Part shown: piece after piece, positions 1 to 64,000 of the stretch
Layout: the number at the start of each line of letters is the position of its first letter
Numbering within the stretch: position 1 is the stretch's first letter
Origin: Granulicella arctica
GTDB lineage: Bacteria; Acidobacteriota; Terriglobia; Terriglobales; Acidobacteriaceae
Length of the DNA stretch: 64,000 nucleotides
Assembly: GCF_013410065.1 (NCBI RefSeq)
Contig: NZ_JACCCW010000002.1
Coordinates: 1,240,001 to 1,304,000, forward strand
Direction of reading: 5' to 3'
Notes under the pieces: model-generated
The model's input: the letters and a program-made list of their open reading frames with translations, nothing else
Databases searched by the model: none
Told to the model about the DNA's origin: nothing
Made by a program: the position numbers and the translations under genes

Positions 1-115
1 GTGTCCTGTTGACCGGTACTGGCGTATAAGACGGAGGCTAGTGCCTTCGTTCCACCCAACGCAGTCGAGTACGCTAGTGCGGCTTTGATAGCTACACGTC
101 GATTGATGGTTTGTG

Positions 116-283
116 TCATTTGGAGATCCACTCCGGGGCGATGAGCATCGACAGCTGTTCGACCACCGCCTCTGGGTGCTCTTCAGCAATGAAGTAACCA
201 CAGGACGCAATGACAATGCTCTGAAAGTCCCTTGTAACTATCGCGCCTTCAAAGCACTCAATTGATTTGGGAGATTCTCGCAT
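116..283 (-). pseudogene. C-terminal remnant of an alpha/beta-hydrolase
   Basis: A 55-codon frame on the minus strand reads like the last segment of an epoxide-hydrolase or haloalkane-dehalogenase type alpha/beta hydrolase, around SCGYFIAEEHPEAVVEQL. Family members usually have a Gly-Cys-Gly-His segment here with the catalytic His followed by EEHPE. In this copy the His position is Tyr. An in-frame stop lies just upstream of the only Met, so the catalytic N-terminal part is absent. I read it as a decayed fragment, not a working gene. Confidence 0.5.
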
Positions 284-389
284 TGCGATACTCTTTCAAA
301 CTGTAGAGGTTTTGTAAGATCGAATAAGTTCCTAAATGCTACGGCCGTTGTCTGGGCTGCAGTTCATGCGTCGCCGGATCCCCGGGACT

Positions 390-1010
390 TCACCCTGCAT
401 ACCCGGGAGTGGTAGGTACAGTCGCGATCAGAAGTTGAATAAGCTGCGAGCCTTCCGGTGTGCTCCAGTCCTGAACAAGTTCTGCAACTGCGGTGTTGGT
501 TGTCGTCAGCACAACTCCTGCCGCTGCCATCCTGCGGCGGGCCAACTCTTCCTGCACGTCAAAGGAAGAGCCAGAAGCATCCAGCACGGCCAATACGTCG
601 AACCCCTCTTGTACGGCGCTAATCGCTGGAAAGATCAAACAGATGTCCGTTGTCACCGCAGCCATAATGAGCTTTTTGCGTCCTGTAGAGCGCACTGCTG
701 CACTGAAATTCGGGTCGGCCCAGGCATTGACAATACCTGTGCGCTTGATCCGATTCTTATAGGCATCTGACAGAGCCTCCTGTAGTGCAGGTGATGTTGG
801 CCCCTGTACATGATCTTCCTGGCTCGTTGTAAGAACGACGGGCATGTTAAAGGCCTTGGCTGCTTTGGCTAGCATCACGGCATTCTGAAGGACCGTCTGA
901 GGAGACATTGTGTGTACAAATTGAAGGGTGCCTACCTGATGGTCAATCAGAACGAGAGCAGTATTTTCAGGAGTGAACTGCCCTGACATGACATATGGCT
1001 GGTTGTTCAT
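390..1010 (-). CDS. Isochorismatase-family cysteine hydrolase (YcaC-like)
   Basis: This 206-residue protein has the single-domain isochorismatase fold. The expected catalytic elements are visible: Asp23 in ALVLIDHQVG, a Lys/Arg pair at 89-90, and nucleophile Cys124 in AAVTTDICLIFPA. The segment around TGRKKLIMAAVTT and the following FPAISAVQEGFDVLAVLDA match YcaC-type hydrolases, which cleave amides or related small substrates in the cytoplasm; the true substrate is unknown. The ATG is preceded by AGAGGA at suitable spacing. It is complete and lies alone among decayed genes. Family assignment is firm; function is not. Confidence 0.85.
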   Translation of the reverse strand: MNNQPYVMSGQFTPENTALVLIDHQVGTLQFVHTMSPQTVLQNAVMLAKAAKAFNMPVVLTTSQEDHVQGPTSPALQEALSDAYKNRIKRTGIVNAWADPNFSAAVRSTGRKKLIMAAVTTDICLIFPAISAVQEGFDVLAVLDASGSSFDVQEELARRRMAAAGVVLTTTNTAVAELVQDWSTPEGSQLIQLLIATVPTTPGYAG

Positions 1011-1592
1011 TGGAGTTGTCCTCTTTCGTGATGTACAGCATTCTGAACACGAATGTGTGCGTTGGAAACTGGAGCTAACTGAAATCAGTGTCTGCTTGCA
1101 AACCGGTATTTCGCCGGAGACATCCGCAGGTGCGTGCGTGGCCCAATTCTGCTAACAATCGCAGTTATCGCTTGATAGCGCCTGCATTCTCGAAAGTCGG
1201 CGAAGTTCAAACATGAGGTCATTCTGGCATTAGTCAATCTTCCTAGCTATAGCAAGAATATTTAAGGTGTGCCACGAGAGGCCGAGTTGGGATGTGGCAG
1301 GAATCGGTAGCCGTCTTGTAGCCCGCCAGGTGTAGTCTCCGGTCAGGTTTACATGCTCCAACCGACGAGGGAGAGGGGGGCTGTTGCCCTCGAACGAGCC
1401 TTTTGCGTCAGGCGGCTTCCCTGCATCGTTAGGTTAAGAGAAGTCTTCAGACCAATTGCGACGAGGCTTCGCCGATGTGTTGCACTAACGCAACTTGATA
1501 TTGCTGAAACCTTGCGTCGGCATAAATAAACCTGTTATAGGCAGAGATGCCACTTCGCCCTAGTATCAAAAACGTGAAGGCTAAAGTGCCGT
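1011..1592. other. Gene-free stretch
   Basis: I see no supportable gene in these 582 bases on either strand; the short frames present have no family resemblance or ribosome binding site. The stretch lies upstream of the minus-strand isochorismatase gene and probably holds its promoter. A sequence TAGCTATAGCA at about 1243 recurs near 4265 in front of the LysR gene, but an 11-base match is easily chance. Confidence 0.4.
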
Positions 1593-1700
1593 GTGACAAT
1601 GCTCATCACTTCTATTGAAGCCACAGGCTTGAATTTGCAAACGCATGATTCTTTCCATCCCGAGAGTTATCTCTGCTTAAAAATTCACCTGGAGAATGCG

Positions 1701-1919
1701 ATGCCCGATGTCGACGTAACACCGTTCGAAATTGAAGTCACAACCCGGTACGGTGACATTGTGCGCGCCGATGTCTACCTGCCGAAGAAGAGCTCAGGAC
1801 CTTATCCTGTGGTGCTGGGCGTGTCACCCTACCAGAAAAAGCTCAGGTACCTGCCAGTACATAACGTCTTTTCCTTCGTGGAATACGGCCCAATGCAGAT
1901 GTACTTAGACAACGGTTAG
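1701..1919 (+). pseudogene. N-terminal fragment of a CocE/NonD-type hydrolase
   Basis: This frame encodes about 72 residues that look like the start of a CocE/NonD (X-Pro dipeptidyl-peptidase S15 type) hydrolase: an opening beta segment FEIEVTTRYGDIVRADVYLP, then PYPVVLGVSPYQK. Family members run to 550-650 residues with a Ser-Asp-His triad, none of which is present. A stop follows MYLDNG directly, and no continuation is recognisable downstream in any frame. The ATG at 1701 has GGAG six bases upstream; the same frame is open from a GTG at 1593. I read it as a truncated remnant. Confidence 0.6.
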
Positions 1920-2286
1920 CGAGTCAGGTGACGACAAGAGATCAAGCTTCCTTCGACGGACTGGAAGAGAGTCTGAGCCCTTCGCTCGAACGTTCAGGTT
2001 CAGATCGTGTCGTGCTCAGCCGCTTAGATGAGTATGACAAATTAAGCGACAGCCATCTTGTCATCCATCAACGGAGAGCGAGGGTCTGCTCCCGGCTACT
2101 TGAGGACGTTCGCTCACTTGCTGCTGCGTCCCGGCAGGCCATGGCCGGTCTGTCTTGAGGAGGACATCTTTGTAAATGGAGCCCACATTCGATTGCAATC
2201 GCAACTCTCAGTTGCTAGTTCAATGCCAGACATCAGGAGTACCCATCGGACCGCGTATTTCGAAATCGAAGCTTTGAGGATGACAG
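1920..2286. other. Unassigned stretch between CocE fragment and sigma factor
   Basis: Short open frames occur in 1928-2158 and 2058-2294, but neither resembles a family I know, and none continues the hydrolase upstream. The last bases hold GAGG seven bases before the ATG of the sigma factor. Probably debris plus the sigma-factor leader. Confidence 0.35.
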
Positions 2287-2868
2287 ATGAATAATTTATA
2301 CATTTCAGCCTTGAACGACGAGCTACTGGTGAAGGCAGCAAAGGGTGGCGATCATGATGCCTTTGCTGAGTTATGGAGGCGCCATTTCAAAAGAGTGTCG
2401 CGCACCGTGAACCAGATCACGAGGAACCCGGCGGATGCCGAGGACGCGGTCCAGGACACCTTTTTAAAGGCATACTCCCATCTACACACATTCAACTGCC
2501 AAGCAAAGTTCTCGACGTGGCTGACGCGCATCGCGATCAATTCCGCACTGATGATCCTGCGAGGCAGACGCTCTCATCTGTACACACTCGCGAATTCGTT
2601 TACGGACGGAGAAACATGGCTGGAATGGGAGGTGCAGGACGGACGCGTCGATATTGAAGGCACCTACGCGAAGAAGGAGGCTTCACAGAAACTAAACGCA
2701 GCGATTCTCAACCTTCGTCCACCGTTGCGACATGTGATGCAAATTTATCAACAAAACGACAATTCAATGGCAGAGATCGCAGAGATAGCAGGGCTTTCGA
2801 TTCCGGCGACTAAGTCGCGAATGCTAAGGGCGAGGCGGGCTCTCCGGCAGCGCCTCACATCGAAATGA
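2287..2868 (+). CDS. ECF-type RNA polymerase sigma factor
   Basis: The 193-residue product has the two-domain layout of extracytoplasmic-function sigma factors. Region 2 lies at about residues 25-95, with NPADAEDAVQDTFLKAY and FSTWLTRIAINSALM for core binding and -10 recognition. Region 4 lies at about 135-190, with SMAEIAEIAGLSIPATKSRM as the -35-binding helix-turn-helix. Length is normal. No anti-sigma gene is adjacent: the DNA downstream is unassigned and then comes a convergent LysR gene, so its control is unclear. GAGG seven bases upstream supports the ATG. Its target promoters cannot be read here. Confidence 0.9.
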   Translation: MNNLYISALNDELLVKAAKGGDHDAFAELWRRHFKRVSRTVNQITRNPADAEDAVQDTFLKAYSHLHTFNCQAKFSTWLTRIAINSALMILRGRRSHLYTLANSFTDGETWLEWEVQDGRVDIEGTYAKKEASQKLNAAILNLRPPLRHVMQIYQQNDNSMAEIAEIAGLSIPATKSRMLRARRALRQRLTSK

Positions 2869-3195
2869 TGACAGGAATTTCATCAAGATGTCACTGGCTG
2901 GTTGCTTGTTGAGCGCCAACTGGAAGGCCCGAATGACTTCTGAGTTTATAAAACCGGCGCGACAAAACAATAGCCACTACAGGAGAAACGCATGAACTGC
3001 TGCAAAGAAGGCCCCTCAGATCAGGCTTTCAGGCTGACAATGCGCAAGGAACGATGCCTTCTTCTGGCATCGGGGTTCGGCCGTTTTTGCGTCGACACAG
3101 ACGCTGCCAGAAACCGGCCTCTAGCCAAGTGTGCTTTCCATGTCAAAGGGTATTTGTCGTCCTCAGCAATGTCCGTTGTGCTGCCTCGACGTGTA
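2869..3195. other. Unassigned stretch downstream of the sigma gene
   Basis: No recognisable gene. An ATG at 2992 has a good AGGAG in front and opens a long plus-strand frame, but that frame runs antisense through the LysR gene and its first 70 residues match nothing I recognise. It may be the ribosome binding site of a lost gene. Confidence 0.35.
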
Positions 3196-4149
3196 TTACG
3201 GACCAGAGGTTGCCTCAAGCTTCGGGTCTGTAAACAGTCCCTTCGCTGGCACTCTTTGAAGCCGTGGATCCCGATCGGTGCCGATATATTCTCCCAGGAA
3301 GTCCAGCAATACGTGAACTTTGGGAGTCAGTCGGGCTTGGCCGGAGAAGAGGGCGCACAGTGTGATCGGCTCCGGATTCCAGTGTGGCAGTACGGGAATC
3401 AGTCTGTTGCGCATGTCGGCGCGCTTTGCCATGTAAAGCGGCAAGGTGACGATTCCGAGTCCGCTCAGCGCGAGGTCCAGATGAACTACCGGATCGGTGA
3501 CAACAACCTTGAAGACGATGTTCGGAGCTGTGGTCTTCGAACCCCGGCTCAACTTCCAGGTTCCAGAGCCGATGCAGGTGTGGGAGACGAGTTCATCCGG
3601 AGTGGCCGGGGCGCCGTGCAGTGCAATGTAACCCGGGCTCGCGAAGAGCCCTCGCTTTGTGCCGGAATACGGACGAACCCTCCTGATCGAGTCTCTGGGA
3701 GCTCGCACTTTGAAAAACACGTCTACGTCCTCGCGCGGCTCATGGTCCCATCCAGCGGTATACGGTTCCAATTCGACGCGCAAATCCGGATAGCGATCGA
3801 GAAACTCTTTGAGCAACGGCCCAAAGATGGAGCGAGCCATAGTGATAGGGCAGGCAACCTTAATGAGACCGCTTGGCCGTTCGCGATGCCTCTCGACCAA
3901 CTCGCTCCCCTCCCTCAAGGTACGCAGCGCTCGCCTACAGGATTGCAGGTATTCCTTGCCGAAATCGGTCATGACAAGGCCGCGGGGGCTTCGTTGCGCA
4001 AGCAGAACACCCAGGTGTTTTTCAAGACGCGTCAATGCGCGGCTCACCGTCGACGTCGGGAGTTTCAGTTCTCTTGCGGCAGCAGTCAGCGTGCCTTCCT
4101 GGCCGATTGCGACGAAGGTACGAACATCGTTGAGGTCCGGCATTTCCAT
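3196..4149 (-). CDS. LysR-family transcriptional regulator
   Basis: This 317-residue protein has an N-terminal winged helix-turn-helix (about residues 5-65; LTAAARELKLPTSTVSRALT) followed by a substrate-binding domain at about 92-295. The recognition helix and overall style resemble the CrgA/DmlR group of LysR proteins, which often control divergent oxidoreductase genes. AGGAG lies five bases before the first ATG; a second ATG follows two codons later. It is transcribed away from the NmrA-like reductase gene across a 214-base gap, so it probably regulates that gene and itself. The effector is unknown. Confidence 0.9.
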   Translation of the reverse strand: MEMPDLNDVRTFVAIGQEGTLTAAARELKLPTSTVSRALTRLEKHLGVLLAQRSPRGLVMTDFGKEYLQSCRRALRTLREGSELVERHRERPSGLIKVACPITMARSIFGPLLKEFLDRYPDLRVELEPYTAGWDHEPREDVDVFFKVRAPRDSIRRVRPYSGTKRGLFASPGYIALHGAPATPDELVSHTCIGSGTWKLSRGSKTTAPNIVFKVVVTDPVVHLDLALSGLGIVTLPLYMAKRADMRNRLIPVLPHWNPEPITLCALFSGQARLTPKVHVLLDFLGEYIGTDRDPRLQRVPAKGLFTDPKLEATSGP

Positions 4150-4363
4150 TGGAACTCCTGGTCAAAAAACGAGTGTGTGGCGCAAACAGAATCAAAGGCC
4201 TCCCGCACAGTTCATCTTAGAACAGAGTTGCCGCAGAGCAACATGGTATTGCTGTAATAGGCGCTTCGCTATAGCTATAGCACGCATCTTTTATAACGAA
4301 CCTGAGTGTTACGGACCTGCAATGCAGAGCCGAAACAGAAGATAGAAACCAAAGGAGATGAAG
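4150..4363. promoter_or_regulatory. Divergent promoter region, LysR and NmrA-like genes
   Basis: This gap holds the promoters of two divergent genes. A repeated, partly palindromic CTATAGCTATAG lies near 4269, and TATAAC about 4290 could be a -10 element for the rightward gene. LysR proteins bind T-N11-A sites in such gaps, but the exact operator is inference. AGGAG at 4353-4357 abuts one ATG and lies six bases before the ATG at 4364, which decides the start of the reductase. Confidence 0.4.
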
Positions 4364-5227
4364 ATGAAAATTCTAGTAACGGGCGGAACAGGGAATGTAG
4401 GCGGGGCGGTTGTTGGCGAGCTGCTCAAACGCGGTGCAGAGGTGCGGGTGTTGGCTCGCAAGCAGCCGGAGGCAGACAAACTGCCAGCTGGAGTAGAAGT
4501 GGCGATTGGCGATCTGCTCGATCCAGTTTCGGTGGAGCAAGCGATGCAGGGAGTCGACAAGCTCTTCCTGCTGAATGCCGTCGTCACCGACGAATTGACC
4601 CAGGCGTTGATCGCTTATGGCGTCGCGAAACGAGTAGGACTGAAGCATGTGACTTATCTATCCGTCTTCAAGGTCGATCAGTTCCGCGACGTGCCGCACT
4701 TTGCATCGAAGTTGGCCGTTGAAAACGCGCTGCGTGAGTTCGGTGTTCCATACACTATCCTGCGGCCCGGCTACTACATCCAGAACGATGTCAATCTGAA
4801 GGGCGCCCTTACAGGGCCTGGGGTCTATCCCATGCCGATCGGCACCGCAGGGATTGCTGCGGCAGATGTCCGGGACATCGCTGAAGCGGCCGCCATCTCC
4901 CTCACAGAGGACGGGCATGATGGCCAGACATATGACGTGGTTGCATCGACGATGATCAGCGGTCCCGGCAACGCTGCCTTGTGGGGCAAGCTGTTAGGCA
5001 AGGAGATCAAGTACACGGGACACAACTTCGACCAATGGGAGCAGGGGATGCGGGCCCGAATGCCAAGTTGGAGCGCCTTCGATCTACGCATGATGTTCCA
5101 AGGCTATTTCGACCGCGGCTTTGTTTCTACCGAAACAGAGGTCGCACGCCTGACAAAACTTCTGGGCCACGCGCCACGCAGCTATGAGGACTTTGCGACG
5201 GAGACTGCCAAGCTTTGGAAAGCATAG
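4364..5227 (+). CDS. NmrA-like NAD(P)-binding reductase
   Basis: The 287-residue protein opens with the dinucleotide-binding motif GGTGNVGG in a Rossmann fold and has the atypical short-chain dehydrogenase layout of the NmrA/YtfG (quinone oxidoreductase 2) group. The usual YxxxK pair is replaced by a family-style segment around FASKLAVENALREFGVPYTILRPGYY. Such proteins bind NADP and either reduce quinones or act as redox sensors. The start at 4364 is preferred because AGGAG would touch the earlier ATG at 4358. It is probably controlled by the divergent LysR gene. Family firm, substrate unknown. Confidence 0.85.
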   Translation: MKILVTGGTGNVGGAVVGELLKRGAEVRVLARKQPEADKLPAGVEVAIGDLLDPVSVEQAMQGVDKLFLLNAVVTDELTQALIAYGVAKRVGLKHVTYLSVFKVDQFRDVPHFASKLAVENALREFGVPYTILRPGYYIQNDVNLKGALTGPGVYPMPIGTAGIAAADVRDIAEAAAISLTEDGHDGQTYDVVASTMISGPGNAALWGKLLGKEIKYTGHNFDQWEQGMRARMPSWSAFDLRMMFQGYFDRGFVSTETEVARLTKLLGHAPRSYEDFATETAKLWKA

Positions 5228-5272
5228 GTTGCGCAACATAGATCCCCGACCCATTACGAAGAGGAGAAGAGC

Positions 5273-5352
5273 ATGAAAGCACTACGCATTCACGAATATG
5301 GTGGCGTACTTCAGTTAGATGAAATAGAACAACCGACAGCAGGCGCTGGACA
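5273..5352 (+). pseudogene. N-terminal fragment of a zinc-type alcohol dehydrogenase
   Basis: After GAGGAG an ATG opens MKALRIHEYGGVLQLDEIEQ and PTAGAGQV, the characteristic first 27 residues of a medium-chain alcohol dehydrogenase or quinone oxidoreductase. The similarity stops at about 5352, where the DNA switches to a cupin gene in another frame; the translated frame ends at a TGA at 5429-5431. About 300 residues are missing. The ribosome binding site is intact, so a short peptide may still be made. Confidence 0.7.
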
Positions 5353-5709
5353 GGTGGCGCAGGCGGCCCCGGTCCGCATCGTCACAACTTCGAAGAGACT
5401 TTCACTCTGCTTGAGGGGGAGATGGAAGTGATCTTCCGAGGCAAGAAGTCTACCGTGCACGCAGGCGACACGGTCAATGTTCCGTCAAATGCTCCGCATC
5501 AATTTCATAATGCATCGGCCAAACCGGTGCGGGTGATCTGCATTTGCTCGCCGGCAGGCAACGAGAGGTTTTTCCAGGAAGTAGGTGTACCCGTGGCAAG
5601 TCGCACTACGCCGCCACCCAAGCTGAACGACGAACAGATGGATGAGTTTCTGAAAAAGGCCAAAGCGCTTGCTCCAAAGTACCGCACCGAACGTCTGGAA
5701 AAAGCGTAA
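5353..5709 (+). pseudogene. 5'-truncated cupin-domain protein
   Basis: From about 5353 the second reading frame encodes a cupin-2 barrel: PHRHNFEETFTLLEGEMEV holds the metal-binding HxH and Glu of cupin motif 1, and NVPSNAPHQFHN supplies motif 2 with its His. The C-terminal DEQMDEFLKKAKALAPKY resembles single-domain cupins of about 140-150 residues. The natural start is gone, because the gene is fused out of frame to the alcohol dehydrogenase fragment upstream. An internal ATG at 5422 could start a peptide lacking the metal ligands of motif 1. Confidence 0.7.
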
Positions 5710-5790
5710 GCAAAGATTGAGACAACAGCGCACGCCTTATGGGTGCTTTACGACCGCCGAAGATCGTAACAAAGGAGAGGAGGACCGAAA

Positions 5791-6714
5791 ATGACAATGA
5801 CATATCACAAGGCGTACGCGGCGGATCAAGCTGCGATGCAAGCCATGCGTGCAGAACTACGAGGACATCCGGCAATGGAATTTGGCCCCGAGGCGCGTCC
5901 AATATTCGATGAGTTGATGGCAAAGACGCCGGCAGCCCAGAATGTTATCTACGAGGCAGCGACAGTCGGTGGTATAGCTGGATGGTGGTGCAAACCTTCG
6001 GATGCGGCCGAAGGTACCGCGATCCTTTACCTGCACGGAGGGGCCTATATTCTTGGCTCGGCCGCTGCTTACCGCAACTTCGCCGGGCATATCGCTACGC
6101 GGGCAAAGACGGCCGCCTTCATTGCTGACTATCGAATTGCACCCGAGCATCGGTTCCCAGGCGCACTGGACGACGCCATCGCGGCGTATCGCGGCCTTTC
6201 AGCAGAGGGTTATTCGAGGCTGGCATTGGTAGGCGACTCGGCTGGTGGAGGCTTGGCACTCTCTTTGCTCTTGCTTGCAACCGCAGCATCGAAAAACGGT
6301 TCCGTTGTTCGACCGTCTGCTGCGGCGGTAATGTCTCCGTGGACCGATCTGGCCCTTACCGGCGAAAGCATCAAGACAAGGGCCAATGCAGATCCGCTCT
6401 TAACGCGTGACGCTTTGCAGAAGTCCGCCAAACTATACCTCAGCGAACAGGATCTCCGCGATCCGCAAGCGTCGCCACTTTATGCCGACTTAGTGGGAAT
6501 TCCGCCGGTACTTCTCCATGTCGGAGAGGACGAGATACTTCTCGACGACTCTCGACGTTTCGCTGAACACATCGACACTGTTGGCGGGCTGGCACAACTC
6601 CATGTCTGGGAGGGGATGGTGCATGTCTTCCCATCCAATCTTGAACTGCTCCAGGCGGCAAGAGAGGCGCTCGACAGCATAGGCGATTTCTTGCGTCAGC
6701 ACCTGCAACCTTAG
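5791..6714 (+). CDS. HSL-family alpha/beta-hydrolase (esterase/lipase)
   Basis: This 307-residue protein is a hormone-sensitive-lipase type esterase. The oxyanion motif HGG is at 82-84, nucleophile Ser150 lies in GDSAGG, and the acid and base are Asp247 (VGEDEILLDD) and His278 (WEGMVHVF). The full triad is intact and length is typical for the family, which hydrolyses short acyl esters in the cytoplasm. GGAGAGGA precedes the ATG. It follows the cupin fragment by 81 bases on the same strand, so it may have belonged to a detoxification or catabolic cluster now decayed. Confidence 0.92.
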   Translation: MTMTYHKAYAADQAAMQAMRAELRGHPAMEFGPEARPIFDELMAKTPAAQNVIYEAATVGGIAGWWCKPSDAAEGTAILYLHGGAYILGSAAAYRNFAGHIATRAKTAAFIADYRIAPEHRFPGALDDAIAAYRGLSAEGYSRLALVGDSAGGGLALSLLLLATAASKNGSVVRPSAAAVMSPWTDLALTGESIKTRANADPLLTRDALQKSAKLYLSEQDLRDPQASPLYADLVGIPPVLLHVGEDEILLDDSRRFAEHIDTVGGLAQLHVWEGMVHVFPSNLELLQAAREALDSIGDFLRQHLQP

Positions 6715-6962
6715 CGCTTTGATTTAATGCCTGTGCAATCAGGGGAGGAAGCTGTCGCAGTGGCTTTTGACTGGCTCAGGCAAGAACCGCGCTCCCAATC
6801 ATTCTTTAACCGCGCAGCGATCAGCGGCAGTCGTTCGGACTTCCACACGGAAGGTTTATTACCTCTTCAAGGAATGGGTGTGCCGACTTTCTCCGTTCGG
6901 AATCGTCACACGTGCGGCCCAGCCGAAATGGAGCCCGACCATCATCGCGATGAAAGAACCAA
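6715..6962. other. Unassigned gap before zinc-ribbon gene
   Basis: Two overlapping plus-strand frames exist, but neither has a recognisable domain. The gap separates the esterase from the integrase-associated zinc-ribbon gene and may contain its leader. Confidence 0.3.
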
Positions 6963-7175
6963 ATGAGCACAGGCGAAACCGATCCGAATTCAACTCATTC
7001 CTGGGAGAGCGTTCACGTCTGTCCTAACTGCGGACACGTCATCAATCTCACGGAGTTGGACCTAAGAGCCATCACCACCGGTATCGCGACCTGCCCCAGT
7101 TGCGATTGGTCTGGGCAAATTGAGATACAAGTCGTCGACCAAGTGCCTCGCAAGAAGCCGACTTCAGTCGAGTAA
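6963..7175 (+). CDS. Small zinc-ribbon protein
   Basis: A 70-residue protein with two CxxC knuckles, CPNCGH at about residues 19-24 and CPSCDW at about 43-48, spaced as in a zinc ribbon. The rest is hydrophilic. I do not recognise a named family. It lies just upstream of an integrase remnant on the same strand, so it may be a cargo or accessory gene of the left-hand element, for example a DNA-binding helper. That role is inference from position only. Confidence 0.55.
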   Translation: MSTGETDPNSTHSWESVHVCPNCGHVINLTELDLRAITTGIATCPSCDWSGQIEIQVVDQVPRKKPTSVE

Positions 7176-7226
7176 TGGCACTACGCTGAAATCGGAAGCG
7201 GCAACTGTTGATGTGTCTTCCTGTCA

Positions 7227-7571
7227 GGCATTTTGCGCATATTCGCCAACCCACAGACTGGGAAGCCGTATCACCAGGAGAGCCTCAAGAAGCGCCAGCT
7301 TCGCAGGGTCGCCGACATCATCGGTCTACCGGAAGGGATCGGTTGGCATACGTTCCGCCACACCTATCGCTCATGGCTCGATGAGACCGGCGCTCCGATG
7401 AAGGTGCAGCAGGAGTTGATGCGTCACGCCTCTATCCAGACGACGATGAATGTCTATGGAAGGGCGATGACAGACTCGAAGCGGAAAGCCAATAGCCAAG
7501 TCGTAGGGTTGGTGTTTGGCGAAACGCTGGACGTGAGGAAGGGGGACTTAAACACCACAGTCCTTCAATGA
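7227..7571 (+). pseudogene. C-terminal fragment of a tyrosine recombinase
   Basis: About 112 residues remain, covering the end of the catalytic domain. HTFRHTYRSWLDE holds the HxxR box, LMRHASIQTTMNVYG the second His and the catalytic Tyr. The first catalytic Arg, the core-binding domain and the arm-binding domain are missing, and an in-frame stop lies at about 7211, so no active recombinase can be made. Its 3' end is 86 bases from the tRNA-derived repeat, the normal location for a tRNA-site integrase. It is closely similar to the recombinase at 22,420-23,175. Confidence 0.85.
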
Positions 7572-7580
7572 AGAAGGACT
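7559..7580 (+). terminator. Stem-loop after integrase fragment
   Basis: An 8-bp perfect stem (AGTCCTTC with GAAGGACT, loop AATGAA) overlaps the integrase stop codon. There is no T-run, so termination is uncertain. Confidence 0.3.
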
Positions 7581-7657
7581 GTTCAGGAGGAGCCATTTCC
7601 GATTGGGGGATAATGGGGTCTTGTTTGGGAAATCGAAGTCTGTAACTTATTGATTCT

Positions 7658-7703
7658 TTGGTTGCGGGGGTAGGATTTGAACCTACGACCTTTGGGTTAT
7701 GAG
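7658..7703 (-). repeat. Attachment-site copy of the tRNA-fMet 3' part
   Basis: These 46 bases are identical to 23,251-23,296, which spans the 3' part of tRNA-fMet from the CCA end to the CAT anticodon. Beyond 7703 the identity ends abruptly. This is the expected product of site-specific integration into a tRNA gene: the distal site keeps only the duplicated 3' segment, while the intact tRNA stays at the other end. Confidence 0.9.
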
Positions 7704-7924
7704 TGACCGAGCACTCGCGTATGTTGTTGAATTTCCTGGTACAAATGGCGACTCGGAAGTATGGAAAAGTACCCATCGGACAGCTTATTGGGAGTCTATT
7801 GGGAGCGCGTTTTTGAGGTTGGGTTTTGCACCCAACGTTCGTTGGATTGAGAGTATCACGATGCGAGAATGCGATGAAAATTATTGATGATTGTGCTAAT
7901 CTATATCGCGTAGGAGGAATCATC

Positions 7925-8608
7925 ATGCCCTCTAGTGCTCTCAAGAATCCGACTCGACATCAACATTGGGACGTTCAGGAAGGCGAGGCGCAGGAGATCG
8001 CCCCCCGGCTCAAGAACATTGCAGCACGCGCGCTCGTGTTCGTCTCCAGCGGCAAGGATGACGACCAGCGCACCAAAGCCAGGTTCGATACCCTCCGGCA
8101 GGCATCCGAGCTGATCGACTTGCTCCTGGACGCGAAACAGGAAGACCGCTGGAAGGCGCTCGTCGAGGCTCTGACCCCGGATGTTCCTCTAAGCCCGAAC
8201 CGACTCATCGAGGCCGGCATGTTCGCTCAGGCCATTCAGGAGATCGTCGAAAGCAAGGATTTCGCCCGGGCCGCTGACATCGCCGAAGCCGCGCACTTCA
8301 GCAAGACCAATACGAGCTCGCAGCCGAACCGATGGAAGAAGGCTGGACTGATTTTTGCAGTTCCCTACAAGGGGGCTGACCTTTACCCCATTTACGCTCT
8401 GGAGTTCAAAGAAGGCGCGAGACCTCTTCCAGTCATGGAAAAGGTCCTCAGTGTCCTTGCAGATAAGGACGACTGGCAAAAGGCGTTTTGGTTCGGCAGC
8501 GTGAACTCCTATCTCCACAACAAAATGCCGAAAGACCTCCTCAAGTTGAAACCTCAAGAAGTCCTGCGAGCTGCTGAGATCGAGGCTGCAGGCGTCCAGC
8601 ATGGGTAG
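7925..8608 (+). CDS. Antitoxin of a RES/Xre-type toxin-antitoxin pair
   Basis: The start at 7925 is supported by AGGAGG at 7912-7917; an earlier in-frame ATG at 7826 lacks one. The 227-residue product ends in a segment (DDWQKAFWFGSVNSYLHNKM then PKDLLKLKPQEVLRAA) that resembles the toxin-binding domain of Xre/MbcA/ParS antitoxins, where a Trp-rich helix and PxDLL precede the C-terminus. The middle region around AADIAEAAHFSKTNTSSQPN could be the DNA-binding part. The RES toxin frame follows with overlap, the usual antitoxin-first order. Such antitoxins neutralise the toxin and repress the operon. Confidence 0.7.
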   Translation: MPSSALKNPTRHQHWDVQEGEAQEIAPRLKNIAARALVFVSSGKDDDQRTKARFDTLRQASELIDLLLDAKQEDRWKALVEALTPDVPLSPNRLIEAGMFAQAIQEIVESKDFARAADIAEAAHFSKTNTSSQPNRWKKAGLIFAVPYKGADLYPIYALEFKEGARPLPVMEKVLSVLADKDDWQKAFWFGSVNSYLHNKMPKDLLKLKPQEVLRAAEIEAAGVQHG

Positions 8609-9252
8609 GAGCGCGTATCAAGACTCCGACTGGCAAACTCGACGCGACGACCATCTCCTGGGGTAAAGCGGAGACGCTCTTTCGTATCCACCTGGCTGTT
8701 TATGGCAGCACAGAATTCAATCCCTCACCCACCGGCAATGCGAGATTCAGCCCGCTGATGAATGCCGCGAGTGGCGTTATCCCGACACTCTATGCGGGTA
8801 CGACTCTGGACTGCGCTTTGATGGAGACCGTCTTCCACGACGTGCCTTTTGCAGCCGGTCTGAAGATGTGGTCCAAGGCAACGCATGTCGCCGGCAAAGT
8901 GTGGTCGCAACTGACCCTCAGCCGTGATCTGGCTCTGATCGACCTATCGGCTGTCCCCTTACACAAGCTTGGGATCTCGCGAAAAGACCTGATCGAGTGC
9001 GACGGAACGCAATATCCTGAAACCCGCGCGTGGGCCTTAGCATTGCACGATCAATACCCAAATGCTGAAGGTCTCACCTGGACTTCTCGTCAGGCTGATC
9101 CAGCACGGGCTCTGGTTCTATTTGAAGACCGTCTCACCGGCCCGGTGTTGACCGCGAGCGGCACACCAACTTCATTACTGCTACCTGATGGAAGCGCGAT
9201 TCTCGAAGTTCTTATGCTCGCGCAACGACTAGGCGTCCTCTTGACGCCCTAA
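8602..9252 (+). CDS. RES-domain toxin (NAD+-degrading type), start codon unclear
   Basis: The frame carries RES-domain landmarks: ETLFRIHLAVYGSTEFN with the conserved Arg, IPTLYAGTTLDCALMETVFH with the conserved Glu, and GLTWTSRQADPARALVLFED. RES toxins degrade NAD+ in the cytoplasm. The frame is open from 8578, but no ATG, GTG or TTG occurs before the ATG at 8758, and starting there would lose the conserved Arg. An ATG at 8601 overlaps the antitoxin stop in another frame, so a one-base loss near 8601-8617 may have broken the gene. It may therefore be inactive; the 5' boundary given is inferred. Confidence 0.7.
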   Translation, partial: WVGARIKTPTGKLDATTISWGKAETLFRIHLAVYGSTEFNPSPTGNARFSPLMNAASGVIPTLYAGTTLDCALMETVFHDVPFAAGLKMWSKATHVAGKVWSQLTLSRDLALIDLSAVPLHKLGISRKDLIECDGTQYPETRAWALALHDQYPNAEGLTWTSRQADPARALVLFEDRLTGPVLTASGTPTSLLLPDGSAILEVLMLAQRLGVLLTP

Positions 9253-9261
9253 TCGACCGCG

Positions 9262-9290
9262 GGCTATGCAGCTTCAAGGAAGTATTGCGA
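9262..9290 (-). repeat. Duplicated 3' end of the XRE gene
   Basis: About 26 bases (GGCTAT, then CAGCTTC and AGGAAGTATTG) match 10,347-10,373 with two mismatches and encode the same C-terminus, QYFLEA followed by a stop. The patatin-like gene therefore sits between a fragment and an intact copy of an XRE gene end. Confidence 0.55.
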
Positions 9291-9414
9291 CGACGAAGTC
9301 CGGTGCACTGTTACCGCGATTCTGTCTGCGCATCGACGTTGACTAAACCGGCCGTAAGGCACGGTCTTGTTACTTCGATGGACAGAATTGTCCACGGGCT
9401 GAAATAGTGGGCAG

Positions 9415-10329
9415 ATGGTTAAGAACGTTGCTCTGGTTCTCGGTGGTGGTGGGTCCGGCGGACATGCATGGACGATCGGTGTTATCGCAGGACTGGCCGA
9501 ATCTGGTGTCGATATGACAGAGGCCGCTGATTTGGTGATCGGCACCTCGTCCGGGGCAACCGCGGCGGCGCAAGTCCGCAGCGGCATACCACCAGCCGAA
9601 CTGTTGGTTCCGATTCTGTCAGAGCCGGTTCCACCGGTCGGACAGAACCGGCAGGGGCCGCCGTCTCCGCCGATGGCCGGAGTCTACGAGCGGATGAGGG
9701 CCATCGGCGCCGCAGCCACCTCGGCTGTCGATCTATGCCGTGCAATGGGCGCGTTCGGGTTGGAGAGCGACGCCACACTCGGACCCACGGCGGCGGAACA
9801 GCGGCGCGCGATGGTCGCCGCCAGATTGCCTCACCAGCAATGGCCGGAGAGGCCGATGATCGTGGCGGCAGTCAACGCGCATACCGGCGAACTGGTTGCG
9901 TTCGACCGCGATTCCGGCGTTGACCTCGTGGACGCAGTGACCGCAGGCACTGCGCTGCCTGGGACGGTCCCCACACACAACATCAACGGCACGCGCTATA
10001 TCAACGGTGGCGTGCGCTCTGCAGAGAACGCCGACCTTGCCTCGGGCTATGCGAACGTCGTGGTGCTCTCGCCGTTTGGCGCGCGGAGCGGGACGTTACC
10101 GGCAGGCCAATTCGAGGGTATACGCAGATCACCGGAATGGGGCACGGACCTTGCGAGCCAGATCGAGGCCCTTCGCAAGCAGGGTAGCCGCGTCGAGGTG
10201 ATCACCCCGGACGCCGATTCCCGAGCCGCAATGGGCACGAACCAGATGGATCTGGCGACCCGCATCCCCGCCGCACGTGCCGGTTTTGCCCAAGGCAAGC
10301 AGGAAGCGACCCGCCTCACGTTCCTCTGA
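9415..10329 (+). CDS. Patatin-like phospholipase family protein, catalytic Asp replaced
   Basis: The 304-residue protein has the patatin fold: a glycine-rich oxyanion loop GGGGSGG at 10-16, the nucleophile elbow GTSSG with Ser45, and the region of the second catalytic residue at 196-199. Patatins need a Ser-Asp dyad with a DG[GA] motif, but here the codon is AAC, giving INGGVRSAENADLA with Asn197. Everything else looks intact, so it is either an inactive paralogue, a protein with another role, or a recent point mutation (GAC to AAC). Patatins hydrolyse acyl lipids. Partial XRE sequence lies upstream and an intact XRE gene convergently downstream. Confidence 0.85.
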   Translation: MVKNVALVLGGGGSGGHAWTIGVIAGLAESGVDMTEAADLVIGTSSGATAAAQVRSGIPPAELLVPILSEPVPPVGQNRQGPPSPPMAGVYERMRAIGAAATSAVDLCRAMGAFGLESDATLGPTAAEQRRAMVAARLPHQQWPERPMIVAAVNAHTGELVAFDRDSGVDLVDAVTAGTALPGTVPTHNINGTRYINGGVRSAENADLASGYANVVVLSPFGARSGTLPAGQFEGIRRSPEWGTDLASQIEALRKQGSRVEVITPDADSRAAMGTNQMDLATRIPAARAGFAQGKQEATRLTFL

Positions 10330-10346
10330 CGATTGCACGCCGCAGG

Positions 10347-10616
10347 CTATTCAGCTTCGAGGAAGTATTGAGGGGTTTTGCCGTAAAGATCAGCCAGCAG
10401 AATCAGTTCCATGACGTCCAGGCGACGGTCTCCAGATTCGGTCTTCGATATCCAGGAGTGGAACATGCCGAGTCGCTCCGCTACGTCCCTTTGAGTGAGT
10501 CCGGCCTCTTCTCTGGCGTTGATCAGCCTCGCCAAAAACCCGTCGTAGCGGGCTTGGTAAGGCACCGTCCTAGCCTTGCGCGACTTCCGAGTTTCACCTT
10601 CCGCAGGCTGGACCAT
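10347..10616 (-). CDS. XRE-family helix-turn-helix regulator
   Basis: An 89-residue protein with a Cro/CI-type helix-turn-helix at about residues 27-83: LINAREEAGLTQRDVAERLG, then SWISKTESGDRRLDVMELI. The basic N-terminal 20 residues are outside the domain. It is convergent with the patatin-like gene, the two stops being 18 bases apart, and divergent from a small gene at 10,686. An inverted repeat TTCC-N5-GGAA lies in the divergent gap and may be its operator. AAGAGG directly abuts the ATG, leaving the exact start slightly uncertain. Confidence 0.85.
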   Translation of the reverse strand: MVQPAEGETRKSRKARTVPYQARYDGFLARLINAREEAGLTQRDVAERLGMFHSWISKTESGDRRLDVMELILLADLYGKTPQYFLEAE

Positions 10617-10643
10617 CCTCTTAGTGTGGGTAGCCCTTGCGGT

Positions 10644-10660
10644 GTTTCCTAATAGGAACC
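10644..10660. promoter_or_regulatory. Inverted repeat, candidate XRE operator
   Basis: TTCC-TAATA-GGAA with partly symmetric flanks lies between the divergent XRE and small hypothetical genes. XRE proteins usually bind such palindromes as dimers. A related TTCC-CGCCA-GGAA lies at 10,913-10,928. Confidence 0.4.
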
Positions 10661-10685
10661 AGAATGGAAGCAGCGAGGTTCGAGA

Positions 10686-10904
10686 ATGATGCCTTCTCAG
10701 ATCGTGGACTGCCCGGAAGTAGTCGGTAAGACCGTCAAGTCACTCAAACTCCACTCAAGCGCCACGGCCGATGTGGAAGTGATGATCGAGTTCACAGACG
10801 GTACGTCCTTTTCCAGCTCTTTTGAGAGCCGCTCGGCTCTAAAGGCGAGCTTGATCCGAACCGGTATTGGAAGACCAGAGGTGCTCAAGAACTACGCCGA
10901 CTAG
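10686..10904 (+). CDS. Small hypothetical protein
   Basis: A 72-residue protein beginning MMPSQIVDCPEVVGKTVKSL. GAGG lies six bases before the first ATG. The pattern of alternating hydrophobic residues (VEVMIEFTDGTSFSSSFES) suggests a small beta-rich domain; I do not recognise a family. It is divergent from the XRE gene and may be co-regulated with it. A second TTCC-N5-GGAA repeat follows its stop codon. Confidence 0.55.
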   Translation: MMPSQIVDCPEVVGKTVKSLKLHSSATADVEVMIEFTDGTSFSSSFESRSALKASLIRTGIGRPEVLKNYAD

Positions 10905-10912
10905 GCACAGTT

Positions 10913-10928
10913 ATTCCCGCCAGGAATA
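10913..10928. promoter_or_regulatory. Second TTCC-N5-GGAA inverted repeat
   Basis: TATTCC-CGCCA-GGAATA has the same half-sites and spacing as the repeat at 10,644-10,660. Together they bracket the small gene, as looped operators might. Low confidence: no binding evidence. Confidence 0.3.
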
Positions 10929-11121
10929 GCAGACCTACGGCAAGTTATTGGACTCGCTATGGGGAATGACCTTAGGTTTGCGCCATGCTGATGCACGCGA
11001 TCAGCGGAGGTGCAAATTGGCTAATCATCTTCCCATACTCCGATCGGATCAAACCTCCGTTCGGTTGCCATTTCGACTCAACCAACCAATCACAATTCGC
11101 TCGCGCTTTGTAAGGCTTCTA

Positions 11122-11415
11122 GTGCCGTTCAAGAAGAACGGTGCCCGTGGCTTTCGTGTGCTGGCACCCACGCTCGTCGCACTCTCTTTTGCAGGTGTTG
11201 CTCACGCGCAGGGAACGATGGATTTCTCCGGGGCACAGACGCTCATGGGGACGTTCAAAACCTTCGCCGTATACGCGGGCGCAGTCATCTGTTTCGGTGG
11301 TCTGATCTTCGCCGGGATTCGGATGATGAGCGGTCGTTTCCAGGACGCAATTCCAGGCTTGTTCGGTGCGCTGTTTGGTGCAGGCGTACTCGGATGGGGT
11401 GCAGGCTGGATTGGA
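11122..11415 (+). pseudogene. TrbC/VirB2-type conjugative pilin, 3'-truncated
   Basis: This frame encodes a signal peptide (FRVLAPTLVALSFAGVAHAQ) followed by two hydrophobic segments, TFAVYAGAVICFGGLIFAGI and FGALFGAGVLGWGAGWIG, the layout of TrbC/VirB2 pilin subunits of type IV secretion systems. At about 11,415 the DNA changes to a ParB gene in another frame, so the natural C-terminus is lost and the frame reads nonsense to 11,760. The start is uncertain: GTG at 11,122 is one option and the frame is open from 10,948. No other conjugation gene remains nearby. Confidence 0.65.
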
Positions 11416-12718
11416 CCTCCAGCGCCGCGACGTGCATCCATTGGAAGAGGCGCGGAGCTTCAAAGGGCTTCTCGACTTGGAGGAGCCCAGGTACAGCATC
11501 GAGCAGATCGCGGCGAAGATCGGGAAACCACCCGCCTACGTCGCCACACGCTTGAAGTTGACCGAGCTTGCCGAGGTTGTCGTGGAGGAGTTCTACCGCG
11601 AGGAGATCGGCGTCGGCCATGCCCTGCTACTGGCGAAGTTGCCGCTCAACAAGCAGGAAGAAGCACTCAAGGCTTGCTTCCGCGAGGACTGGAGTGGATC
11701 GAGCGACCGCAAGGCCAAGCGCATTCTCCTGCCCGTCCGCAACCTGCAAACATGGATTGAGCAGAACATCTTGCTCGTCCTCAAGGATGCTCCGTTTGAC
11801 AAGAAGGACGCGTATCTTGTCGCCATCGCCGGGAGTTGTGTTGACTGCCCCAAACGGACAGGGCACAACAAGCTCTTGTTCTCTGACCTTGGCAAGCAGG
11901 ACGCTTGCTCTGACCCAAGCTGCTATCAGGCGAAGGTCGACGCGCATGTAGCCAACGCCATCGCTGCCAAACCCACGCTCGTACAAATCAGCACGGGCTA
12001 TACGAAGCCCCAGGAGGGGAGTGCCATCGTGCCGCGTGGCAAGTACGTCGCCATCGCGTCCGAGAAGCCGAAGGACAAGGAACAGGCACAACGGCCCCAG
12101 TACAAGAGTTGCAGGTTCACCACCGAGGCCATCATCGCGGACGGCCACGGCAAGGGCGAAGTCCACAAGGTCTGCGCCAATCCCGCTTGCCCCATCCATC
12201 ACCCGAAGAAGCAGTCGCACAACGCGGATGCTTCCTTCAAAACCGATCAGGAAAGGCAGCGCCGGGAGGCGGCGATTGCCAACACCACTGGCCGTCGTAT
12301 TCTCGCCGCCATCGCCGATGCCGTCCCGGTGCGGTTGATGAAACGCGATCTGCTCTTTATTGCGGAACGGCTGGCGTCCTTGCTGGACGAAAACCGGCTG
12401 TCCATCGTCGCCCGCAGGTACGGCATCAAGAAGGCTAAAGACAGCGACTCTCTCGGGAAGCTGTTTGTTGCCTATCTCCGCCGCGCCGAGGAGAGCGTGC
12501 TGGGTAGCGTGTTGGTCGAAACCACCATCCTCTATATAAGCATACGGCACAATCCGGTTCAGGTGCTTCATGAGGCTGCAGCAGCTTACAAAGTGGACGC
12601 TGACGCCATCGCCCTCAAAGTCAAACAGGAGTTTGCTGCCAAGAAAAAGATGAACGCTGCAAAGAAGCCCGTTGCGAAGACCCCACTCAAAGCCGTGCAG
12701 AAGGCGAAGGCTGCCTAG
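11416..12718 (+). pseudogene. ParB/RepB-like partition protein, 5'-truncated
   Basis: From about 11,416 the frame reads like a plasmid-type ParB from just before its HTH: LQRRDVHPLEEARSFKGLLD, then SIEQIAAKIGKPPAYVATRL. A long C-terminal region has Cys clusters (CVDCPKRTGHNKLL, CSDPSCYQ, CANPACPIHH) and ends in a Lys/Ala-rich tail. The N-terminal ParB/Srx nuclease-like domain is missing, replaced by the pilin fragment. An ATG at 11,366 in this frame lies inside pilin DNA, so a chimeric 450-residue protein could be made, but without the CTPase domain it should not act in partition. A strong terminator follows. Confidence 0.75.
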
Positions 12719-12734
12719 CCTTCAACCTTGCTTG

Positions 12735-12766
12735 AGGAGCCTGCTAACCACAGGCTCCTTTTTTTG
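12735..12766 (+). terminator. Rho-independent terminator after parB remnant
   Basis: A perfect 9-bp stem (AGGAGCCTG with CAGGCTCCT) and a 7-base loop are followed by a run of T, 17 bases after the ParB stop codon. This is a textbook intrinsic terminator. Confidence 0.9.
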
Positions 12767-12769
12767 CCC

Positions 12770-13262
12770 GTCCTTCCCGCCCCGGGCACTGCTCCTGCGT
12801 TGCAGAAGCAAGCTACGCCCTCCCACCCGACGGGCTTGTGCGGATTCTCTGTCTGGTTAGGTAGGTCTTCAAGGCGACTCGCCTTCGTAGAGATCGGCAA
12901 GAAGAAGGCAGCCGAGTGGCAGTTTTGTCGTAACGTGCCTCTTGTCGGCACGCCACCCGTGTGATGTGCGGTTGTTGTCACGGTTACACCCGCCTGTGAG
13001 TGGTTCCGAAAGTATAAGAAAACAAGTGGCTTATCGTCGGCACGGTAAAAGCTTGCTTTGACACCTTCACGCATCCTGATCTCTAGCCGAACACTATGCT
13101 CACTTGAAAACTTCAAGGAGGCAACACCGCACCTCCAGCCCCAAACACGGTCAGCTATGCGCTGGCCACAACGATCTGTCCGTCGAGCAGAAAAAGGATT
13201 TCGCAATTAGAGGGAACATGAGCCGAATCCCCGAAACCGTATCAAACATAATTAGGAGGAAT
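12770..13262. other. Unassigned stretch and receptor leader
   Basis: Overlapping frames exist on both strands (plus 12,728-12,964, minus 12,715-13,206), but neither has a domain or credible ribosome binding site. The right part carries the leader of the TonB-dependent receptor, where an earlier in-frame ATG (13,218) precedes a short repeated motif, ATGAGCCG, before the preferred start. Confidence 0.4.
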
Positions 13263-16200
13263 ATGAGCCGGACAACCGAAACAATCAGCGATTCAAAAGC
13301 CATTGGAAGCCTTTGGCATCTGCTTTGTCGTCGAGGCTTGGCAATAGCGCTAGTTCTCATGCTTAGTGCCGGTTTAGCCGCAACTCGAAGTGTCGCCCAG
13401 GCAGTCGACGCGACTCTCCGAGGCACAGTGAGAGATACCTCCGGTGCCAGCATCGTAGGAGCAAAGGTCGTCCTGACGGAACCCTCTACAGGCCAGGTCG
13501 TTCGACAAGTCGTATCCTCGGAGTCCGGTGACTTCGAATTCGACGAACTCAAGCCAGGCACCTATGCACTGCACTGTGATGCGCCAGGGTTCAAGGGGTT
13601 CAAGGCTGAGAGCATTCTGCTGGACCCAGGGCAGATTCGACGTGTTGATCCGGCGTTGCCTGTTGGCGCCCTCACTGATGAGGTAGTTGTAACGGCAGGG
13701 GCTGCGGTCATCAACACGGAAGACGCTACGATATCCACGACGTTCAGTGCGAAGGATAACGACAGAACGCCTCTGATCAATACTTACCCCAGCGCGTACT
13801 CCCTATTGACGACGGCTGCCGGAGTGCAGGGAGGGCATGGATCTACTCCCGTATTCGATGGCCAGCAGCAACAGAACCAATCCCAGATCTTTGATGGAAT
13901 TCCGAATGATCTACAAGGTCAACAGACCAACAACTCCAACTTCTTCGACGAGTCCACGGCGGTAACCTCCAATGCTCCGGCCGAGAGCGCGGTACCAGCC
14001 GAAATCAGTCTAGTCACTCACCGTGGCAGCAACAGTTTCCACGGTGTCGCGAGTTACAAGATCTACGATTCCGTCCTGAATGCTTCAACATATCTACCGC
14101 CAGCCAAAACCCCCTACATTAACCACGAATGGAACATTGGAGTGGGTGGCCCCATTTGGAAAGACCGGGCCTTCTTTTACGGACAATGGTTCGCAGAGCG
14201 AATTCCTCTTGGATCGAACTACCTCATCAACGTGCCGTCACCGCTAATGCGCCAAGGGGTCTTTACGCAATTTACGACAGCAATCAAAGATCCTCTGACC
14301 GGGTTAGCATTTACCAACAACACGATTCCTTCGAATCGTATAAGTCCTGTAGCCCTGGCGATCCAAAACACCTTCTACCCGGTGCCTACCGCGGCCTATG
14401 CGAACTCTCTGCCAGTAAATAATTACCCGTTCACCTTCAACTCCTACAGTGATCTATTCAAAGCCGATTGGCTTATGGATCGTGTTGACGTCAACCTTTC
14501 AAAGAACAATTCCATGTTTTTTCGGTGGCTGCTCCGGGATACGCCGTATCTACTCAATGATGGAGTTCCGTCAGCTATCTGGACGCGTGTACGTCGCCAG
14601 CAGCAGTACGCGATGGGCGATACGCACATCTTTTCTTCGCACCTCGCCAATAACTTCAGATTGGGTTTGGAGTACGACTACGAGGTTGACGGCACGCCGG
14701 AACGAGGGGTAACGCCACCAAACGGTGCTGCTGTGCTTGCCGCTGTGGGCTTGCAGGGGTCCAACCCAAGCAACTCGATCGGTCAAGGACTCCCCAACAT
14801 CACCATCAATGGCGGTGGCGTCACCACGGCCCAAATCCACGACGACGCCGGCGGAGTGCAATTCGATAATACGGTCATTACCATATCGGACGCAGTGGAC
14901 TGGCAAGTTCGTCATCATGTCCTGAAGTTTGGTTTTATCTCTCAGCGGTACAACAACAGCCAAGGTTTCCTCAATGATTACGGCACGTTCGTCTTCAATG
15001 GAACATACTCGGGAAATGCGTACGCCGATTTTCTGTTAGGTATTCCACAATCGAGCGCCCGTACGACTCCACTGCCGACGCGTCATCAAATCACTGGTAA
15101 TTTGGGCTTCTATGCCCAGGACGATTACCAGGCGACAAAGAAGCTTACGATCAACTTCGGTCTTCGGTGGGACTACTACGGAACCCCTTACTCTCCTAAC
15201 CACCTTGCATACAACTGGGACCCGACTACGGGCGACGTGATTGTCGATCCATCTGCTGTTTCCCTGGTGAGTCCGCTGTATCCTTCGAACATAACCGTCG
15301 TTACTGGGCCTGTTCAGGCCATACCTGACAAGGCGAACTTTACACCGCGTCTCGGTGCCGCCTACCGACTCAGCGATCATTCGGTGCTTCGTGGTGGCTA
15401 TGGTATCTATACCTCGCGCTTCGAGACACCACAAACTTCTACTGTCCCTTCCGCCTTCCCGACTTTCCTTTACAACCCCTTCGAGCTGATCAATCCGCAA
15501 CTGACGGCGGGCGTGACGGGACCGTTTTCCATTAGCCAAAACTATGTGAACGTTGTTGCTCCTGGCCAAACACCTCTCTTGCAATTTCCTAATCCCTACC
15601 CCTCAAGTACGTCCACTGCTCCCAGCCAAGATGTTTATGGATATCCAAGGCAATCGACTCTTGGGATGATTCAGCAGTTCAGCGTTTCTTATGAAAGGGA
15701 AGTCCATAGCTTTGGATTGCGCGCTTCTTATGTAGGTTCTCGGACTTCGGGAATGAACTACCAGGTAAATATAGACCAGCCGGTAGCGAGCACAACTCCA
15801 TATACTTCTGCCCTATTGCCATACAAGCAGTTTGCGCACACGTATGAGACCTATTACAACGGAAGCGCAAAATATGACGGCCTTCAACTTGAAGCGACTC
15901 GGCGAGCAGGTAACTTTACCTTCCATGCAAACTACAGCTTCCAGCGGAGCATCGCCAACGATCTAAACATTGAGAACCCCTATAACGTGCTCAGTCATTG
16001 GGCCAATGACGGCCCAACCATGCGCCATTACGGAGCCATCAGCGCGTCCTATGCTCTGCCATTCGGCAAAGGCCAGGAATACCTTTCGCAGGGATCTCCG
16101 ATTATTGGGAGGCTAGCGGGAGGCTGGGTCGTCACCTCGCTCACCTATATGGGGTCAGGAATTTGGTATTCGCCCTATTTCCCAACCGGGGATCCTTCCA

Positions 16201-16592
16201 ATACGGGAACCGTCGGGGGCCTCCCCGACCGGATCGGCAACCCGTATTCGTTCCCTGGCGGAAAGGCACGTCTGGAAGCGTTCAACCCTGCTGCATTTGC
16301 AGTCCCTCTGAGCGGCAAATATGGCAATGCTTTACCGAACAGTCTGGAGGGCCAGCGCTTATACCTAACTCACTTAGGGATACTGAAGACTATTCCCATC
16401 AACAATCGCGTTACGTTCAACTTCAATACCGAGATATCGAACCTCTTCAACCACCCGGAGTTCCAGCCACCGTTCCAAGGAAATATTTCGGTAGCTGGCG
16501 GTAATTTCTATTCGACACAGCTTGCCACCTTCACCTCGCTTGAGCGTGGAGGTCCACGACAAATCACATTCCAAGGGGCATTCAGATTCTAA
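13263..16592 (+). CDS. TonB-dependent receptor with carboxypeptidase-regulatory-like domain
   Basis: About 1,109 residues. A signal peptide (residues 1-47, LAIALVLMLSAGLAATRSVA) is followed by a carboxypeptidase-regulatory-like beta domain at about 50-130 (TLRGTVRDTSGASIVGAKVV), a plug-like region and a long beta-barrel ending in a C-terminal aromatic Phe (GAFRF), as expected for an outer-membrane protein. This architecture is expanded in Acidobacteria and is linked to uptake of glycans or other large substrates. AGGAGG just before the ATG at 13,263 favours this start; 13,218 is an alternative. A stem-loop and then the phosphodiester glycosidase gene follow. Confidence 0.9.
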   Translation: MSRTTETISDSKAIGSLWHLLCRRGLAIALVLMLSAGLAATRSVAQAVDATLRGTVRDTSGASIVGAKVVLTEPSTGQVVRQVVSSESGDFEFDELKPGTYALHCDAPGFKGFKAESILLDPGQIRRVDPALPVGALTDEVVVTAGAAVINTEDATISTTFSAKDNDRTPLINTYPSAYSLLTTAAGVQGGHGSTPVFDGQQQQNQSQIFDGIPNDLQGQQTNNSNFFDESTAVTSNAPAESAVPAEISLVTHRGSNSFHGVASYKIYDSVLNASTYLPPAKTPYINHEWNIGVGGPIWKDRAFFYGQWFAERIPLGSNYLINVPSPLMRQGVFTQFTTAIKDPLTGLAFTNNTIPSNRISPVALAIQNTFYPVPTAAYANSLPVNNYPFTFNSYSDLFKADWLMDRVDVNLSKNNSMFFRWLLRDTPYLLNDGVPSAIWTRVRRQQQYAMGDTHIFSSHLANNFRLGLEYDYEVDGTPERGVTPPNGAAVLAAVGLQGSNPSNSIGQGLPNITINGGGVTTAQIHDDAGGVQFDNTVITISDAVDWQVRHHVLKFGFISQRYNNSQGFLNDYGTFVFNGTYSGNAYADFLLGIPQSSARTTPLPTRHQITGNLGFYAQDDYQATKKLTINFGLRWDYYGTPYSPNHLAYNWDPTTGDVIVDPSAVSLVSPLYPSNITVVTGPVQAIPDKANFTPRLGAAYRLSDHSVLRGGYGIYTSRFETPQTSTVPSAFPTFLYNPFELINPQLTAGVTGPFSISQNYVNVVAPGQTPLLQFPNPYPSSTSTAPSQDVYGYPRQSTLGMIQQFSVSYEREVHSFGLRASYVGSRTSGMNYQVNIDQPVASTTPYTSALLPYKQFAHTYETYYNGSAKYDGLQLEATRRAGNFTFHANYSFQRSIANDLNIENPYNVLSHWANDGPTMRHYGAISASYALPFGKGQEYLSQGSPIIGRLAGGWVVTSLTYMGSGIWYSPYFPTGDPSNTGTVGGLPDRIGNPYSFPGGKARLEAFNPAAFAVPLSGKYGNALPNSLEGQRLYLTHLGILKTIPINNRVTFNFNTEISNLFNHPEFQPPFQGNISVAGGNFYSTQLATFTSLERGGPRQITFQGAFRF

Positions 16593-16635
16593 ACACGAGA
16601 AGATGTGAATCTTTGTGTCCTTGGAACTAGAGAGA

Positions 16636-16663
16636 GATTCAGGGGCCGCCAGGCCCCTGAATC
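16636..16663 (+). terminator. Stem-loop downstream of the receptor gene
   Basis: A perfect 12-bp stem (GATTCAGGGGCC with GGCCCCTGAATC, loop GCCA) lies 44 bases after the receptor stop. It lacks a T-run, so it may stabilise the mRNA end or attenuate transcription into the next gene. Confidence 0.55.
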
Positions 16664-16774
16664 CTGTCTCGAAGCTCCTTATTAACCCGAGACAACGCGG
16701 ATGATTACCAGCTTCCGAGCGAGGAGGTTGCCTCGATTCGTTGTCCATTTGTTGTTCGCACGAAGGAGGGTCTG

Positions 16775-18424
16775 TTGAATTACCGGAGCTTGCAGTATGG
16801 CGCGCTGATTTTCCTTTTTTCTATGTCCACTCATGGAGAGAGCTCTGACAGAGAGTGGAGAATACCGTCGACAGATGCCCCGCTTGGAATTGCTGGCACA
16901 CGACAGACTGTGACATCAAAACAACTCACAACAGGCGTTTCCTACTATCAAATCAAACGTGGTGAGATTGACCCATCAGCCTTTTGGACCGTAAACATGG
17001 GATTTTTCCCTACGTATGCGGCGGCCAAGCTTGAATCGGATAACCTCTTGCGCTTCGCGGTGGCTCCACGCATCGATCCATCCGCGGGGAAAAAACTGGG
17101 TGGAAGTGTGTTGGGTTACTGGCTCTCCGTAGGAAAATACATTTCGCGAGTGGACGCGAGCGACGCGGCGGCTCATGTTGCAGCAGTTTCTGGCGGCATG
17201 TACAAACCAATCGTTCGCAATACAGCACTTGGCGGCTATCCAACTCGCGGGCCCTGGGTCATCAATGTCCTTGCAATCCGTCCCTCCGAAACGACTTCGG
17301 AACTTGCGATTGTGCCTGCGGGGCAAGACAACCTGGGGGCTGATGGGGAGACTGTCTCGGTGGCCGCGGCAAGATTAGGTGCGCTCGCTGCGACCAACGG
17401 AAGTTTTTTTTCAAACATCAATCCGTTCCATGCACCACTGCCTCCTCGCTCCCCTTTGGGCGCAACAGTCATCAACGGCAACCTGATCGCCACAGCAGCC
17501 GGGGGCAGGCCGGGCGTAATCATTGAGAAAACAAACAATGGGCATCAAACGGTCAGGATACTAAGAAAGTTGACGACCTACGTCACCGTTAGCGATCAGA
17601 ATAACGACGGTGCCGAAATTGAGGCTATTGACCGTCCGATCCTCGGAACCGTTGTCAATTGCGGCGTTCCTGCTGGGTCGCCAGATATCAGACCGGAGCA
17701 TGATTCCGTCTGCAAAAATGACAACGATCTTGTTATGTATGACGGTTTATATCATCGCGGAGCATCCTCGAATGCACAAGTCGACCCTCATTACCGAGGG
17801 TCGTCTTACGAGCTGCTGGTAGACAGAAGCGGAACCGTGACCAAAGGACAAGACTCGTTAGGATTGGCACCACCACCAGGCGGCTATGTTCTACAGGGAC
17901 TAGGCAAGAGCGCGGTATGGCTCCGTGCGCATTCTGCCCAAGGAACAAAGCTGCGCGTAGCGAGAAGACTATTCGCTGACGGGGTAGAAGTCGGACTCCA
18001 TTCGGGGATGTCGGTACTCGAAGGCGGTCCACTGCTTTCCGATTCCAACCTCACAGGTGCTGCCGATCAAGAAGGCTTTGGTCCTCGTTCGAACGGCTTT
18101 GATGGGGGCGACGCAAATGGAAGCGTGCCCAACAATTGGTACAACGGATGGTTCGTGTCCCGTAACGCTCGTACTGCCCTGGGCATTACGGAAGGCGGCA
18201 CAGTGCTGATCGTCGAAATCGATGGCCGCCAGCCAACGCTAAGCCTTGGTGCTTCCATTCCTGAGACAGCGGCCGTAATGAGGTGGCTAGGAGCTACATC
18301 CGCCATCAACCTCGATGGCGGGGGCTCTAGCAACATGGTGGTAAACGGGATTTCAGTTGGCCACCCGTCCGATGTTCAGGGTGAGCGGGGAGTCGGAGAC
18401 CTCTTGATGATCTTGCCAAAGTAG
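16775..18424 (+). CDS. Exported phosphodiester glycosidase (NAGPA domain)
   Basis: The 549-residue protein starts at TTG, supported by AAGGAGG five bases upstream. A hydrophobic segment at about 8-18 acts as signal or anchor. Residues 70-140 (GFFPTYAAAKLES and following) look like an accessory, possibly SPOR-like, repeat. The C-terminal half matches the NAGPA/DUF2233 family: ATNGSFF at 206-212, RTALGITEGGTVLIVEIDG, and the signature LDGGGSS at 513-519. The family removes GlcNAc from GlcNAc-1-phosphodiesters, as in mannose-6-phosphate uncovering or teichoic-type polymers. It follows the TonB-dependent receptor by 182 bases on the same strand, suggesting joint glycan use. Confidence 0.85.
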   Translation: MNYRSLQYGALIFLFSMSTHGESSDREWRIPSTDAPLGIAGTRQTVTSKQLTTGVSYYQIKRGEIDPSAFWTVNMGFFPTYAAAKLESDNLLRFAVAPRIDPSAGKKLGGSVLGYWLSVGKYISRVDASDAAAHVAAVSGGMYKPIVRNTALGGYPTRGPWVINVLAIRPSETTSELAIVPAGQDNLGADGETVSVAAARLGALAATNGSFFSNINPFHAPLPPRSPLGATVINGNLIATAAGGRPGVIIEKTNNGHQTVRILRKLTTYVTVSDQNNDGAEIEAIDRPILGTVVNCGVPAGSPDIRPEHDSVCKNDNDLVMYDGLYHRGASSNAQVDPHYRGSSYELLVDRSGTVTKGQDSLGLAPPPGGYVLQGLGKSAVWLRAHSAQGTKLRVARRLFADGVEVGLHSGMSVLEGGPLLSDSNLTGAADQEGFGPRSNGFDGGDANGSVPNNWYNGWFVSRNARTALGITEGGTVLIVEIDGRQPTLSLGASIPETAAVMRWLGATSAINLDGGGSSNMVVNGISVGHPSDVQGERGVGDLLMILPK

Positions 18425-18664
18425 CGGCTGACGCATACTTCTGGTTTATTTTGATCTGATTGCCGCTTCGATCAGATGTAACGGAAGACGAGTCCGGGAC
18501 TTGGCCTTTAGAACTCGCAAGAGTGAGCTTCGTATCAACAGACAGAGTGTGTCCCTCTAGGAGTGTGGGCCGTTCTTTGAACGGGGCGAATCCAGCGGGT
18601 TCGATGACTACGCCTCTAAAAGAACTGTAAACTTCGTACAATAAAGTGCATGAGGATGTGATTC

Positions 18665-19996
18665 GTGGCCGGAAGAACAGTGACTGCCCGACAGGATCTG
18701 AAAGCTGACCCCCGTTGGCTGTTGATTCAGCGAATTGTCGAATCATCGTCCTTCGCCCGTGCCTCGCGACTTTCTGACTTCCTACTCTTCATCTCCGAGA
18801 AAACCCTCCAAGGGCACGACGAGGAGTTGAACGAGCAAGAAATCGGCATCAGAGTCTTCGGCAGAAGTGCTAACTATCCGCGATCGGATGACAACATTGT
18901 TCGGGCCAACGCCTCACGTGTCAGGCAGAAGTTGGATGAGTATTTCGCTACGACAGGGCGCATGGAACGGTTGCGCGTCTCTCTTCCCAAAGGCGGATAC
19001 GTTCCGGAATTCGAAACGGTTGAACCGGCTCCTCACGGCGCTATTGCTCTCGATGTTCCTTTGGTAACCCCTGAATCCTCCTCCAAGGAGAAGGAGAGCG
19101 CATCCGGCAAACCTAAGCCACGGATAAAGAGATTCGGCGCTGCCGCCGCGATTCTGCTTCTGTTCACCTGTCTCAATGTCTGGATCTTGCGAAAGAACTA
19201 CCGGTTTTATCAAGAAACTCGTCAAAAGCAGAATTTGTTGACTAATGCTCAAGAGGACAAGCTCTGGGCTCTGCTATTCAAACCTGATGAAAAGACCATC
19301 ATTGTTCCCGGAGATGCCGGCCTGAATATGTACACCAATTCAGCCGCGCGCATAGTGGGCCTTCAGGAATACATTTCAGGCAGCTATCTGAATACGCCCC
19401 AGGCCGCCCCACCTCCAGGATTTCACGGTGGAGGGTTTCCAGCTCGTAGATATGTATCCATGAATGATCTGGAGTTCGCAAATCAATTGGCGCGCCTACC
19501 CGCTTATCGAAGTAGCCAAGTCACAATTCGATTTGCACGCGAGCTGCGGTTTGACGAACTTAAGAGAAACAATGCGATTCTGCTCGGCTCCCCGAACTAT
19601 AACCCATGGGTTCAGTTATTCGACCGGAATCTGGATTTTCGAATGGAGTACAACGGAAAAGAAAATGTCATCACCATCAAAAATAGGGCTCCAAAACAAG
19701 GAGAGCCGTCGGAGTATCTGTGGTTCCAGAGTGATCCGGCGCAAGTCGGATATGCCCTGATTGCCCTTACCGACAACTTGCAGAATGATGGCAAGGTATT
19801 GTTGGTCCAAGGCACCACCGGTTACGGTATTTCAACTGCCTCAGATACGCTGCTCAATTCAGAACTTATGGATCCTGTGATTTCTGCGGCCAGCCAACGA
19901 AACGGGACGTTGGCCAACTTCGAGATATTGCTGAAAACCACGTTCTATAAAGGCGGCGTGGCAAAGGCGCAAGTTGTGGCTGAACACGTCCACTAG
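18665..19996 (+). CDS. Membrane-anchored regulator-like protein
   Basis: The 443-residue product starts at GTG with GAGG upstream. Residues 10-116 form a charged helical domain (RLSDFLLFISEKTLQG, ANASRVRQKLDEYF, LRVSLPKGGYVPEF) of the kind seen at the N-terminus of many acidobacterial regulators, ending in a wing-like KGGYVP segment as in OmpR/CadC-type DNA-binding domains. One transmembrane helix lies at about 157-175, followed by a 260-residue exported domain I cannot assign. The topology suggests a one-component sensor that binds DNA in the cytoplasm and senses outside. It sits downstream of the receptor and glycosidase genes and may control them; this is inference. Confidence 0.65.
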   Translation: MAGRTVTARQDLKADPRWLLIQRIVESSSFARASRLSDFLLFISEKTLQGHDEELNEQEIGIRVFGRSANYPRSDDNIVRANASRVRQKLDEYFATTGRMERLRVSLPKGGYVPEFETVEPAPHGAIALDVPLVTPESSSKEKESASGKPKPRIKRFGAAAAILLLFTCLNVWILRKNYRFYQETRQKQNLLTNAQEDKLWALLFKPDEKTIIVPGDAGLNMYTNSAARIVGLQEYISGSYLNTPQAAPPPGFHGGGFPARRYVSMNDLEFANQLARLPAYRSSQVTIRFARELRFDELKRNNAILLGSPNYNPWVQLFDRNLDFRMEYNGKENVITIKNRAPKQGEPSEYLWFQSDPAQVGYALIALTDNLQNDGKVLLVQGTTGYGISTASDTLLNSELMDPVISAASQRNGTLANFEILLKTTFYKGGVAKAQVVAEHVH

Positions 19997-20015
19997 AAGA
20001 GTGACCGGGCAACAA

Positions 20016-20160
20016 GTACACCGGACCGAGGGCCGCAAAGTAGGCGCGTTGCACGCGGTCTGGGCGAACCCATCCTGCCCGGTGCATCATCTGAAGCAGC
20101 CAGCCAGCTGCAACGATGAAAAGTGGAAGAGCGCCTCAAGGGACTCCGCCGAGAATAATA
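20016..20160 (+). pseudogene. Second ParB-like remnant
   Basis: About 48 codons (VGALHAVWANPSCPVHHLKQ, then NDEKWKSASRDSAENN) align with the Cys-His segment of the ParB remnant further left, which reads GEVHKVCANPACPIHHPKKQ. No flanking ParB sequence remains. This suggests another plasmid-derived copy was lost here, or that the island was rearranged. Confidence 0.5.
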
Positions 20161-20356
20161 ACGTGTACTCACCTCTCATCTGGAATCCAGCATCAGCCGG
20201 CTTAGCTTCATCCAGGTGCATGTAACGGTTACAAAGGCGGTTCTGATTACGCGAATTATGAGCATGATTCGATGGAACGGTAAAACTTGGAGATTGCACC
20301 TTCCCAGATGGCGGATGGCTTCCTACGATCCAACTGAGATCTCCGCAGGAGGGCAA

Positions 20357-20518
20357 ATGTTGGCAATCGTCGCTCTTTCCGTTGTTCCAGTTCGCGTCCA
20401 GAGAGTCGCCGATGTCTTTGGCACTGTATCCGATACCTCCGGAGCTGTGGTTTCAGGAGCAGCTGTCTTCCTTCGGAACCTGGGAACCAACGGTACGCGG
20501 CACCATACCCAACCTTAA
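20357..20518 (+). pseudogene. N-terminal stub of a TonB-dependent receptor
   Basis: After a perfect AGGAGGG, the ATG opens a 53-residue frame with a hydrophobic leader (MLAIVALSVVPV) and then DVFGTVSDTSGAVVSGAAVF, the start of a carboxypeptidase-regulatory-like domain as in acidobacterial TonB-dependent receptors. A stop follows eight bases before the transporter gene, and about 1,000 residues are missing. It may still be translated and couple to the transporter downstream. Confidence 0.65.
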
Positions 20519-20526
20519 GGAAACGT

Positions 20527-21873
20527 ATGCAGAACAATGCCGCGAACACTCCCGACAGCATATCGACCAGAAATGTGCCGATTAGCACCGTCTCTCGTCT
20601 GAAATCCGTTATCGGCGTAGCGAGCGGAAATGCTCTCGAGATGTATGATTTTATGATTTTTGGCTACTACGCCAAATGGATCGCTCGGGCATTCTTCCCG
20701 CTTCAGAATGAAGTCAACTCTTTGCTGCTCACGCTTGCTACATTCGGCGCGGGTTTTCTAATGCGCCCCCTTGGGGCGGTGCTCCTGGGCGGCTACACCG
20801 ACCGCCATGGTCGCCGTGCTGGTTTGCTGCTAACACTGAGTTTGATGGCCATTGGAACGGCGACTATCGCACTGACACCGAGTTACAGCACCATCGGCTT
20901 GGCTGCTTCATTGATTGTGGTAACTGGCAGGCTCCTGCAAGGCTTGTCGGCTGGTGCGGAGCTTGGTGCAGCATCGGTATATCTCTCAGAGATCGCTCCT
21001 GAAGGGCTTAGGGGGCTTTATGTCAGCTTTCAGTCGGCAAGCCAGCAAGTGTCAGTGATGGGCGCCGCAGTGATGGGCATTGTCCTAGTAAAGTGTCTGC
21101 CTGAAGAGGCCATTGGTCGATGGGGATGGCGTCTTCCACTACTCGTAGGTTGTGCTCTGATTCCATTTCTGTTCTGGATTCGCCAATCAATGACTGAGAC
21201 ACGCCCGGTTTCAGTAGGCAGTCGCAGATTGTCGGGAAGAGAAGTGCTCGGATCCTTAGTCGCAGACTGGCGGATCATTCTCATTGCAACGTTGTTTACA
21301 ACTTTGACCACGACGGCCTTCTATTTCATTACGGTCTACACTCTGACGTTTGGAGTGACGGAATTGCGATTGGCGTCGAAGGACGCACTGACGGTCACTC
21401 TCTTTGTCGGTCTCTTGAATGTGGTCGTTTTACCAGTTATGGGCCGTATATCGGATCGCGTGGGGCGCCGCGGTTTGCTCTGGTCTGCATCGCTGCTCTT
21501 TCTCGTGTCGGCGTACCCGACTATGCTCTGGCTAGTTGCAGCACCCTCCTTCGCACGGCTGCTTACCGTCGAACTCTGGTTTGCATTTCTCTATGCGAGC
21601 TACAACGCGGCGATGGTTGTGTATCTGACGGAGTTCATGCCTCCTAAGGTCCGTGCCACGAGCTTCGCTCTCGCTTACAGCACAGCCACGGCGTTGTTCG
21701 GGGGCTTTACCCCGTTCGTCTGTACGTACGTCATCAAGGAGACGGGGAATAAAGCTGCACCTGGCTTATGGTTATCGTTTGCTGCGCTCATAGCTGTTTG
21801 TGCTGTCGCATCGACCTACCTGAGACGGTCTCTTGTGAGTAGAAGTTCCTACTCTTGGAACAGCGTGTTCTAA
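20527..21873 (+). CDS. MFS transporter, metabolite:H+ symporter (MHS) group
   Basis: A 448-residue inner-membrane protein with 12 predicted hydrophobic helices. It opens VIGVASGNALEMYDFMIFGYYA, typical of the MHS group (citrate, ketoglutarate, proline/betaine or shikimate symporters), and carries the MFS signature GGYTDRHGRRAGLL between helices 2 and 3, with a second copy GRISDRVGRRGLL. AAGGAAA lies before the ATG. The substrate is probably a carboxylate or similar metabolite, but it cannot be fixed from sequence. A LysR fragment follows downstream in the same direction. Confidence 0.9.
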   Translation: MQNNAANTPDSISTRNVPISTVSRLKSVIGVASGNALEMYDFMIFGYYAKWIARAFFPLQNEVNSLLLTLATFGAGFLMRPLGAVLLGGYTDRHGRRAGLLLTLSLMAIGTATIALTPSYSTIGLAASLIVVTGRLLQGLSAGAELGAASVYLSEIAPEGLRGLYVSFQSASQQVSVMGAAVMGIVLVKCLPEEAIGRWGWRLPLLVGCALIPFLFWIRQSMTETRPVSVGSRRLSGREVLGSLVADWRIILIATLFTTLTTTAFYFITVYTLTFGVTELRLASKDALTVTLFVGLLNVVVLPVMGRISDRVGRRGLLWSASLLFLVSAYPTMLWLVAAPSFARLLTVELWFAFLYASYNAAMVVYLTEFMPPKVRATSFALAYSTATALFGGFTPFVCTYVIKETGNKAAPGLWLSFAALIAVCAVASTYLRRSLVSRSSYSWNSVF

Positions 21874-21925
21874 ACGGACGAACAACGAACGGCACGATCC
21901 TTTTCGTCGATTTTGCGAGTGAGTA

Positions 21926-22418
21926 TTGTCTCCGCCTGAGGTTCGCCTTCAAATCGCCGCTCTTACTCTCGCCGAAGAGCTTAATTTCACGAGAGCGGCA
22001 GCTCGGCTGAAGATTACTCAGCCGGCCTTGAGTAAACAGATCGCTGAACTAGAGAATCAGCTTGGATTCGCAGTATTCAAGCGAAATCAGAAGCGCGTCG
22101 AGCTGACGGATGCTGGCCAGGTATTCATTCGTGGGTGCAGGGATGCTTTCGCCATACTCGAAAAGTCGGTACGCGTCGCACGCTCAACCCACGATGAGGT
22201 GCAGCCTCTTATCACTATTGGTCATAGCCCCTACGTTGACCCGGCTCTGATCTCTGCGATCTTGAGCACACATCTCCCGCTCTATCCCGATCTGCGGCTC
22301 CGCATGGAGAGCATGTTCGCTCTCGATTTGTCTCACAGCGTCCTAGCTGCGGAACTAGACTTGGCGATCATCACCGAGCCCTCTGAGAATCCTCATCTGA
22401 CGCTTGTTCAACTCGCAA
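21926..22418 (+). pseudogene. LysR-family regulator, 3'-truncated by integrase DNA
   Basis: The frame starts at TTG and encodes a normal LysR helix-turn-helix (LNFTRAAARLKITQPALSKQ) and the first half of the effector domain (GHSPYVDPALISAI, then LDLAIITEP). At about 22,418 the LysR similarity stops and the DNA continues as a tyrosine recombinase in a different frame; the LysR frame ends at 22,480. About 130 residues of the effector domain are gone. The protein could still bind DNA but not respond normally. It probably once regulated the MHS transporter. Confidence 0.8.
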
Positions 22419-22419
22419 C

Positions 22420-23175
22420 CCCATTGCTCTCGTCCGTATCAAGGGCGGCAGCAAGCGCCGTCAGCGCCCCATCATCCTGACTGTGGAGCAGTTCGAACTT
22501 GTCGTTGCGACACTGCGGGAGCCGTATCGAACGATGGTCCAGATCGCCCAATGCCTCGGTCTTCGCGTGAGCGAGATTGCGGCGCTTCAGTGGGACGACT
22601 TCGATTTTGAGAAAAATCAACTCCTCGTGCAACGGAGCTTCGTGAGCGGGCGAGTGGATGACGTCAAGACCGAATACTCCCAAGACTATGTTCCTTTGCA
22701 TCCGTCCCTAACCAAGATCGTCTCGGCTTGGAGCAAGCAAGCCGTGCCCACCGCAGAAGGGTGGGTCTTCGCGAACCCGATAACGAACCGACCGTACCAC
22801 CCGACCGAGATCCAGAAGCGGCATTTTCGCCCTTCGGGATGCTGTTTGGTCGCGTGTCCGACGTGCGGTGCGGCGCCGGGCGTGTGGTGCTGGCAGGGTC
22901 AGCCCACGGCAAACGGCAAGCGGGTTCTGATCCACGACACACGCAAGGTTGCGGCAGGGAAGCTCGGAGAGATCGGCTGGCACACGTTCCGCCACACGTA
23001 CCGTTCGTGGCTGGACGAGACCGGAGCTCCGATGAAGGTGCAGCAGGAATTGATGCGTCATGCCTCCATCCAGACGACGATGAACATCTATGGACAGGCC
23101 ATGTCGTCATCGAAGCGGGAAGCGAATGGAAAGGTCGTCGAAATGGTGCTCAAGCCAGTCGCAGCGAGCGCCTGA
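22420..23175 (+). pseudogene. Tyrosine recombinase (integrase), 5'-truncated, with Cys-rich insertion
   Basis: From about 22,420 the frame reads IALVRIKGGSKRRQRPIILT, then the catalytic domain: LGLRVSEIAALQWDDFDFEK with the first catalytic Arg, HTFRHTYRSWLDE (HxxR), and LMRHASIQTTMNIYG with the second His and Tyr. The N-terminal arm- and core-binding domains are missing, replaced by the LysR fragment. Between the strand segment ending in PYHPTEIQKRHF and the HxxR box lies an extra Cys-rich piece, CCLVACPTCGAAPGVWCW, resembling a zinc knuckle, absent from the sister fragment at 7,227. It ends 76 bases from the tRNA-fMet site. A shortened product from the ATG at 22,483 is possible but unlikely to work. 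Confidence 0.85.
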
Positions 23176-23250
23176 AATCGGCGATTTTTCTTATCGGGAG
23201 TTTATGGGAGTTTGTTTCAAGAGTCCAATCCTTGTAAGTGATTGAAAGGA

Positions 23251-23328
<78 letters not shown>

Positions 23329-23637
23329 TTACCAATATAACCCTCCAGCGAACCTGGGTCAAACACCAGAAACAAAGCTACTTTCTGCAAGCACGTACAT
23401 CCGCCGCCCACTCACCGCATCGAACACATCGCCACGGCGTTCTGTTTGGATGCCAAACTATGAAACGTCCCCCAAACAATCCAAGCCATTTCCTTGCTCC
23501 CCATACTTCCCTTTCGAATTCTCTATACTGAAGACATCGGAAACGAAAGCCGCAATCCATAGGCAAGCGAACATTGCAGCTAAGGCATTCTTTTGCCGCA
23601 GTTTAGCGCTAAAAGCCTCAGAGCTGGCAAAGGGATC
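23329..23637. other. Gap between tRNA and pdxT
   Basis: No gene seen. TATACT at about 23,522 could be a -10 element for pdxT. This is the boundary between accessory and core DNA. Confidence 0.4.
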
Positions 23638-24234
23638 ATGACAACACAATCTGCCAATCCGCCTCTCACCATCGGCGTCCTCGCCCTCCAAGGTGCCTAC
23701 GACGCCCACGTCAACACCCTCATCTCCCTCGGAGCCACCGCAAAGCTCGTCCGCACTCCCCAAGACATCGCCGGATTAGACGGCCTCATCATGCCCGGCG
23801 GCGAATCCACCACCATGCTCAAATTCCTCGAGCGCAATGACTTCTTCGCCACCCTCCAGACCTTCGTCCAAACCACTCCCACCTTCGGCACCTGCGCCGG
23901 AGCCATCCTCCTCGCCACCGACGTCCAACACCCACCTCAAAGATCCCTCGCCGCACTCGACATCACCGTCGAGCGCAACGCCTACGGCCGCCAGAACGAC
24001 TCCGCCATCCTCACCGCCGAAACCACCCTGCCCGGCGGCCCACTCGAGATGGTCTTCATCCGCGCCCCCCGCATCACCCGCACCGGCCCCGCGGTCGAAA
24101 TCCTCGCCACCCGCGATGGCTTCCCTACCCTCATCCGGCAAGGCCATCTCCTCGCCGCCACCTTCCACCCCGAGCTCTCCCACGACCCCCGCGTCCACCA
24201 ACTCTTCCTCAATATCATCCACAAAACCGCATGA
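23638..24234 (+). CDS. pdxT: Pyridoxal 5'-phosphate synthase glutaminase subunit PdxT
   Basis: The 198-residue protein is a class-I glutaminase that supplies ammonia to PdxS for vitamin B6 synthesis. GGEST is at 54-58, nucleophile Cys86 lies in GTCAGAI, and the partners are His177 and Glu179 in HPEL. ITVERNAYGRQNDS is also typical. AAAGGG precedes the ATG at 23,638; an in-frame TTG at 23,593 is less likely. The stop overlaps the next gene by four bases (ATGA), so the two are co-translated. pdxS is not in the window. Confidence 0.95.
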   Translation: MTTQSANPPLTIGVLALQGAYDAHVNTLISLGATAKLVRTPQDIAGLDGLIMPGGESTTMLKFLERNDFFATLQTFVQTTPTFGTCAGAILLATDVQHPPQRSLAALDITVERNAYGRQNDSAILTAETTLPGGPLEMVFIRAPRITRTGPAVEILATRDGFPTLIRQGHLLAATFHPELSHDPRVHQLFLNIIHKTA

Positions 24235-24599
24235 GCCATCCCAACCAAAATTTAGCCGCCCACCTCCGCCAGCTAGAAGAACAACTCTTCGAACCCTCAA
24301 CCCGCCGCAACCCCGAAGCCCTCGCTTCTCTCCTCGCCGACGACTTCCGCGAGTTCGGCAGCTCCGGCCGCATCTTCACCCGCCAGCAGATCATCGACGA
24401 GCTGGCAACCGAATCCTCGCGCCGCATCACCCTCACCGACTTTCACTGCCAGCTTCTCTCTCCAAACATAGCCCTCGTCACCTATCGCTCCCAACGCATC
24501 ACCGACACCGAGCCACCCGTCGAAGCCCTCCGCAGCTCCCTCTGGATCGAGCGCGACAACCGCTGGCAGGTCCTCTTCCATCAAGGCACCCGCATCTAA
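24231..24599 (+). CDS. SnoaL/NTF2-like protein (DUF4440 type)
   Basis: A 122-residue cone-shaped NTF2-like fold: an initial helix (LEEQLFEPSTRRNPEALASL), DDFREFGSSGRIFTRQQII, then strands ending in LWIERDNRWQVLFHQGTRI. Members include ketosteroid-isomerase-like enzymes and proteins of unknown role; no catalytic assignment is possible here. Its ATG overlaps the pdxT stop (ATGA), pointing to an operon with pdxT. Confidence 0.8.
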   Translation: MSHPNQNLAAHLRQLEEQLFEPSTRRNPEALASLLADDFREFGSSGRIFTRQQIIDELATESSRRITLTDFHCQLLSPNIALVTYRSQRITDTEPPVEALRSSLWIERDNRWQVLFHQGTRI

Positions 24600-24644
24600 A
24601 CATCAGCCACGAGTCGCACGCAGAAAACCAAGTATCCTGATTCT

Positions 24645-25430
24645 GTGATCCCGCTCACCATGCCGCACCCCGTCGCGCCGCATGCATTGCTCTCGGGCCT
24701 ATTCCGCAATCTCCCGTGGCCGCTCCCACAAGACGCCAGCGCCCACGGCCCCGCGCTCGACCTCCACCTCTTCCTCAATCTCTGGATCGCCCTCGGACTC
24801 TTCGCCCTCGCGCATCTTCTGCTGCTCATCGGCCTCCTGCGCCGCCGCAGCCCCGAGCCATCAGAAGACCGCATCTGGCGTATCGAATACCTTCCCCTAG
24901 CCGCGCTCGCCCTCCTCTTCATCGCTCTCGCAGTCCAGGCCGAGCGCCTCTGGGCCGCCACCCGCTACACCGGAGCCGATCCCGCAGCCCTCCAGGTCGA
25001 AGTCACCGGCATGCAGTTCGCCTGGTACTTCCGCTACCCCGGCACCGACGCCACCTTCGGTACCACCCAACCGCAGCTCGTCTCCGCCGCCGAAGGCAAT
25101 CCCCTCGGCATCGACCCATCCGACCCGCACAGCCACGACGACCTCGTCACCTCCGAGCTCGTCCTTCCCGCAGGCCGCGAAGTCGACCTCCGCCTCCACG
25201 CGCAGGACGTCATCCACGGCTTCGCCATCCCCGAGATGCGCCTCAAGCAAAACGCCGTCCCCGGCCAGACCATCCACATCCACTTCACCCCCACCCAACC
25301 CGGAACCTACGCCATCCTCTGCACCCAGCTCTGCGGCCTCGGCCACTATCGCATGAACGCCAACCTCCGCGTCCTTCCCCCCGCCGACTTCGCCCAATGG
25401 ATCGCCGAGAAAGAGAAGGCGCAGCCATGA
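24645..25430 (+). CDS. coxB: Cytochrome c oxidase subunit II
   Basis: The 261-residue membrane protein carries the CuA electron entry site. Two transmembrane helices (about 44-66 and 84-99) are followed by a periplasmic cupredoxin domain with CuA ligands His191 (VIHGFAIPEM), Cys226, Cys230, His234 and Met237 (CTQLCGLGHYRM). The residue between the cysteines is Gln where Glu is usual. The annotated start is GTG; an ATG at 24,660 is an alternative. It overlaps coxA by four bases. No cytochrome c domain is fused to its C-terminus. Confidence 0.93.
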   Translation: MIPLTMPHPVAPHALLSGLFRNLPWPLPQDASAHGPALDLHLFLNLWIALGLFALAHLLLLIGLLRRRSPEPSEDRIWRIEYLPLAALALLFIALAVQAERLWAATRYTGADPAALQVEVTGMQFAWYFRYPGTDATFGTTQPQLVSAAEGNPLGIDPSDPHSHDDLVTSELVLPAGREVDLRLHAQDVIHGFAIPEMRLKQNAVPGQTIHIHFTPTQPGTYAILCTQLCGLGHYRMNANLRVLPPADFAQWIAEKEKAQP

Positions 25431-27181
25431 TCCCCAATCAAAAGTCAGCGAATCCCCACGCCCTACGCCCCAGGCTCTCCTTCCTCCGACGCTATATCTT
25501 CACGACCGATCACCACGTCATCGGCCTCCAATACCTCGCCCTCGCCCTCGTCGCCGTCGCCGTCGGAAGCACCCTCTCGCTCCTCATGCGCCTCCACCTC
25601 AGTTGGCCGAATCTCGCACTTCCCTTCCACGGCCCCATCCTCCCCGAAGACTACCTCGCCCTCGTCACCCTCCACGGGACGATCATGCTCTTCTTCGTCC
25701 TCACCACCGCGCCCCAGTCCGGCTTCGGCAACCTCATCCTTCCCGCGCAGATCGGCTCGCGCACCATGGCCTTCCCTCTGCTCAACGCCGCCTCCTTCTG
25801 GATCACCGCCGCCGCGCTCCTCACTCTACTCATGTCCACCTTCGCTCAGGGAGGAGCCGCCATCTCCGGCTGGACCGCCTACCCACCACTCTCTGCCGTC
25901 GCCAGCGCGGGTCCTGGACAAGCTCTCGGCATGGACCTCTGGCTCCTCAGCATCGGCCTCTTCGCCATAGCCTCCACCATCGCCTCCATCAACACCCTCG
26001 TCACCATCATCAATCTCCGCTGCGACGGCATGACCTGGGAGCGCCTCCCCCTCACCGTCTGGGGATGGTTCACCGCTGCCCTCCTCAGCATCCTCGCCTT
26101 CTCCGTCCTGCTCGCCGCCCTCGTCCTGCTCTTCTGCGACCGCCACGCCGGAACCAGCTTCTTCCTCCCCGCAGGCGATCTCGTCAACGGCACGCTGCAC
26201 TCCGGCGGCAACGGCTCACCACTCCTCTGGCTCCATCTCTTCTGGTTCTTCGGACATCCCGAGGTCTACATCGCCATCCTTCCCGGCATGGGCCTCACCT
26301 CCATGCTCCTGGCAAACTTCTCCCGCAGAAAAGTCTTCGCCTACCGGACCATGATCCTCACAACGCTCCTCATTGGCTTCCTGGGCATCCTCGTCTGGGG
26401 ACACCACATGTTCGTCGCCGGGCTCAACCCCTTCGCCGGAACCGCCTTCTCCATCTCCACCATCGCCATCGCCATCCCCTCCACCGCCAAAGTCCTAAGC
26501 TGGCTCGCGACCACCTGGCGCAGCCGCCCACACCTCACCACCGCCATGCTCTTCTCCCTCGGCTTCGTCTCTCTCTTCATCACCGGAGGACTCACCGGCC
26601 CCATCCTCGCCCAACCCATCCTCGACCAATACCTCCACAACACCTTCTTCGTCGTCGCCCACTTCCACTTCATCATGGCGATGGCCGGTATCTTCGGTCT
26701 CTTCAGCGCCACCTACTACTGGTTCCCTCTCGTCACCGGCCGCATGATGTCCGAATCCCTCGGACGCCTCCACTTCTGGGGAACCTTCCTCGGCGCCTAC
26801 ACCACCTTCCTTCCCATGCACATCACCGGCCTAGCCGCCGAACCCCGCCACTACGCGCAGCTCACCGGCATCCCCGGCACCGCCGCAGCCAGCCTCCTCG
26901 CCCACGGCTCCATCCCTCTCCAGAGCCACATCACCTACTCCGCCATCTTCCTCGCCAGCGTGCAGATTCTCTTCTTCATCAACCTCATTCACAGCTCCCA
27001 CCACGGCCTCCCCGCCACCGGCAATCCCTGGCAAGCCACAACCCTCGAATGGCACCCCGAATTAGCTCCCTTTTCGGATCAATTTGCATCCAATGAACGA
27101 ATCGCGGTCGTTCGTGCTCCATGCGCCTACAGCGATACCTCTTTCCAAACGCAATGGGACACCGGCCACAATCCGGAGTAA
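25427..27181 (+). CDS. coxA: Cytochrome c oxidase subunit I
   Basis: A 584-residue heme-copper oxidase core with 12 helices. Heme a and a3/CuB ligands are visible: TLHGTIMLFF for low-spin heme, HPEVYIAILPG with the cross-linked His and Tyr and the Glu of the D-channel (A1 type), WGHHMFVAG for CuB, and HFHFIMAMAG for the two hemes. It reduces O2 to water and pumps protons in the inner membrane. ATG overlaps the coxB stop. Codon use is extremely C-ending, so long false frames exist in the other registers. Confidence 0.96.
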   Translation: MIPNQKSANPHALRPRLSFLRRYIFTTDHHVIGLQYLALALVAVAVGSTLSLLMRLHLSWPNLALPFHGPILPEDYLALVTLHGTIMLFFVLTTAPQSGFGNLILPAQIGSRTMAFPLLNAASFWITAAALLTLLMSTFAQGGAAISGWTAYPPLSAVASAGPGQALGMDLWLLSIGLFAIASTIASINTLVTIINLRCDGMTWERLPLTVWGWFTAALLSILAFSVLLAALVLLFCDRHAGTSFFLPAGDLVNGTLHSGGNGSPLLWLHLFWFFGHPEVYIAILPGMGLTSMLLANFSRRKVFAYRTMILTTLLIGFLGILVWGHHMFVAGLNPFAGTAFSISTIAIAIPSTAKVLSWLATTWRSRPHLTTAMLFSLGFVSLFITGGLTGPILAQPILDQYLHNTFFVVAHFHFIMAMAGIFGLFSATYYWFPLVTGRMMSESLGRLHFWGTFLGAYTTFLPMHITGLAAEPRHYAQLTGIPGTAAASLLAHGSIPLQSHITYSAIFLASVQILFFINLIHSSHHGLPATGNPWQATTLEWHPELAPFSDQFASNERIAVVRAPCAYSDTSFQTQWDTGHNPE

Positions 27182-27214
27182 TCTGTCTTCACAGGTATCC
27201 TCGGGAGCACGTCC

Positions 27215-28000
27215 ATGCCGGCCATCATCACGCCCATTGGCACAGAACATGAAAAGAAGAAGCGCCGTGTCGATGATCACGATAGCGGTCACGGTCGCCG
27301 CCCGCCCAACGATAAGAACGACAAGCGCACCGGCGGCGGTGGCGACAACGACGGCTGGAACAGCCCTTCCCAGGGCCGTCGCGGCCCCCGCGAAAAACTA
27401 AGCCGCTTCCGCCTCTTCGTCTTCTTCGCCCTCGCAGGCGACCTCATGTTCTTCGTCGCCATCGTCAGCGCCTTCTTCGTCTCCCAGGCCTCCAGCCACT
27501 TCGACGCCTACAACCACTATGTCAATCAGTGGCTCCCCACTGCGGTCCCGCCCATCCTCTGGCTCAACACCGCGGCCCTCATACTCAGCTCCCTCACCAT
27601 GGAGATCGCCCGCCGCCACATGTTCCGCGAAGTCGACGTCATGGACGAGTGGCTCGGCCTCGGCAAACCCAGCACCCGCAACGCAATGCCATGGCTCGCG
27701 GCAACCGTCGCCCTCGGCATCGCCTTCCTCATCGGCCAGTGGATCGCCTGGAACCAGCTCGCCACGCAACACGTCTTCTTCCGTTCAAACCCCAGCAGTC
27801 ACTTCTTCTTCCTCATCACCGGCGTCCACGGCTTCCATCTCATCCTCGGAGTAGCCGCACTCATCGGCGCACTCATCGCCCTCTACGCCTCCAAACAGAT
27901 GGAAAACCGTCAGGTCTTCGTCGACTGCGCCGCCTGGTACTGGCACTCCATGGGCCTCTTCTGGATCTTCCTCTTCGTTCTCCTCGCCTTCTTCCAATAG
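27215..28000 (+). CDS. coxC: Cytochrome c oxidase subunit III
   Basis: The 261-residue protein starts with about 60 hydrophilic, charged residues rich in His, Lys, Asp and Gly (EKKKRRVDDHDSGHGRRPP), unusual for the family, then five transmembrane helices. FFFLITGVHGFHLILGVAAL and WYWHSMGLFWIFLFVLLAFF are the typical subunit III motifs. It supports proton uptake and stability of the oxidase. It lies 33 bases after coxA in the same operon. Confidence 0.93.
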   Translation: MPAIITPIGTEHEKKKRRVDDHDSGHGRRPPNDKNDKRTGGGGDNDGWNSPSQGRRGPREKLSRFRLFVFFALAGDLMFFVAIVSAFFVSQASSHFDAYNHYVNQWLPTAVPPILWLNTAALILSSLTMEIARRHMFREVDVMDEWLGLGKPSTRNAMPWLAATVALGIAFLIGQWIAWNQLATQHVFFRSNPSSHFFFLITGVHGFHLILGVAALIGALIALYASKQMENRQVFVDCAAWYWHSMGLFWIFLFVLLAFFQ

Positions 28001-28044
28001 GACGAAGGGGCCCCTTCTAAGTCGTTGTCATAATCTGTTGTTGC

Positions 28045-28329
28045 ATGTTTTACGCCGTCATCCTGAGCAAAGCGAAGGACCCCTGTATTTTGTCCAAACA
28101 ACCACAAATCTCCCGAAGCACCTACCTGCCAGTAAGGCTTCTCCTCCTCGTCGCCTTATTGGCACTCTCCATCCCCTCCAACGCGCAAGGCTGCACCCAG
28201 TGCCGCGACAACACCGCCGCCACACCCCCACAAACCCAGGCCGCCTACCGCCACGCCATCGAACTCATGGTCGCAACCGCAGGCAGCATCTTCCTCGCAA
28301 CCGTCTTCCTGCTCAAAAAGCCCCGTTAG
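28045..28329 (+). CDS. Small exported membrane protein with CxxC
   Basis: The frame encodes up to 94 residues: a hydrophobic leader (RLLLLVALLALSIPSNAQG), a CTQC pair, and a second hydrophobic helix near the end (IELMVATAGSIFLATVFLL). It follows coxC and may assist the oxidase, as a small redox or assembly factor; that is inference. The first about 15 codons overlap a copy of the interspersed repeat, so the true start is probably later, for example TTG at about 28,090. Confidence 0.55.
   Translation: MFYAVILSKAKDPCILSKQPQISRSTYLPVRLLLLVALLALSIPSNAQGCTQCRDNTAATPPQTQAAYRHAIELMVATAGSIFLATVFLLKKPR
28057..28083 (+). repeat. Interspersed repeat, copy 1 (short)
   Basis: GTCATCCTGAGCAAAGCGAAGGACC-type core of the family seen nine more times in the core region; truncated at its right end. 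Confidence 0.7.
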
Positions 28330-28779
28330 CTAGAACCGCTTGAACGGCAGAAACTTCCCCGACATCGCAATCTTCACCCGATCCCCCTTTGGATCAGCCT
28401 CCCGCTCAATCGACATATTGAAGTCAATGGCGCTCATAATCCCATCCCCAAACTCCTCCTCGATCAGCGCCTTCCACGTCGTCCCATAGTTCTGGATCAA
28501 CTCATAGAACCGGTAGATCAGCGGATCGGTCGGCGGCATAATCGCCGCAGCCCCGCGCTCCGGAGAAAGCGTCAGCCACCGCGCCTCCTCCTCCGTCAAC
28601 CCAAGAATCTCCGCCGCCTTCGCCGCCTCCTCCACCGTCAGCACCGACTGCCCCAGCAACGCTGCCGTATACAGCAGATCCGACCCCGAACCCAACTCAG
28701 CCGCAATCCCCTTCCACGTCAAACCGCGCGCCACCTTCTCGCTCAGCACCTTCGCCGACACCACCTCACGACTCAACAT
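28330..28779 (-). CDS. cynS: Cyanate hydratase (cyanase)
   Basis: The 149-residue protein converts cyanate and bicarbonate to ammonia and CO2. The N-terminal helical domain (residues 1-80) resembles a helix-turn-helix fold; the C-terminal domain carries the catalytic trio Arg90, Glu93 (IYRFYELIQNYG) and Ser116 (GIMSAIDFNM), and ends KFLPFKRF as family members do. It functions as a decamer of dimers. It is convergent with the small gene after coxC. No cyanate transporter gene is adjacent. Confidence 0.95.
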   Translation of the reverse strand: MLSREVVSAKVLSEKVARGLTWKGIAAELGSGSDLLYTAALLGQSVLTVEEAAKAAEILGLTEEEARWLTLSPERGAAAIMPPTDPLIYRFYELIQNYGTTWKALIEEEFGDGIMSAIDFNMSIEREADPKGDRVKIAMSGKFLPFKRF

Positions 28780-28880
28780 ACGCAGACCCTCCTACGCTCC
28801 ACTCTAGTAGGAGGACCACACCAAGCGTCAAAAAAATCGCACGCGAAGCATCCGCTTCTACCCGTTGGCTATGACCACAT

Positions 28881-29309
28881 TTATCGACGCATGCTGATCG
28901 CAAGACGATTGAGCGCATTCATAACAGCAATTGCAAACGTAAGGTCAGAGATCTCCACATCCGAAAAGTGCTCTTTGAGCGCGAGGAACAGCGCGTCGGG
29001 CGCCTGGCCGTCCGTAATCTCCGTGACTGCGTCCGCCCAGGCAAGCGCAGTGCGTTCCCGACTGGTGAAATGTGGGCTGATGCGCCAACCAGCGAGTGTA
29101 TCGATACGCTGGTCTGATTCTCCTTCAGCGCGAAGCGCGATCGCATGTCGCTCCATGCAATAAGCGCAGCCATTAATCTGAGAGACCCGCATATTAATCA
29201 GCTCAAAAAGAGCCTTGCCGAGCGAACCATTACTAACCTGCGCATAGGTTGCATAGAGCCCCTTGTACGCATCGGGAGAGAGTTTATCGTAAGCCAGTCG
29301 AAGATCCAT
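28881..29309 (-). CDS. AhpD/carboxymuconolactone-decarboxylase family protein
   Basis: A 142-residue all-helical protein with the AhpD-type redox motif: CAYCMERHA gives Cys48, Cys51 and His55, preceded by LINMRVSQING. Family members use the CxxC as an alkylhydroperoxidase or disulfide reductase centre. Length fits the single-domain YciW/CMD group. It stands alone. Its partner reductant is unknown. Confidence 0.88.
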   Translation of the reverse strand: MDLRLAYDKLSPDAYKGLYATYAQVSNGSLGKALFELINMRVSQINGCAYCMERHAIALRAEGESDQRIDTLAGWRISPHFTSRERTALAWADAVTEITDGQAPDALFLALKEHFSDVEISDLTFAIAVMNALNRLAISMRR

Positions 29310-29469
29310 AAGCGAATTTTACTGCCCCACACAATGCTCAACCTGTGCGAAAGCAACAAACGTTTCCTCTGTATTCTTTTCGGCCAAAAACAGCAATCAC
29401 CATGACATCCCTCCAACCCGCAGAGATACGCCATGGTGATTCACCGATGCACCAAACAAAATCCGAAAG

Positions 29470-31380
29470 CTACCGCTTCTTCTTCGCAGCCACCTTCACA
29501 GCCTTCTTCGCAGGCACCGGCTTCTTCGCCGGAGCAGCGCTCTTCTTAGCCGGAGCAGCCTTCACAGGAGCCTTCACCACTACCTTCTTTACCGGAACCG
29601 CAGGCTTCTTCACCTGCTTCACCGGAACGACCTTCTTCGCAGGAGCCGCCACCTTCTTCGTCACCGGTTTAGCCGGAGCAGGAGCAGCCTTCTTCGCAGG
29701 AGCCGCAGCCTTCTTCACCGGAGCAACAGCTTTCTTCGCAGGAGCCGGAGCAGCCTTCTTCGCCACAACCTTAAGCGGAGTCGCTTTCACAGCAGCCTTA
29801 GCCGCAACCGGAGCAACAGCCTTCACCGGAGCCACCTTCACAGCCACAGTCTTCACAGGCGCGGCCTTCGGAGCAGGTGCAGCCTTCACCGGAGGAGGAA
29901 TCTTCTCATCCAGCTCATCTGACTCCTCATCCTCGTCGTCCCCATCCTCCACCGCATCCGCATCCTCTAGATCGAGGTCGACATCCTCATCGGCATCCAC
30001 TTCATCCTCTGCCTCAGCAGCGGCGGCAGCTTTCTTCCGAGCCTTCGCGCCCTTCGCATCCTTCTTGGCAGCGCGAGGACGGCGCAAATGCACCGTCGGC
30101 GGCGGAGCAGGCGGCGAGTAGCTCTCAAGAAACGCCTTCATCTCCTCAACCGTCCCCAGCTTCCCATCCATCAACGCGAAAAACAGCTTCTCCACCAGCT
30201 CATCGAACCCCGCCAGATCCGGCACGATCCGCATCTCCTGCATCAGCGTGTAAGGAATCTTGTTCCGAGCCTGCGGCCACTCCGTGTAATAGCTCTTCAG
30301 CTTCGTCTGGATCGCGCTACTCTTCGACGAATACGCCACCCACAGCACCGCCTCCGGCTTAGCCGAGCCCAGCAGCTTCCACGCATCCGAAGGTGCCGCA
30401 GCTCCCTTCCCCGTCAACTGCGCCGCAAACTCCTTCGCCTCGTGCTCAAGCGATTCGATCTCCTTCACAAACCCCGGCCGCACGAAGCTGTGCTTCAGCT
30501 CCGCAACCTCCTTCGCCGAAAGCTTCGCCGTCAGCAGCGGAAAATTCGCCGCCGCCGCCTCAGGATGAATCCCCCGCATCTGCAACTGCGTCTGGACCTC
30601 ACGCAGCTTCTCCAGCTCCGTCGCATTGGCCTTCGCCACCGTCAACGCCGGGAAGAGCTGCTTCATCCAGCCCTCCTCCTCCAGCTTCCGCAGAATCCGC
30701 AGAGGATCTTCCTCGTGGAAGATCTCCTCCGTCTCATATCCGCGATGGAACTGATCCATCGCCGCGATATAGTTTTCCTGCTTGCCGGTGTCGTAGCGCG
30801 ACTGCGTCTTCTCGTCCATCGCCCAACCCAGCCGTGCCGCAAACCGCACCGCGCGGATCATCCGCACCGGGTCCTCGATAAAGCCGTAGTTGCTCACCAA
30901 CCGCAACTGCCGGTTCTCGATATCCGCCACACCGTTCAGCGGGTCCATCAGCAGGCCATATGACCCAGCGTTCAGCGACAGCGCCATGGCGTTCACCGTA
31001 AAGTCGCGCCGACGCAGGTCGTCCAGAATTGTCGCCGTCTTCACCACCGGCTTGCCCGGCTTTGGATAGGTAACCGACAGCGTGCTGCCGATCTCCATCC
31101 GCACGCCGCCCGGAAACCGCACAAAGAGTGCATGAGTCGCCGCCGCCTCGCCGGTAATGACACCACCGGCTAACTCAATCTGTTTCTTTAGCTTGAGGGC
31201 ATTCCCCTGAACCACCACATCCAGATCGCGAACCGGAGAGCCGCTGGTAAGATCGCGTACCGCGCCACCCACCAGAAACACCGTTAGTCCCTGCTCACGC
31301 GCAACCTCGCGCACAATCTGAAGTGCTGCCTGCTGGCCGGCGGAGAGCCGGTTTTCAAGCAGATAGATGTAATCGGCCAT
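29470..31380 (-). CDS. CCA tRNA nucleotidyltransferase with long histone-like tail
   Basis: Residues 1 to about 420 form a class-II nucleotidyltransferase of the CCA-adding or poly(A) polymerase family: VFLVGGAVRDLTSGSPVRDL with DLDVVV (metal-binding Asp pair), RRDFTVNAMAL and DPVRMIRAVRFAARLGWAMD. The last about 214 residues are low complexity: a short basic stretch, an acidic block at about 455-490 and then repeats of PAKKA, APVKK and VKKV resembling histone H1. The ATG at 31,380 (MADYIYLL) is preferred over TTG at 31,404. The core should repair tRNA 3' ends; the tail may bind nucleic acid. The family member (CCA versus poly(A)) is not certain. Confidence 0.88.
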   Translation of the reverse strand: MADYIYLLENRLSAGQQAALQIVREVAREQGLTVFLVGGAVRDLTSGSPVRDLDVVVQGNALKLKKQIELAGGVITGEAAATHALFVRFPGGVRMEIGSTLSVTYPKPGKPVVKTATILDDLRRRDFTVNAMALSLNAGSYGLLMDPLNGVADIENRQLRLVSNYGFIEDPVRMIRAVRFAARLGWAMDEKTQSRYDTGKQENYIAAMDQFHRGYETEEIFHEEDPLRILRKLEEEGWMKQLFPALTVAKANATELEKLREVQTQLQMRGIHPEAAAANFPLLTAKLSAKEVAELKHSFVRPGFVKEIESLEHEAKEFAAQLTGKGAAAPSDAWKLLGSAKPEAVLWVAYSSKSSAIQTKLKSYYTEWPQARNKIPYTLMQEMRIVPDLAGFDELVEKLFFALMDGKLGTVEEMKAFLESYSPPAPPPTVHLRRPRAAKKDAKGAKARKKAAAAAEAEDEVDADEDVDLDLEDADAVEDGDDEDEESDELDEKIPPPVKAAPAPKAAPVKTVAVKVAPVKAVAPVAAKAAVKATPLKVVAKKAAPAPAKKAVAPVKKAAAPAKKAAPAPAKPVTKKVAAPAKKVVPVKQVKKPAVPVKKVVVKAPVKAAPAKKSAAPAKKPVPAKKAVKVAAKKKR

Positions 31381-31603
31381 AGTGTACTTTCGCTCCAGAA
31401 CCAAGCCTTGCTCGGCTCACCTAACCTCTTCGAGATCAGTCATTTAGAAAGATCAATGGTACGAAACGCAACATGTAAGCGTAACATAGCGTTGACATTC
31501 TGACTACCCTTTTGCACCTATTTCGCTGCGACAGTACCCCAGTTCGCTGCGGCCACAGCACACTTCGTGCGACAATCCGCCAGACACACCGTCCCGACTC
31601 TTT

Positions 31604-32152
31604 ATGTCCAGCTCGCAAAAAAAAGTAATCGTAAGGCGCTTCGCCGGAGACGTCACCCCCGGCTATCTCCCCCTTAACGCCTTCGTCCGCCAAGACGCCG
31701 CCACCCCGCGCGTCGACCTCCTCGACCTTAGCGGCCGCGTCATCTCCCTCCACCTCAACGACATCAAAACCATCAGCTACGTCCGCGACTTCAACCTCAA
31801 CGACACCGTCAACCCCGAACGCCTCGCCCGCCGCACCTTCCTCGCCCGTCCCCGCACCGAAGGTCTCTGGGTGCGACTCACCTTCCGCGGCGGCGATCTC
31901 CTCGAAGGACTAGCCCCCACCGACCTCTCCCTGCTCTCCAACGCCATCGAGGACATCGGCCTTCACCTCACCCCACCCGACATCCGCTCCAACACCCAGC
32001 GCATCTTCGTCCCACGCTCCGCCATCACCGATCTCCAACTGATCGCCGTCATCACCACCCCCTCGCGCAAAAAGCCCCTCCCCACCGAAGAAGCCCCCTC
32101 CCTACAGGACACCCTCTTCGAAACCCTCCCCCCAAACTCCCGCCCCAACTAA
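31604..32152 (+). CDS. Conserved hypothetical protein, beta-rich
   Basis: A 182-residue hydrophilic protein. The first half ([20 protein letters not shown], then [20 protein letters not shown] and ISYVRDFN) reads like a small beta-barrel repeat seen in acidobacterial proteins of unknown function; the second half ([20 protein letters not shown]) seems to repeat it. No catalytic motif is visible. It lies 29 bases before lpxD on the same strand, so may be co-transcribed. I do not know its role. Confidence 0.7.
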
Positions 32153-32181
32153 TCCGTAAGCTCTTCTTCTACAATCGCCGC

Positions 32182-33198
32182 ATGAGCACCTCCCTCACCC
32201 TGGCCGCACTCGCCCATCATTTAGGAGCCACATTACAAGGCAATCCCGAAGCCCTGATCACCGGAGTCGCCTCCATAGAAACCGCCGGTCCGGGTGAACT
32301 CACCTTCGTAGCCAATCCCAAATACGCCGCCCTCGCCCGCACCACCCGAGCCGCTGCCATCCTCGTAGAACCATCCTTCCCCGAAGTCGAAGCCGCCACC
32401 CTCCGTCTCAAAAACCCCTACCTCGCCTTCGCCCGCGCCATCGAGCTCTTCTACACTCCCCCCGCCTACGCTCCCGGCATCCACCCTACCGCCGTCGTCG
32501 CCCCCACTGCGCGTATCGGCAAGCACGCCCACATCGGTGCCTACGCCGTCGTCTCCGACCACGTCGTCCTCGGCGACCACGCCACCCTGCTCCCCCACGT
32601 CGTCCTCTACCCCCACGTCCGCGCCGGAGACCATCTCTTCGCCCACGCCCACGCCATTGTCCGTGAGCACTGTCAGCTAGGCGACCACGTCACCCTCCAG
32701 AACGGCGTCGTCATCGGAGCTGACGGCTTCGGCTTCGCCAAACAAACCGACGGAAGCTGGTACAAGATCGTCCAATCCGGCCCCACCGTCCTCGAAGACC
32801 ACGTCGAAGTCCAGGCCAACGCCTGCATCGACCGAGCCTCCATCGGCGAAACCCGCATTCACGCCGGAGCCAAAATCGACAACCTCGTCCAGGTAGGCCA
32901 CGGCTCTACCGTCGGCCAAAACACCCTCCTCTGCTCCCAGGTCGGCCTCGCCGGGTCTACCACCGTCGGCAAAAACGTCATCCTCGCCGGACAAGTCGGC
33001 GTAGCTGGCCACTGCACCATTGGTGATGGAGCCATCGCCACAGCTCAAAGTGGCATCCCAAATGATGTAGCTCCAGGCAAAGTCGTCAGCGGCTATCCAG
33101 CAATCGATAACCGCCAGTGGCTTCGATCCGTAGCTCTCTTCAACCGGTTACCGGAGCTCATACGGGACCTACGCTCCTTTAGTAATACGAAAAAGTGA
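32182..33198 (+). CDS. lpxD: UDP-3-O-acylglucosamine N-acyltransferase LpxD
   Basis: The 338-residue enzyme adds the second acyl chain in lipid A synthesis. The N-terminal UDP-binding domain (about 1-100) is followed by a left-handed parallel beta-helix of hexapeptide repeats ([20 protein letters not shown] and onward). The active-site His lies in [17 protein letters not shown], and the C-terminal helix ends near [10 protein letters not shown]. Its presence indicates a Gram-negative envelope with lipid A. The stop overlaps a GTG that could start the next gene. Confidence 0.95.
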
Positions 33199-33263
33199 TT
33201 TGCAGTTACCAAAAATTACCCTATCCTGATTTCACTGATCGGACATCCCAGGCCAGAACGGAA

Positions 33264-34088
33264 ATGAAGGAAGGCCGCGGCTTCGTGAAAATTGACATCA
33301 CAGACATCGTCAATCAAGAACCGGCAGCCGAAAAGCCAGTAAGCCTTCTTCTGCTCGACGACGAGCTCGTAAACCTCACCCTGCGAGCCACATTTCTCCG
33401 CAAGCACGGTTATCTCTGCCTGACCGCCTCCACCTACGAAGAAGCGCTCGAGCTCTTCGACCAGATCGATATCGCCGTCCTCGACTACCATCTCGGTGCC
33501 GGAAAGTTCGGCAGCGACGTCGCGGCCCTCCTGCGCAAAAGCCGCCCCAACGTCCCCATCATCATCCTCTCCTCAACCCTCGAGCACTACTTCGGCGGAG
33601 CCGAGGACATGCACCTGCTCAAGGGACACAGCTCGACCGAAGATCTGCTCGAGGCTCTCCAACTGCTCGAAGCCAAACGTCGCGGAACCCCAGTCGTCGT
33701 CGATGCGCCTCAGTTCTTCTACACGCGCATCTGCCACGCCATCGGTCCGGACGTCCTCATCCAGTTCTTTGACGAAAAAGGGACCTGGGTCTATTGCAAC
33801 GAAGCCGCAGCCGAATATCTCGGCCGCGATCGCGACTGGTTCCCCGGCCGCAGCATCCACGCCGAGATGCCGCGCACCTTGCGCGACTGGCAAAGCATCA
33901 TCATCGACGTTCTCTCTCTCCACAACACCTACATCGCCCGCAGCCGCAAAGGATTGCTCAACGTCTCCGAGGACCTCACCGAAGATCTCACCTGGAGCAT
34001 CCTGGCCTTCCCCACCACCCTCCACGATGGCCGCCCCGGAGTCATCCTCACCGCACGCCTGCTCACACCCGCTCTCTCACCCCCCTGA
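33264..34088 (+). CDS. Response regulator with C-terminal PAS-like domain
   Basis: Residues 25 to about 140 form a receiver domain: acidic pair in LLLLDDE, phospho-acceptor Asp in IAVLDYHLG, the Ser/Thr switch in IILSST, and the Lys in LKGHSS. The rest resembles a PAS domain (VLIQFFDEKGTWVYCNEAAA and EYLGRDRDWFPG), so it may sense a ligand or partner. There is no DNA-binding domain and no kinase next door, so it acts through another protein. The start could instead be the GTG at 33,195, overlapping lpxD; ATG at 33,264 gives the more natural N-terminus. Confidence 0.75.
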   Translation: MKEGRGFVKIDITDIVNQEPAAEKPVSLLLLDDELVNLTLRATFLRKHGYLCLTASTYEEALELFDQIDIAVLDYHLGAGKFGSDVAALLRKSRPNVPIIILSSTLEHYFGGAEDMHLLKGHSSTEDLLEALQLLEAKRRGTPVVVDAPQFFYTRICHAIGPDVLIQFFDEKGTWVYCNEAAAEYLGRDRDWFPGRSIHAEMPRTLRDWQSIIIDVLSLHNTYIARSRKGLLNVSEDLTEDLTWSILAFPTTLHDGRPGVILTARLLTPALSPP

Positions 34089-34127
34089 TCCCCCCACAAA
34101 CAGGCGCAACTGATACCCTGAATCTTC

Positions 34128-34478
34128 ATGCGTCTCCATCGCCTCCTCATGCCCGCAGCCGCTCTCCTCGCTCTCACCGGCTGCCACTCCGCCATCGTCG
34201 AAGCAACCATCAGCAACCGCACCGCCGCTCCCATCCCGCTCATCGAAGTGGACTACCCAAGCGCCAGCTTCGGCACAGAAAACCTCGCCCCCGGCAAAGA
34301 CTTCCACTACCGCTTCAAGATCCTCGGCGACGGCCCCACCAAGGTCGTCTACACCGACCAGTCCCAGCACGAGCAACACAACGACGGCCCCACCCTCCGC
34401 GAAGGCGACGAGGGCCACATCACCGTCCTCTTCGCACAAGATGGCATCCACTGGCAGTGGGCCCCCAAAAAGCGCTAG
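34128..34478 (+). CDS. Small lipoprotein
   Basis: The 116-residue product has a lipobox: MRLHRLLMPAAALLALTGC, cleavage before Cys19. The remainder is a beta-rich domain (ATISNRTAAPIPLIEVDYPS) similar in style to immunoglobulin-like or DUF-type periplasmic domains. It should be processed by Lgt and LspA, both encoded in this window. Function unknown. It follows the response regulator by 39 bases on the same strand. Confidence 0.75.
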   Translation: MRLHRLLMPAAALLALTGCHSAIVEATISNRTAAPIPLIEVDYPSASFGTENLAPGKDFHYRFKILGDGPTKVVYTDQSQHEQHNDGPTLREGDEGHITVLFAQDGIHWQWAPKKR

Positions 34479-34490
34479 GAATCAGCAGCG

Positions 34491-34652
34491 TCAGTTATCA
34501 TCCTCTCCATTCGCCCGCCCCACCTTGGGACCATGCGAAACATGAAGGGCCGAAACACCGTTCCCTACGCCTTTTCTCTTATTGGCATTGAAGCTGAGCA
34601 GAGCGCCGCTGGTAAGAATCCCTCCGGCAAAGAGAAGGATAAATATCAACAT
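34491..34652 (-). CDS. Small single-helix membrane protein
   Basis: A 53-residue frame with an excellent GGGAGG five bases before the ATG. It opens MLIFILLFAGGILTSGALLS, one hydrophobic helix, followed by a polar tail NANKRKGVGNGVS ending EDDN. It lies convergent to the lipoprotein and divergent from tmk. The binding site and helix argue for a real gene; no family is recognised. Confidence 0.5.
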   Translation of the reverse strand: MLIFILLFAGGILTSGALLSFNANKRKGVGNGVSALHVSHGPKVGRANGEDDN

Positions 34653-34786
34653 AACCGCCTCCCGCAACCGCCTGCGATCGATCTGCCTGGGCAGCAGCGG
34701 CAACACTCCGCAGCCTGTATCCGGGCCATCGCACCGTCCACTGCTCACTAAGATGCGCTTTCCCTCTCATGCGATAAACTCCAGCT

Positions 34787-35488
34787 ATGCCGCGTGGCTT
34801 TTTTATCACCTTCGAAGGTCTTGACGGCTCCGGCAAGACCACCCAGCTCCGCCGACTCGCCACCTCGCTCGCCGCGGAAGGACACCACGTCGTCACCCTC
34901 CGCCAACCCGGCGGAACCGCCCTCGGGGACCGCATCCGCGGCGTCCTGCTCGACTCCCGCTCCGAAGCCTCCCTCGGCCCCATCGACCCCATCGCCGAGC
35001 TCACCCTCATGTTCGCCGACCGCGCCCAGGCCATCGCCGAAGTCATCCAGCCCGCCCTCGCCGCCGGCAGCATCGTCCTCTGCGACCGCTTCACCGACTC
35101 CTCCGAGGCCTACCAGGGCGGCGGCCGTCAGCTCGGCTCCGACCGCGTCCTCGCCCTCCACACCGCCGTCTGCGGCACCCTCCAGCCCGACCTCACCCTC
35201 CTCCTGCTCCCCCCGCTCGAAGCATCCCTCGCCCGAGCCCGTCGCCGCAACCACCGCAACACCCAAACCCACGGCACCGACGAAAACCGCTTCGAGCGCG
35301 AGTCCGACGAGTTCTACGGTCGCATCCACAACGCCTACCGCCGCATCGCCGAACGCGAGCCCACCCGCGTCATCACCATCGCCGAAAACCACACCATCGA
35401 AGAGATAGAAAAGATCATCCACCAGATCGTCGCGCAACAACTCCCCGCAACATTGCCCACCTCACAAGCATCCACTCTGGAAGCATGA
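34787..35488 (+). CDS. tmk: Thymidylate kinase
   Basis: The 233-residue enzyme phosphorylates dTMP to dTDP. The P-loop FEGLDGSGKTTQ is at residues 9-20, the DRF motif lies in LCDRFTDSSEAYQGGGRQ, and the LID region RRRNHRNTQTHGTDENRFER carries several Arg. The C-terminal tail beyond about 215 is longer than usual. The ATG at 35,485 of the P450 gene overlaps its stop (ATGA), a translational coupling between a housekeeping and an accessory enzyme. Confidence 0.95.
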   Translation: MPRGFFITFEGLDGSGKTTQLRRLATSLAAEGHHVVTLRQPGGTALGDRIRGVLLDSRSEASLGPIDPIAELTLMFADRAQAIAEVIQPALAAGSIVLCDRFTDSSEAYQGGGRQLGSDRVLALHTAVCGTLQPDLTLLLLPPLEASLARARRRNHRNTQTHGTDENRFERESDEFYGRIHNAYRRIAEREPTRVITIAENHTIEEIEKIIHQIVAQQLPATLPTSQASTLEA

Positions 35489-36924
35489 GCACCCCAAGAA
35501 AGCAGCCATACCATCTCCCACCCGGCCTGCCCCACGCCCTTCCCTTCTACACCTTCAAAAAATGGGTCAAGCTCGGCGACCCCATCCGCCTCTTCGAGCA
35601 CCTCCACAAGACCTACGGCAACATCGCCCACTACCGCTTCATGGGCACTCCCATCGTCTTCCTCAACCACCCCGACTACATCCGCGAGGTCCTCGTCACC
35701 CAGTCCTCCTCCTTCGTCAAAGAGCGCACCGTCCGCCGCATGAAGGTCCTCCTCGGCGAAGGCCTCATCACCTCCGACGATCCCATCCACATCCGCCAGC
35801 GCCGCATCGCCGCCCCCGCCTTCCATCGCCAGCGCATCGCCGCCTACGCCGACCAGATCGTCGCCCTCGCCGCCGCCCAGCGCGACCGCTGGCTCCCCGG
35901 CCAAACCATCGACATCGCCGCCGCCAGTATGCAACTCTCTCTCGAGATCGTAGCCCGCACCCTCTTCGACACCGAAGTCACCGCCGACATCCGCGCCATC
36001 AACGACGAGGTCAACACCGTCATGGGCCTCTACAACTTCCTCGTCGCCTTCCCCAAGCTCGAATCGTTCATCAACCTCCCCATCCCCGGCCTCATCAAGT
36101 TCCGCCGCTCCAAGGCCCACCTCGACGCCGTCGTCAACCGCCTGGTCGCCGAGCGCCGCGCCGAGATCAACGCCGGAGCCCCCGACAAAGGCGACCTCCT
36201 CCACATGCTCCTCACCTCCACCGACTCCGACTCGGAATCCCCATCCGACGGCATGTCCCCCGACCAGATCCGCGACGAGGTCCTCACCATCTTCCTCGCC
36301 GGCTACGAGACCGTAGCCAACGCCCTCACCTGGACCTGGTATCTCCTCTCCCAGCACCCCGAGATCGAAGCCAAACTCCACGCCGAACTAAACACCGTCC
36401 TCGGCAACCGCCTAGCCACCCTCGCCGACTACCCCAACCTCCGCTACACCGAGCAGATCTTCGCCGAGTCCATGCGCCTCTACCCGCCCGCCTGGGCCAT
36501 GGGCCGCATGTCCACCAAACCCGTCACCCTCGGCCCCTACACCCTCCCACCCGGCTCCCACGTCTTCTTCAGCCAATACATCATGGGCCACACCCCCGAG
36601 TACTTCCCCGATCCCCTCCGCTTCGACCCCGACCGCTTCACCCCCGAAGCCAAAGCCGCTCGCCCCAAATACACCTACTTCCCCTTCGGCGGAGGCAGCC
36701 GCCAGTGCATCGGCGAAAGCTTCGCCTGGATGGAAGGAACCCTCGCCCTGGCCACCATCGCCCAACGTTGGAGCCCACGTTTCATCCCAACCTACCCCAT
36801 CGTCCTCCAACCCAAAATCACCCTCCGCCCCAAGAACCCCGTCATGATGCACCTCCAACCTCGCGAATCAACTCCCTACACCTCCCATAAAAACTGTCAT
36901 CCTGAGCGAAGTGCAAAGCACTGA
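35485..36924 (+). CDS. Cytochrome P450
   Basis: The 479-residue protein has all P450 signatures: I-helix AGYET at 272-276, ExxR at Glu328-Arg331, and heme loop FPFGGGSRQCIG with thiolate Cys408. It resembles CYP102/CYP4-like, fatty-acid-type P450s that use separate redox partners; none is adjacent. Substrate unknown. The last about 12 codons and the stop lie inside a copy of the interspersed repeat (from about 36,894), so the C-terminus was extended by repeat insertion or lost its own stop. It overlaps tmk by four bases. Confidence 0.95.
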   Translation: MSTPRKQPYHLPPGLPHALPFYTFKKWVKLGDPIRLFEHLHKTYGNIAHYRFMGTPIVFLNHPDYIREVLVTQSSSFVKERTVRRMKVLLGEGLITSDDPIHIRQRRIAAPAFHRQRIAAYADQIVALAAAQRDRWLPGQTIDIAAASMQLSLEIVARTLFDTEVTADIRAINDEVNTVMGLYNFLVAFPKLESFINLPIPGLIKFRRSKAHLDAVVNRLVAERRAEINAGAPDKGDLLHMLLTSTDSDSESPSDGMSPDQIRDEVLTIFLAGYETVANALTWTWYLLSQHPEIEAKLHAELNTVLGNRLATLADYPNLRYTEQIFAESMRLYPPAWAMGRMSTKPVTLGPYTLPPGSHVFFSQYIMGHTPEYFPDPLRFDPDRFTPEAKAARPKYTYFPFGGGSRQCIGESFAWMEGTLALATIAQRWSPRFIPTYPIVLQPKITLRPKNPVMMHLQPRESTPYTSHKNCHPERSAKH

Positions 36925-36967
36925 GCCGAAGAGCCTGTCCTGAGTTTGTCGAAGGAACCTGCGGTTG
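36894..36967 (+). repeat. Interspersed repeat, copy 2
   Basis: Starts ACTGTCATCCTGAGCGAAG and ends GGAACCTGCGGTTGC, with an internal partial duplication (GAGCCTGTCCTGAGTTTGTC). It encodes the end of the P450. Confidence 0.85.
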
Positions 36968-37008
36968 CTCTTGCTGTTGTTTGTTTTTGAAACTCACCCC
37001 CCAAAAAA

Positions 37009-37056
37009 CTGTCATCCTGAGCGGAGGCGTAGCCGAAGTCGAAGGACCTGCGGTTG
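37009..37056 (+). repeat. Interspersed repeat, copy 3
   Basis: CTGTCATCCTGAGCGGAGGC through GAAGGACCTGCGGTTG, followed by a TTGCCGTTGC-type tail. It lies upstream of lepB. Confidence 0.85.
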
Positions 37057-37155
37057 TTTTTGTCTTTGCCGTTGCCGTTGCAGTTGTTCATTCCACCCAG
37101 AGCTCTCACTTTTCCAGCCGCAGACGATACACTAAGGCAAGAATCCGGAGAACGC

Positions 37156-37980
37156 ATGTCGACGAAGGCCGTGGAGATCGCACCAGAAAGCCCGGACGCT
37201 AACCCCGTCCAGAAGATCCAGCAGGAAGACACCGAAACCCCACTCGAGGGCCTCGCCTCCATCTGCTTCATGCTCGTCGTCTACCTCTTCGCCACAGCCT
37301 TCATCTTCCAAAACTTCGAAATCCCCTCCGCCTCCATGGAGAAGACCCTCCTCATCGGCGACCACCCCCTCGTCGATCGCGTCATCCTCGCTCCTCCTTC
37401 AAAATGGGCCTTCTTCATGCCCAACCGCGACATCCACCGCGGCGACGTCATCGTCTTCTTCAAGCCCAATCCCGAAACCCCCGACCTGATCCTCGTCAAG
37501 CGCGCCATCGGCATCCCCGGCGACCGCATCCACCTCCGCAACGGCATCGTCTACCTCAACGGCGTCGCCCAAAACGAGCCCCAGGCCAGCAAGCCCGCCG
37601 ACGACGGCGACCCGCAACACGCCTTCAACCCCTACCGCGACGACTTCCCCTCCATCGCCCCCAGCACCGACTACGGAGCCACAGAAAGCTGGTCTGTCGA
37701 AGAGCCCAGCCACATCCAGGGCGACGACCTCGTTGTCCCCCCCGGCAAAATCTTTGCCATGGGCGACAACCGCACCGAGAGCCTCGACGGCCGCTTCTGG
37801 GGCTTCGTCCCCCGCGAAAACATCCTCGGCCGCCCCCTCTTCATCTACTGGTCCTTCAAAACCCCCGCCGACCAGATCAACAAGACGAGCCTCGGCGAAC
37901 GCATCGGCTTCATGGCCCACGTCCTCATCCACATCTTCGACCAAACCCGTTGGAATCGAACCCTCCACATAGTCCGCTAG
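37156..37980 (+). CDS. lepB: Signal peptidase I
   Basis: The 274-residue membrane protease cleaves signal peptides of exported proteins. A hydrophilic N-terminus is followed by one transmembrane helix (about 33-52), then the catalytic dyad: Ser60 in IPSASM and Lys115 in LVKRAIGIPGD. Box E reads MGDNRTESLDGRFWG. The region between about 135 and 185 is an insertion relative to short homologues. The ATG at 37,156 has GGAG upstream. An earlier in-frame ATG (37,054) lies in repeat-derived sequence and is not credible. Confidence 0.95.
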   Translation: MSTKAVEIAPESPDANPVQKIQQEDTETPLEGLASICFMLVVYLFATAFIFQNFEIPSASMEKTLLIGDHPLVDRVILAPPSKWAFFMPNRDIHRGDVIVFFKPNPETPDLILVKRAIGIPGDRIHLRNGIVYLNGVAQNEPQASKPADDGDPQHAFNPYRDDFPSIAPSTDYGATESWSVEEPSHIQGDDLVVPPGKIFAMGDNRTESLDGRFWGFVPRENILGRPLFIYWSFKTPADQINKTSLGERIGFMAHVLIHIFDQTRWNRTLHIVR

Positions 37981-38004
37981 GTCCGCTAGCCCGCTAACCC
38001 ACGA

Positions 38005-38072
38005 ACCCCGGGGGCCCATCTTCGCGACAGCCCATCGTCGCTAAGGTGGGCATCGCGCAAACCGGGGTCCCC
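38005..38072. repeat. Long interrupted stem-loop
   Basis: An outer arm AACCCCGG pairs with CCGGGGT, an inner arm GCCCATCTT with AAGGTGGGC (one wobble). It lies just after lepB and could act as a transcript end or another type of dispersed repeat. Confidence 0.5.
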
Positions 38073-38142
38073 AGCGAGCGCAATTTACTCGTTGGTGTGG
38101 AAAGCACGACCGTTCTCCTCCACTCCGTCCCCCCCAAAAAAA

Positions 38143-38192
38143 CTGTCATCCTGAGCGAAGCGCAAAGCGCGTAGTCGAAGGACCTGCGGTTG
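38143..38192 (+). repeat. Interspersed repeat, copy 4
   Basis: CTGTCATCCTGAGCGAAGCG through GTCGAAGGACCTGCGGTTG, followed by the T/G-rich tail TTGTCGTTGCTGTTGCC. A near-consensus copy. Confidence 0.9.
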
Positions 38193-38236
38193 TTCTTGTC
38201 GTTGCTGTTGCCTGTTCTTATCCTCCTACCAAAAAT

Positions 38237-38280
38237 CTGTCATCCTTGAGCGAAGCCGCAGTCGAAGGACCTGCGGTTGC
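38237..38280 (+). repeat. Interspersed repeat, copy 5
   Basis: CTGTCATCCTTGAGCGAAGC through AAGGACCTGCGGTTGC, then TTGCATTTGCTGTTGC. In tandem with copy 4, 44 bases away. Confidence 0.85.
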
Positions 38281-38595
38281 AGTTGCATTTGCTGTTGCAG
38301 TTACCCGCCCTTTTCCCCACAAAAACCCTTGTCAAGCCCCACCACATTCACAATCCCCCTTATCTCTAACAAAAATAACCGCTTCCACCCACAACAACAC
38401 CTGTCCATTCTCCCCCTCCAAACGCGTACAATTAAAGAAGGAAGATAAACAGCTCGCACCAGATGCAGGCGCAGTTCAACCTATTGATATATCAAACTAA
38501 GTCCTTTGTTTTTCATATTTTGAATTAGAAGATATACCCACCCCCAACGGCATGGGAGCAATAGAAAAGGAGAGCGGGAAGCACCACCGAAAACC

Positions 38596-39717
38596 ATGAC
38601 CATTCCCGCCACCTTCAACGAATTCCTCGGCAACTCCACCGCCGTCGAGCACCTCCGCACCGCCATCGCTGCCGGTCGTCTGCCCCACTCGCTCATCCTC
38701 GCCGGACCATCCGGCGCAGGCAAATACACCCTCGCCCTCATGCTCGCCATGTCCGTCGAGTGCGAGCGCCAGCCCCGCGACCTCTGGTCCAACGGCCAAT
38801 CCCTCGCCAGCTTCTGCGGCGTCTGCCATAACTGCACCCGCATCGCCACCGCCGCCGACCTCGACGAGCAGGTCACCGCCGCCGTAGCCGCCCGCGAAGA
38901 CCTCCGCGAGACCGACAAGAAAGAAACCCGCGTCCTCATCCAGCCTCACCCGGACGTTCTCATCATCCCGCCCGACCCGCCGCAGCTCCTCATCAAGCTC
39001 GGCCAGGTCCGCACCCTCATCCAGCGCGCCCAATACCTTCCCTCCGAAGCCCCGCGCAAGATCTTCATCCTCACCGCCGCCAGCTTCATGAAGGAAGCCG
39101 CCAACTCCCTCCTCAAAGTCCTCGAGGAGCCACCCGACTACGCGCACCTCATCATCCTCGCCGAAAACCCCGGCGAACTCCTCCCCACCATCCGATCCCG
39201 CTGCGCAACAGTCAGACTTGGAGCATTACCGGTAGAAGAGATCGAGATGCTCCTCGCCGACAACCGCCCCGACGTCCCCGCCAAACAGCGCACCCTCATC
39301 GCCCGCCTCGCACAAGGCGCCGCCGGCAAGGCCCTCGGCTTCGACCTGGCCACCTACGTCGCCGCCCGCACCGATGCACTCCTCCTCATCCGCAACGCCA
39401 GCGCCGAGCCCGACCACACCGCCCTCTTCAAGATGACCGAAACCTATCGCGCCGGAGCCGAAGGCCAGCAAAAAACCACCGCTCTCCTCCGCGCCCTCTC
39501 GCTCCTCCTCGAAGACCTCCTCCTCCTCGACTCAGGAACCCCCGAACTCCTCCGCAACACCGACATCCGCCCCGAACTCGACCGCCTCTCCGCCGCTCTC
39601 TCCTTCCACTGGATCGAACAAGCCAGCCGCGGCCTCGACCAGGTCTACACCGGCATGCGCCGCAACCTCCTCCGCAACCTCTCGCTAGACGCCTTCGCCA
39701 CCAGCCTAACCCGCTAA
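38596..39717 (+). CDS. holB: DNA polymerase III delta' subunit
   Basis: The 373-residue AAA+ protein is part of the clamp loader. Walker A GPSGAGKYT is at 37-45; a Cys cluster CGVCHNC at about 75-80 fits the zinc module of this family; LKVLEEPPDYAHLIILAENP is the DnaX/HolB sensor-1 region and IRSRCATVRLG follows. The last third is the helical clamp-loader collar. It stands alone; tmk, a frequent neighbour of holB in other bacteria, lies 3.1 kb upstream. Confidence 0.92.
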   Translation: MTIPATFNEFLGNSTAVEHLRTAIAAGRLPHSLILAGPSGAGKYTLALMLAMSVECERQPRDLWSNGQSLASFCGVCHNCTRIATAADLDEQVTAAVAAREDLRETDKKETRVLIQPHPDVLIIPPDPPQLLIKLGQVRTLIQRAQYLPSEAPRKIFILTAASFMKEAANSLLKVLEEPPDYAHLIILAENPGELLPTIRSRCATVRLGALPVEEIEMLLADNRPDVPAKQRTLIARLAQGAAGKALGFDLATYVAARTDALLLIRNASAEPDHTALFKMTETYRAGAEGQQKTTALLRALSLLLEDLLLLDSGTPELLRNTDIRPELDRLSAALSFHWIEQASRGLDQVYTGMRRNLLRNLSLDAFATSLTR

Positions 39718-39733
39718 CCACACCCAAAAAGAA

Positions 39734-39784
39734 CTGTCATCCTGAGCGAAGCGCGCAGCGCTGAGCCGAAGGACCTGCGGTTGC
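39734..39784 (+). repeat. Interspersed repeat, copy 6
   Basis: CTGTCATCCTGAGCGAAGCG through GAAGGACCTGCGGTTGCC, just after the holB stop. Confidence 0.9.
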
Positions 39785-39830
39785 CTTTGCCGTTGAAGTT
39801 GCTTGTTCTCTTTCAATCAACCCGAAAACT

Positions 39831-39864
39831 CTGTCATTCTGAGCGAAGCCGAAGGACCTGCATT
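39831..39864 (+). repeat. Interspersed repeat, copy 7 (short)
   Basis: CTGTCATTCTGAGCGAAGCC directly joined to GAAGGACCTGCATTTGC; lacks the central segment of longer copies. Confidence 0.85.
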
Positions 39865-39903
39865 TGCTCTTGCCGTTGCCCGTTCTTCCACCACACAAGG
39901 CAA

Positions 39904-40917
39904 TCAACCCCGCCGAGCAGCCTTCTCCAACCGATCCCTCAGCGCCAAACCAATTCCCGCACCCGCAGGCAAAGGACAAACAATCACCCCAACACCAACC
40001 GCATCCAACTCCCGCAACCCCGCAAATACCCCACGCGCCAAACCCTCGCCATCCTTCCAAGCCGCCCACCGAAACACCACCGAACCCGGAGCCGCAGCCC
40101 AACCAACCGGCAACATCACTCCAACACGTTCCGATAGCTCAAGCAGCCGTCCAACCCGCTCCTGTAACTCCTCCTCATCCCGCACCAGCACCAACCGAGC
40201 CTGCGGAGCATAGTGCCTCATCCCAACTCCCGGCGAAGGCAAACTCTCCGGCGCTCCCGATACAGCCGGAGCCTTGTAAACCTCCACCGAAGCACCCGTA
40301 ACCGCCGCCAACATAGCCGCCGTCACCGCACCCGGCCGATAAACCAGCCCCGCAGCCACATCGAACACCGTCGACTCCACGCCAACCTCGGTCGCTCCAC
40401 CATCCAGCACCGCGTCGATCCGACCATCCAGATCCTCGAGCACATGCGCCGCCGTCGTCGGACTCGTCCTCCCAAACCGATTCGCACTCGGAGCCGCCAC
40501 CGGAACACCAGCCGCCGCAATCAACTCCAGCGCAACCGCATGACGCGGCATCCGAACCCCCACCAGCGAACGTCCCGCCGTCACCGCATCCGGAACCGCA
40601 GCCAGCCGAGGCAGCAGCAACGTCAGCGGTCCCGGCCAGAACGCCGCCATCAGCGCCTCCGCAGCCTCGGAGACCTCCGCAACCCGTGTCAGCATCGCTC
40701 GATCGCTCACATGCACAATCAGTGGATCCCAGCCCGGACGCTCCTTTGCCGCAAAGATCTTCGCCACCGCCGCCGCATCCAGCGCATTCGCTCCCAGCCC
40801 ATAGACCGTCTCCGTCGGAAACGCGACCGTCCCGCCGCCGCGCAGCAACTCCGCCGCTCGCGCCACCCGGTCGACCCGCAACCGCTCCGTACTTTGCTTT
40901 AAAGCCGTCTCACTCAC
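39904..40917 (-). CDS. Threonylcarbamoyl-AMP synthase (Sua5 type)
   Basis: The 337-residue enzyme makes threonylcarbamoyl-AMP for the t6A37 tRNA modification. The YrdC/Sua5 domain (about 10-205) shows GGGTVAFPTETVYGLGANA, KERPGWDPLIVHV, FWPGPLTLLL and APSANRFGRTSPT. The extra C-terminal domain beginning near SPGVGMRHYAPQA defines the long Sua5 form rather than short TsaC. It is divergent from the CYTH gene. Cytoplasmic. The tRNA-modification partners TsaB and TsaD are not in the window. Confidence 0.93.
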   Translation of the reverse strand: MSETALKQSTERLRVDRVARAAELLRGGGTVAFPTETVYGLGANALDAAAVAKIFAAKERPGWDPLIVHVSDRAMLTRVAEVSEAAEALMAAFWPGPLTLLLPRLAAVPDAVTAGRSLVGVRMPRHAVALELIAAAGVPVAAPSANRFGRTSPTTAAHVLEDLDGRIDAVLDGGATEVGVESTVFDVAAGLVYRPGAVTAAMLAAVTGASVEVYKAPAVSGAPESLPSPGVGMRHYAPQARLVLVRDEEELQERVGRLLELSERVGVMLPVGWAAAPGSVVFRWAAWKDGEGLARGVFAGLRELDAVGVGVIVCPLPAGAGIGLALRDRLEKAARRG

Positions 40918-40963
40918 TCAACTATCGTACTTTGCCCACAGCAAACCGCCGTATACTCACCCC

Positions 40964-41557
40964 ATGCAGAGCGCCGAAATCGAGCTTAAGTTCCGCCTCC
41001 CCGATCCCGCTGCCCTCCAATCCCGCCTTCCATCCCTGGGCTTCCACCTCGACACGCCGCGCACCTTCGAGAGCAACACCCTCTACGACACGCCCGCGCA
41101 CACCCTCCGCGAATCCCACCAGATCCTCCGCCTCCGCCAGTACGGCGACCTCTGGACCCTCACCCACAAGCGTCATCCCGACGACGAAGACCCCGCCGAG
41201 ATCACCCGCTACAAGGTCCGCATCGAGACCGAAACCACCGTCGCCGACGGAGCCGCGCTCGTCGAGATCTTCAGCCGCATCGGCTACTCGCCCATGTTCC
41301 GCTACGAGAAATACCGCACCGAATGGTCCCACAACGGCGCCCATCTCGTCATCGACGAAACCCCCATCGGCAACTTCGCCGAGCTGGAAGGGCCCGTCCA
41401 ATGGATCGACGAGACGCTCCTACAGCTCGACATCAACCCCAACGACTGCCTCACCGAGAGCTACGGCAAACTCTTCCTCGCCTGGAAGACCCAAACCGGT
41501 AGTCCAGCGGAAAACCTCACCTTCACCGAGATCCAATCAGCCGTCGCAGCGTTATAG
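40964..41557 (+). CDS. CYTH-domain protein (CyaB/class IV cyclase-like)
   Basis: A 197-residue protein with the ExExK signature IELKF at 6-10 and a run of charged strand residues forming the CYTH tunnel (ILRLRQYGDLWTLTHKR, ITRYKVRIETE, FRYEKYRTEW, HLVIDETPIGNFAELEG). CYTH enzymes act on triphosphates: class IV adenylate cyclase, thiamine triphosphatase or tripolyphosphatase. The sequence alone does not decide among them. TATACT about 20 bases upstream may be its -10 element. Confidence 0.85.
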   Translation: MQSAEIELKFRLPDPAALQSRLPSLGFHLDTPRTFESNTLYDTPAHTLRESHQILRLRQYGDLWTLTHKRHPDDEDPAEITRYKVRIETETTVADGAALVEIFSRIGYSPMFRYEKYRTEWSHNGAHLVIDETPIGNFAELEGPVQWIDETLLQLDINPNDCLTESYGKLFLAWKTQTGSPAENLTFTEIQSAVAAL

Positions 41558-41567
41558 TCCTTTACGC

Positions 41568-41608
41568 AAAAACGAGATGACCTGTCGTTGGACAGGCCAT
41601 CTCGTTTT
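41568..41608. terminator. Bidirectional terminator between CYTH and TonB genes
   Basis: AAAACGAGATG and CATCTCGTTTT form the arms of a long, nearly perfect stem around CCTGTCGTTGGACAGG, with A- and T-runs on both sides. It sits between two convergent genes, as expected for a shared intrinsic terminator. Confidence 0.9.
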
Positions 41609-41638
41609 GATGCTCTAAAACACTTTGCTTATGTTTCT

Positions 41639-42610
41639 TTAGAAGATCTGGAAGTTCACCTCAACGTTCAACTCCACCAGAACCGGCTTCCCGTTCTCCA
41701 GCGCGGGTTTGAACTTGTACTGAAGAACGGCTTCCCTGGCCTTCTCATCCAGTCCCATACCAACGCCACGAATGACGCGAACGTGAGTCGGCCTTCCGCT
41801 CGTATCGACCCACAGGTTGACGAGCACGTTTCCGGCGACCTTCGCCTTCCGCGCCTCTTCCGAGAACTCCGGCTCAACCGAATACACCAGCACCGGAGCC
41901 GAAACTCCACCGCCAATCCGCTTCGGTCCGCCGCCTGTATTGCCGCCCGAACCCGGCCCAAGCCCCGGACCATCACCCGAGCCAAGCCCTGTTCCGCGCC
42001 CGTTGCCCATCGACATTCCGATCAGCGGCGAGTTCGCCACACCGATCTGCGGAATGCTGCTGGCCATCTTCAGATCCTTCTGGACCTCGATGGTCGGCTG
42101 AATCTTGATCTTCGGCTCTTCCAACGGAGGCGCTTTCGGCGGAACGATCTGCTGGTCCGCAAACTTCGGAGGCGTTCCCTTCGTCACCGGCGTCGGTCCG
42201 CGCTGTCCGCCGCCGCCTCCCATTGAAACCGCTTTCGGCGGTGCCTTCGGCGGAGGCGCGTCCAATTCGACCACCTGCGTCAACTTCGGCTTCGACATCA
42301 GCGCGACCTTGGAATGCAGAATCCACGCGATCAACAGGATCAGCAGCGCATAGATGACAACAGACGCCGCAGTTGCTTTGGGATTCTGCTTCGTCGCCAT
42401 CCGGTCGATCACCGGAATCGGCTTCGACTCGAGCACAAGTGGCGGCAACTTCGCCGGGAAGAAGACGTCCCGGACATTGCTCCAGAGCGACGCGAGCACG
42501 CCCTGCTCCTCGATCACCATCTCGTCCATGTGCGCGTCTTCGACAGGACGCAACCGGGGAGCTTCGTGGCTCGGGTCAATCTCAGGTGTTATCAATGTAT
42601 TCGCCATCAA
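41639..42610 (-). CDS. TonB-family energy transducer
   Basis: The 323-residue protein has a cytoplasmic N-terminus, one transmembrane helix at about 83-97, a Pro/Lys- and Gly-rich periplasmic linker (about 115-240) and a C-terminal TonB domain (VYSVEPEFSEEARKAKVAGN through LENGKPVLVELNVEVNFQIF). It transmits proton-motive energy from ExbB/ExbD to TonB-dependent receptors; exbBD is not in the window. The long cytoplasmic N-terminus is typical of some acidobacterial TonB paralogues. Confidence 0.88.
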   Translation of the reverse strand: MMANTLITPEIDPSHEAPRLRPVEDAHMDEMVIEEQGVLASLWSNVRDVFFPAKLPPLVLESKPIPVIDRMATKQNPKATAASVVIYALLILLIAWILHSKVALMSKPKLTQVVELDAPPPKAPPKAVSMGGGGGQRGPTPVTKGTPPKFADQQIVPPKAPPLEEPKIKIQPTIEVQKDLKMASSIPQIGVANSPLIGMSMGNGRGTGLGSGDGPGLGPGSGGNTGGGPKRIGGGVSAPVLVYSVEPEFSEEARKAKVAGNVLVNLWVDTSGRPTHVRVIRGVGMGLDEKAREAVLQYKFKPALENGKPVLVELNVEVNFQIF

Positions 42611-42927
42611 CCTTTAGCCTCGGCAACGCACTCGGCCTTCGCCGAGACTGCGCACCCATCCCGTTCTTCGCGCACCATTCACTACAGTAAAACTACGTTC
42701 CCGGTCTACCGCCGGTTTTCCTGAAACATACAGCGGCGCGCGGCGCCTGGCTCCGATTCACATTCTACAAACATTCGCCAGGTAGCGCATCTTGTGTTGG
42801 ACGTGTTTCACCCGGCAGAAGTCACCTGCGCATCTCGTTCGTTACTCCTCGCGCCCGTCTACAATAGAGGTTTGTCGTCAGTTGACCGTAAATCGGGGAT
42901 CAGCCCCGCACGAAATACGAGGAACGA
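42611..42927. promoter_or_regulatory. Divergent promoter region, TonB-like gene and ileS
   Basis: No gene here. TACAAT at about 42,860 is a plausible -10 element for ileS, and a small hairpin (CGGGGATCAGCCCCG) lies between it and the ileS start. I see no T-box motif, so ileS is not evidently tRNA-controlled. Confidence 0.4.
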
Positions 42928-45825
42928 ATGCCGGAAGCACCAGAAAAAGCGCCCGCAGCAGAGCTCAATAAACCCGAGTCCAAGGGTCTGAAGTCCACCC
43001 TGAACCTCCCGCAGACCACCTTCCCCATGAAGGCGAACCTGCCGGTCAATGAACCACTGCGCCTCGCCCAGTGGCAGGAACAGGATCTCTACGGCCAGAT
43101 TCGCGCCGCCCGAGCCGGTGCCGAAAAGTACATCCTTCACGACGGTCCGCCCTACGCCAACGGCGCCATTCACCTCGGCCACGCGCTGAACAAGTGCATC
43201 AAAGACTTCGTCGTCAAGACCAAGACCATGGCCGGCTTCGACGCCCCCTACGTTCCCGGCTGGGACTGCCACGGCCTTCCCATCGAGATCAAGGTCGACG
43301 AAAAGCTCGGTCGCAAGAAGCTCGAGATGGACCCCATCGCCGTCCGCCGTGCCTGCCGCGAGTACGCGCAGAAGTTCGTCGATCTCCAGAGCAGCCAGTT
43401 CCAGCGCATCGGCGTCTTCGGCCGCTGGAACAACCCCTACAAGACCATGTCGTTCGAGTACGAAGCCCGCATCCTCGAGAGCTTCTACGACTTCTTCGAG
43501 AAGGGCTTCGTCTACAAGGGCCTCAAGCCCGTCTACTGGTGCATCCACGACCGCACCGCTCTCGCTGAAGCCGAGGTCGAATACGAGCAGCACACCTCGC
43601 CCAGCGTCTACATCCGTTACGCCCTCACGTCGAACGCCAAGGCAATCCATCCCGTATTGGCCAGCCAGAACGTCTACACCATCATCTGGACCACGACGCC
43701 CTGGACCATCCCAGCCTCGCAAGCCGTCGCCTTCAACCCGAAGATGGAATACGTCGCCCTCAACACCGCGACCGGAACCTACATCGTCGCGGAGGCGTTG
43801 CTCTCCACCGTCATCGTCCACTGCAACCTGATGAGCGGAAAGAACCCCGGCGAGCCCGCCTCGCAGTCCGACATCATCGCCCTCTTCCCCGGTGAAGTGT
43901 TGGACCGCACCACTTATCAACACCCGTTCCTCGATCGCACCATCCTCGGCGTCCTCGCCGACTACGTCACCGCCGACCAAGGCACCGGAGCCGTCCACAC
44001 CGCGCCCGCTCACGGCGTAGACGACTTTGCCACCGGCAAACGCTACGATCTCCCCGAGATCCAATATGTAGACAACGCCGGCAAGCAACGCAATACGAAC
44101 GGTCAGCCGTATGAAGACCTCACCGTCTTCAAATCCAATCCCGTCATCATCGAGTTGCTGAAAGAAAAGGGCGCACTCCTCAGTGCCACCAACTTCGAGC
44201 ACTCCTATCCACACTGCTGGCGCTGCCACAACCCCGTCATCGTCCGTGCCACCGAGCAGTGGTTTATCGGCATGGAAACCCCGATGACCAACCAAGATGG
44301 CTCCGCAACGACCTATCGTCAGCGAGCCCTCGACGAGATCAACAAAGTCGTCTGGGACCCATCCTGGGGCAAGGAGCGCATCTCCAACATGATCGCCACC
44401 CGACCCGACTGGTGCATCTCGCGCCAGCGCATCTGGGGGGTTCCCATCGCGGTCTTCCTCTGCGAGAAGTGCCACACGCCGCTCAACGATCCTGCGATCA
44501 ACAAGAGCATCGTAGACCTCTTCATCCAAGAGAGCGCCGATGCCTGGTACAAGCACGACGCCGCCCATCTCCTTCCCGCAGGAACAGCCTGCGCCTGCGG
44601 CAACACCGAGTTCCGCAAAGAGATGGACATCCTCGACGTATGGTTCGAGTCCGGCGCAAGCTGGCACGCCGTCCTCGAGGCCGAACCCGAGCTACGCTTC
44701 CCCGCCGACCTCTACACCGAGGGCGGCGACCAGCACCGCGGCTGGTTCCACTCCTCGCTGCTCACCTCCGTCGCCATGCGCAACGAAGCCCCCTACAAGA
44801 TGGTCGCCACATCCGGCTGGACCCTCGACGAGCAAGGCCGAGCCTTTTCCAAGTCCATCGGCAACGGCGTCGATCCCGTAGACGTCGCCAAGCGCCTCGG
44901 CGGCGAGATCATCCGCCTCTGGGTCGCCAGCGTAGACTTCCGCGAGGACGTCGTAGCCAGCGAAAACATCATGCAGCGCGTCAGCGAAAACTACCGCAAG
45001 CTGCGCAACACCCTCCGCTTCCTCCTCGGCAACCTGCACGACTTCTCCCTCGCCGACAAGGTCGAGTTCGAGTCGATGCAGCCACTCGACCAATACATCG
45101 TCGCCCGCCTCGTGGAACTCACCAAAAAAATCCGCGCGGCCTACGATACCTTCGAGTTCCACCGCGCCTATCACGCACTCAACGAGTTCACCAACACCGA
45201 CCTCTCGGCGCTCTACCTCGACGTATTGAAGGACCGCCTCTACACCTTCGCCCCCAACCATCCCGCTCGGCGCAGCGCCCAGACCGCGCTCTGGTACATC
45301 GCCGAATCCCTCACCCGCCTCATCGCCCCCATCCTCAGCTTCACCGCCGATGAGGTCTGGGCGCTGCTTCCTCCGTCAGAGATTCGCGAGTCCAGCGTGC
45401 ACCTCGCGAAGTTCCCCAACCTCACTCTCAGCGACATGACCGCCTTTCTTGCAGAATGGAAACAACTGCTCGAGATCCGAGTCGAGGTCATGCGCGACAT
45501 CGAAGTGCAACGAAAAGATGGGCTCGTCGGCAAAGGTCTCAGCGCCGAAGTCTCGATCGAGGCATCAACCACCGACCACGCACTCCTATCCAAATATCGC
45601 GATGCCCTCGAGGAGTTATTCAATGTCTCGAAGGTCGAACTGACTCCCGCAGCAGAAGCCAATCCGGAGAAGATCAACGCAACCGTCAAACCCGCTACCG
45701 GCACCAAGTGCGAACGCTGCTGGCGCTACACCGACGACGTAGGCGAAGCCGCACAGTACCCCACCGTCTGCCAACGCTGCGCCGAAGCCCTCGAAGCCAT
45801 CGGCTACACAGAAGGAGCGGCCTAA
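42928..45825 (+). CDS. ileS: Isoleucyl-tRNA synthetase
   Basis: The 965-residue class-I synthetase charges tRNA-Ile. The HIGH motif lies in PPYANGAIHLGHALNK and the KMSKS loop appears as AFSKSIGNG. The editing CP1 domain includes TTTPWTIPASQAVAFNP and APAHGVDDF. A C-terminal zinc site is formed by CERCWRYTDDVG and CQRCAEALE. Length is normal for bacterial IleS. Its stop overlaps the lspA start (TAATG), forming an operon with lspA and probably uvrA. Confidence 0.97.
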   Translation: MPEAPEKAPAAELNKPESKGLKSTLNLPQTTFPMKANLPVNEPLRLAQWQEQDLYGQIRAARAGAEKYILHDGPPYANGAIHLGHALNKCIKDFVVKTKTMAGFDAPYVPGWDCHGLPIEIKVDEKLGRKKLEMDPIAVRRACREYAQKFVDLQSSQFQRIGVFGRWNNPYKTMSFEYEARILESFYDFFEKGFVYKGLKPVYWCIHDRTALAEAEVEYEQHTSPSVYIRYALTSNAKAIHPVLASQNVYTIIWTTTPWTIPASQAVAFNPKMEYVALNTATGTYIVAEALLSTVIVHCNLMSGKNPGEPASQSDIIALFPGEVLDRTTYQHPFLDRTILGVLADYVTADQGTGAVHTAPAHGVDDFATGKRYDLPEIQYVDNAGKQRNTNGQPYEDLTVFKSNPVIIELLKEKGALLSATNFEHSYPHCWRCHNPVIVRATEQWFIGMETPMTNQDGSATTYRQRALDEINKVVWDPSWGKERISNMIATRPDWCISRQRIWGVPIAVFLCEKCHTPLNDPAINKSIVDLFIQESADAWYKHDAAHLLPAGTACACGNTEFRKEMDILDVWFESGASWHAVLEAEPELRFPADLYTEGGDQHRGWFHSSLLTSVAMRNEAPYKMVATSGWTLDEQGRAFSKSIGNGVDPVDVAKRLGGEIIRLWVASVDFREDVVASENIMQRVSENYRKLRNTLRFLLGNLHDFSLADKVEFESMQPLDQYIVARLVELTKKIRAAYDTFEFHRAYHALNEFTNTDLSALYLDVLKDRLYTFAPNHPARRSAQTALWYIAESLTRLIAPILSFTADEVWALLPPSEIRESSVHLAKFPNLTLSDMTAFLAEWKQLLEIRVEVMRDIEVQRKDGLVGKGLSAEVSIEASTTDHALLSKYRDALEELFNVSKVELTPAAEANPEKINATVKPATGTKCERCWRYTDDVGEAAQYPTVCQRCAEALEAIGYTEGAA

Positions 45826-46322
45826 TGCGCACCCGCGACCACCGCCTCACTCTTCTCGCCCTCAGCGCCTTCGTCATCCTCGCCGACCGTCTCAGCAAAG
45901 ACTGGATCGTCGCCCACATTCCCGCCGGCTCCGCCATCACTGTCATCCCCAGGGTCTTCCGGCTCACGCACGTCCTCAACACCGGCGCAGCCTTCTCGCT
46001 CTTCGCAGACTCGCTCTCGCCACTCGCCGTGCGCAACATGCTCATCGCCTTCTCGGTCGTCGCCGTGCTTGTCGTCGGCGTCATGCTCTGGAACGTCGGT
46101 CGCGCCCTCAGCGTCACCTCCGTCGCTCTCGCACTCATCCTCGGCGGAGCCCTCGGCAATCTCTACGATCGCATTCACCTCAAGCACGTCGTCGACTTTC
46201 TCGAGGTCAAGATCGTCCATTACCACTGGCCCGACTTCAATGTCGCCGATAGCTGCATTGTCATCGGAGCCTGCCTGCTGCTGCTCGAAATCTTTCGCCC
46301 CCAACCCGCATCACAGGAATAG
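45825..46322 (+). CDS. lspA: Lipoprotein signal peptidase (signal peptidase II)
   Basis: The 165-residue aspartic protease with four transmembrane helices removes signal peptides of lipoproteins after Lgt action. Conserved blocks are present: NTGAAFSLF, GGALGNLYDRI with one catalytic Asp, and FNVADSCIVIG with the other. The ileS-lspA pairing is classical. The ATG overlaps the ileS stop codon by one base. Confidence 0.96.
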   Translation: MRTRDHRLTLLALSAFVILADRLSKDWIVAHIPAGSAITVIPRVFRLTHVLNTGAAFSLFADSLSPLAVRNMLIAFSVVAVLVVGVMLWNVGRALSVTSVALALILGGALGNLYDRIHLKHVVDFLEVKIVHYHWPDFNVADSCIVIGACLLLLEIFRPQPASQE

Positions 46323-46346
46323 AACGACAACCAACCCCAGGGATTA

Positions 46347-49334
46347 ATGAACGATCAGATCACAATTCGCGGCGCGCGCACACACAATCTCAAGGGCATC
46401 GACGTTGACATCCCGCACAATGCCCTCACCGTCGTCAGCGGCGTCAGCGGCTCCGGCAAATCCTCGCTGGCCTTCGACACCGTCTACGCCGAGGGCCAAC
46501 GCCGCTACGTTGAATCCCTCTCTGCCTACGCCCGTCAGTTCCTCGAACGCATCGAGAAGCCCGACGTCGACTTCATGGACGGCCTCGCTCCAGCCATCGC
46601 CATCAAGCAGAAGAACCAGACGCGCAACCCACGTTCCACCGTCGCCACCGCAACCGAGATCTACGACTACCTCCGCCTGCTCTACGCCCGCTGCGGCACC
46701 GTCACTTGCCTGCACTGCGGCGGCATCGTCCGCCACGACACCGTCGATGAGATCGTCACCGCACTCCTCGCTCTGCCCGCCGGAACCCGCACCTACGCGC
46801 TCTTCCCCATCATCCGCGCCGAGCTCAAACTCGAGCCGATGCAGGGCACGGCTACAGAAGAGACGGAGGCCCCAAGCACCACAAAAAAGACAGCAAAGAA
46901 AGCCGCCACCAAAAAAACAACTGCAACCGTTACAAACATCACCGACTCACTCAAAGAGCGTCTCGCCGAGCTCCGCCGCCGTGGCTACAACCGCCTCTAC
47001 CAAAGCGGCAAGATCGTCGAGTTCTCCACCCCTGAATCACTCCTCGAGCTTGATTTCGCTCAGCCCATCTTCGTCCTCATCGACCGCCTCTCCATCAGCC
47101 CAGACTCACGCGCAAGAATCGTAGACGCCATCGAGACCGGCTACCGCGAATCCGGCGAGGTCCAGTTCCACACTGCTCCCCGCGAAGGTGAAGGCGAGCC
47201 GCAGCACCTCCGTTACTCCGCCGCCTTCGAGTGCTCTACCTGCCATCGCGCCTACCGCGAGCCCGAGCCGCGCCTCTTCTCCTTCAACAACCCCTATGGT
47301 GCATGCCCACGCTGCCAGGGGTTCGGCAACACCATCGACTTCGACCCCAACCTCATCATTCCCGACAAATCGAAGACGCTCGATGAAGGCGCCATCGCTC
47401 CCTGGACCACTCCCAAATATCGCCCGCACCATGGCGAGATGCTCCGCGCCGCGAAGTCTGCGCACATCCCCACCAACGTCCCGTGGTACGACCTCACCGC
47501 CGTGCAGCAGCGCTTCCTCGAAGACGGCAGCGGCAGCTTTCCCGGCATCCGCGGCTTCTTCGCCGCGCTCGATCGCAAGAAATACAAGCTCCACGTCCGC
47601 GTCTTCCTCTCAAAGTACCGCGGCTATGCTCTCTGCCCCGACTGCCGTGGCCAGCGCCTCCGCGCCGAAGCTCGCGCCGTCCTCATCAACAGCATCAACA
47701 TCTGCGAGGCTTCCGCCCTCACCATCACCGCCGCGCAGCAGTTCTTCGACAATCTGCAACTGTCCCCGGCACAGACCGAGATCGCCGGAAAGATCCTCGA
47801 AGAGGTTCGCCAGCGCATCCACTTCCTCCATCAGGTAGGACTCGACTACCTCACACTCGACCGCCTCAGCTCTACGCTCTCCGGAGGCGAATCACAACGT
47901 ATCCAGCTCGCAACCAGCCTCGGCTCGCGTCTTGTCGGCGCACTTTATGTACTCGATGAACCAAGCATCGGCCTCCATACACGCGATACCGCGAAGCTCA
48001 TCCGCATCATGGAAGACCTCCGCGACCTCGGCAACACCATCCTCGTCGTCGAGCACGATCCCGACGTCATCCGCGCCGCTGACCACCTCCTCGATCTCGG
48101 CCCCGGCGCAGGCGAACTCGGCGGCCAACTCCTCGCCGCAGGCACCGTCGCCGAAGTCACCGCCGACCCCAACTCCATCACCGGGAAATATCTCTCCGGT
48201 CGCCTCACCATCCCTGTTCCGAAGCATCGCCGCGAGCCCGGCCGCGAACGCCTCAAACTCACCGGTGCCCGCATCCACAACCTCCGCGGCGTCGACCTCG
48301 ACATTCCCCTCGGCCTGCTCTGCTGCGTCACCGGAGTCTCCGGCTCAGGCAAGTCCACCATCGTCCACCAGGTCCTCTACCGCGCCCTGATGCAGGCCCT
48401 TGGTCAGACCGAAGGCGCCGACCCCGCTCACCTCTACCGCGAGCTCTCAGGCACCCAACACCTCAACGATGTCGTCCTCGTCGATCAGTCCCCCATCGGC
48501 CGTACCCCGCGCTCGAACCCCGTCACCTACATCAAAGCCTTCGACGACATTCGCGCCCTGTTCAGCGCCCAACCCGACGCCAAGCGCAAGAGCCTCACCC
48601 CCGGCCACTTCTCCTTCAACGTCCCCGGCGGCCGTTGCGATGTCTGCGAAGGCGACGGCACCGTTACCGTCGAGATGCAGTTCCTCGCCGACATCGAACT
48701 CCCCTGCGAAGAATGTAACGGCACACGTTACAAGAACTCCATCCTAGACATCAAGTACAAGAACAAGAACATCCATGACGTTCTCAACATGACCGTCAAG
48801 GAAGCCCTGTACTACTTCGCGGGCCATCCGAAGATCGTCGACAAGCTCTACGTGCTCGACGAGGTCGGCCTCGGCTATGTGCGTCTCGGCCAATCCGCCA
48901 CCACGCTCTCCGGTGGCGAAGCCCAGCGCGTCAAGCTCGCCTCGCACCTCGCCACCGCCCGCTCCACCAGCACCCGCGCCTCCAGCAACGAAGCCGCTAA
49001 GAAAGCCGCCAGCCGTACCCTCTACATCCTCGACGAGCCCACTACCGGCCTTCACTTCGACGACGTCGCCAAGCTCCTCAACGCCTTCCACAAGCTCATC
49101 GACGGCGGCGGCTCGCTCCTCGTCATCGAACACAACCTCGACGTCATCAAGTCCGCGGACTGGGTCATCGACATGGGCCCAGAAGGAGGCAGCGGCGGAG
49201 GCCAGATCGTCGCCGCCGGTACGCCTGAGCAGATCGCCACCAACCCTGCCAGCCACACCGGCCACTGGCTCGCCCCCGTCCTCAAGGCCGCCTCGGCCAC
49301 CCGCACCGCACACGCCGAAGAGATCCTTGCATGA
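46347..49334 (+). CDS. uvrA: Excinuclease ABC subunit A
   Basis: The 995-residue damage-recognition ATPase of nucleotide excision repair. Two ABC modules are visible: Walker A GVSGSGKSS at 32-40 and GVSGSGKST in the second half; two signature motifs LSGGESQRI and LSGGEAQRV; and zinc modules from CLHCGG, CSTCHR with CPRCQG, and CDVCEG with CEEC. An unusual Thr/Lys-rich insertion (about 167-200, STTKKTAKKAATKKTTATV) lies inside the first ATP-binding module. The TPR gene downstream overlaps its stop (ATGA). Confidence 0.96.
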   Translation: MNDQITIRGARTHNLKGIDVDIPHNALTVVSGVSGSGKSSLAFDTVYAEGQRRYVESLSAYARQFLERIEKPDVDFMDGLAPAIAIKQKNQTRNPRSTVATATEIYDYLRLLYARCGTVTCLHCGGIVRHDTVDEIVTALLALPAGTRTYALFPIIRAELKLEPMQGTATEETEAPSTTKKTAKKAATKKTTATVTNITDSLKERLAELRRRGYNRLYQSGKIVEFSTPESLLELDFAQPIFVLIDRLSISPDSRARIVDAIETGYRESGEVQFHTAPREGEGEPQHLRYSAAFECSTCHRAYREPEPRLFSFNNPYGACPRCQGFGNTIDFDPNLIIPDKSKTLDEGAIAPWTTPKYRPHHGEMLRAAKSAHIPTNVPWYDLTAVQQRFLEDGSGSFPGIRGFFAALDRKKYKLHVRVFLSKYRGYALCPDCRGQRLRAEARAVLINSINICEASALTITAAQQFFDNLQLSPAQTEIAGKILEEVRQRIHFLHQVGLDYLTLDRLSSTLSGGESQRIQLATSLGSRLVGALYVLDEPSIGLHTRDTAKLIRIMEDLRDLGNTILVVEHDPDVIRAADHLLDLGPGAGELGGQLLAAGTVAEVTADPNSITGKYLSGRLTIPVPKHRREPGRERLKLTGARIHNLRGVDLDIPLGLLCCVTGVSGSGKSTIVHQVLYRALMQALGQTEGADPAHLYRELSGTQHLNDVVLVDQSPIGRTPRSNPVTYIKAFDDIRALFSAQPDAKRKSLTPGHFSFNVPGGRCDVCEGDGTVTVEMQFLADIELPCEECNGTRYKNSILDIKYKNKNIHDVLNMTVKEALYYFAGHPKIVDKLYVLDEVGLGYVRLGQSATTLSGGEAQRVKLASHLATARSTSTRASSNEAAKKAASRTLYILDEPTTGLHFDDVAKLLNAFHKLIDGGGSLLVIEHNLDVIKSADWVIDMGPEGGSGGGQIVAAGTPEQIATNPASHTGHWLAPVLKAASATRTAHAEEILA

Positions 49335-50689
49335 ATATCCTAACGGCTCAAAAACAAGAAGAAGCGAAGCCGAAGTACCTGCGATTACTGTTGTGCCTGT
49401 TCCTCCTTGCACCCCTGGCGGCCAAAGCCCAGCTCCCTCCCGGCACCATCGACACCACCGCCGCGCCCCAGCCCGACCCCTCAGCCGCCCTCCGCACCCA
49501 AGCCACCGACGCCCTCGACAAGCAGGACTATCCCACCGCCCTCAAGCTCCTCTCGACCCTCGCCGAGCAGAACCCCAAAGACGCCCGCACCCTCTACGAT
49601 CTCGGCTTCACCGAAGACGCGCTCGACCATGAGCCCGAAGCGACAGCAGCCTATCAAAAATCCATCGCCGCCGACGCTACCTACTTCGAACCCCATCTAG
49701 CCCTCGGCCTCCTCCTCGCCCGCACCGGCAAGCTCTCCGAGGCCCATGCCGAACTCGCCGCCGCCGTCACCCTGACCACCCCCGACGGCACTCTCAAGGC
49801 CCGCGCCTACCGCGCCCTCGCCCGCCTCGACCAGACCACCGATCCCGCCGCCGCCAGCGACGATCTCCTCGAAGCCCTCAAGCTCTCCCCTGAAAGCGTC
49901 GAAGACGCCCTGCTCGCCGGAGAACTCGCCGAAGCCGCGCACGATCTTCCCGCCGCCGAGGGCACCTACCGCCGCATCCTCGCCACCCATGCGGACGATC
50001 CCGCCGTCACCGCCGCCCTCGCCCACCTTCTGCTCTCACTCAAACGAGCCCCCGAGGCCGAACCGATCCTCACCTCAGCTCTTGTCCGGCATCCAGGCGA
50101 CCCTACGCTCACCAGCCAGCTCGCCGCCACCGACGCAGCCGAAGGCAAAACCGCCGAAGCCATCGCTCTCATCGAAGAACTCCACACAGCTAGCCCCACT
50201 AATCCCAACCTCACCCGTCTCCTTGCTCATCTCTACAGCGACAACAAGCAGCCTGAGAAAGCCGCCCCGCTCTACGCCGATCTACTCAGCCTATCTCCCC
50301 AGGACGCCAGCCTTCTAGCCGATCAGGGCGCGACTCTTCTCCAGTTGCACAACTACGTCGAAGCCCAGAACGTCCTCACCCGAGCCATCTCCAATCCGAC
50401 AGCTTTCGCCAATCCAGTTGACCTGGGAAGCGCAGCCGAAAACCTCGCCTTCGCGGCATCGCACAACAATCATCCAGATATAGTCTTGCAAGCAGTCGCG
50501 GTTCGTGCTAAAGTGCTGCCAGATTCAGCAGCGTCCCTGTTCCTTGCAGCAACTGCGAATGACTCACTGCACCACGTCAAGCAAGCGTCCGAGTTGTACA
50601 AACAGTTTCTGGCCATCGCGGCCGGAAAATATCCAGATCAGGAGTGGGAGGCCAGCCACCGGCTTATCGCTCTCCAACACATGAGGTAG
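49331..50689 (+). CDS. Exported TPR-repeat protein
   Basis: The 452-residue protein has a signal peptide (YLRLLLCLFLLAPLAAKAQ) and then about nine tetratricopeptide repeats, for example ALDKQDYPTALKLLSTLAEQ and DLGFTEDALDHEPEATAAYQ, which form a superhelical protein-binding scaffold in the periplasm. Its ATG overlaps the uvrA stop. The DNA encoding the signal peptide (49,361-49,413) closely resembles the interspersed repeat family, suggesting the leader arose from a repeat. Function unknown. Confidence 0.85.
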   Translation: MNILTAQKQEEAKPKYLRLLLCLFLLAPLAAKAQLPPGTIDTTAAPQPDPSAALRTQATDALDKQDYPTALKLLSTLAEQNPKDARTLYDLGFTEDALDHEPEATAAYQKSIAADATYFEPHLALGLLLARTGKLSEAHAELAAAVTLTTPDGTLKARAYRALARLDQTTDPAAASDDLLEALKLSPESVEDALLAGELAEAAHDLPAAEGTYRRILATHADDPAVTAALAHLLLSLKRAPEAEPILTSALVRHPGDPTLTSQLAATDAAEGKTAEAIALIEELHTASPTNPNLTRLLAHLYSDNKQPEKAAPLYADLLSLSPQDASLLADQGATLLQLHNYVEAQNVLTRAISNPTAFANPVDLGSAAENLAFAASHNNHPDIVLQAVAVRAKVLPDSAASLFLAATANDSLHHVKQASELYKQFLAIAAGKYPDQEWEASHRLIALQHMR

Positions 50690-50712
50690 AAAGCGCTCCT
50701 TCGAGGTGCGTT

Positions 50713-51192
50713 ATGGGCCGCCTTCCTGGTTGTTCTCTCGTCTCTGCCTTAGTTCTCATCTCAATACTGATCCTCGCTCAGCCTCTTCCCTGCCACGCCG
50801 CCACGACCGATGCCACCCTGCTCGACGCCACCACGATCGCCGAGATGGAAGCACGGGCCCAGCAGGCCAAGCCCCGCGAACAGTGCTTTCTCTACACTCA
50901 GCTCGTCCACTCCATGACCGAGCTCGCCGGTCACCAGATGCTCGTCGGCGATACCGATAGCGCCACCGCCACCCTCAAACGTGTCCAGCACTATGCACTG
51001 CTTATTCACCTCGGCCTCGCCAATGACACAAAACGCCTGATGAACGCGCAGTTGCTCATGCACACCACAACACGCCGCCTTGGCGAGTTTGTCCAAAGCA
51101 CCCCCTTCGAGGATCGCGATACGATGGTGGCGACGCTCAAGCAGCTAACCAAGGTCGAAGACGAGCTGCTGACTCAGGTCTTCTCCCACTAG
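50713..51192 (+). CDS. Exported protein of unknown function
   Basis: A 159-residue product starting at ATG 50,713 after GAGG. A signal peptide (CSLVSALVLISILILAQPLP) is followed by an all-helical domain (IAEMEARAQQAKPREQCFLY, MVATLKQLTKVEDELLTQVF). It looks like a secreted helical bundle. It lies just after the TPR gene and before a second, similarly sized exported helical protein; the three may form one envelope operon. No family recognised. Confidence 0.7.
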   Translation: MGRLPGCSLVSALVLISILILAQPLPCHAATTDATLLDATTIAEMEARAQQAKPREQCFLYTQLVHSMTELAGHQMLVGDTDSATATLKRVQHYALLIHLGLANDTKRLMNAQLLMHTTTRRLGEFVQSTPFEDRDTMVATLKQLTKVEDELLTQVFSH

Positions 51193-51213
51193 CCCTTACC
51201 GTCCTCGTCAACG

Positions 51214-51750
51214 ATGCGCAGACGCCTGATCCTCGCCCTCCTGCTTCTGACCATCGCTCCGCATCTCCACGCCCAACGGGAGAGTTCCGCCATGAGCGAC
51301 GCCGAGGTCGAGCAACTCCGCGACTCGGCCTACGTCGCCAACGACCGCGTCCTTGTCTTCATCAAGTTCCTCGACGAACGCTCCCAATCGATCCAGACCC
51401 TCACCACCGGACCACGCAAACCAGGACGTGAGGCGGACATTCACGACATGCTCCAGCAGTTCACCAGCATCGCCGACGAGCTCAACGACAACCTCGACGA
51501 GTACGGCCCCGCCCATCGCGACATGCGCAAGGCCCTGCCCAAGCTCCTCAGCGCCACCGAGCGATGGGCTACCATCCTCAAATCCCCCGCCGACAACGAG
51601 ACCTACAACGTCTCCCGCAAGCTGGCTCTCGAGTCTGTCCGCGACCTCCGCGAGGCCGCCAGCCAACTCATTGAAGACCAGCGCACGTGGTTCGTCACGC
51701 ACCCTCCTCCCAAAGAAAGCAAAGGCGAACCCCTCACCATCCCACGCTAA
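51214..51750 (+). CDS. Exported helical protein of unknown function
   Basis: The 178-residue product has a short signal peptide (RRRLILALLLLTIAPHLHAQ) and then helices rich in charged residues (VEQLRDSAYVANDRVLVFIK, MLQQFTSIADELNDNLDEYG). It begins 21 bases after the preceding exported gene and is probably co-transcribed with it. The two proteins are similar in size and layout but not clearly homologous. Function unknown. Confidence 0.7.
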   Translation: MRRRLILALLLLTIAPHLHAQRESSAMSDAEVEQLRDSAYVANDRVLVFIKFLDERSQSIQTLTTGPRKPGREADIHDMLQQFTSIADELNDNLDEYGPAHRDMRKALPKLLSATERWATILKSPADNETYNVSRKLALESVRDLREAASQLIEDQRTWFVTHPPPKESKGEPLTIPR

Positions 51751-51799
51751 AAGCGCCCCAAAACCTACTATTCAAGAAAACTCCATAACCCGCCACAAA

Positions 51800-51850
51800 C
51801 TGTCATCCTGAGCAAAGTGCGCAGCACGGAGTCGAAGGACCTGCGGTTGT
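51800..51850 (+). repeat. Interspersed repeat, copy 8
   Basis: CTGTCATCCTGAGCAAAGTG through GTCGAAGGACCTGCGGTTG, followed by TATTTGCAGCTGCCTGTTC. Confidence 0.9.
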
Positions 51851-52115
51851 ATTTGCAGCTGCCTGTTCTTTGTTTGTCACTCCATCGTTCAGCAAAGGAA
51901 TCCACCTTTTGCCATCCCATCTTCTAAAATGAAACCAGGACACCAGAGAGACCACACTGAGCCACACGAAACAACCCGGCCCCCTGCGCCTCTTCCTGCA
52001 ACTCTTTGCGCCCGAGCCTGCCCCACCACCACCGGTCGTCCTTTCCTCACCAAAGCCAAAGCGCCCGCGCCTCCCAAAACCTCCATCCGCGTCGCACCTT
52101 ATCGAAATATTTGAA

Positions 52116-52772
52116 TTGGAGTACCGCGAGCTCCGCCCCCGTGCGCCAATTCCTGCGCTCGATATCCGCTTCCGCCGCTTCACCTCGCTCAACACGACCA
52201 TTCGCCTCCGCGAAGGCCGCTTACATGTTCGCCTGTCGGACCTTCTCGAGTCCGCGCCAGAGTCCGTCCACCACGCCATCGCTCACATCCTTCTCGCCAA
52301 GCTCTACAAAAAGCCCATCTCTCCCACCCACGCGGACCGCTATCGCCGCCATACCTCGTCGGAGACTGTCTCCAAGCAAGCCGAACACATCCGTCAGACC
52401 CGCGGCCGCAAACGTATCTCCACCCCGCAGGGACACCGCTACGATCTCGACGAGGTCTTCGAGAGCCTCAACACACGCTTTTTTCACGGCCTGCTCGGTC
52501 GCCCCACTCTTACCTGGAGCGCCCATCATGCCAAACGCATGCTGGGACACTACGACGCCGCCCACAACACCATCGTCGTCAGCCGCGTCTTCGACCGCCC
52601 CGACACTCCTCGATGTGCCATCGAGTATCTGCTGTATCACGAGATGCTCCACCTCAAGCATCCCGTCCGGGTCAAAGCAGGTCGCCGCTGCGTCCACTCG
52701 AAGGAGTTCCAGGCCGAAGAGCGCCTCTTCCCCCAGTTAAACGAAGCAAAAGCTTACCTGCGCCGACTTTAG
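52116..52772 (+). CDS. SprT-like zinc metallopeptidase
   Basis: The protein has the SprT-like metalloprotease layout: RYDLDEVFESLNTRFFHGLL, then TLTWSAHHAKRMLGHYD, and the zinc site YHEMLHLKHP (HExxH). The third ligand may be His in RCVHSKEFQ. SprT-like proteins act on DNA-protein crosslinks or are uncharacterised. The start is unclear: TTG at 52,116 gives 218 residues, but the same frame is open and Pro-rich back to about 51,935, where only a CTG (51,957) could start it. Convergent with lgt. Confidence 0.8.
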   Translation: MEYRELRPRAPIPALDIRFRRFTSLNTTIRLREGRLHVRLSDLLESAPESVHHAIAHILLAKLYKKPISPTHADRYRRHTSSETVSKQAEHIRQTRGRKRISTPQGHRYDLDEVFESLNTRFFHGLLGRPTLTWSAHHAKRMLGHYDAAHNTIVVSRVFDRPDTPRCAIEYLLYHEMLHLKHPVRVKAGRRCVHSKEFQAEERLFPQLNEAKAYLRRL

Positions 52773-52786
52773 TAACATCCATCAGC

Positions 52787-52817
52787 CCATGCTATTAGCT
52801 TTTCGCTAATAGCATGG
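52787..52817. repeat. Perfect 13-bp hairpin near the strand-composition switch
   Basis: CCATGCTATTAGC and GCTAATAGCATGG flank a TTTTC loop. It sits between convergent sprT-like and lgt genes, so it may be a terminator, but there is no T-run. Its place beside the composition switch and the parS-like palindrome makes a structural role possible. Confidence 0.7.
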
Positions 52818-52857
52818 ACGACACTCCCGCCGCCATTCAATCCATGGAAGCACCCCC

Positions 52858-52881
52858 TGAATGTTCCACGTGGAACATTCA
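52858..52881. promoter_or_regulatory. parS-like palindrome
   Basis: A perfect 24-bp palindrome with core TGTTCCACGTGGAACA at 52,862-52,877. The bacterial parS consensus bound by chromosomal ParB is TGTTtCACGTGaAACA, with variants at those positions. It overlaps the last codons and stop of lgt. No other copy was seen in the window. Confidence 0.65.
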
Positions 52882-53682
52882 GGAAGCCGTGGAACCTTTT
52901 CTGGCCCCCACTGCGAGCATCACGATTGCACCGACGACCATGGAGCCGATGGCTGCGACCTGGGCGTTGCTCATTCCCCAGTAGATGCGGGGGTTGATGC
53001 GGACAAACTCTACCAGGAATCTGCCTAAGCCGCTGAGGAGGAGGTAGAGGCCAGTGAGCCACCCAAGTGGTCGGACCTTTCGCCCTAGACGCCAGAGTAA
53101 CCAAGCGAGGGCCAGGGAGAATAGCAGCTCGTAGATGGGGGTGGGCTGGACGAGGTTCGGAGTGGGGACGAGCGCGTCTGGACGCATATGTACGCCCCAG
53201 GGAAGGTGTGTTGGGATGCCATAGTCTCCGTCGCCCGAGGTGAGACATCCGATGCGGCCTACGCCGTAGCCGATGGCAGCGGCTGGGGCGGCAAGATCGA
53301 GCATGCGAATTGGTCCTACCTTAGCGATTCGCCCTTGCCACATCAACATGGCAACACCGGCGAGCATGCCGCCGAACCAGGCGAATCCTGCCTGGAACCA
53401 GTGCAGAAAGGCGACCAGCACCTTGAGGGGCTGATGCCAGCCTGGCGCGGAGATCTCCCGCATGGCAAAGCGGAGATCAGGGATGTTCTGTAGCTCGTGC
53501 CAGACCTTTGCGCCGATGACACCGGCGACGACGACCATGGCGACGACATTCAAAGCGTCGGCGTCCACACCATGACGAAGAAAGTTTTTATGCAGAACGA
53601 CAGTTGCTGCAACCGCGGCCAACCACAAGAGCAGACCGAACGTGCCCAGGTGCACCGGGCCGATATTGATATAGGGATACAT
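52879..53682 (-). CDS. lgt: Prolipoprotein diacylglyceryl transferase
   Basis: The 267-residue, seven-helix inner-membrane enzyme transfers diacylglycerol to the lipobox Cys. The signature lies in GYGVGRIGCLTSGDGDYG, with PTPIYELLFSLALAWLLWRL and a C-terminal GLGRFLVEFVRINPR. The start at 53,682 (MYPYINIGPVHLGTFG) matches the family; the frame is open further upstream to 53,763. Together with lspA it completes lipoprotein processing in this window. Its stop codon lies inside the parS-like palindrome. Confidence 0.93.
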   Translation of the reverse strand: MYPYINIGPVHLGTFGLLLWLAAVAATVVLHKNFLRHGVDADALNVVAMVVVAGVIGAKVWHELQNIPDLRFAMREISAPGWHQPLKVLVAFLHWFQAGFAWFGGMLAGVAMLMWQGRIAKVGPIRMLDLAAPAAAIGYGVGRIGCLTSGDGDYGIPTHLPWGVHMRPDALVPTPNLVQPTPIYELLFSLALAWLLWRLGRKVRPLGWLTGLYLLLSGLGRFLVEFVRINPRIYWGMSNAQVAAIGSMVVGAIVMLAVGARKGSTAS

Positions 53683-53763
53683 ACGCCTCTCAGCTTCAAG
53701 TATAGCGATCCGAGGGCATGAGCCTTCCCCTGCACCCTCCATTCGCGCTAACCTTACGTTCAT

Positions 53764-54327
53764 ATGCCTTCCAGTCCGCTCCAGTTCCCTCCCGCCGCCT
53801 CCATGGATGTTCTCTACTCGAAGACGCAGATCGCCGAGCGCGTTGCCGCCATCGGAAAACAGATCTCAGAGGACTATGAAGGCCAGTCCATCGTTCTGAT
53901 TGGCGTCCTCAAGGGCGCTGCGATCTTTCTTGCCGACCTTGCGCGGGCCATCACGGTCGATGCGACCTTCGACTTCGTTGCGGTTTCGAGCTACGGGCGG
54001 GCACGGGTTTCTTCTGGCGCGGTGAAGCTGATCAAGGACATCGACAACCCGATCGAGGGTAAGCATGTGATTTTGGTCGAGGACATTCTCGATACCGGGT
54101 TGACGCTGAGCTACCTGCGCGGCCTGATGCTCCAGCACAAGCCTGCGTCCCTCAAGATCGCTACTTGCCTTGATAAGCCCGAGCGACGTCTTGTTCCGAT
54201 TGAAGCGGATTATGTGGCGTTCAGCATTCCTAATGCGTTTGTGATTGGTTATGGGATGGACTATGCGGAGCGCTACCGGAACGTCGAGGACATTCGGCTG
54301 ATGCCTCCTGAGGTTGGCGGCCACTAA
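53764..54327 (+). CDS. hpt: Hypoxanthine phosphoribosyltransferase
   Basis: The 187-residue type-I phosphoribosyltransferase salvages hypoxanthine or guanine to IMP or GMP. The PRPP loop is VILVEDILDTGLTL; FVAVSSYGRARVSSGAVKLI and VLKGAAIFLADLARAI are the other conserved segments. It is divergent from lgt. The N-terminal about 13 residues (SSPLQFPPAAS) are extra, so MDVLYSKTQ may be the true start. Confidence 0.95.
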   Translation: MPSSPLQFPPAASMDVLYSKTQIAERVAAIGKQISEDYEGQSIVLIGVLKGAAIFLADLARAITVDATFDFVAVSSYGRARVSSGAVKLIKDIDNPIEGKHVILVEDILDTGLTLSYLRGLMLQHKPASLKIATCLDKPERRLVPIEADYVAFSIPNAFVIGYGMDYAERYRNVEDIRLMPPEVGGH

Positions 54328-54353
54328 AAAAGAACAAACAACAACAAAGGCCA

Positions 54354-54394
54354 ATGCAGGTCCTTCGACTCTGCGCTTTGCTCAGGATGACAGT
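54354..54394 (-). repeat. Interspersed repeat, copy 9 (inverted)
   Basis: Reverse complement reads ACTGTCATCCTGAGCAAAGC through AGTCGAAGGACCTGCATT. This and copy 10, right of the composition switch, are on the minus strand while copies 1 to 8 are on the plus strand. Confidence 0.9.
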
Positions 54395-54439
54395 GTTTTG
54401 GGTGGATGGGAGAGAACAGGCAACGACAAAGGCATCGTC

Positions 54440-55489
54440 TTACGGATGCGCTTCTATCTCGAAGGCTTTGGCGAGGAGCTTGTAGCTTCGCAGGCGAGCT
54501 TTATGGTCCCAAACGATGGTGTTGACGATCAGCTCCCGGAGGCCTAGAGCACTGGCCATCTGTTCCAGATCCGACCGCACTTTGGCGGGGGGGCCGACGA
54601 AGTAGCGGGGCCACTCACCTTCCTCGGTCTTGAGTCCGGCGGCAGTTCCGGGCTCGCCCAGGAGCTTCAGTTCGCGGAGCGCCTGCTCAGGTTGGGCAAC
54701 CGGACTGCGGTCTCCCTGGCGGATGCGGTACTGGAGTAGGCGGACACTGGCGTGGAGGAACTCGGCCTCTTCCTGGGTCTCCGCGCAGATGACACCGACG
54801 GCTACGGTCGCCTCGGGGGCATCGCGGCAGGTGCTCATGAGGAAGCTACGCTTGTAGGCCTCGATGGCAGAGCGGGTGTTGACGGGGCTGAAAAAGTGGG
54901 CGAAGGAGTAGGGCAGGCCGAACTCGGCTGCGGCAGCGGCGCTCCACATGCTGGAGCCGAGGAGCCAGACATCGGGGCCGCCGGGCATATCGGGAGCGAC
55001 ACTTATCCTGGAAAAAGGATGGTCGTTCGGGAAGCCGTGGTTGAGGAACGCCTGTAGCTCCTCGACCTGTTGGGGGAAGTCGTCCAGCATTTTGGTGTTG
55101 CGGTCGCGTTTAAGCGCAAGAGCCTCTACCGGGCCGCCGCCGGGGGCACGGCCTATGCCGAGATCGACGCGACCGGGATAGAGGGCGTGAAGCATACGGA
55201 AGCACTCCGCCACTTTAAGGGGGGTGTAGTGGGGCAGCATGATGCCACCAGCACCGATGCGGATACGACGTGTCTCCGCGCCGATGCGAGCGAGCATGAC
55301 CTCTGGGGCGGTGCAGGCGAGGGTTCCCATGGCGTGATGCTCGGACATCCAGAAGCGATGGTAGCCAAGCGCCTCGACGTGACGGGCGAGTTCGATGGAG
55401 CGCTGGAGCGCGTCCGCAGGTGTGCTGCCGACCGAGACGGGAGACTGGTCGAGCACTGAAAGCCGTACTTTTGTGGGATCTTTTTCCAT
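54440..55489 (-). CDS. LLM-class flavin-dependent oxidoreductase
   Basis: A 349-residue TIM-barrel monooxygenase of the luciferase-like (MsnO8-type) group. LSVLDQSPVSVGSTPADALQ at the start, FWMSEHHAMGTLACTAPEVM, IRIGAGGIMLPHYTPLKVAE, YPGRVDLGIGRAPGGG and VWLLGSSMWSAAAAAEFGLP are family landmarks. The ATG at 55,489 (MEKDPTKVRLSV) is preferred. It uses FMN or F420 on an unknown substrate. It stands alone. Confidence 0.92.
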   Translation of the reverse strand: MEKDPTKVRLSVLDQSPVSVGSTPADALQRSIELARHVEALGYHRFWMSEHHAMGTLACTAPEVMLARIGAETRRIRIGAGGIMLPHYTPLKVAECFRMLHALYPGRVDLGIGRAPGGGPVEALALKRDRNTKMLDDFPQQVEELQAFLNHGFPNDHPFSRISVAPDMPGGPDVWLLGSSMWSAAAAAEFGLPYSFAHFFSPVNTRSAIEAYKRSFLMSTCRDAPEATVAVGVICAETQEEAEFLHASVRLLQYRIRQGDRSPVAQPEQALRELKLLGEPGTAAGLKTEEGEWPRYFVGPPAKVRSDLEQMASALGLRELIVNTIVWDHKARLRSYKLLAKAFEIEAHP

Positions 55490-55701
55490 GACTTTAGTTA
55501 GATGTTGGAACTCGCGAAAAGAATGAGCCAACACGCTGACACGAAAGCAGTGGATTTAGCGGACAATCATGCAGCCTTTCGGGTGACACCTCAGAGGCAG
55601 GGGTCGCGCCGCTTGCCTATCGAAGCTTCGGCCAGCTAGTCTCAGAACTGGCAGGACATGATCCGGCGCGCTTCATCTTTCCCCCGTCGGAAGGAGTACC
55701 T

Positions 55702-56475
55702 TTGAGCACAGTTTCGGTTTCCAATCACTCCACCTATGACGCAGCCGCCTTTGCCGCGCAGGCGTTGGCTTCACCACAAAATCTGGCTGCGGTGCTGGAC
55801 CACACGCTACTGCGCCCGGACGCAACGCGCTCCCAGGTGATTCAACTGTGCGAAGAGGCGGCGGAGCATAAATTTGCCTGCGCGATGGTGAATCCGACAT
55901 GGGTTGCGACGGCGGCGCAGACACTGGCGGGGACAGGTGTACCGGTAGGGGTCGTGATTGGCTTTCCGCTAGGAGCTACGTTGTCGAGCTCGAAGCGCGA
56001 CGAGACGGTGCGGGTACTGAAGCTGGGCGCGCATGACGTGGATATGGTGCTCAATGTCGGGTTACTGAAGTCGGGCAAGCCGGAGGACTTCGAAGCGGTG
56101 AAGCAGGATATCCGTGGGGTGGTGGAGCTGGCGCATGGCAGCGGAGCGATTGTGAAGGTGATTCTGGAGACGTGCCTGTTGAGCTTTGAGGAGAAGCTGC
56201 GGGCATCGGAGCTGGCGCTTGCGGCGGGAGCGGACTTTCTGAAGACGAGCACTGGTTTTTCGACTGGCGGGGCGACGACGGACGATATTGCGCTGATGCG
56301 AGGGGCTGCGGGAGTGAATGCAGGGGTGAAGGCATCGGGGGGGATACGGTCGCTGGCGGATGCGTCGGCGATGCTGTATGCGGGAGCCAGCCGAATTGGG
56401 GCGAGCGCGAGCGTCAAGATACTGGCGGAGCTGGGTGGACAGGCTCCGGCGGCAACAGCGGGGTCGGGATACTGA
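55702..56475 (+). CDS. deoC: Deoxyribose-phosphate aldolase
   Basis: The 257-residue class-I aldolase splits 2-deoxyribose-5-phosphate into glyceraldehyde-3-phosphate and acetaldehyde. Asp114 (VDMVLNVG), Schiff-base Lys181 in [14 protein letters not shown] and Lys210 (VKASGGIR) are in place. The start is TTG, with AAGGAG seven bases upstream. I found no riboswitch in the 212-base leader. Possibly monocistronic; the GAF/PP2C gene follows 69 bases later. Confidence 0.95.
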
Positions 56476-56544
56476 TCTCTGATAACTGCCTGTGTACGGG
56501 TGGGAGCGCTCCACAGGCCGTGAAATAGTATCATCGCAACTTCG

Positions 56545-58428
56545 ATGGCCAAGAGCGACAAGTCGAGACGAGCCGGTACGCCCGGTGCCGATCCACCAAG
56601 AGCGGAGGATCACTTCGAGGGGGATTACCGCCCTCCGTTGCAGGAGCACGCGCTTGTGCCGGAGCCTAATCCGCATATTCGCGTGGAGCCATTGCAGGTG
56701 GAGTTTTTGCACCGGCTGGCGGATGCTCTGAATACGACGCTGGATGTGAATACGCTGATGCACAAGGTTGCGGACCTGGTGCGGGCGGTAATCGACTATC
56801 GAATCTTCGCGATCCTGCTGCTGAACGACCGCACGAACGAGCTGCGGATGCGCTTCCAGAGCGGGCATACGCCGGAGATCGAGCGGCTGCGGATCAAGAT
56901 TGGGCATGGTGTCGTGGGGCAGGCTGCGCTGCAACGGCGGTCGCTGCTAATCGAAGATGTTTCGACGTTTCCGCAGTATATTGACGCGAACCCGAATGTG
57001 AAGTCGGAGCTGGCGGTGCCACTGATCATGAAGAACAAGGTGATCGGCGTGCTGGATCTGCAATCGGAGCAGCCTGGGTTCTTCACGACGGAGCATCGGA
57101 GGTTGCTGGAGCTGACGGCGTCGCGGATGTCGACGGCTATCGAGAACGCACGGCTGTATACGCGTGTCTCGCGCCAGGCGGAGACGCTGAGCGTGCTGAA
57201 CGACATCTCGCGGGAGATCACGAGCATCCTGGACCCGGACGATCTGCTGGAGCGGATCGGGCAGTTGCTGAAACGGGTGATCGACTTCCAGATGTTCACG
57301 ATTCTGCTGTGGAACGAGCGGGAGGAGCAGTTCGAGCATCGGTTTTCTTCGCGGTATGGCGAGCGCATTGCGAAGGTTCGCACGGTGCAGCTGGGACAGG
57401 GACTGATCGGCGTGGCGGCTGAGGAGCGGATACCGATCCTCGCGCCGGATGTGCGGAAGGACAGCCGCTATATCGCGGAGAATCCTGAGACGCGTTCAGA
57501 GCTGTCGGTGCCGCTGATCTACAAGGGCAAGGTGATCGGGGTGATGGACCTCGAACATACGCGGGTGAACTACTACAACGAGGAGCATCAGCGAACTCTG
57601 AGCACGCTGGCGGCTCAGGTTGCGATCTCGATTGCGAATGCGCGGCTGTACCAGCGCATCCACGAGGAAGAGCAGCGGATGGAGCGCGATCTGGAGATGG
57701 CACGGCAGGTGCAGTTACGGCTGCTGCCGGGTTGTCCTCCGAAGCTGGAACGCGCTGAGATCGCGGCGAGATTTCTTCCGGCGCGGTCGATCGGCGGCGA
57801 TGTGTACGACTTTCTCGACTATGGGAATGGGCGGGTTGCGTTGGCGGTGGGGGATGTTTCGGGCAAAGCTGCGCCGGCGGCGTTGTATGCGGCACTGGTG
57901 TCGGGGATACTGCGTTCGCTTGCTCCGCAGCGGTTGTCGGCGGGGGCTCTTCTGGCAGCATTGAACGACCAGTTGCAGGAGCGGAAGCTGGCCTCGCAGT
58001 ATGTGACGATGCTGATTGCTGTGTGGGACGACAGCGTGCAGACGTTGCAGATTGCGAATGCGGGATCGGTGCAACCGCTGTACGTGACGGCGGATGCGGC
58101 TAGCTTGACGAATGCGATCGACGTGCGAACGATCCCGGTGGAGGGGTTTCCGCTGGGACTGTTTCCTAACGTGATGTATGAGGAGAGGACGCTAACGACT
58201 CGGCCGGGCGACATGGTGGTCTTCTTCTCGGATGGCATTGTGGATGCGAACGACTCACGGGGCGAAATGTTCGGCTCTGAACGGCTGAGCACGTTGTTAC
58301 AGCATCATCCAACAGCTACGGATAGCGCGATGGCAGCGGTGGAGGCCATTCTGGATGCGGTTTCCCTATTCCAGGCGGGGACGGAGCACTTCGACGATGA
58401 GACGGTCCTGGTGTTGCGGGTTTTGTAG
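56545..58428 (+). CDS. GAF-GAF-PP2C serine phosphatase (RsbU type)
   Basis: The 627-residue signalling protein has two GAF domains (about 65-205 and 225-375), a short coiled segment (EEEQRMERDLEMARQVQLRL) and a SpoIIE/RsbU PP2C phosphatase domain: IGGDVYDFLDYGNGRVALAV, GDVSGKAAPAALYAAL and VFFSDGIVDANDSRGEMFG carry the metal-binding Asp residues. Such enzymes dephosphorylate anti-sigma antagonists in partner-switching systems. No anti-sigma or STAS gene is adjacent. GAF ligands are unknown. Confidence 0.92.
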   Translation: MAKSDKSRRAGTPGADPPRAEDHFEGDYRPPLQEHALVPEPNPHIRVEPLQVEFLHRLADALNTTLDVNTLMHKVADLVRAVIDYRIFAILLLNDRTNELRMRFQSGHTPEIERLRIKIGHGVVGQAALQRRSLLIEDVSTFPQYIDANPNVKSELAVPLIMKNKVIGVLDLQSEQPGFFTTEHRRLLELTASRMSTAIENARLYTRVSRQAETLSVLNDISREITSILDPDDLLERIGQLLKRVIDFQMFTILLWNEREEQFEHRFSSRYGERIAKVRTVQLGQGLIGVAAEERIPILAPDVRKDSRYIAENPETRSELSVPLIYKGKVIGVMDLEHTRVNYYNEEHQRTLSTLAAQVAISIANARLYQRIHEEEQRMERDLEMARQVQLRLLPGCPPKLERAEIAARFLPARSIGGDVYDFLDYGNGRVALAVGDVSGKAAPAALYAALVSGILRSLAPQRLSAGALLAALNDQLQERKLASQYVTMLIAVWDDSVQTLQIANAGSVQPLYVTADAASLTNAIDVRTIPVEGFPLGLFPNVMYEERTLTTRPGDMVVFFSDGIVDANDSRGEMFGSERLSTLLQHHPTATDSAMAAVEAILDAVSLFQAGTEHFDDETVLVLRVL

Positions 58429-58485
58429 CTTTGGAGGCTATCCCCCAGACTGACGGATAGCCGCATAGGATTTACGATAGAAGGA

Positions 58486-59790
58486 ATGTCCACACAGACT
58501 TCTTCTCTCCAGATTGTTCGTCCTGCACGCTCGTTTCAGGGCTCGGTTACACTTCCCGGCGACAAATCCATCTCTCACCGGTATGCGATGCTCGCCGGTC
58601 TGGCTAAGGGCACGACGCGTCTCTCGAATTTTTCCACCGGGGCCGATCCCCATTCCTCGCTGAGCTGCATGGAGGCGCTGGGCGCGACGGTAGACAAGAG
58701 CAACAAGGACTACATCGCCGTAACCGGCGTGGACGGTAGCTTTCGCGCGGCGGATGTGCCGCTGGATTGCGGCAACTCGGGGTCGACGATGCGGATGCTC
58801 GCGGGGCTGATTGCGCCGCATGCGCATACGTACACGATGATCGGCGATCACTCTCTGACGCTGCGTCCGATGGAGCGTATTCGCAAGCCGCTCTCGCAGA
58901 TGGGCGCAAGGATCGATCTGGTGGAGGGTCATGCTCCGATCACGATCCATGGAGGGCCACTGAAGGCGATCGACTTCGATACGCCGATTCCTTCGGCTCA
59001 GGTGAAGACGGCGGTGCTGTTCGCGGGCTTGCAGGCGGAGGGGACGACGTCGCTGTCGGAGTCGATCCGCACGCGGGACCACTCGGAGCATGCACTGCGG
59101 GCGTTTGGAGCAACGCTGACGCGAACGGGCGATAAGCTGTTGATTCCGGGCGGGCAAAGGCTCTCGGCAATCGACGCGACTGTGCCAGGGGATCTCTCTT
59201 CAGCGGCGTTCTTTCTTTGTGCGGCGCTGCTGTTTCCGGACTCGAATCTGGTGCTGGATTCGATTGGGATGAATCCTACGCGCTCTGCTCTGCTCGATGT
59301 GATCGTTGCGCTGGGTGGGACGATCAAGGTACTCAATGTAGAGGAGCATCATGGCGAGATGATCGGGACGATCCAGGTGAACCGTGCGCCGGGCGGACTG
59401 AAGGGAATCGATATTGGTGGGGCGTTGTCTGCGCAGTTGATCGATGAATTGCCGGTGCTTGCGGCGATTGCACCGTATACGCGGGATGGAATTCGCATCC
59501 GCGATGCGAAGGAGTTGCGGGTGAAGGAGTCGGACCGGATTGCGCTGGTTGCGAAGAACCTGAAGGCGATGGGCGCGGAGCTGACGGAGTATGAGGATGG
59601 GCTCGATATTCCGGGCAACCAGGAGCTGCATGGCGCGGCGATCGACTCGGGTACGGACCATCGGATTGCGATGGCGTTCTCGATCGCAGCGTTGCGGGCT
59701 GTGGGTGAGACGGAGATTCATGGAGCAGAGGCAGCGGCGATCTCGTTTCCGGAGTTCTTCACACATCTTGATGGGTTGAGCCAGCGCTAA
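58486..59790 (+). CDS. aroA: 3-phosphoshikimate 1-carboxyvinyltransferase (EPSP synthase)
   Basis: The 434-residue enzyme joins shikimate-3-phosphate and phosphoenolpyruvate in the aromatic amino acid pathway. LPGDKSISHRYAML with Lys27, LDCGNSGSTMRMLAGL, and LRVKESDRIALVAKNL are diagnostic, and the two-domain repeat is complete. It stands 57 bases after the phosphatase gene; its stop overlaps the convergent glycosyltransferase gene by four bases. Confidence 0.96.
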   Translation: MSTQTSSLQIVRPARSFQGSVTLPGDKSISHRYAMLAGLAKGTTRLSNFSTGADPHSSLSCMEALGATVDKSNKDYIAVTGVDGSFRAADVPLDCGNSGSTMRMLAGLIAPHAHTYTMIGDHSLTLRPMERIRKPLSQMGARIDLVEGHAPITIHGGPLKAIDFDTPIPSAQVKTAVLFAGLQAEGTTSLSESIRTRDHSEHALRAFGATLTRTGDKLLIPGGQRLSAIDATVPGDLSSAAFFLCAALLFPDSNLVLDSIGMNPTRSALLDVIVALGGTIKVLNVEEHHGEMIGTIQVNRAPGGLKGIDIGGALSAQLIDELPVLAAIAPYTRDGIRIRDAKELRVKESDRIALVAKNLKAMGAELTEYEDGLDIPGNQELHGAAIDSGTDHRIAMAFSIAALRAVGETEIHGAEAAAISFPEFFTHLDGLSQR

Positions 59791-60935
59791 CGCGGAAGAT
59801 GATCAACGTTCGCGAGAGACCGCTGGATGCGGCTCTCGCGGGCCTTTAGTGATGCGGGATACTTCAACAGAAGTTCGTTGAGAGCCGCGATAACGCTGTC
59901 GGCGGAGATCTCGTCGAGATGATAGTTGGATGGAACGGTGTCGCGATCTTCGCCGCGGAGGATGCGGACGTTCTCGATGCCCAGGGGAAGCCATTCGAGC
60001 GGCTTCTGCCAGGAGGGGCCGAGCACCACCATGGGAACACCGGTGGCGCGGCCAACGTGCATGGTTCCGGTATCGAGCGTGACCATGACATCGCTCATAG
60101 CGAGCACTGCTGCGAGTTGGGTTACGGTGGTTTTTCCGGCGATGGAGGTGCCGATGCCATTGGCAGCCTGCGAGAGGGCCTCGATGGGATTGACGTCTGC
60201 TGCGGTGCCGACGTAGACGACCGTGCAGCCACGTGTGTGTGCCGCCTTGATGACCTGTACAAAGCGATCGGAGTGCCAGCCGGTGCTCTGGCCGCCGCTG
60301 TTGGCTGTGACCATGATGACGATCGGATTACCTTGCGGGTTGGCCTGTCGCAGGAGGGAAGCTGCCGCTTCTGCGTCACTTTGAGAGAAAGAGACGTGAG
60401 GTTCTTTTATTTGCGGAGTACAGTCGAGGAGCTTGGCGAGACGAAGGTTGTTGTTGATGAGGCTCAAGGTTCGGTCGTAGACGAGTGGCCTCTGGTAGAG
60501 TGCAGGCTTCTGCGTGTAGCCGCCGCGCCATCCGCTTGATGCGAAGAGGCCGAGGAGGGAGATTCTGGTGCGCTGATCGGAGGCTCCGGTCAAGACACAG
60601 TCTGGGGTGAAGTTGAGCGTGCGAAGGGCGTGGCGCAGATGCTTTACGGTAGAGCAAAGATCGATCAGAGGATCTGGCGTCTCAATCAGATGATCGATGA
60701 ACGGAGAGTGACGTAAAACCTGGGAGCCGAGACCACGGGTTGCGACTGCGATGCAGAGTTCGGGGCGACAGCGCTTCAGGGCTTCAAACAGCGGAGTCAG
60801 ATGTACGCAGCAGCCGAGCGGAAGCCGGTACTCAAGGATGAGAAGTTGTCTGACCTGCGCGGGTGCAACCTGTTTCTTTCTAACTATGCGCTCGAGGGCG
60901 AGCAGAACAGGAGACAGCATGGATCTCTCTTTCAT
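59787..60935 (-). CDS. Glycosyltransferase family 9 (heptosyltransferase-like)
   Basis: The 382-residue GT-B protein resembles LPS heptosyltransferases: an N-terminal domain with LLILEYRLPLGCCVHLTPLF, and a C-terminal nucleotide-sugar site with SDVMVTLDTGTMHVGRATGV, then PMVVLGPSWQKPLEWLP. The Asp-Thr-Gly-x-x-His pattern is typical of GT9. Acceptor unknown, probably the LPS core or a surface glycan. It is divergent from the GT4 gene next to it. Confidence 0.88.
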   Translation of the reverse strand: MKERSMLSPVLLALERIVRKKQVAPAQVRQLLILEYRLPLGCCVHLTPLFEALKRCRPELCIAVATRGLGSQVLRHSPFIDHLIETPDPLIDLCSTVKHLRHALRTLNFTPDCVLTGASDQRTRISLLGLFASSGWRGGYTQKPALYQRPLVYDRTLSLINNNLRLAKLLDCTPQIKEPHVSFSQSDAEAAASLLRQANPQGNPIVIMVTANSGGQSTGWHSDRFVQVIKAAHTRGCTVVYVGTAADVNPIEALSQAANGIGTSIAGKTTVTQLAAVLAMSDVMVTLDTGTMHVGRATGVPMVVLGPSWQKPLEWLPLGIENVRILRGEDRDTVPSNYHLDEISADSVIAALNELLLKYPASLKARESRIQRSLANVDHLPR

Positions 60936-61012
60936 GATGACTGTCTCTCGATTGTACCGACGGAGGGGGCATCGCTATCTGCTAGGATGGCCTCAGAAAG
61001 CAGCCTTTTTCC

Positions 61013-62185
61013 ATGAACGTTACTCAAGCGGTCTTTGGTGTGTTTCATCACTTCGAACTGGCACACCAGTTGCACAAGCGAAATCATCTACAGAAGATCT
61101 ACTCGACGTGGCCGTGGGCGCGGTTGAAGCGGGAGGGGTTACCGCGTTCGCTTGTGGGCTGCTTTCCGTTGATCCATACGACGGATTATCTGCTGGGGCG
61201 GACGCGATTCTATCCGGCAGCGGTTTCCGCGGTGATGAATTCGTGGAATGCGCGGGGATTCGACTGGTGGACGCGGAGTGTGATTCAGCCGTGCGATGCG
61301 TTCATTGCGATCTCGGGCGCGGGGTTGCTGACGGGCGCGAAGGTGCAGGCAAATGGTGGGAAATTTATCTGCGATCGGGGCTCGACGCATCAGCGATACC
61401 AGGAGAATTTGCTTGCGGAGGAGTATCGGCGGTGGAACGCTCCGCAGCCTTTGAGCAAGCCGCATATCGCTGTGCGTGAAGAGGCTATCTATGCTCGGGC
61501 CGATGCGATTACGGTGCCGTCGAGTGTAGCGAAGCGGTCGTTTATCCAAATGGGAATCCCTGCTGAGAAGGTGCATGTGATCCCGTATGGGGTGCGGCTT
61601 GACCAGTTCGCACGAACGGTGGAGCCGCCGACGGATTCGTTCGAGGTGTTGTTTGCCGGACAGGTGAGTCTTCGCAAGGGGATACCGTATCTGCTGGAGG
61701 CGTTCTCGCGGCTGAAGCACCCGAAGAAACGTCTGACGGTCGTGGGGAGTGTGCAAGATGATGTGCGTGGCCTGCTCGGCAAGCTGCCGCAGGAACATGT
61801 GACCTTTACGGGATCCATCCCACAGGCGGAGCTTGCGAAGAAGATGAGCGCGAGCCATCTGCTGATGCTGACGAGCGTCGAAGAAGGGCTTGCGTTGGTG
61901 CAGGGGCAGGCGATGGCGTGTGGCTGTCCGGTGCTGGCGACGACCGCGACGGGCGCGGAGGACTTGTTTACGGATGGGGTTGAGGGGTTTATCGTTGCGG
62001 ATCGCGATGTGGATGCGTTAGCGGCGCGGTTGCAGGAGATTGCGGATGATCCGGCGCTACAGTCGCGACTGAGTGAGGCAGCTCTGCTTCGCGTGAAGAG
62101 TCTGGGTGGGTGGGATCGGTACGGGGAGATTTGGGACAGGCTGTTGCATGGGTTGACTGGGTTGCCGCATAAGGCGGAGAGGTAA
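61013..62185 (+). CDS. Glycosyltransferase family 4
   Basis: A 390-residue GT-B enzyme. The C-terminal half shows EVLFAGQVSLRKGIPYLLEA, then ASHLLMLTSVEEGLALVQGQ and AMACGCPVLATTATGAEDL, the GT4 donor site with the ExxxxxxxE pair. The N-terminus lacks a signal or membrane segment. It probably adds a sugar to a surface polysaccharide together with the divergent GT9 gene. Donor and acceptor unknown. Confidence 0.9.
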   Translation: MNVTQAVFGVFHHFELAHQLHKRNHLQKIYSTWPWARLKREGLPRSLVGCFPLIHTTDYLLGRTRFYPAAVSAVMNSWNARGFDWWTRSVIQPCDAFIAISGAGLLTGAKVQANGGKFICDRGSTHQRYQENLLAEEYRRWNAPQPLSKPHIAVREEAIYARADAITVPSSVAKRSFIQMGIPAEKVHVIPYGVRLDQFARTVEPPTDSFEVLFAGQVSLRKGIPYLLEAFSRLKHPKKRLTVVGSVQDDVRGLLGKLPQEHVTFTGSIPQAELAKKMSASHLLMLTSVEEGLALVQGQAMACGCPVLATTATGAEDLFTDGVEGFIVADRDVDALAARLQEIADDPALQSRLSEAALLRVKSLGGWDRYGEIWDRLLHGLTGLPHKAER

Positions 62186-62202
62186 AACGAACAAAGGCAA
62201 AG

Positions 62203-62240
62203 GCAACCGCAGGTCCTTCGGCTACGCTCAGGATGACAGT
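62203..62240 (-). repeat. Interspersed repeat, copy 10 (inverted)
   Basis: Reverse complement reads ACTGTCATCCTGAGCGTAGC then CGAAGGACCTGCGGTTGCC, followed by TTTGCCTTTGTTC. It lies between convergent GT4 and BFN-domain genes. Confidence 0.9.
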
Positions 62241-62251
62241 TTTTGGGTGGG

Positions 62252-62773
62252 CTACATCTTGTAGCGGCCCATGTCGTCGTCGTTTAGGTTCTCGAGCCAC
62301 TGGCGGAGTTCGTCGGTGCTGACGCTGGGGGAGCTGTCAGCGGACTGGCGGGCGTGGTTGAGCACGTCGCGATGGACGTAGATGGGACAGTCCCAGCGGA
62401 GGGCTAGCGCGATGGCGTCGGAAGGTCTGGCATCGAGGGCGATGACTTCCCCTCCCTGCTCCATCCAGATGAGCGCGAAGAAGGTGTCGTCACGGAGCTC
62501 GGAGACGACGACTTTGTTGACGCGGGCGTTGAGACCGTGCGCGAGATTCTTGAGCAGGTCGTGCGTCATGGGGCGCGGGGTGGTGCTCTTTTCAAGTTCG
62601 AGCGCGATGGCGTTGGCTTCGAAGACGCCGACCCAGATGGGGAGGATGAGATCGCTGGCGACGTCCTTGAGAACGACGATGGGCATGTTGGTGACGGGGT
62701 CCATCATGAGGCCGCGAATCTGCATCTCGACCTCGGTCGGAGCGACTGCTTCGGATTCTGCGTGAAGCTTCAT
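62252..62773 (-). CDS. BFN-domain (bifunctional nuclease family) protein
   Basis: The 173-residue protein has the BFN/DUF151 domain: VVLKDVASDLILPIWVGVFE, then ANAIALELEKSTTPRPMTHD and DARPSDAIALALRWDCPIYV are its signature segments. Family members are reported to have DNase and RNase activity in plants, but the bacterial role is unclear. The ATG at 62,773 comes one base after the miaB stop, so the two are translationally coupled. Confidence 0.9.
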   Translation of the reverse strand: MKLHAESEAVAPTEVEMQIRGLMMDPVTNMPIVVLKDVASDLILPIWVGVFEANAIALELEKSTTPRPMTHDLLKNLAHGLNARVNKVVVSELRDDTFFALIWMEQGGEVIALDARPSDAIALALRWDCPIYVHRDVLNHARQSADSSPSVSTDELRQWLENLNDDDMGRYKM

Positions 62774-62774
62774 C

Positions 62775-64000
62775 CTAGTTGACCTCAACTGCTGCACCCA
62801 GAAGGCTGTTGGGGAAGGTCTGCGTAATGCGAACCTGCTGGTAGCTTCCGAGAGCGGGCAGGATGAGCTGGTTCGTGGTGAAGTTGACGGTCTTGTTCTG
62901 CGAGCTGCGGCCTACGACCTGGTTGCGCGATTTGTTGTGGCTTTCGACCATCAGCTCCATGATCTCGTCGAGGTGCCGGTTGTAGTTGACGCGCTGAATC
63001 TCGCGCTGGCGGTCGAGGAGGATCTGGAGGCGCGCGGATTTGATGTCGTCGGAGATAGAGTCGGCCATGGCGACGGCGGGCGTGTTGGGGCGTGGTGAGT
63101 ACTTGAAGGCAAAGATGGCGTCATAGCCGACGGCTTCGAGGAGGGTAGCGGTGTCTTCGAGGTCCTGGTCGGTCTCGCCGGGGAAGCCGACGATGATGTC
63201 TGAGGTGATGCTGATGTTGCGACGGGCTGCCTTGATCCAGGCGATACGCTCGAGGTACCAGTCGCGGGTGTACTCACGGTTCATGGCCTTGAGGACGGCG
63301 GTGGAGCCGCTCTGGACGGGGAGATGGACGTGGTCGCAGAGGGTGGGGACGGCGTCGATAGCGTCGACGATGTCTTTGGTGAAGTCGCGTGGGTGCGAGG
63401 TCGTGAAACGGACACGACGGATACCGGGGATGCTGCCTACTGCTGCGAGGAGCTCGGCGAAGGACATTTTGCCGGAGGGATCGAGGTAGGAGTTGACGTT
63501 CTGGCCGAGGAGCTGAATCTCGGTGAAGCCCTGGTCAGCGATGCGACGGGCCTCTTCGAGGACGGAGGCGGCGGCACGGCTGCGCTCTTTGCCACGGGTG
63601 TAAGGGACGACGCAATAGGCGCAGAACTTGTCGCAGCCTTCGATGATGGTGATGTAGCCGCGGTGGGGGTTGGTGCGGGCGACGAACTCGGTCTCGAAGG
63701 TCTCATCGGTTTGACGGTCGTCCAGGCCGGTGATGCGCTCTTCGCCGCGCTCGAGGCGGGCGAGCATCTGCGGGAGGTTGCGATAGGAGGCAGAGCCAGA
63801 GACGATAGAGACGTAGGGAGCGCGCTCGAAGATCTTTTCGCCCTCTTGCTGGGCGACGCAGCCGATGACGGCGAACTTTTTGCCCTCGCCCTTCATCTTC
63901 TTGTACTCATTGAGACGATGGAAGACCTTCTGCTCGGCCTTGTCGCGGATGGAACAGGTGTTGTAGAGAATCAGGCCGGCATCTGCTTCGTCCTGGACGC
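62775..64000 (-). CDS. miaB: tRNA-2-methylthio-N6-dimethylallyladenosine synthase (partial)
   Basis: The 5' end is beyond the window. The visible part covers the N-terminal MTTase domain from LILYNTCSIRDKAEQKV with GCVAQQEG, the radical SAM site GCDKFCAYCVVPYTRGKERS (CxxxCxxC), and a C-terminal TRAM domain ending in EVN. MiaB uses two iron-sulfur clusters to add a methylthio group to i6A37 of tRNA. VVGRSSQNKTVNF is typical of MiaB TRAM domains. It is followed by the BFN gene. Confidence 0.95.
   Translation of the reverse strand, partial: VQDEADAGLILYNTCSIRDKAEQKVFHRLNEYKKMKGEGKKFAVIGCVAQQEGEKIFERAPYVSIVSGSASYRNLPQMLARLERGEERITGLDDRQTDETFETEFVARTNPHRGYITIIEGCDKFCAYCVVPYTRGKERSRAAASVLEEARRIADQGFTEIQLLGQNVNSYLDPSGKMSFAELLAAVGSIPGIRRVRFTTSHPRDFTKDIVDAIDAVPTLCDHVHLPVQSGSTAVLKAMNREYTRDWYLERIAWIKAARRNISITSDIIVGFPGETDQDLEDTATLLEAVGYDAIFAFKYSPRPNTPAVAMADSISDDIKSARLQILLDRQREIQRVNYNRHLDEIMELMVESHNKSRNQVVGRSSQNKTVNFTTNQLILPALGSYQQVRITQTFPNSLLGAAVEVN

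Follow-up and report, generated by a model that had tools for sequence, protein, structure and literature searches.

Origin-like strand-composition switches at scattered parS copies in an Acidobacteriaceae genome

Most bacteria are thought to initiate replication at a single DnaA-dependent origin, with parS close by. Multi-origin chromosomes of archaea and eukaryotes display an abrupt skew jump at their origins followed by a gradual return, and the Noc sites of Bacillus are dispersed palindromes bound by a ParB paralogue; we know of no strand-composition switch at Noc sites. The 16-mer studied here, TGTTCCACGTGGAACA, presumably belongs to the same 16-bp palindrome class as the chromosomal parS of Caulobacter, Bacillus and Pseudomonas. 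Caulobacter tolerates a second parS cluster within a region of ~500 kb around the native one (PMC5815017), and some cyanobacteria (Synechocystis, Nostoc) have been measured to replicate independently of DnaA from several origins (PMC7198777). The main text of the latter contains no mention of parS. Among the matches listed, no open-access title or abstract opening described parS scattered over an acidobacterial chromosome, or a change of skew at parS.

The genome described here, from the Acidobacteriaceae, comprises 4,305,353 bases in two large contigs (C1 and C2) and a 1-kb piece that reads N. The window, that is, the whole stretch of 64,000 nucleotides analysed, corresponds to C2:1240001-1304000.

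The lgt locus and its strand-composition switch

A first-pass annotation of the window had proposed that the plus strand changes from C-rich to G-rich at about 52.8 kb. GC skew in 2-kb windows bears this out, with values of about -0.28 to the left of 52.8 kb that rise to about +0.2 within a few kilobases rightward. Five of the six base counts made by hand were exact, and the remaining row (53161) reads G25/C13, not G24. The left side is indeed C-rich, back to about 23.5 kb only; further left, GC content is lower and skew is near zero. Gene direction does not account for the switch, as had been stated, and an effect of that kind is ruled out by fourfold sites, which shift in genes of both strands. 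The features of the locus are as follows.

23500..52850, no strand: C-rich side (negative GC skew) with housekeeping genes, from the skew profile and gene matches
42928..45825, plus: ileS-like gene for a class I aminoacyl-tRNA synthetase, within the C-rich side
46347..49334, plus: uvrA-like gene, on the C-rich side
51800..51813, plus: repeat core CTGTCATCCTGAGC, last copy left of parS; further left, copies at 36894, 37009, 38143 and 39734, all plus
52116..52772, plus: conserved open reading frame to the left of parS, carrying an HExxH motif on inspection by eye; we label it "SprT-like"
52787..52817, no strand: 13-bp perfect hairpin with a 5-nt loop, between two convergent genes; z -6.48
52862..52877, no strand: perfect parS TGTTCCACGTGGAACA at the centre of a perfect palindrome of 28 bp, separated by 1 bp from the stop codon of lgt; identical to the 11 main-origin copies
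52879..53763, minus: lgt, prolipoprotein diacylglyceryl transferase (PF01790)
52890..64000, no strand: G-rich side (positive GC skew), from the skew profile
53764..54327, plus: phosphoribosyltransferase (PF00156); "hpt" is our label
54380..54393, minus: repeat core CTGTCATCCTGAGC, nearest copy on the right of parS; another, also minus, at 62226

The palindrome first noticed at the switch is real, with a length of 28 bp (52856-52883) instead of 24 bp, and the parS-like reading of its core is supported by a sequence identical to the copies around rsmG-parA-parB. The perfect 13-bp hairpin is exactly as described (arms 52787-52799 and 52805-52817) and is the only perfect stem of at least 13 bp with a loop of 3-10 nt in the window. 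When the flanks of the other perfect parS copies were searched out to 250 bp, the sole other perfect stem of at least 10 bp was a terminator-like one beside C2:866577. This search rules out the hairpin as a component common to parS sites, and the hairpin is probably a local element that forms no part of the parS feature. The reading frame at 52116..52772 had no Pfam match at 0.001 and no NCBIfam match at 0.1, and an Rfam search of positions 50000-56000 returned no match at E 0.1. A mobile element as the source of the C-rich block was rejected, as the block carries genes of housekeeping type. At the other end of the window, the segment 1-23500, with its lower GC and near-zero skew, ends by a tRNA-Met gene (23252-23328, minus strand) and has the look of a genomic island.

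The absence of dnaA and of a DnaA box cluster from the vicinity, also stated at first pass, was confirmed: dnaA lies at C1:1111967 (C1:1.11 Mb), on the contig other than the window's, and no boxes with at most one mismatch occur within 1 kb of the window parS. The genes rsmG and parA lie at C1:1125.5-1129.9 kb together with that for a ParB of three domains (ParB_N, HTH and C-terminal), with 11 perfect parS around and beside them (C1:1.11-1.13 Mb), and the encoded ParA is complete. Inside this parS cluster, fourfold skew moves from -0.79 to +0.79, the strongest switch evaluated. The C1 region, with its dnaA, parAB, 11 parS and strongest switch, is taken as the main origin. Because these genes and parS copies are located on the other contig, the window site is not the main origin, and this part of the earlier origin reading is discarded; what stands is that the pattern seen locally resembles that of an origin, and the majority of parS clusters share it. 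At the window parS, a local negative-to-positive leading/lagging switch of the kind expected of a replication origin is present, and most genes to the left would run head-on to forks leaving parS, as the gene list confirms. The genome also encodes an SMC and has two PF00075 matches in a search for RNase HI, which rule out RNase HI loss (R-loop origins). A second ParB_N domain is found at C1:329014-329289, in a 695-aa open frame away from the ParABS locus.

The best named Lgt matches come from Granulicella, Edaphobacter and other Acidobacteriaceae, in a list that may omit this genome's own records. Of 80 named loci, 23 with too little flank were left out of the jump count and 57 were used. Only one locus, that of Granulicella aggregans M8UP14 (L180), has a parS beside lgt; the other 79 have no parS anywhere in the fetched stretch. 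The skew jump at lgt is +1.22 in the window and +0.88 in L180 (+0.93 over 10 kb), against a mean of -0.005 (sd 0.179, range -0.521 to 0.433) in the 56 loci without parS. Furthermore, the genes at 53764, lgt, 52116 and 49331 are all present in 41 of the 80 loci, in the order seen in the window. Gene order is thus unbroken across the parS position in relatives without parS, which rules out a local inversion at the window and contradicts, at this locus, the inversion endpoint that the first-pass annotation had offered as its alternative. Within the genus, no perfect parS adjoins lgt in the 11 genomes with all parS places listed (of 14 searched for lgt), including G011, whose Lgt is the nearest among those 14 (84%). 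The G011 locus (L250, without parS) displays a weak, diffuse change from -0.28 to 0.00 that fits neither reading neatly. The window and L180 are united in 52% of bootstrap trees, and parS may have been gained by them once or twice.

Perfect parS copies and polarity across the genome

A search of the 4.3-Mb genome for further parS copies, as had been suggested, found 38 perfect occurrences of TGTTCCACGTGGAACA (27 on C1 and 11 on C2), and a backwards-read control of the same 16-mer had none in the genome. These copies fall into 20 clusters placed round the whole chromosome, and all but the one at the origin, 19 in number, lie elsewhere; for a chromosomal parS, usually expected in the origin region, this distribution is atypical. 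Among relatives, 27 of 40 carry at least one copy, with 0 to 15 per genome in 24 same-genus genomes. Some also have scattered parS, among them Granulicella aggregans M8UP14 with nine scattered places, and others a single cluster, such as Terriglobus roseus (L184), with three copies together. No exact DnaA box occurs at 22 positions near scattered parS, and near-matches amount to 0.27 per 2 kb, equal to background. Many scattered copies lie either a few bases from the predicted end of a gene or in the gap of a convergent pair. Several occur in twos, ~20-33 bp apart.

Skew was evaluated on 2.82 Mb of the genome, read in stretches. Since stretches were fetched around sites and reading is therefore denser near parS, the random controls include parS surroundings. 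The raw GC-skew jump, taken between flanks of 8 kb, averages 0.276 at the 20 clusters against 0.009 (sd 0.132) at random positions, where the highest of 20,000 sampled means was 0.122. The 19 non-origin clusters have a mean of 0.251, with 18 of 19 positive, and none of 11,376 circular shifts reached as high, with ~9.5 sites evaluable per shift. Summed over these 19 clusters, fourfold skew within 10 kb is -0.47 and -0.40 on the left and +0.20 and +0.47 on the right in genes of either strand. Genes pointing outward number 130 of 285, and gene orientation therefore cannot cause the shift; at gene boundaries more than 30 kb from parS, convergent ones have a mean fourfold jump of 0.099 and the other three types about 0.

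By our reading, 16 of the 19 clusters shift at fourfold sites. In five of these (C1:900462, C1:1021126, C1:1249928, C2:866577 and C2:998161) one side is near zero and not reversed, and little or no shift is seen at C1:387835, C2:1598307 and C2:1958626. Across the 19 clusters, outward fourfold skew rises from 0.24 in the first 1 kb to 0.44 at 4-6 kb, then drops to 0.15 at 20-25 kb and to zero at 25-30 kb. The effect peaks at 4-10 kb and is gone by 25-30 kb, a short range for free-running forks, and the same fade with distance is found in the GC-rich part alone. Five imperfect parS with one or two mismatches had no switch, with outward fourfold skews of 0.08, -0.28, 0.04, -0.27 and 0.02. The relation between copy number, counted by hand, and switch strength in the 19 clusters is only suggestive (rho 0.42, p 0.07). 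With the three non-switching clusters left out, the trinucleotide-context spectrum correlates with that of the main origin at r 0.91 (G-centred) and 0.93 (A-centred), against 0.76 and 0.80 for strongly skewed blocks far from parS.

Over the 65% of the genome that was read, GC skew changes sign in a patchwork, and the strongest single jump evaluated falls at the C1 parS cluster. Of the 1417 gene boundaries evaluated, 98 lie within 3 kb of parS. This distance holds for 10 of the 12 negative-to-positive jumps above 0.9, the main origin included, and for 16 of the 30 above 0.6; none of the 14 positive-to-negative jumps beyond 0.6 falls within 3 kb of parS. Sharp opposite pairs without parS also occur, for example at C1:864668/884870 and C1:391824/405299, as short blocks that are possibly true inversions or insertions.

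A polar intergenic repeat adds a further marker of direction. Its core, CTGTCATCCTGAGC, has 177 copies that merge into 110 elements, 109 of which follow local polarity in their orientation, and the rule holds however the neighbouring genes are arranged. At the window parS the orientation flips, from five plus copies on the left to two minus copies on the right. Of the 31 elements no more than 25 kb from a scattered parS, 28 fit; the three misfits comprise two at C2:1958626, which has no switch, and one inside the C1:753-755 kb cluster. Counted by copies, the repeat is polar 160:0. Decayed versions agree 10 to 1 in a transition-degenerate search and 37 to 3 when one mismatch is allowed. Hardly any decayed copies point the wrong way, which rules out polarity as an artefact of the decay of such copies. 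In the loci of relatives, a shorter repeat core agrees with polarity in 15 of 16 cases. A classical REP hairpin was rejected, as two CTGTCATCCTGAGC copies fold no better than shuffles, and the genome holds one Y1-transposase match. Some IS200/IS605 family elements target the lagging-strand template (PMC6006769), and insertion orientation can therefore record fork direction. The repeat is accordingly a candidate fork-direction recorder, or else a candidate polar guide sequence under selection.

The generality of the switch across species is only partly supported, because two sites agree weakly over 8 kb and ten average nothing over 1.5 kb. The two (in G023 and G003), picked before their letters were seen, have fourfold jumps of +0.54 and +0.76 over 8 kb, each singly within the random spread of this genome (sd of outward skew at random places 0.233). 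G041 and G012 have 17 scattered places, and the ten of these taken at 1.5 kb on each side have a raw mean of 0.023 and fourfold jumps from -0.33 to +0.44; by our own mean, the same span averages ~0.5 at the 19 sites of this genome. Among those ten, L240 corresponds to the site of L180, where a jump is seen once 8-10 kb are taken, and two others are not perfect 16-mers. The 1.5-kb data suggested a switch limited to this genome, an idea overturned in part by the 8-kb pieces.

Candidate causes of the polarity

We consider the chances about even that the palindrome works as a chromosomal parS, one of some 20 scattered loci, and that at the majority of these loci replication forks set out both ways from parS or its vicinity. 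After some 10-50 kb they would run into forks that began elsewhere, and each such parS would lie at the centre of a small leading/lagging-strand domain; the short range of the effect would mean that these forks soon meet others or fire late. Fork divergence at parS is the simplest reading because it fits neutral composition, the context spectrum, the one-sidedness of the jumps, the unbroken synteny here and the orientation of the repeat. We infer from these sequence patterns that the polarity records fork direction, that initiation is its cause and that ParB (or ParB-loaded SMC) is involved. A more far-reaching version is possible, though doubtful: a clade of Acidobacteriaceae may replicate from many sites, with ParB on the scattered parS serving as an initiator independent of DnaA, or as the loader of one. 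Partition and initiation would then form a single system, and the polar repeat would record or guide fork directions.

The main rival to fork divergence is a ParB/SMC-driven polarity without initiation, in which SMC, once loaded at parS, moves outward and its direction is followed by damage or repair biased to one strand, or by selection for polar guides. We regard it as unlikely, yet it has points in its favour: the limited range of the effect, the weak dose trend with parS copies, the complete ParA and ParB and the SMC encoded here, and the lack of DnaA boxes at scattered parS. The one-way orientation of the repeat is also what a guide sequence would display, KOPS being the polar guide sequence for FtsK. 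However, the asymmetry shares the context spectrum of the main origin and sits in fourfold sites, and we know of no process whereby SMC makes strand-specific mutations. A historical version, in which the loci fired formerly and composition is a fossil at sites now inactive, is a good deal less likely. Skew would be expected to lag behind function, some parS such as C2:1958626 have no switch, and relatives' sites have none on average at short range; against this, the window parS is perfect although the fourfold sites around it have turned over relative to relatives, and this contrast suggests present use.

The patchwork of skew signs, together with the close and sharp opposite pairs among some switches without parS, speaks for each switch being a rearrangement endpoint, produced perhaps by recombination between parS copies. 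Yet gene order is intact across the window parS in relatives without parS, at the locus where synteny was compared, and inversions should yield both kinds of endpoint equally, whereas the sharp jumps at parS are negative-to-positive only. Inversion mediated by parS is therefore not the general cause, and we rate rearrangement as improbable. Long bidirectional transcription outward from parS would give the same strand bias, with GC and AT skew presumably matching in sign, but it requires read-through over tens of kilobases against many genes and leaves the insertion orientation of the repeat unexplained; we give this account hardly any credence, and fork divergence from parS continues to be our preferred reading.

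Comparison with described systems

Origin-like shifts at most parS copies hint that some bacteria may initiate replication at more places than believed. If fork divergence is correct, the genome would be an example, in a bacterium, of a chromosome with several origins linked to its partition machinery; alternatively, the switches would be a first sign of ParB/SMC loading shaping strand composition. Both readings are open to direct test in culturable relatives such as Granulicella aggregans.

The cyanobacterial systems resemble the present case as bacteria with an irregular skew profile (PMC7198777), and differ in that replication from several origins was measured there; here dnaA is present and the switches are tied to parS. 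The chromosomes of archaea and eukaryotes with several origins are matched in the excess of sharp negative-to-positive jumps (30 above 0.6) over sharp returns (14), and in small saw-teeth between neighbouring sites, for example at C2:842-866 kb and, with 10 kb unread, at C2:1754-1794 kb. Unlike them, this is a bacterium whose sites carry a centromere motif. The resemblance to Noc lies in dispersed palindromes of ParB-family type, with binding predicted here, whereas the sequence itself is parS and is identical to the copies at parAB. Finally, the 11 perfect copies around rsmG beside parA and parB correspond to the origin-proximal parS of the ParABS systems of Caulobacter, Bacillus and Pseudomonas, and the difference from those systems is that the parS copies of this genome go round the entire chromosome.
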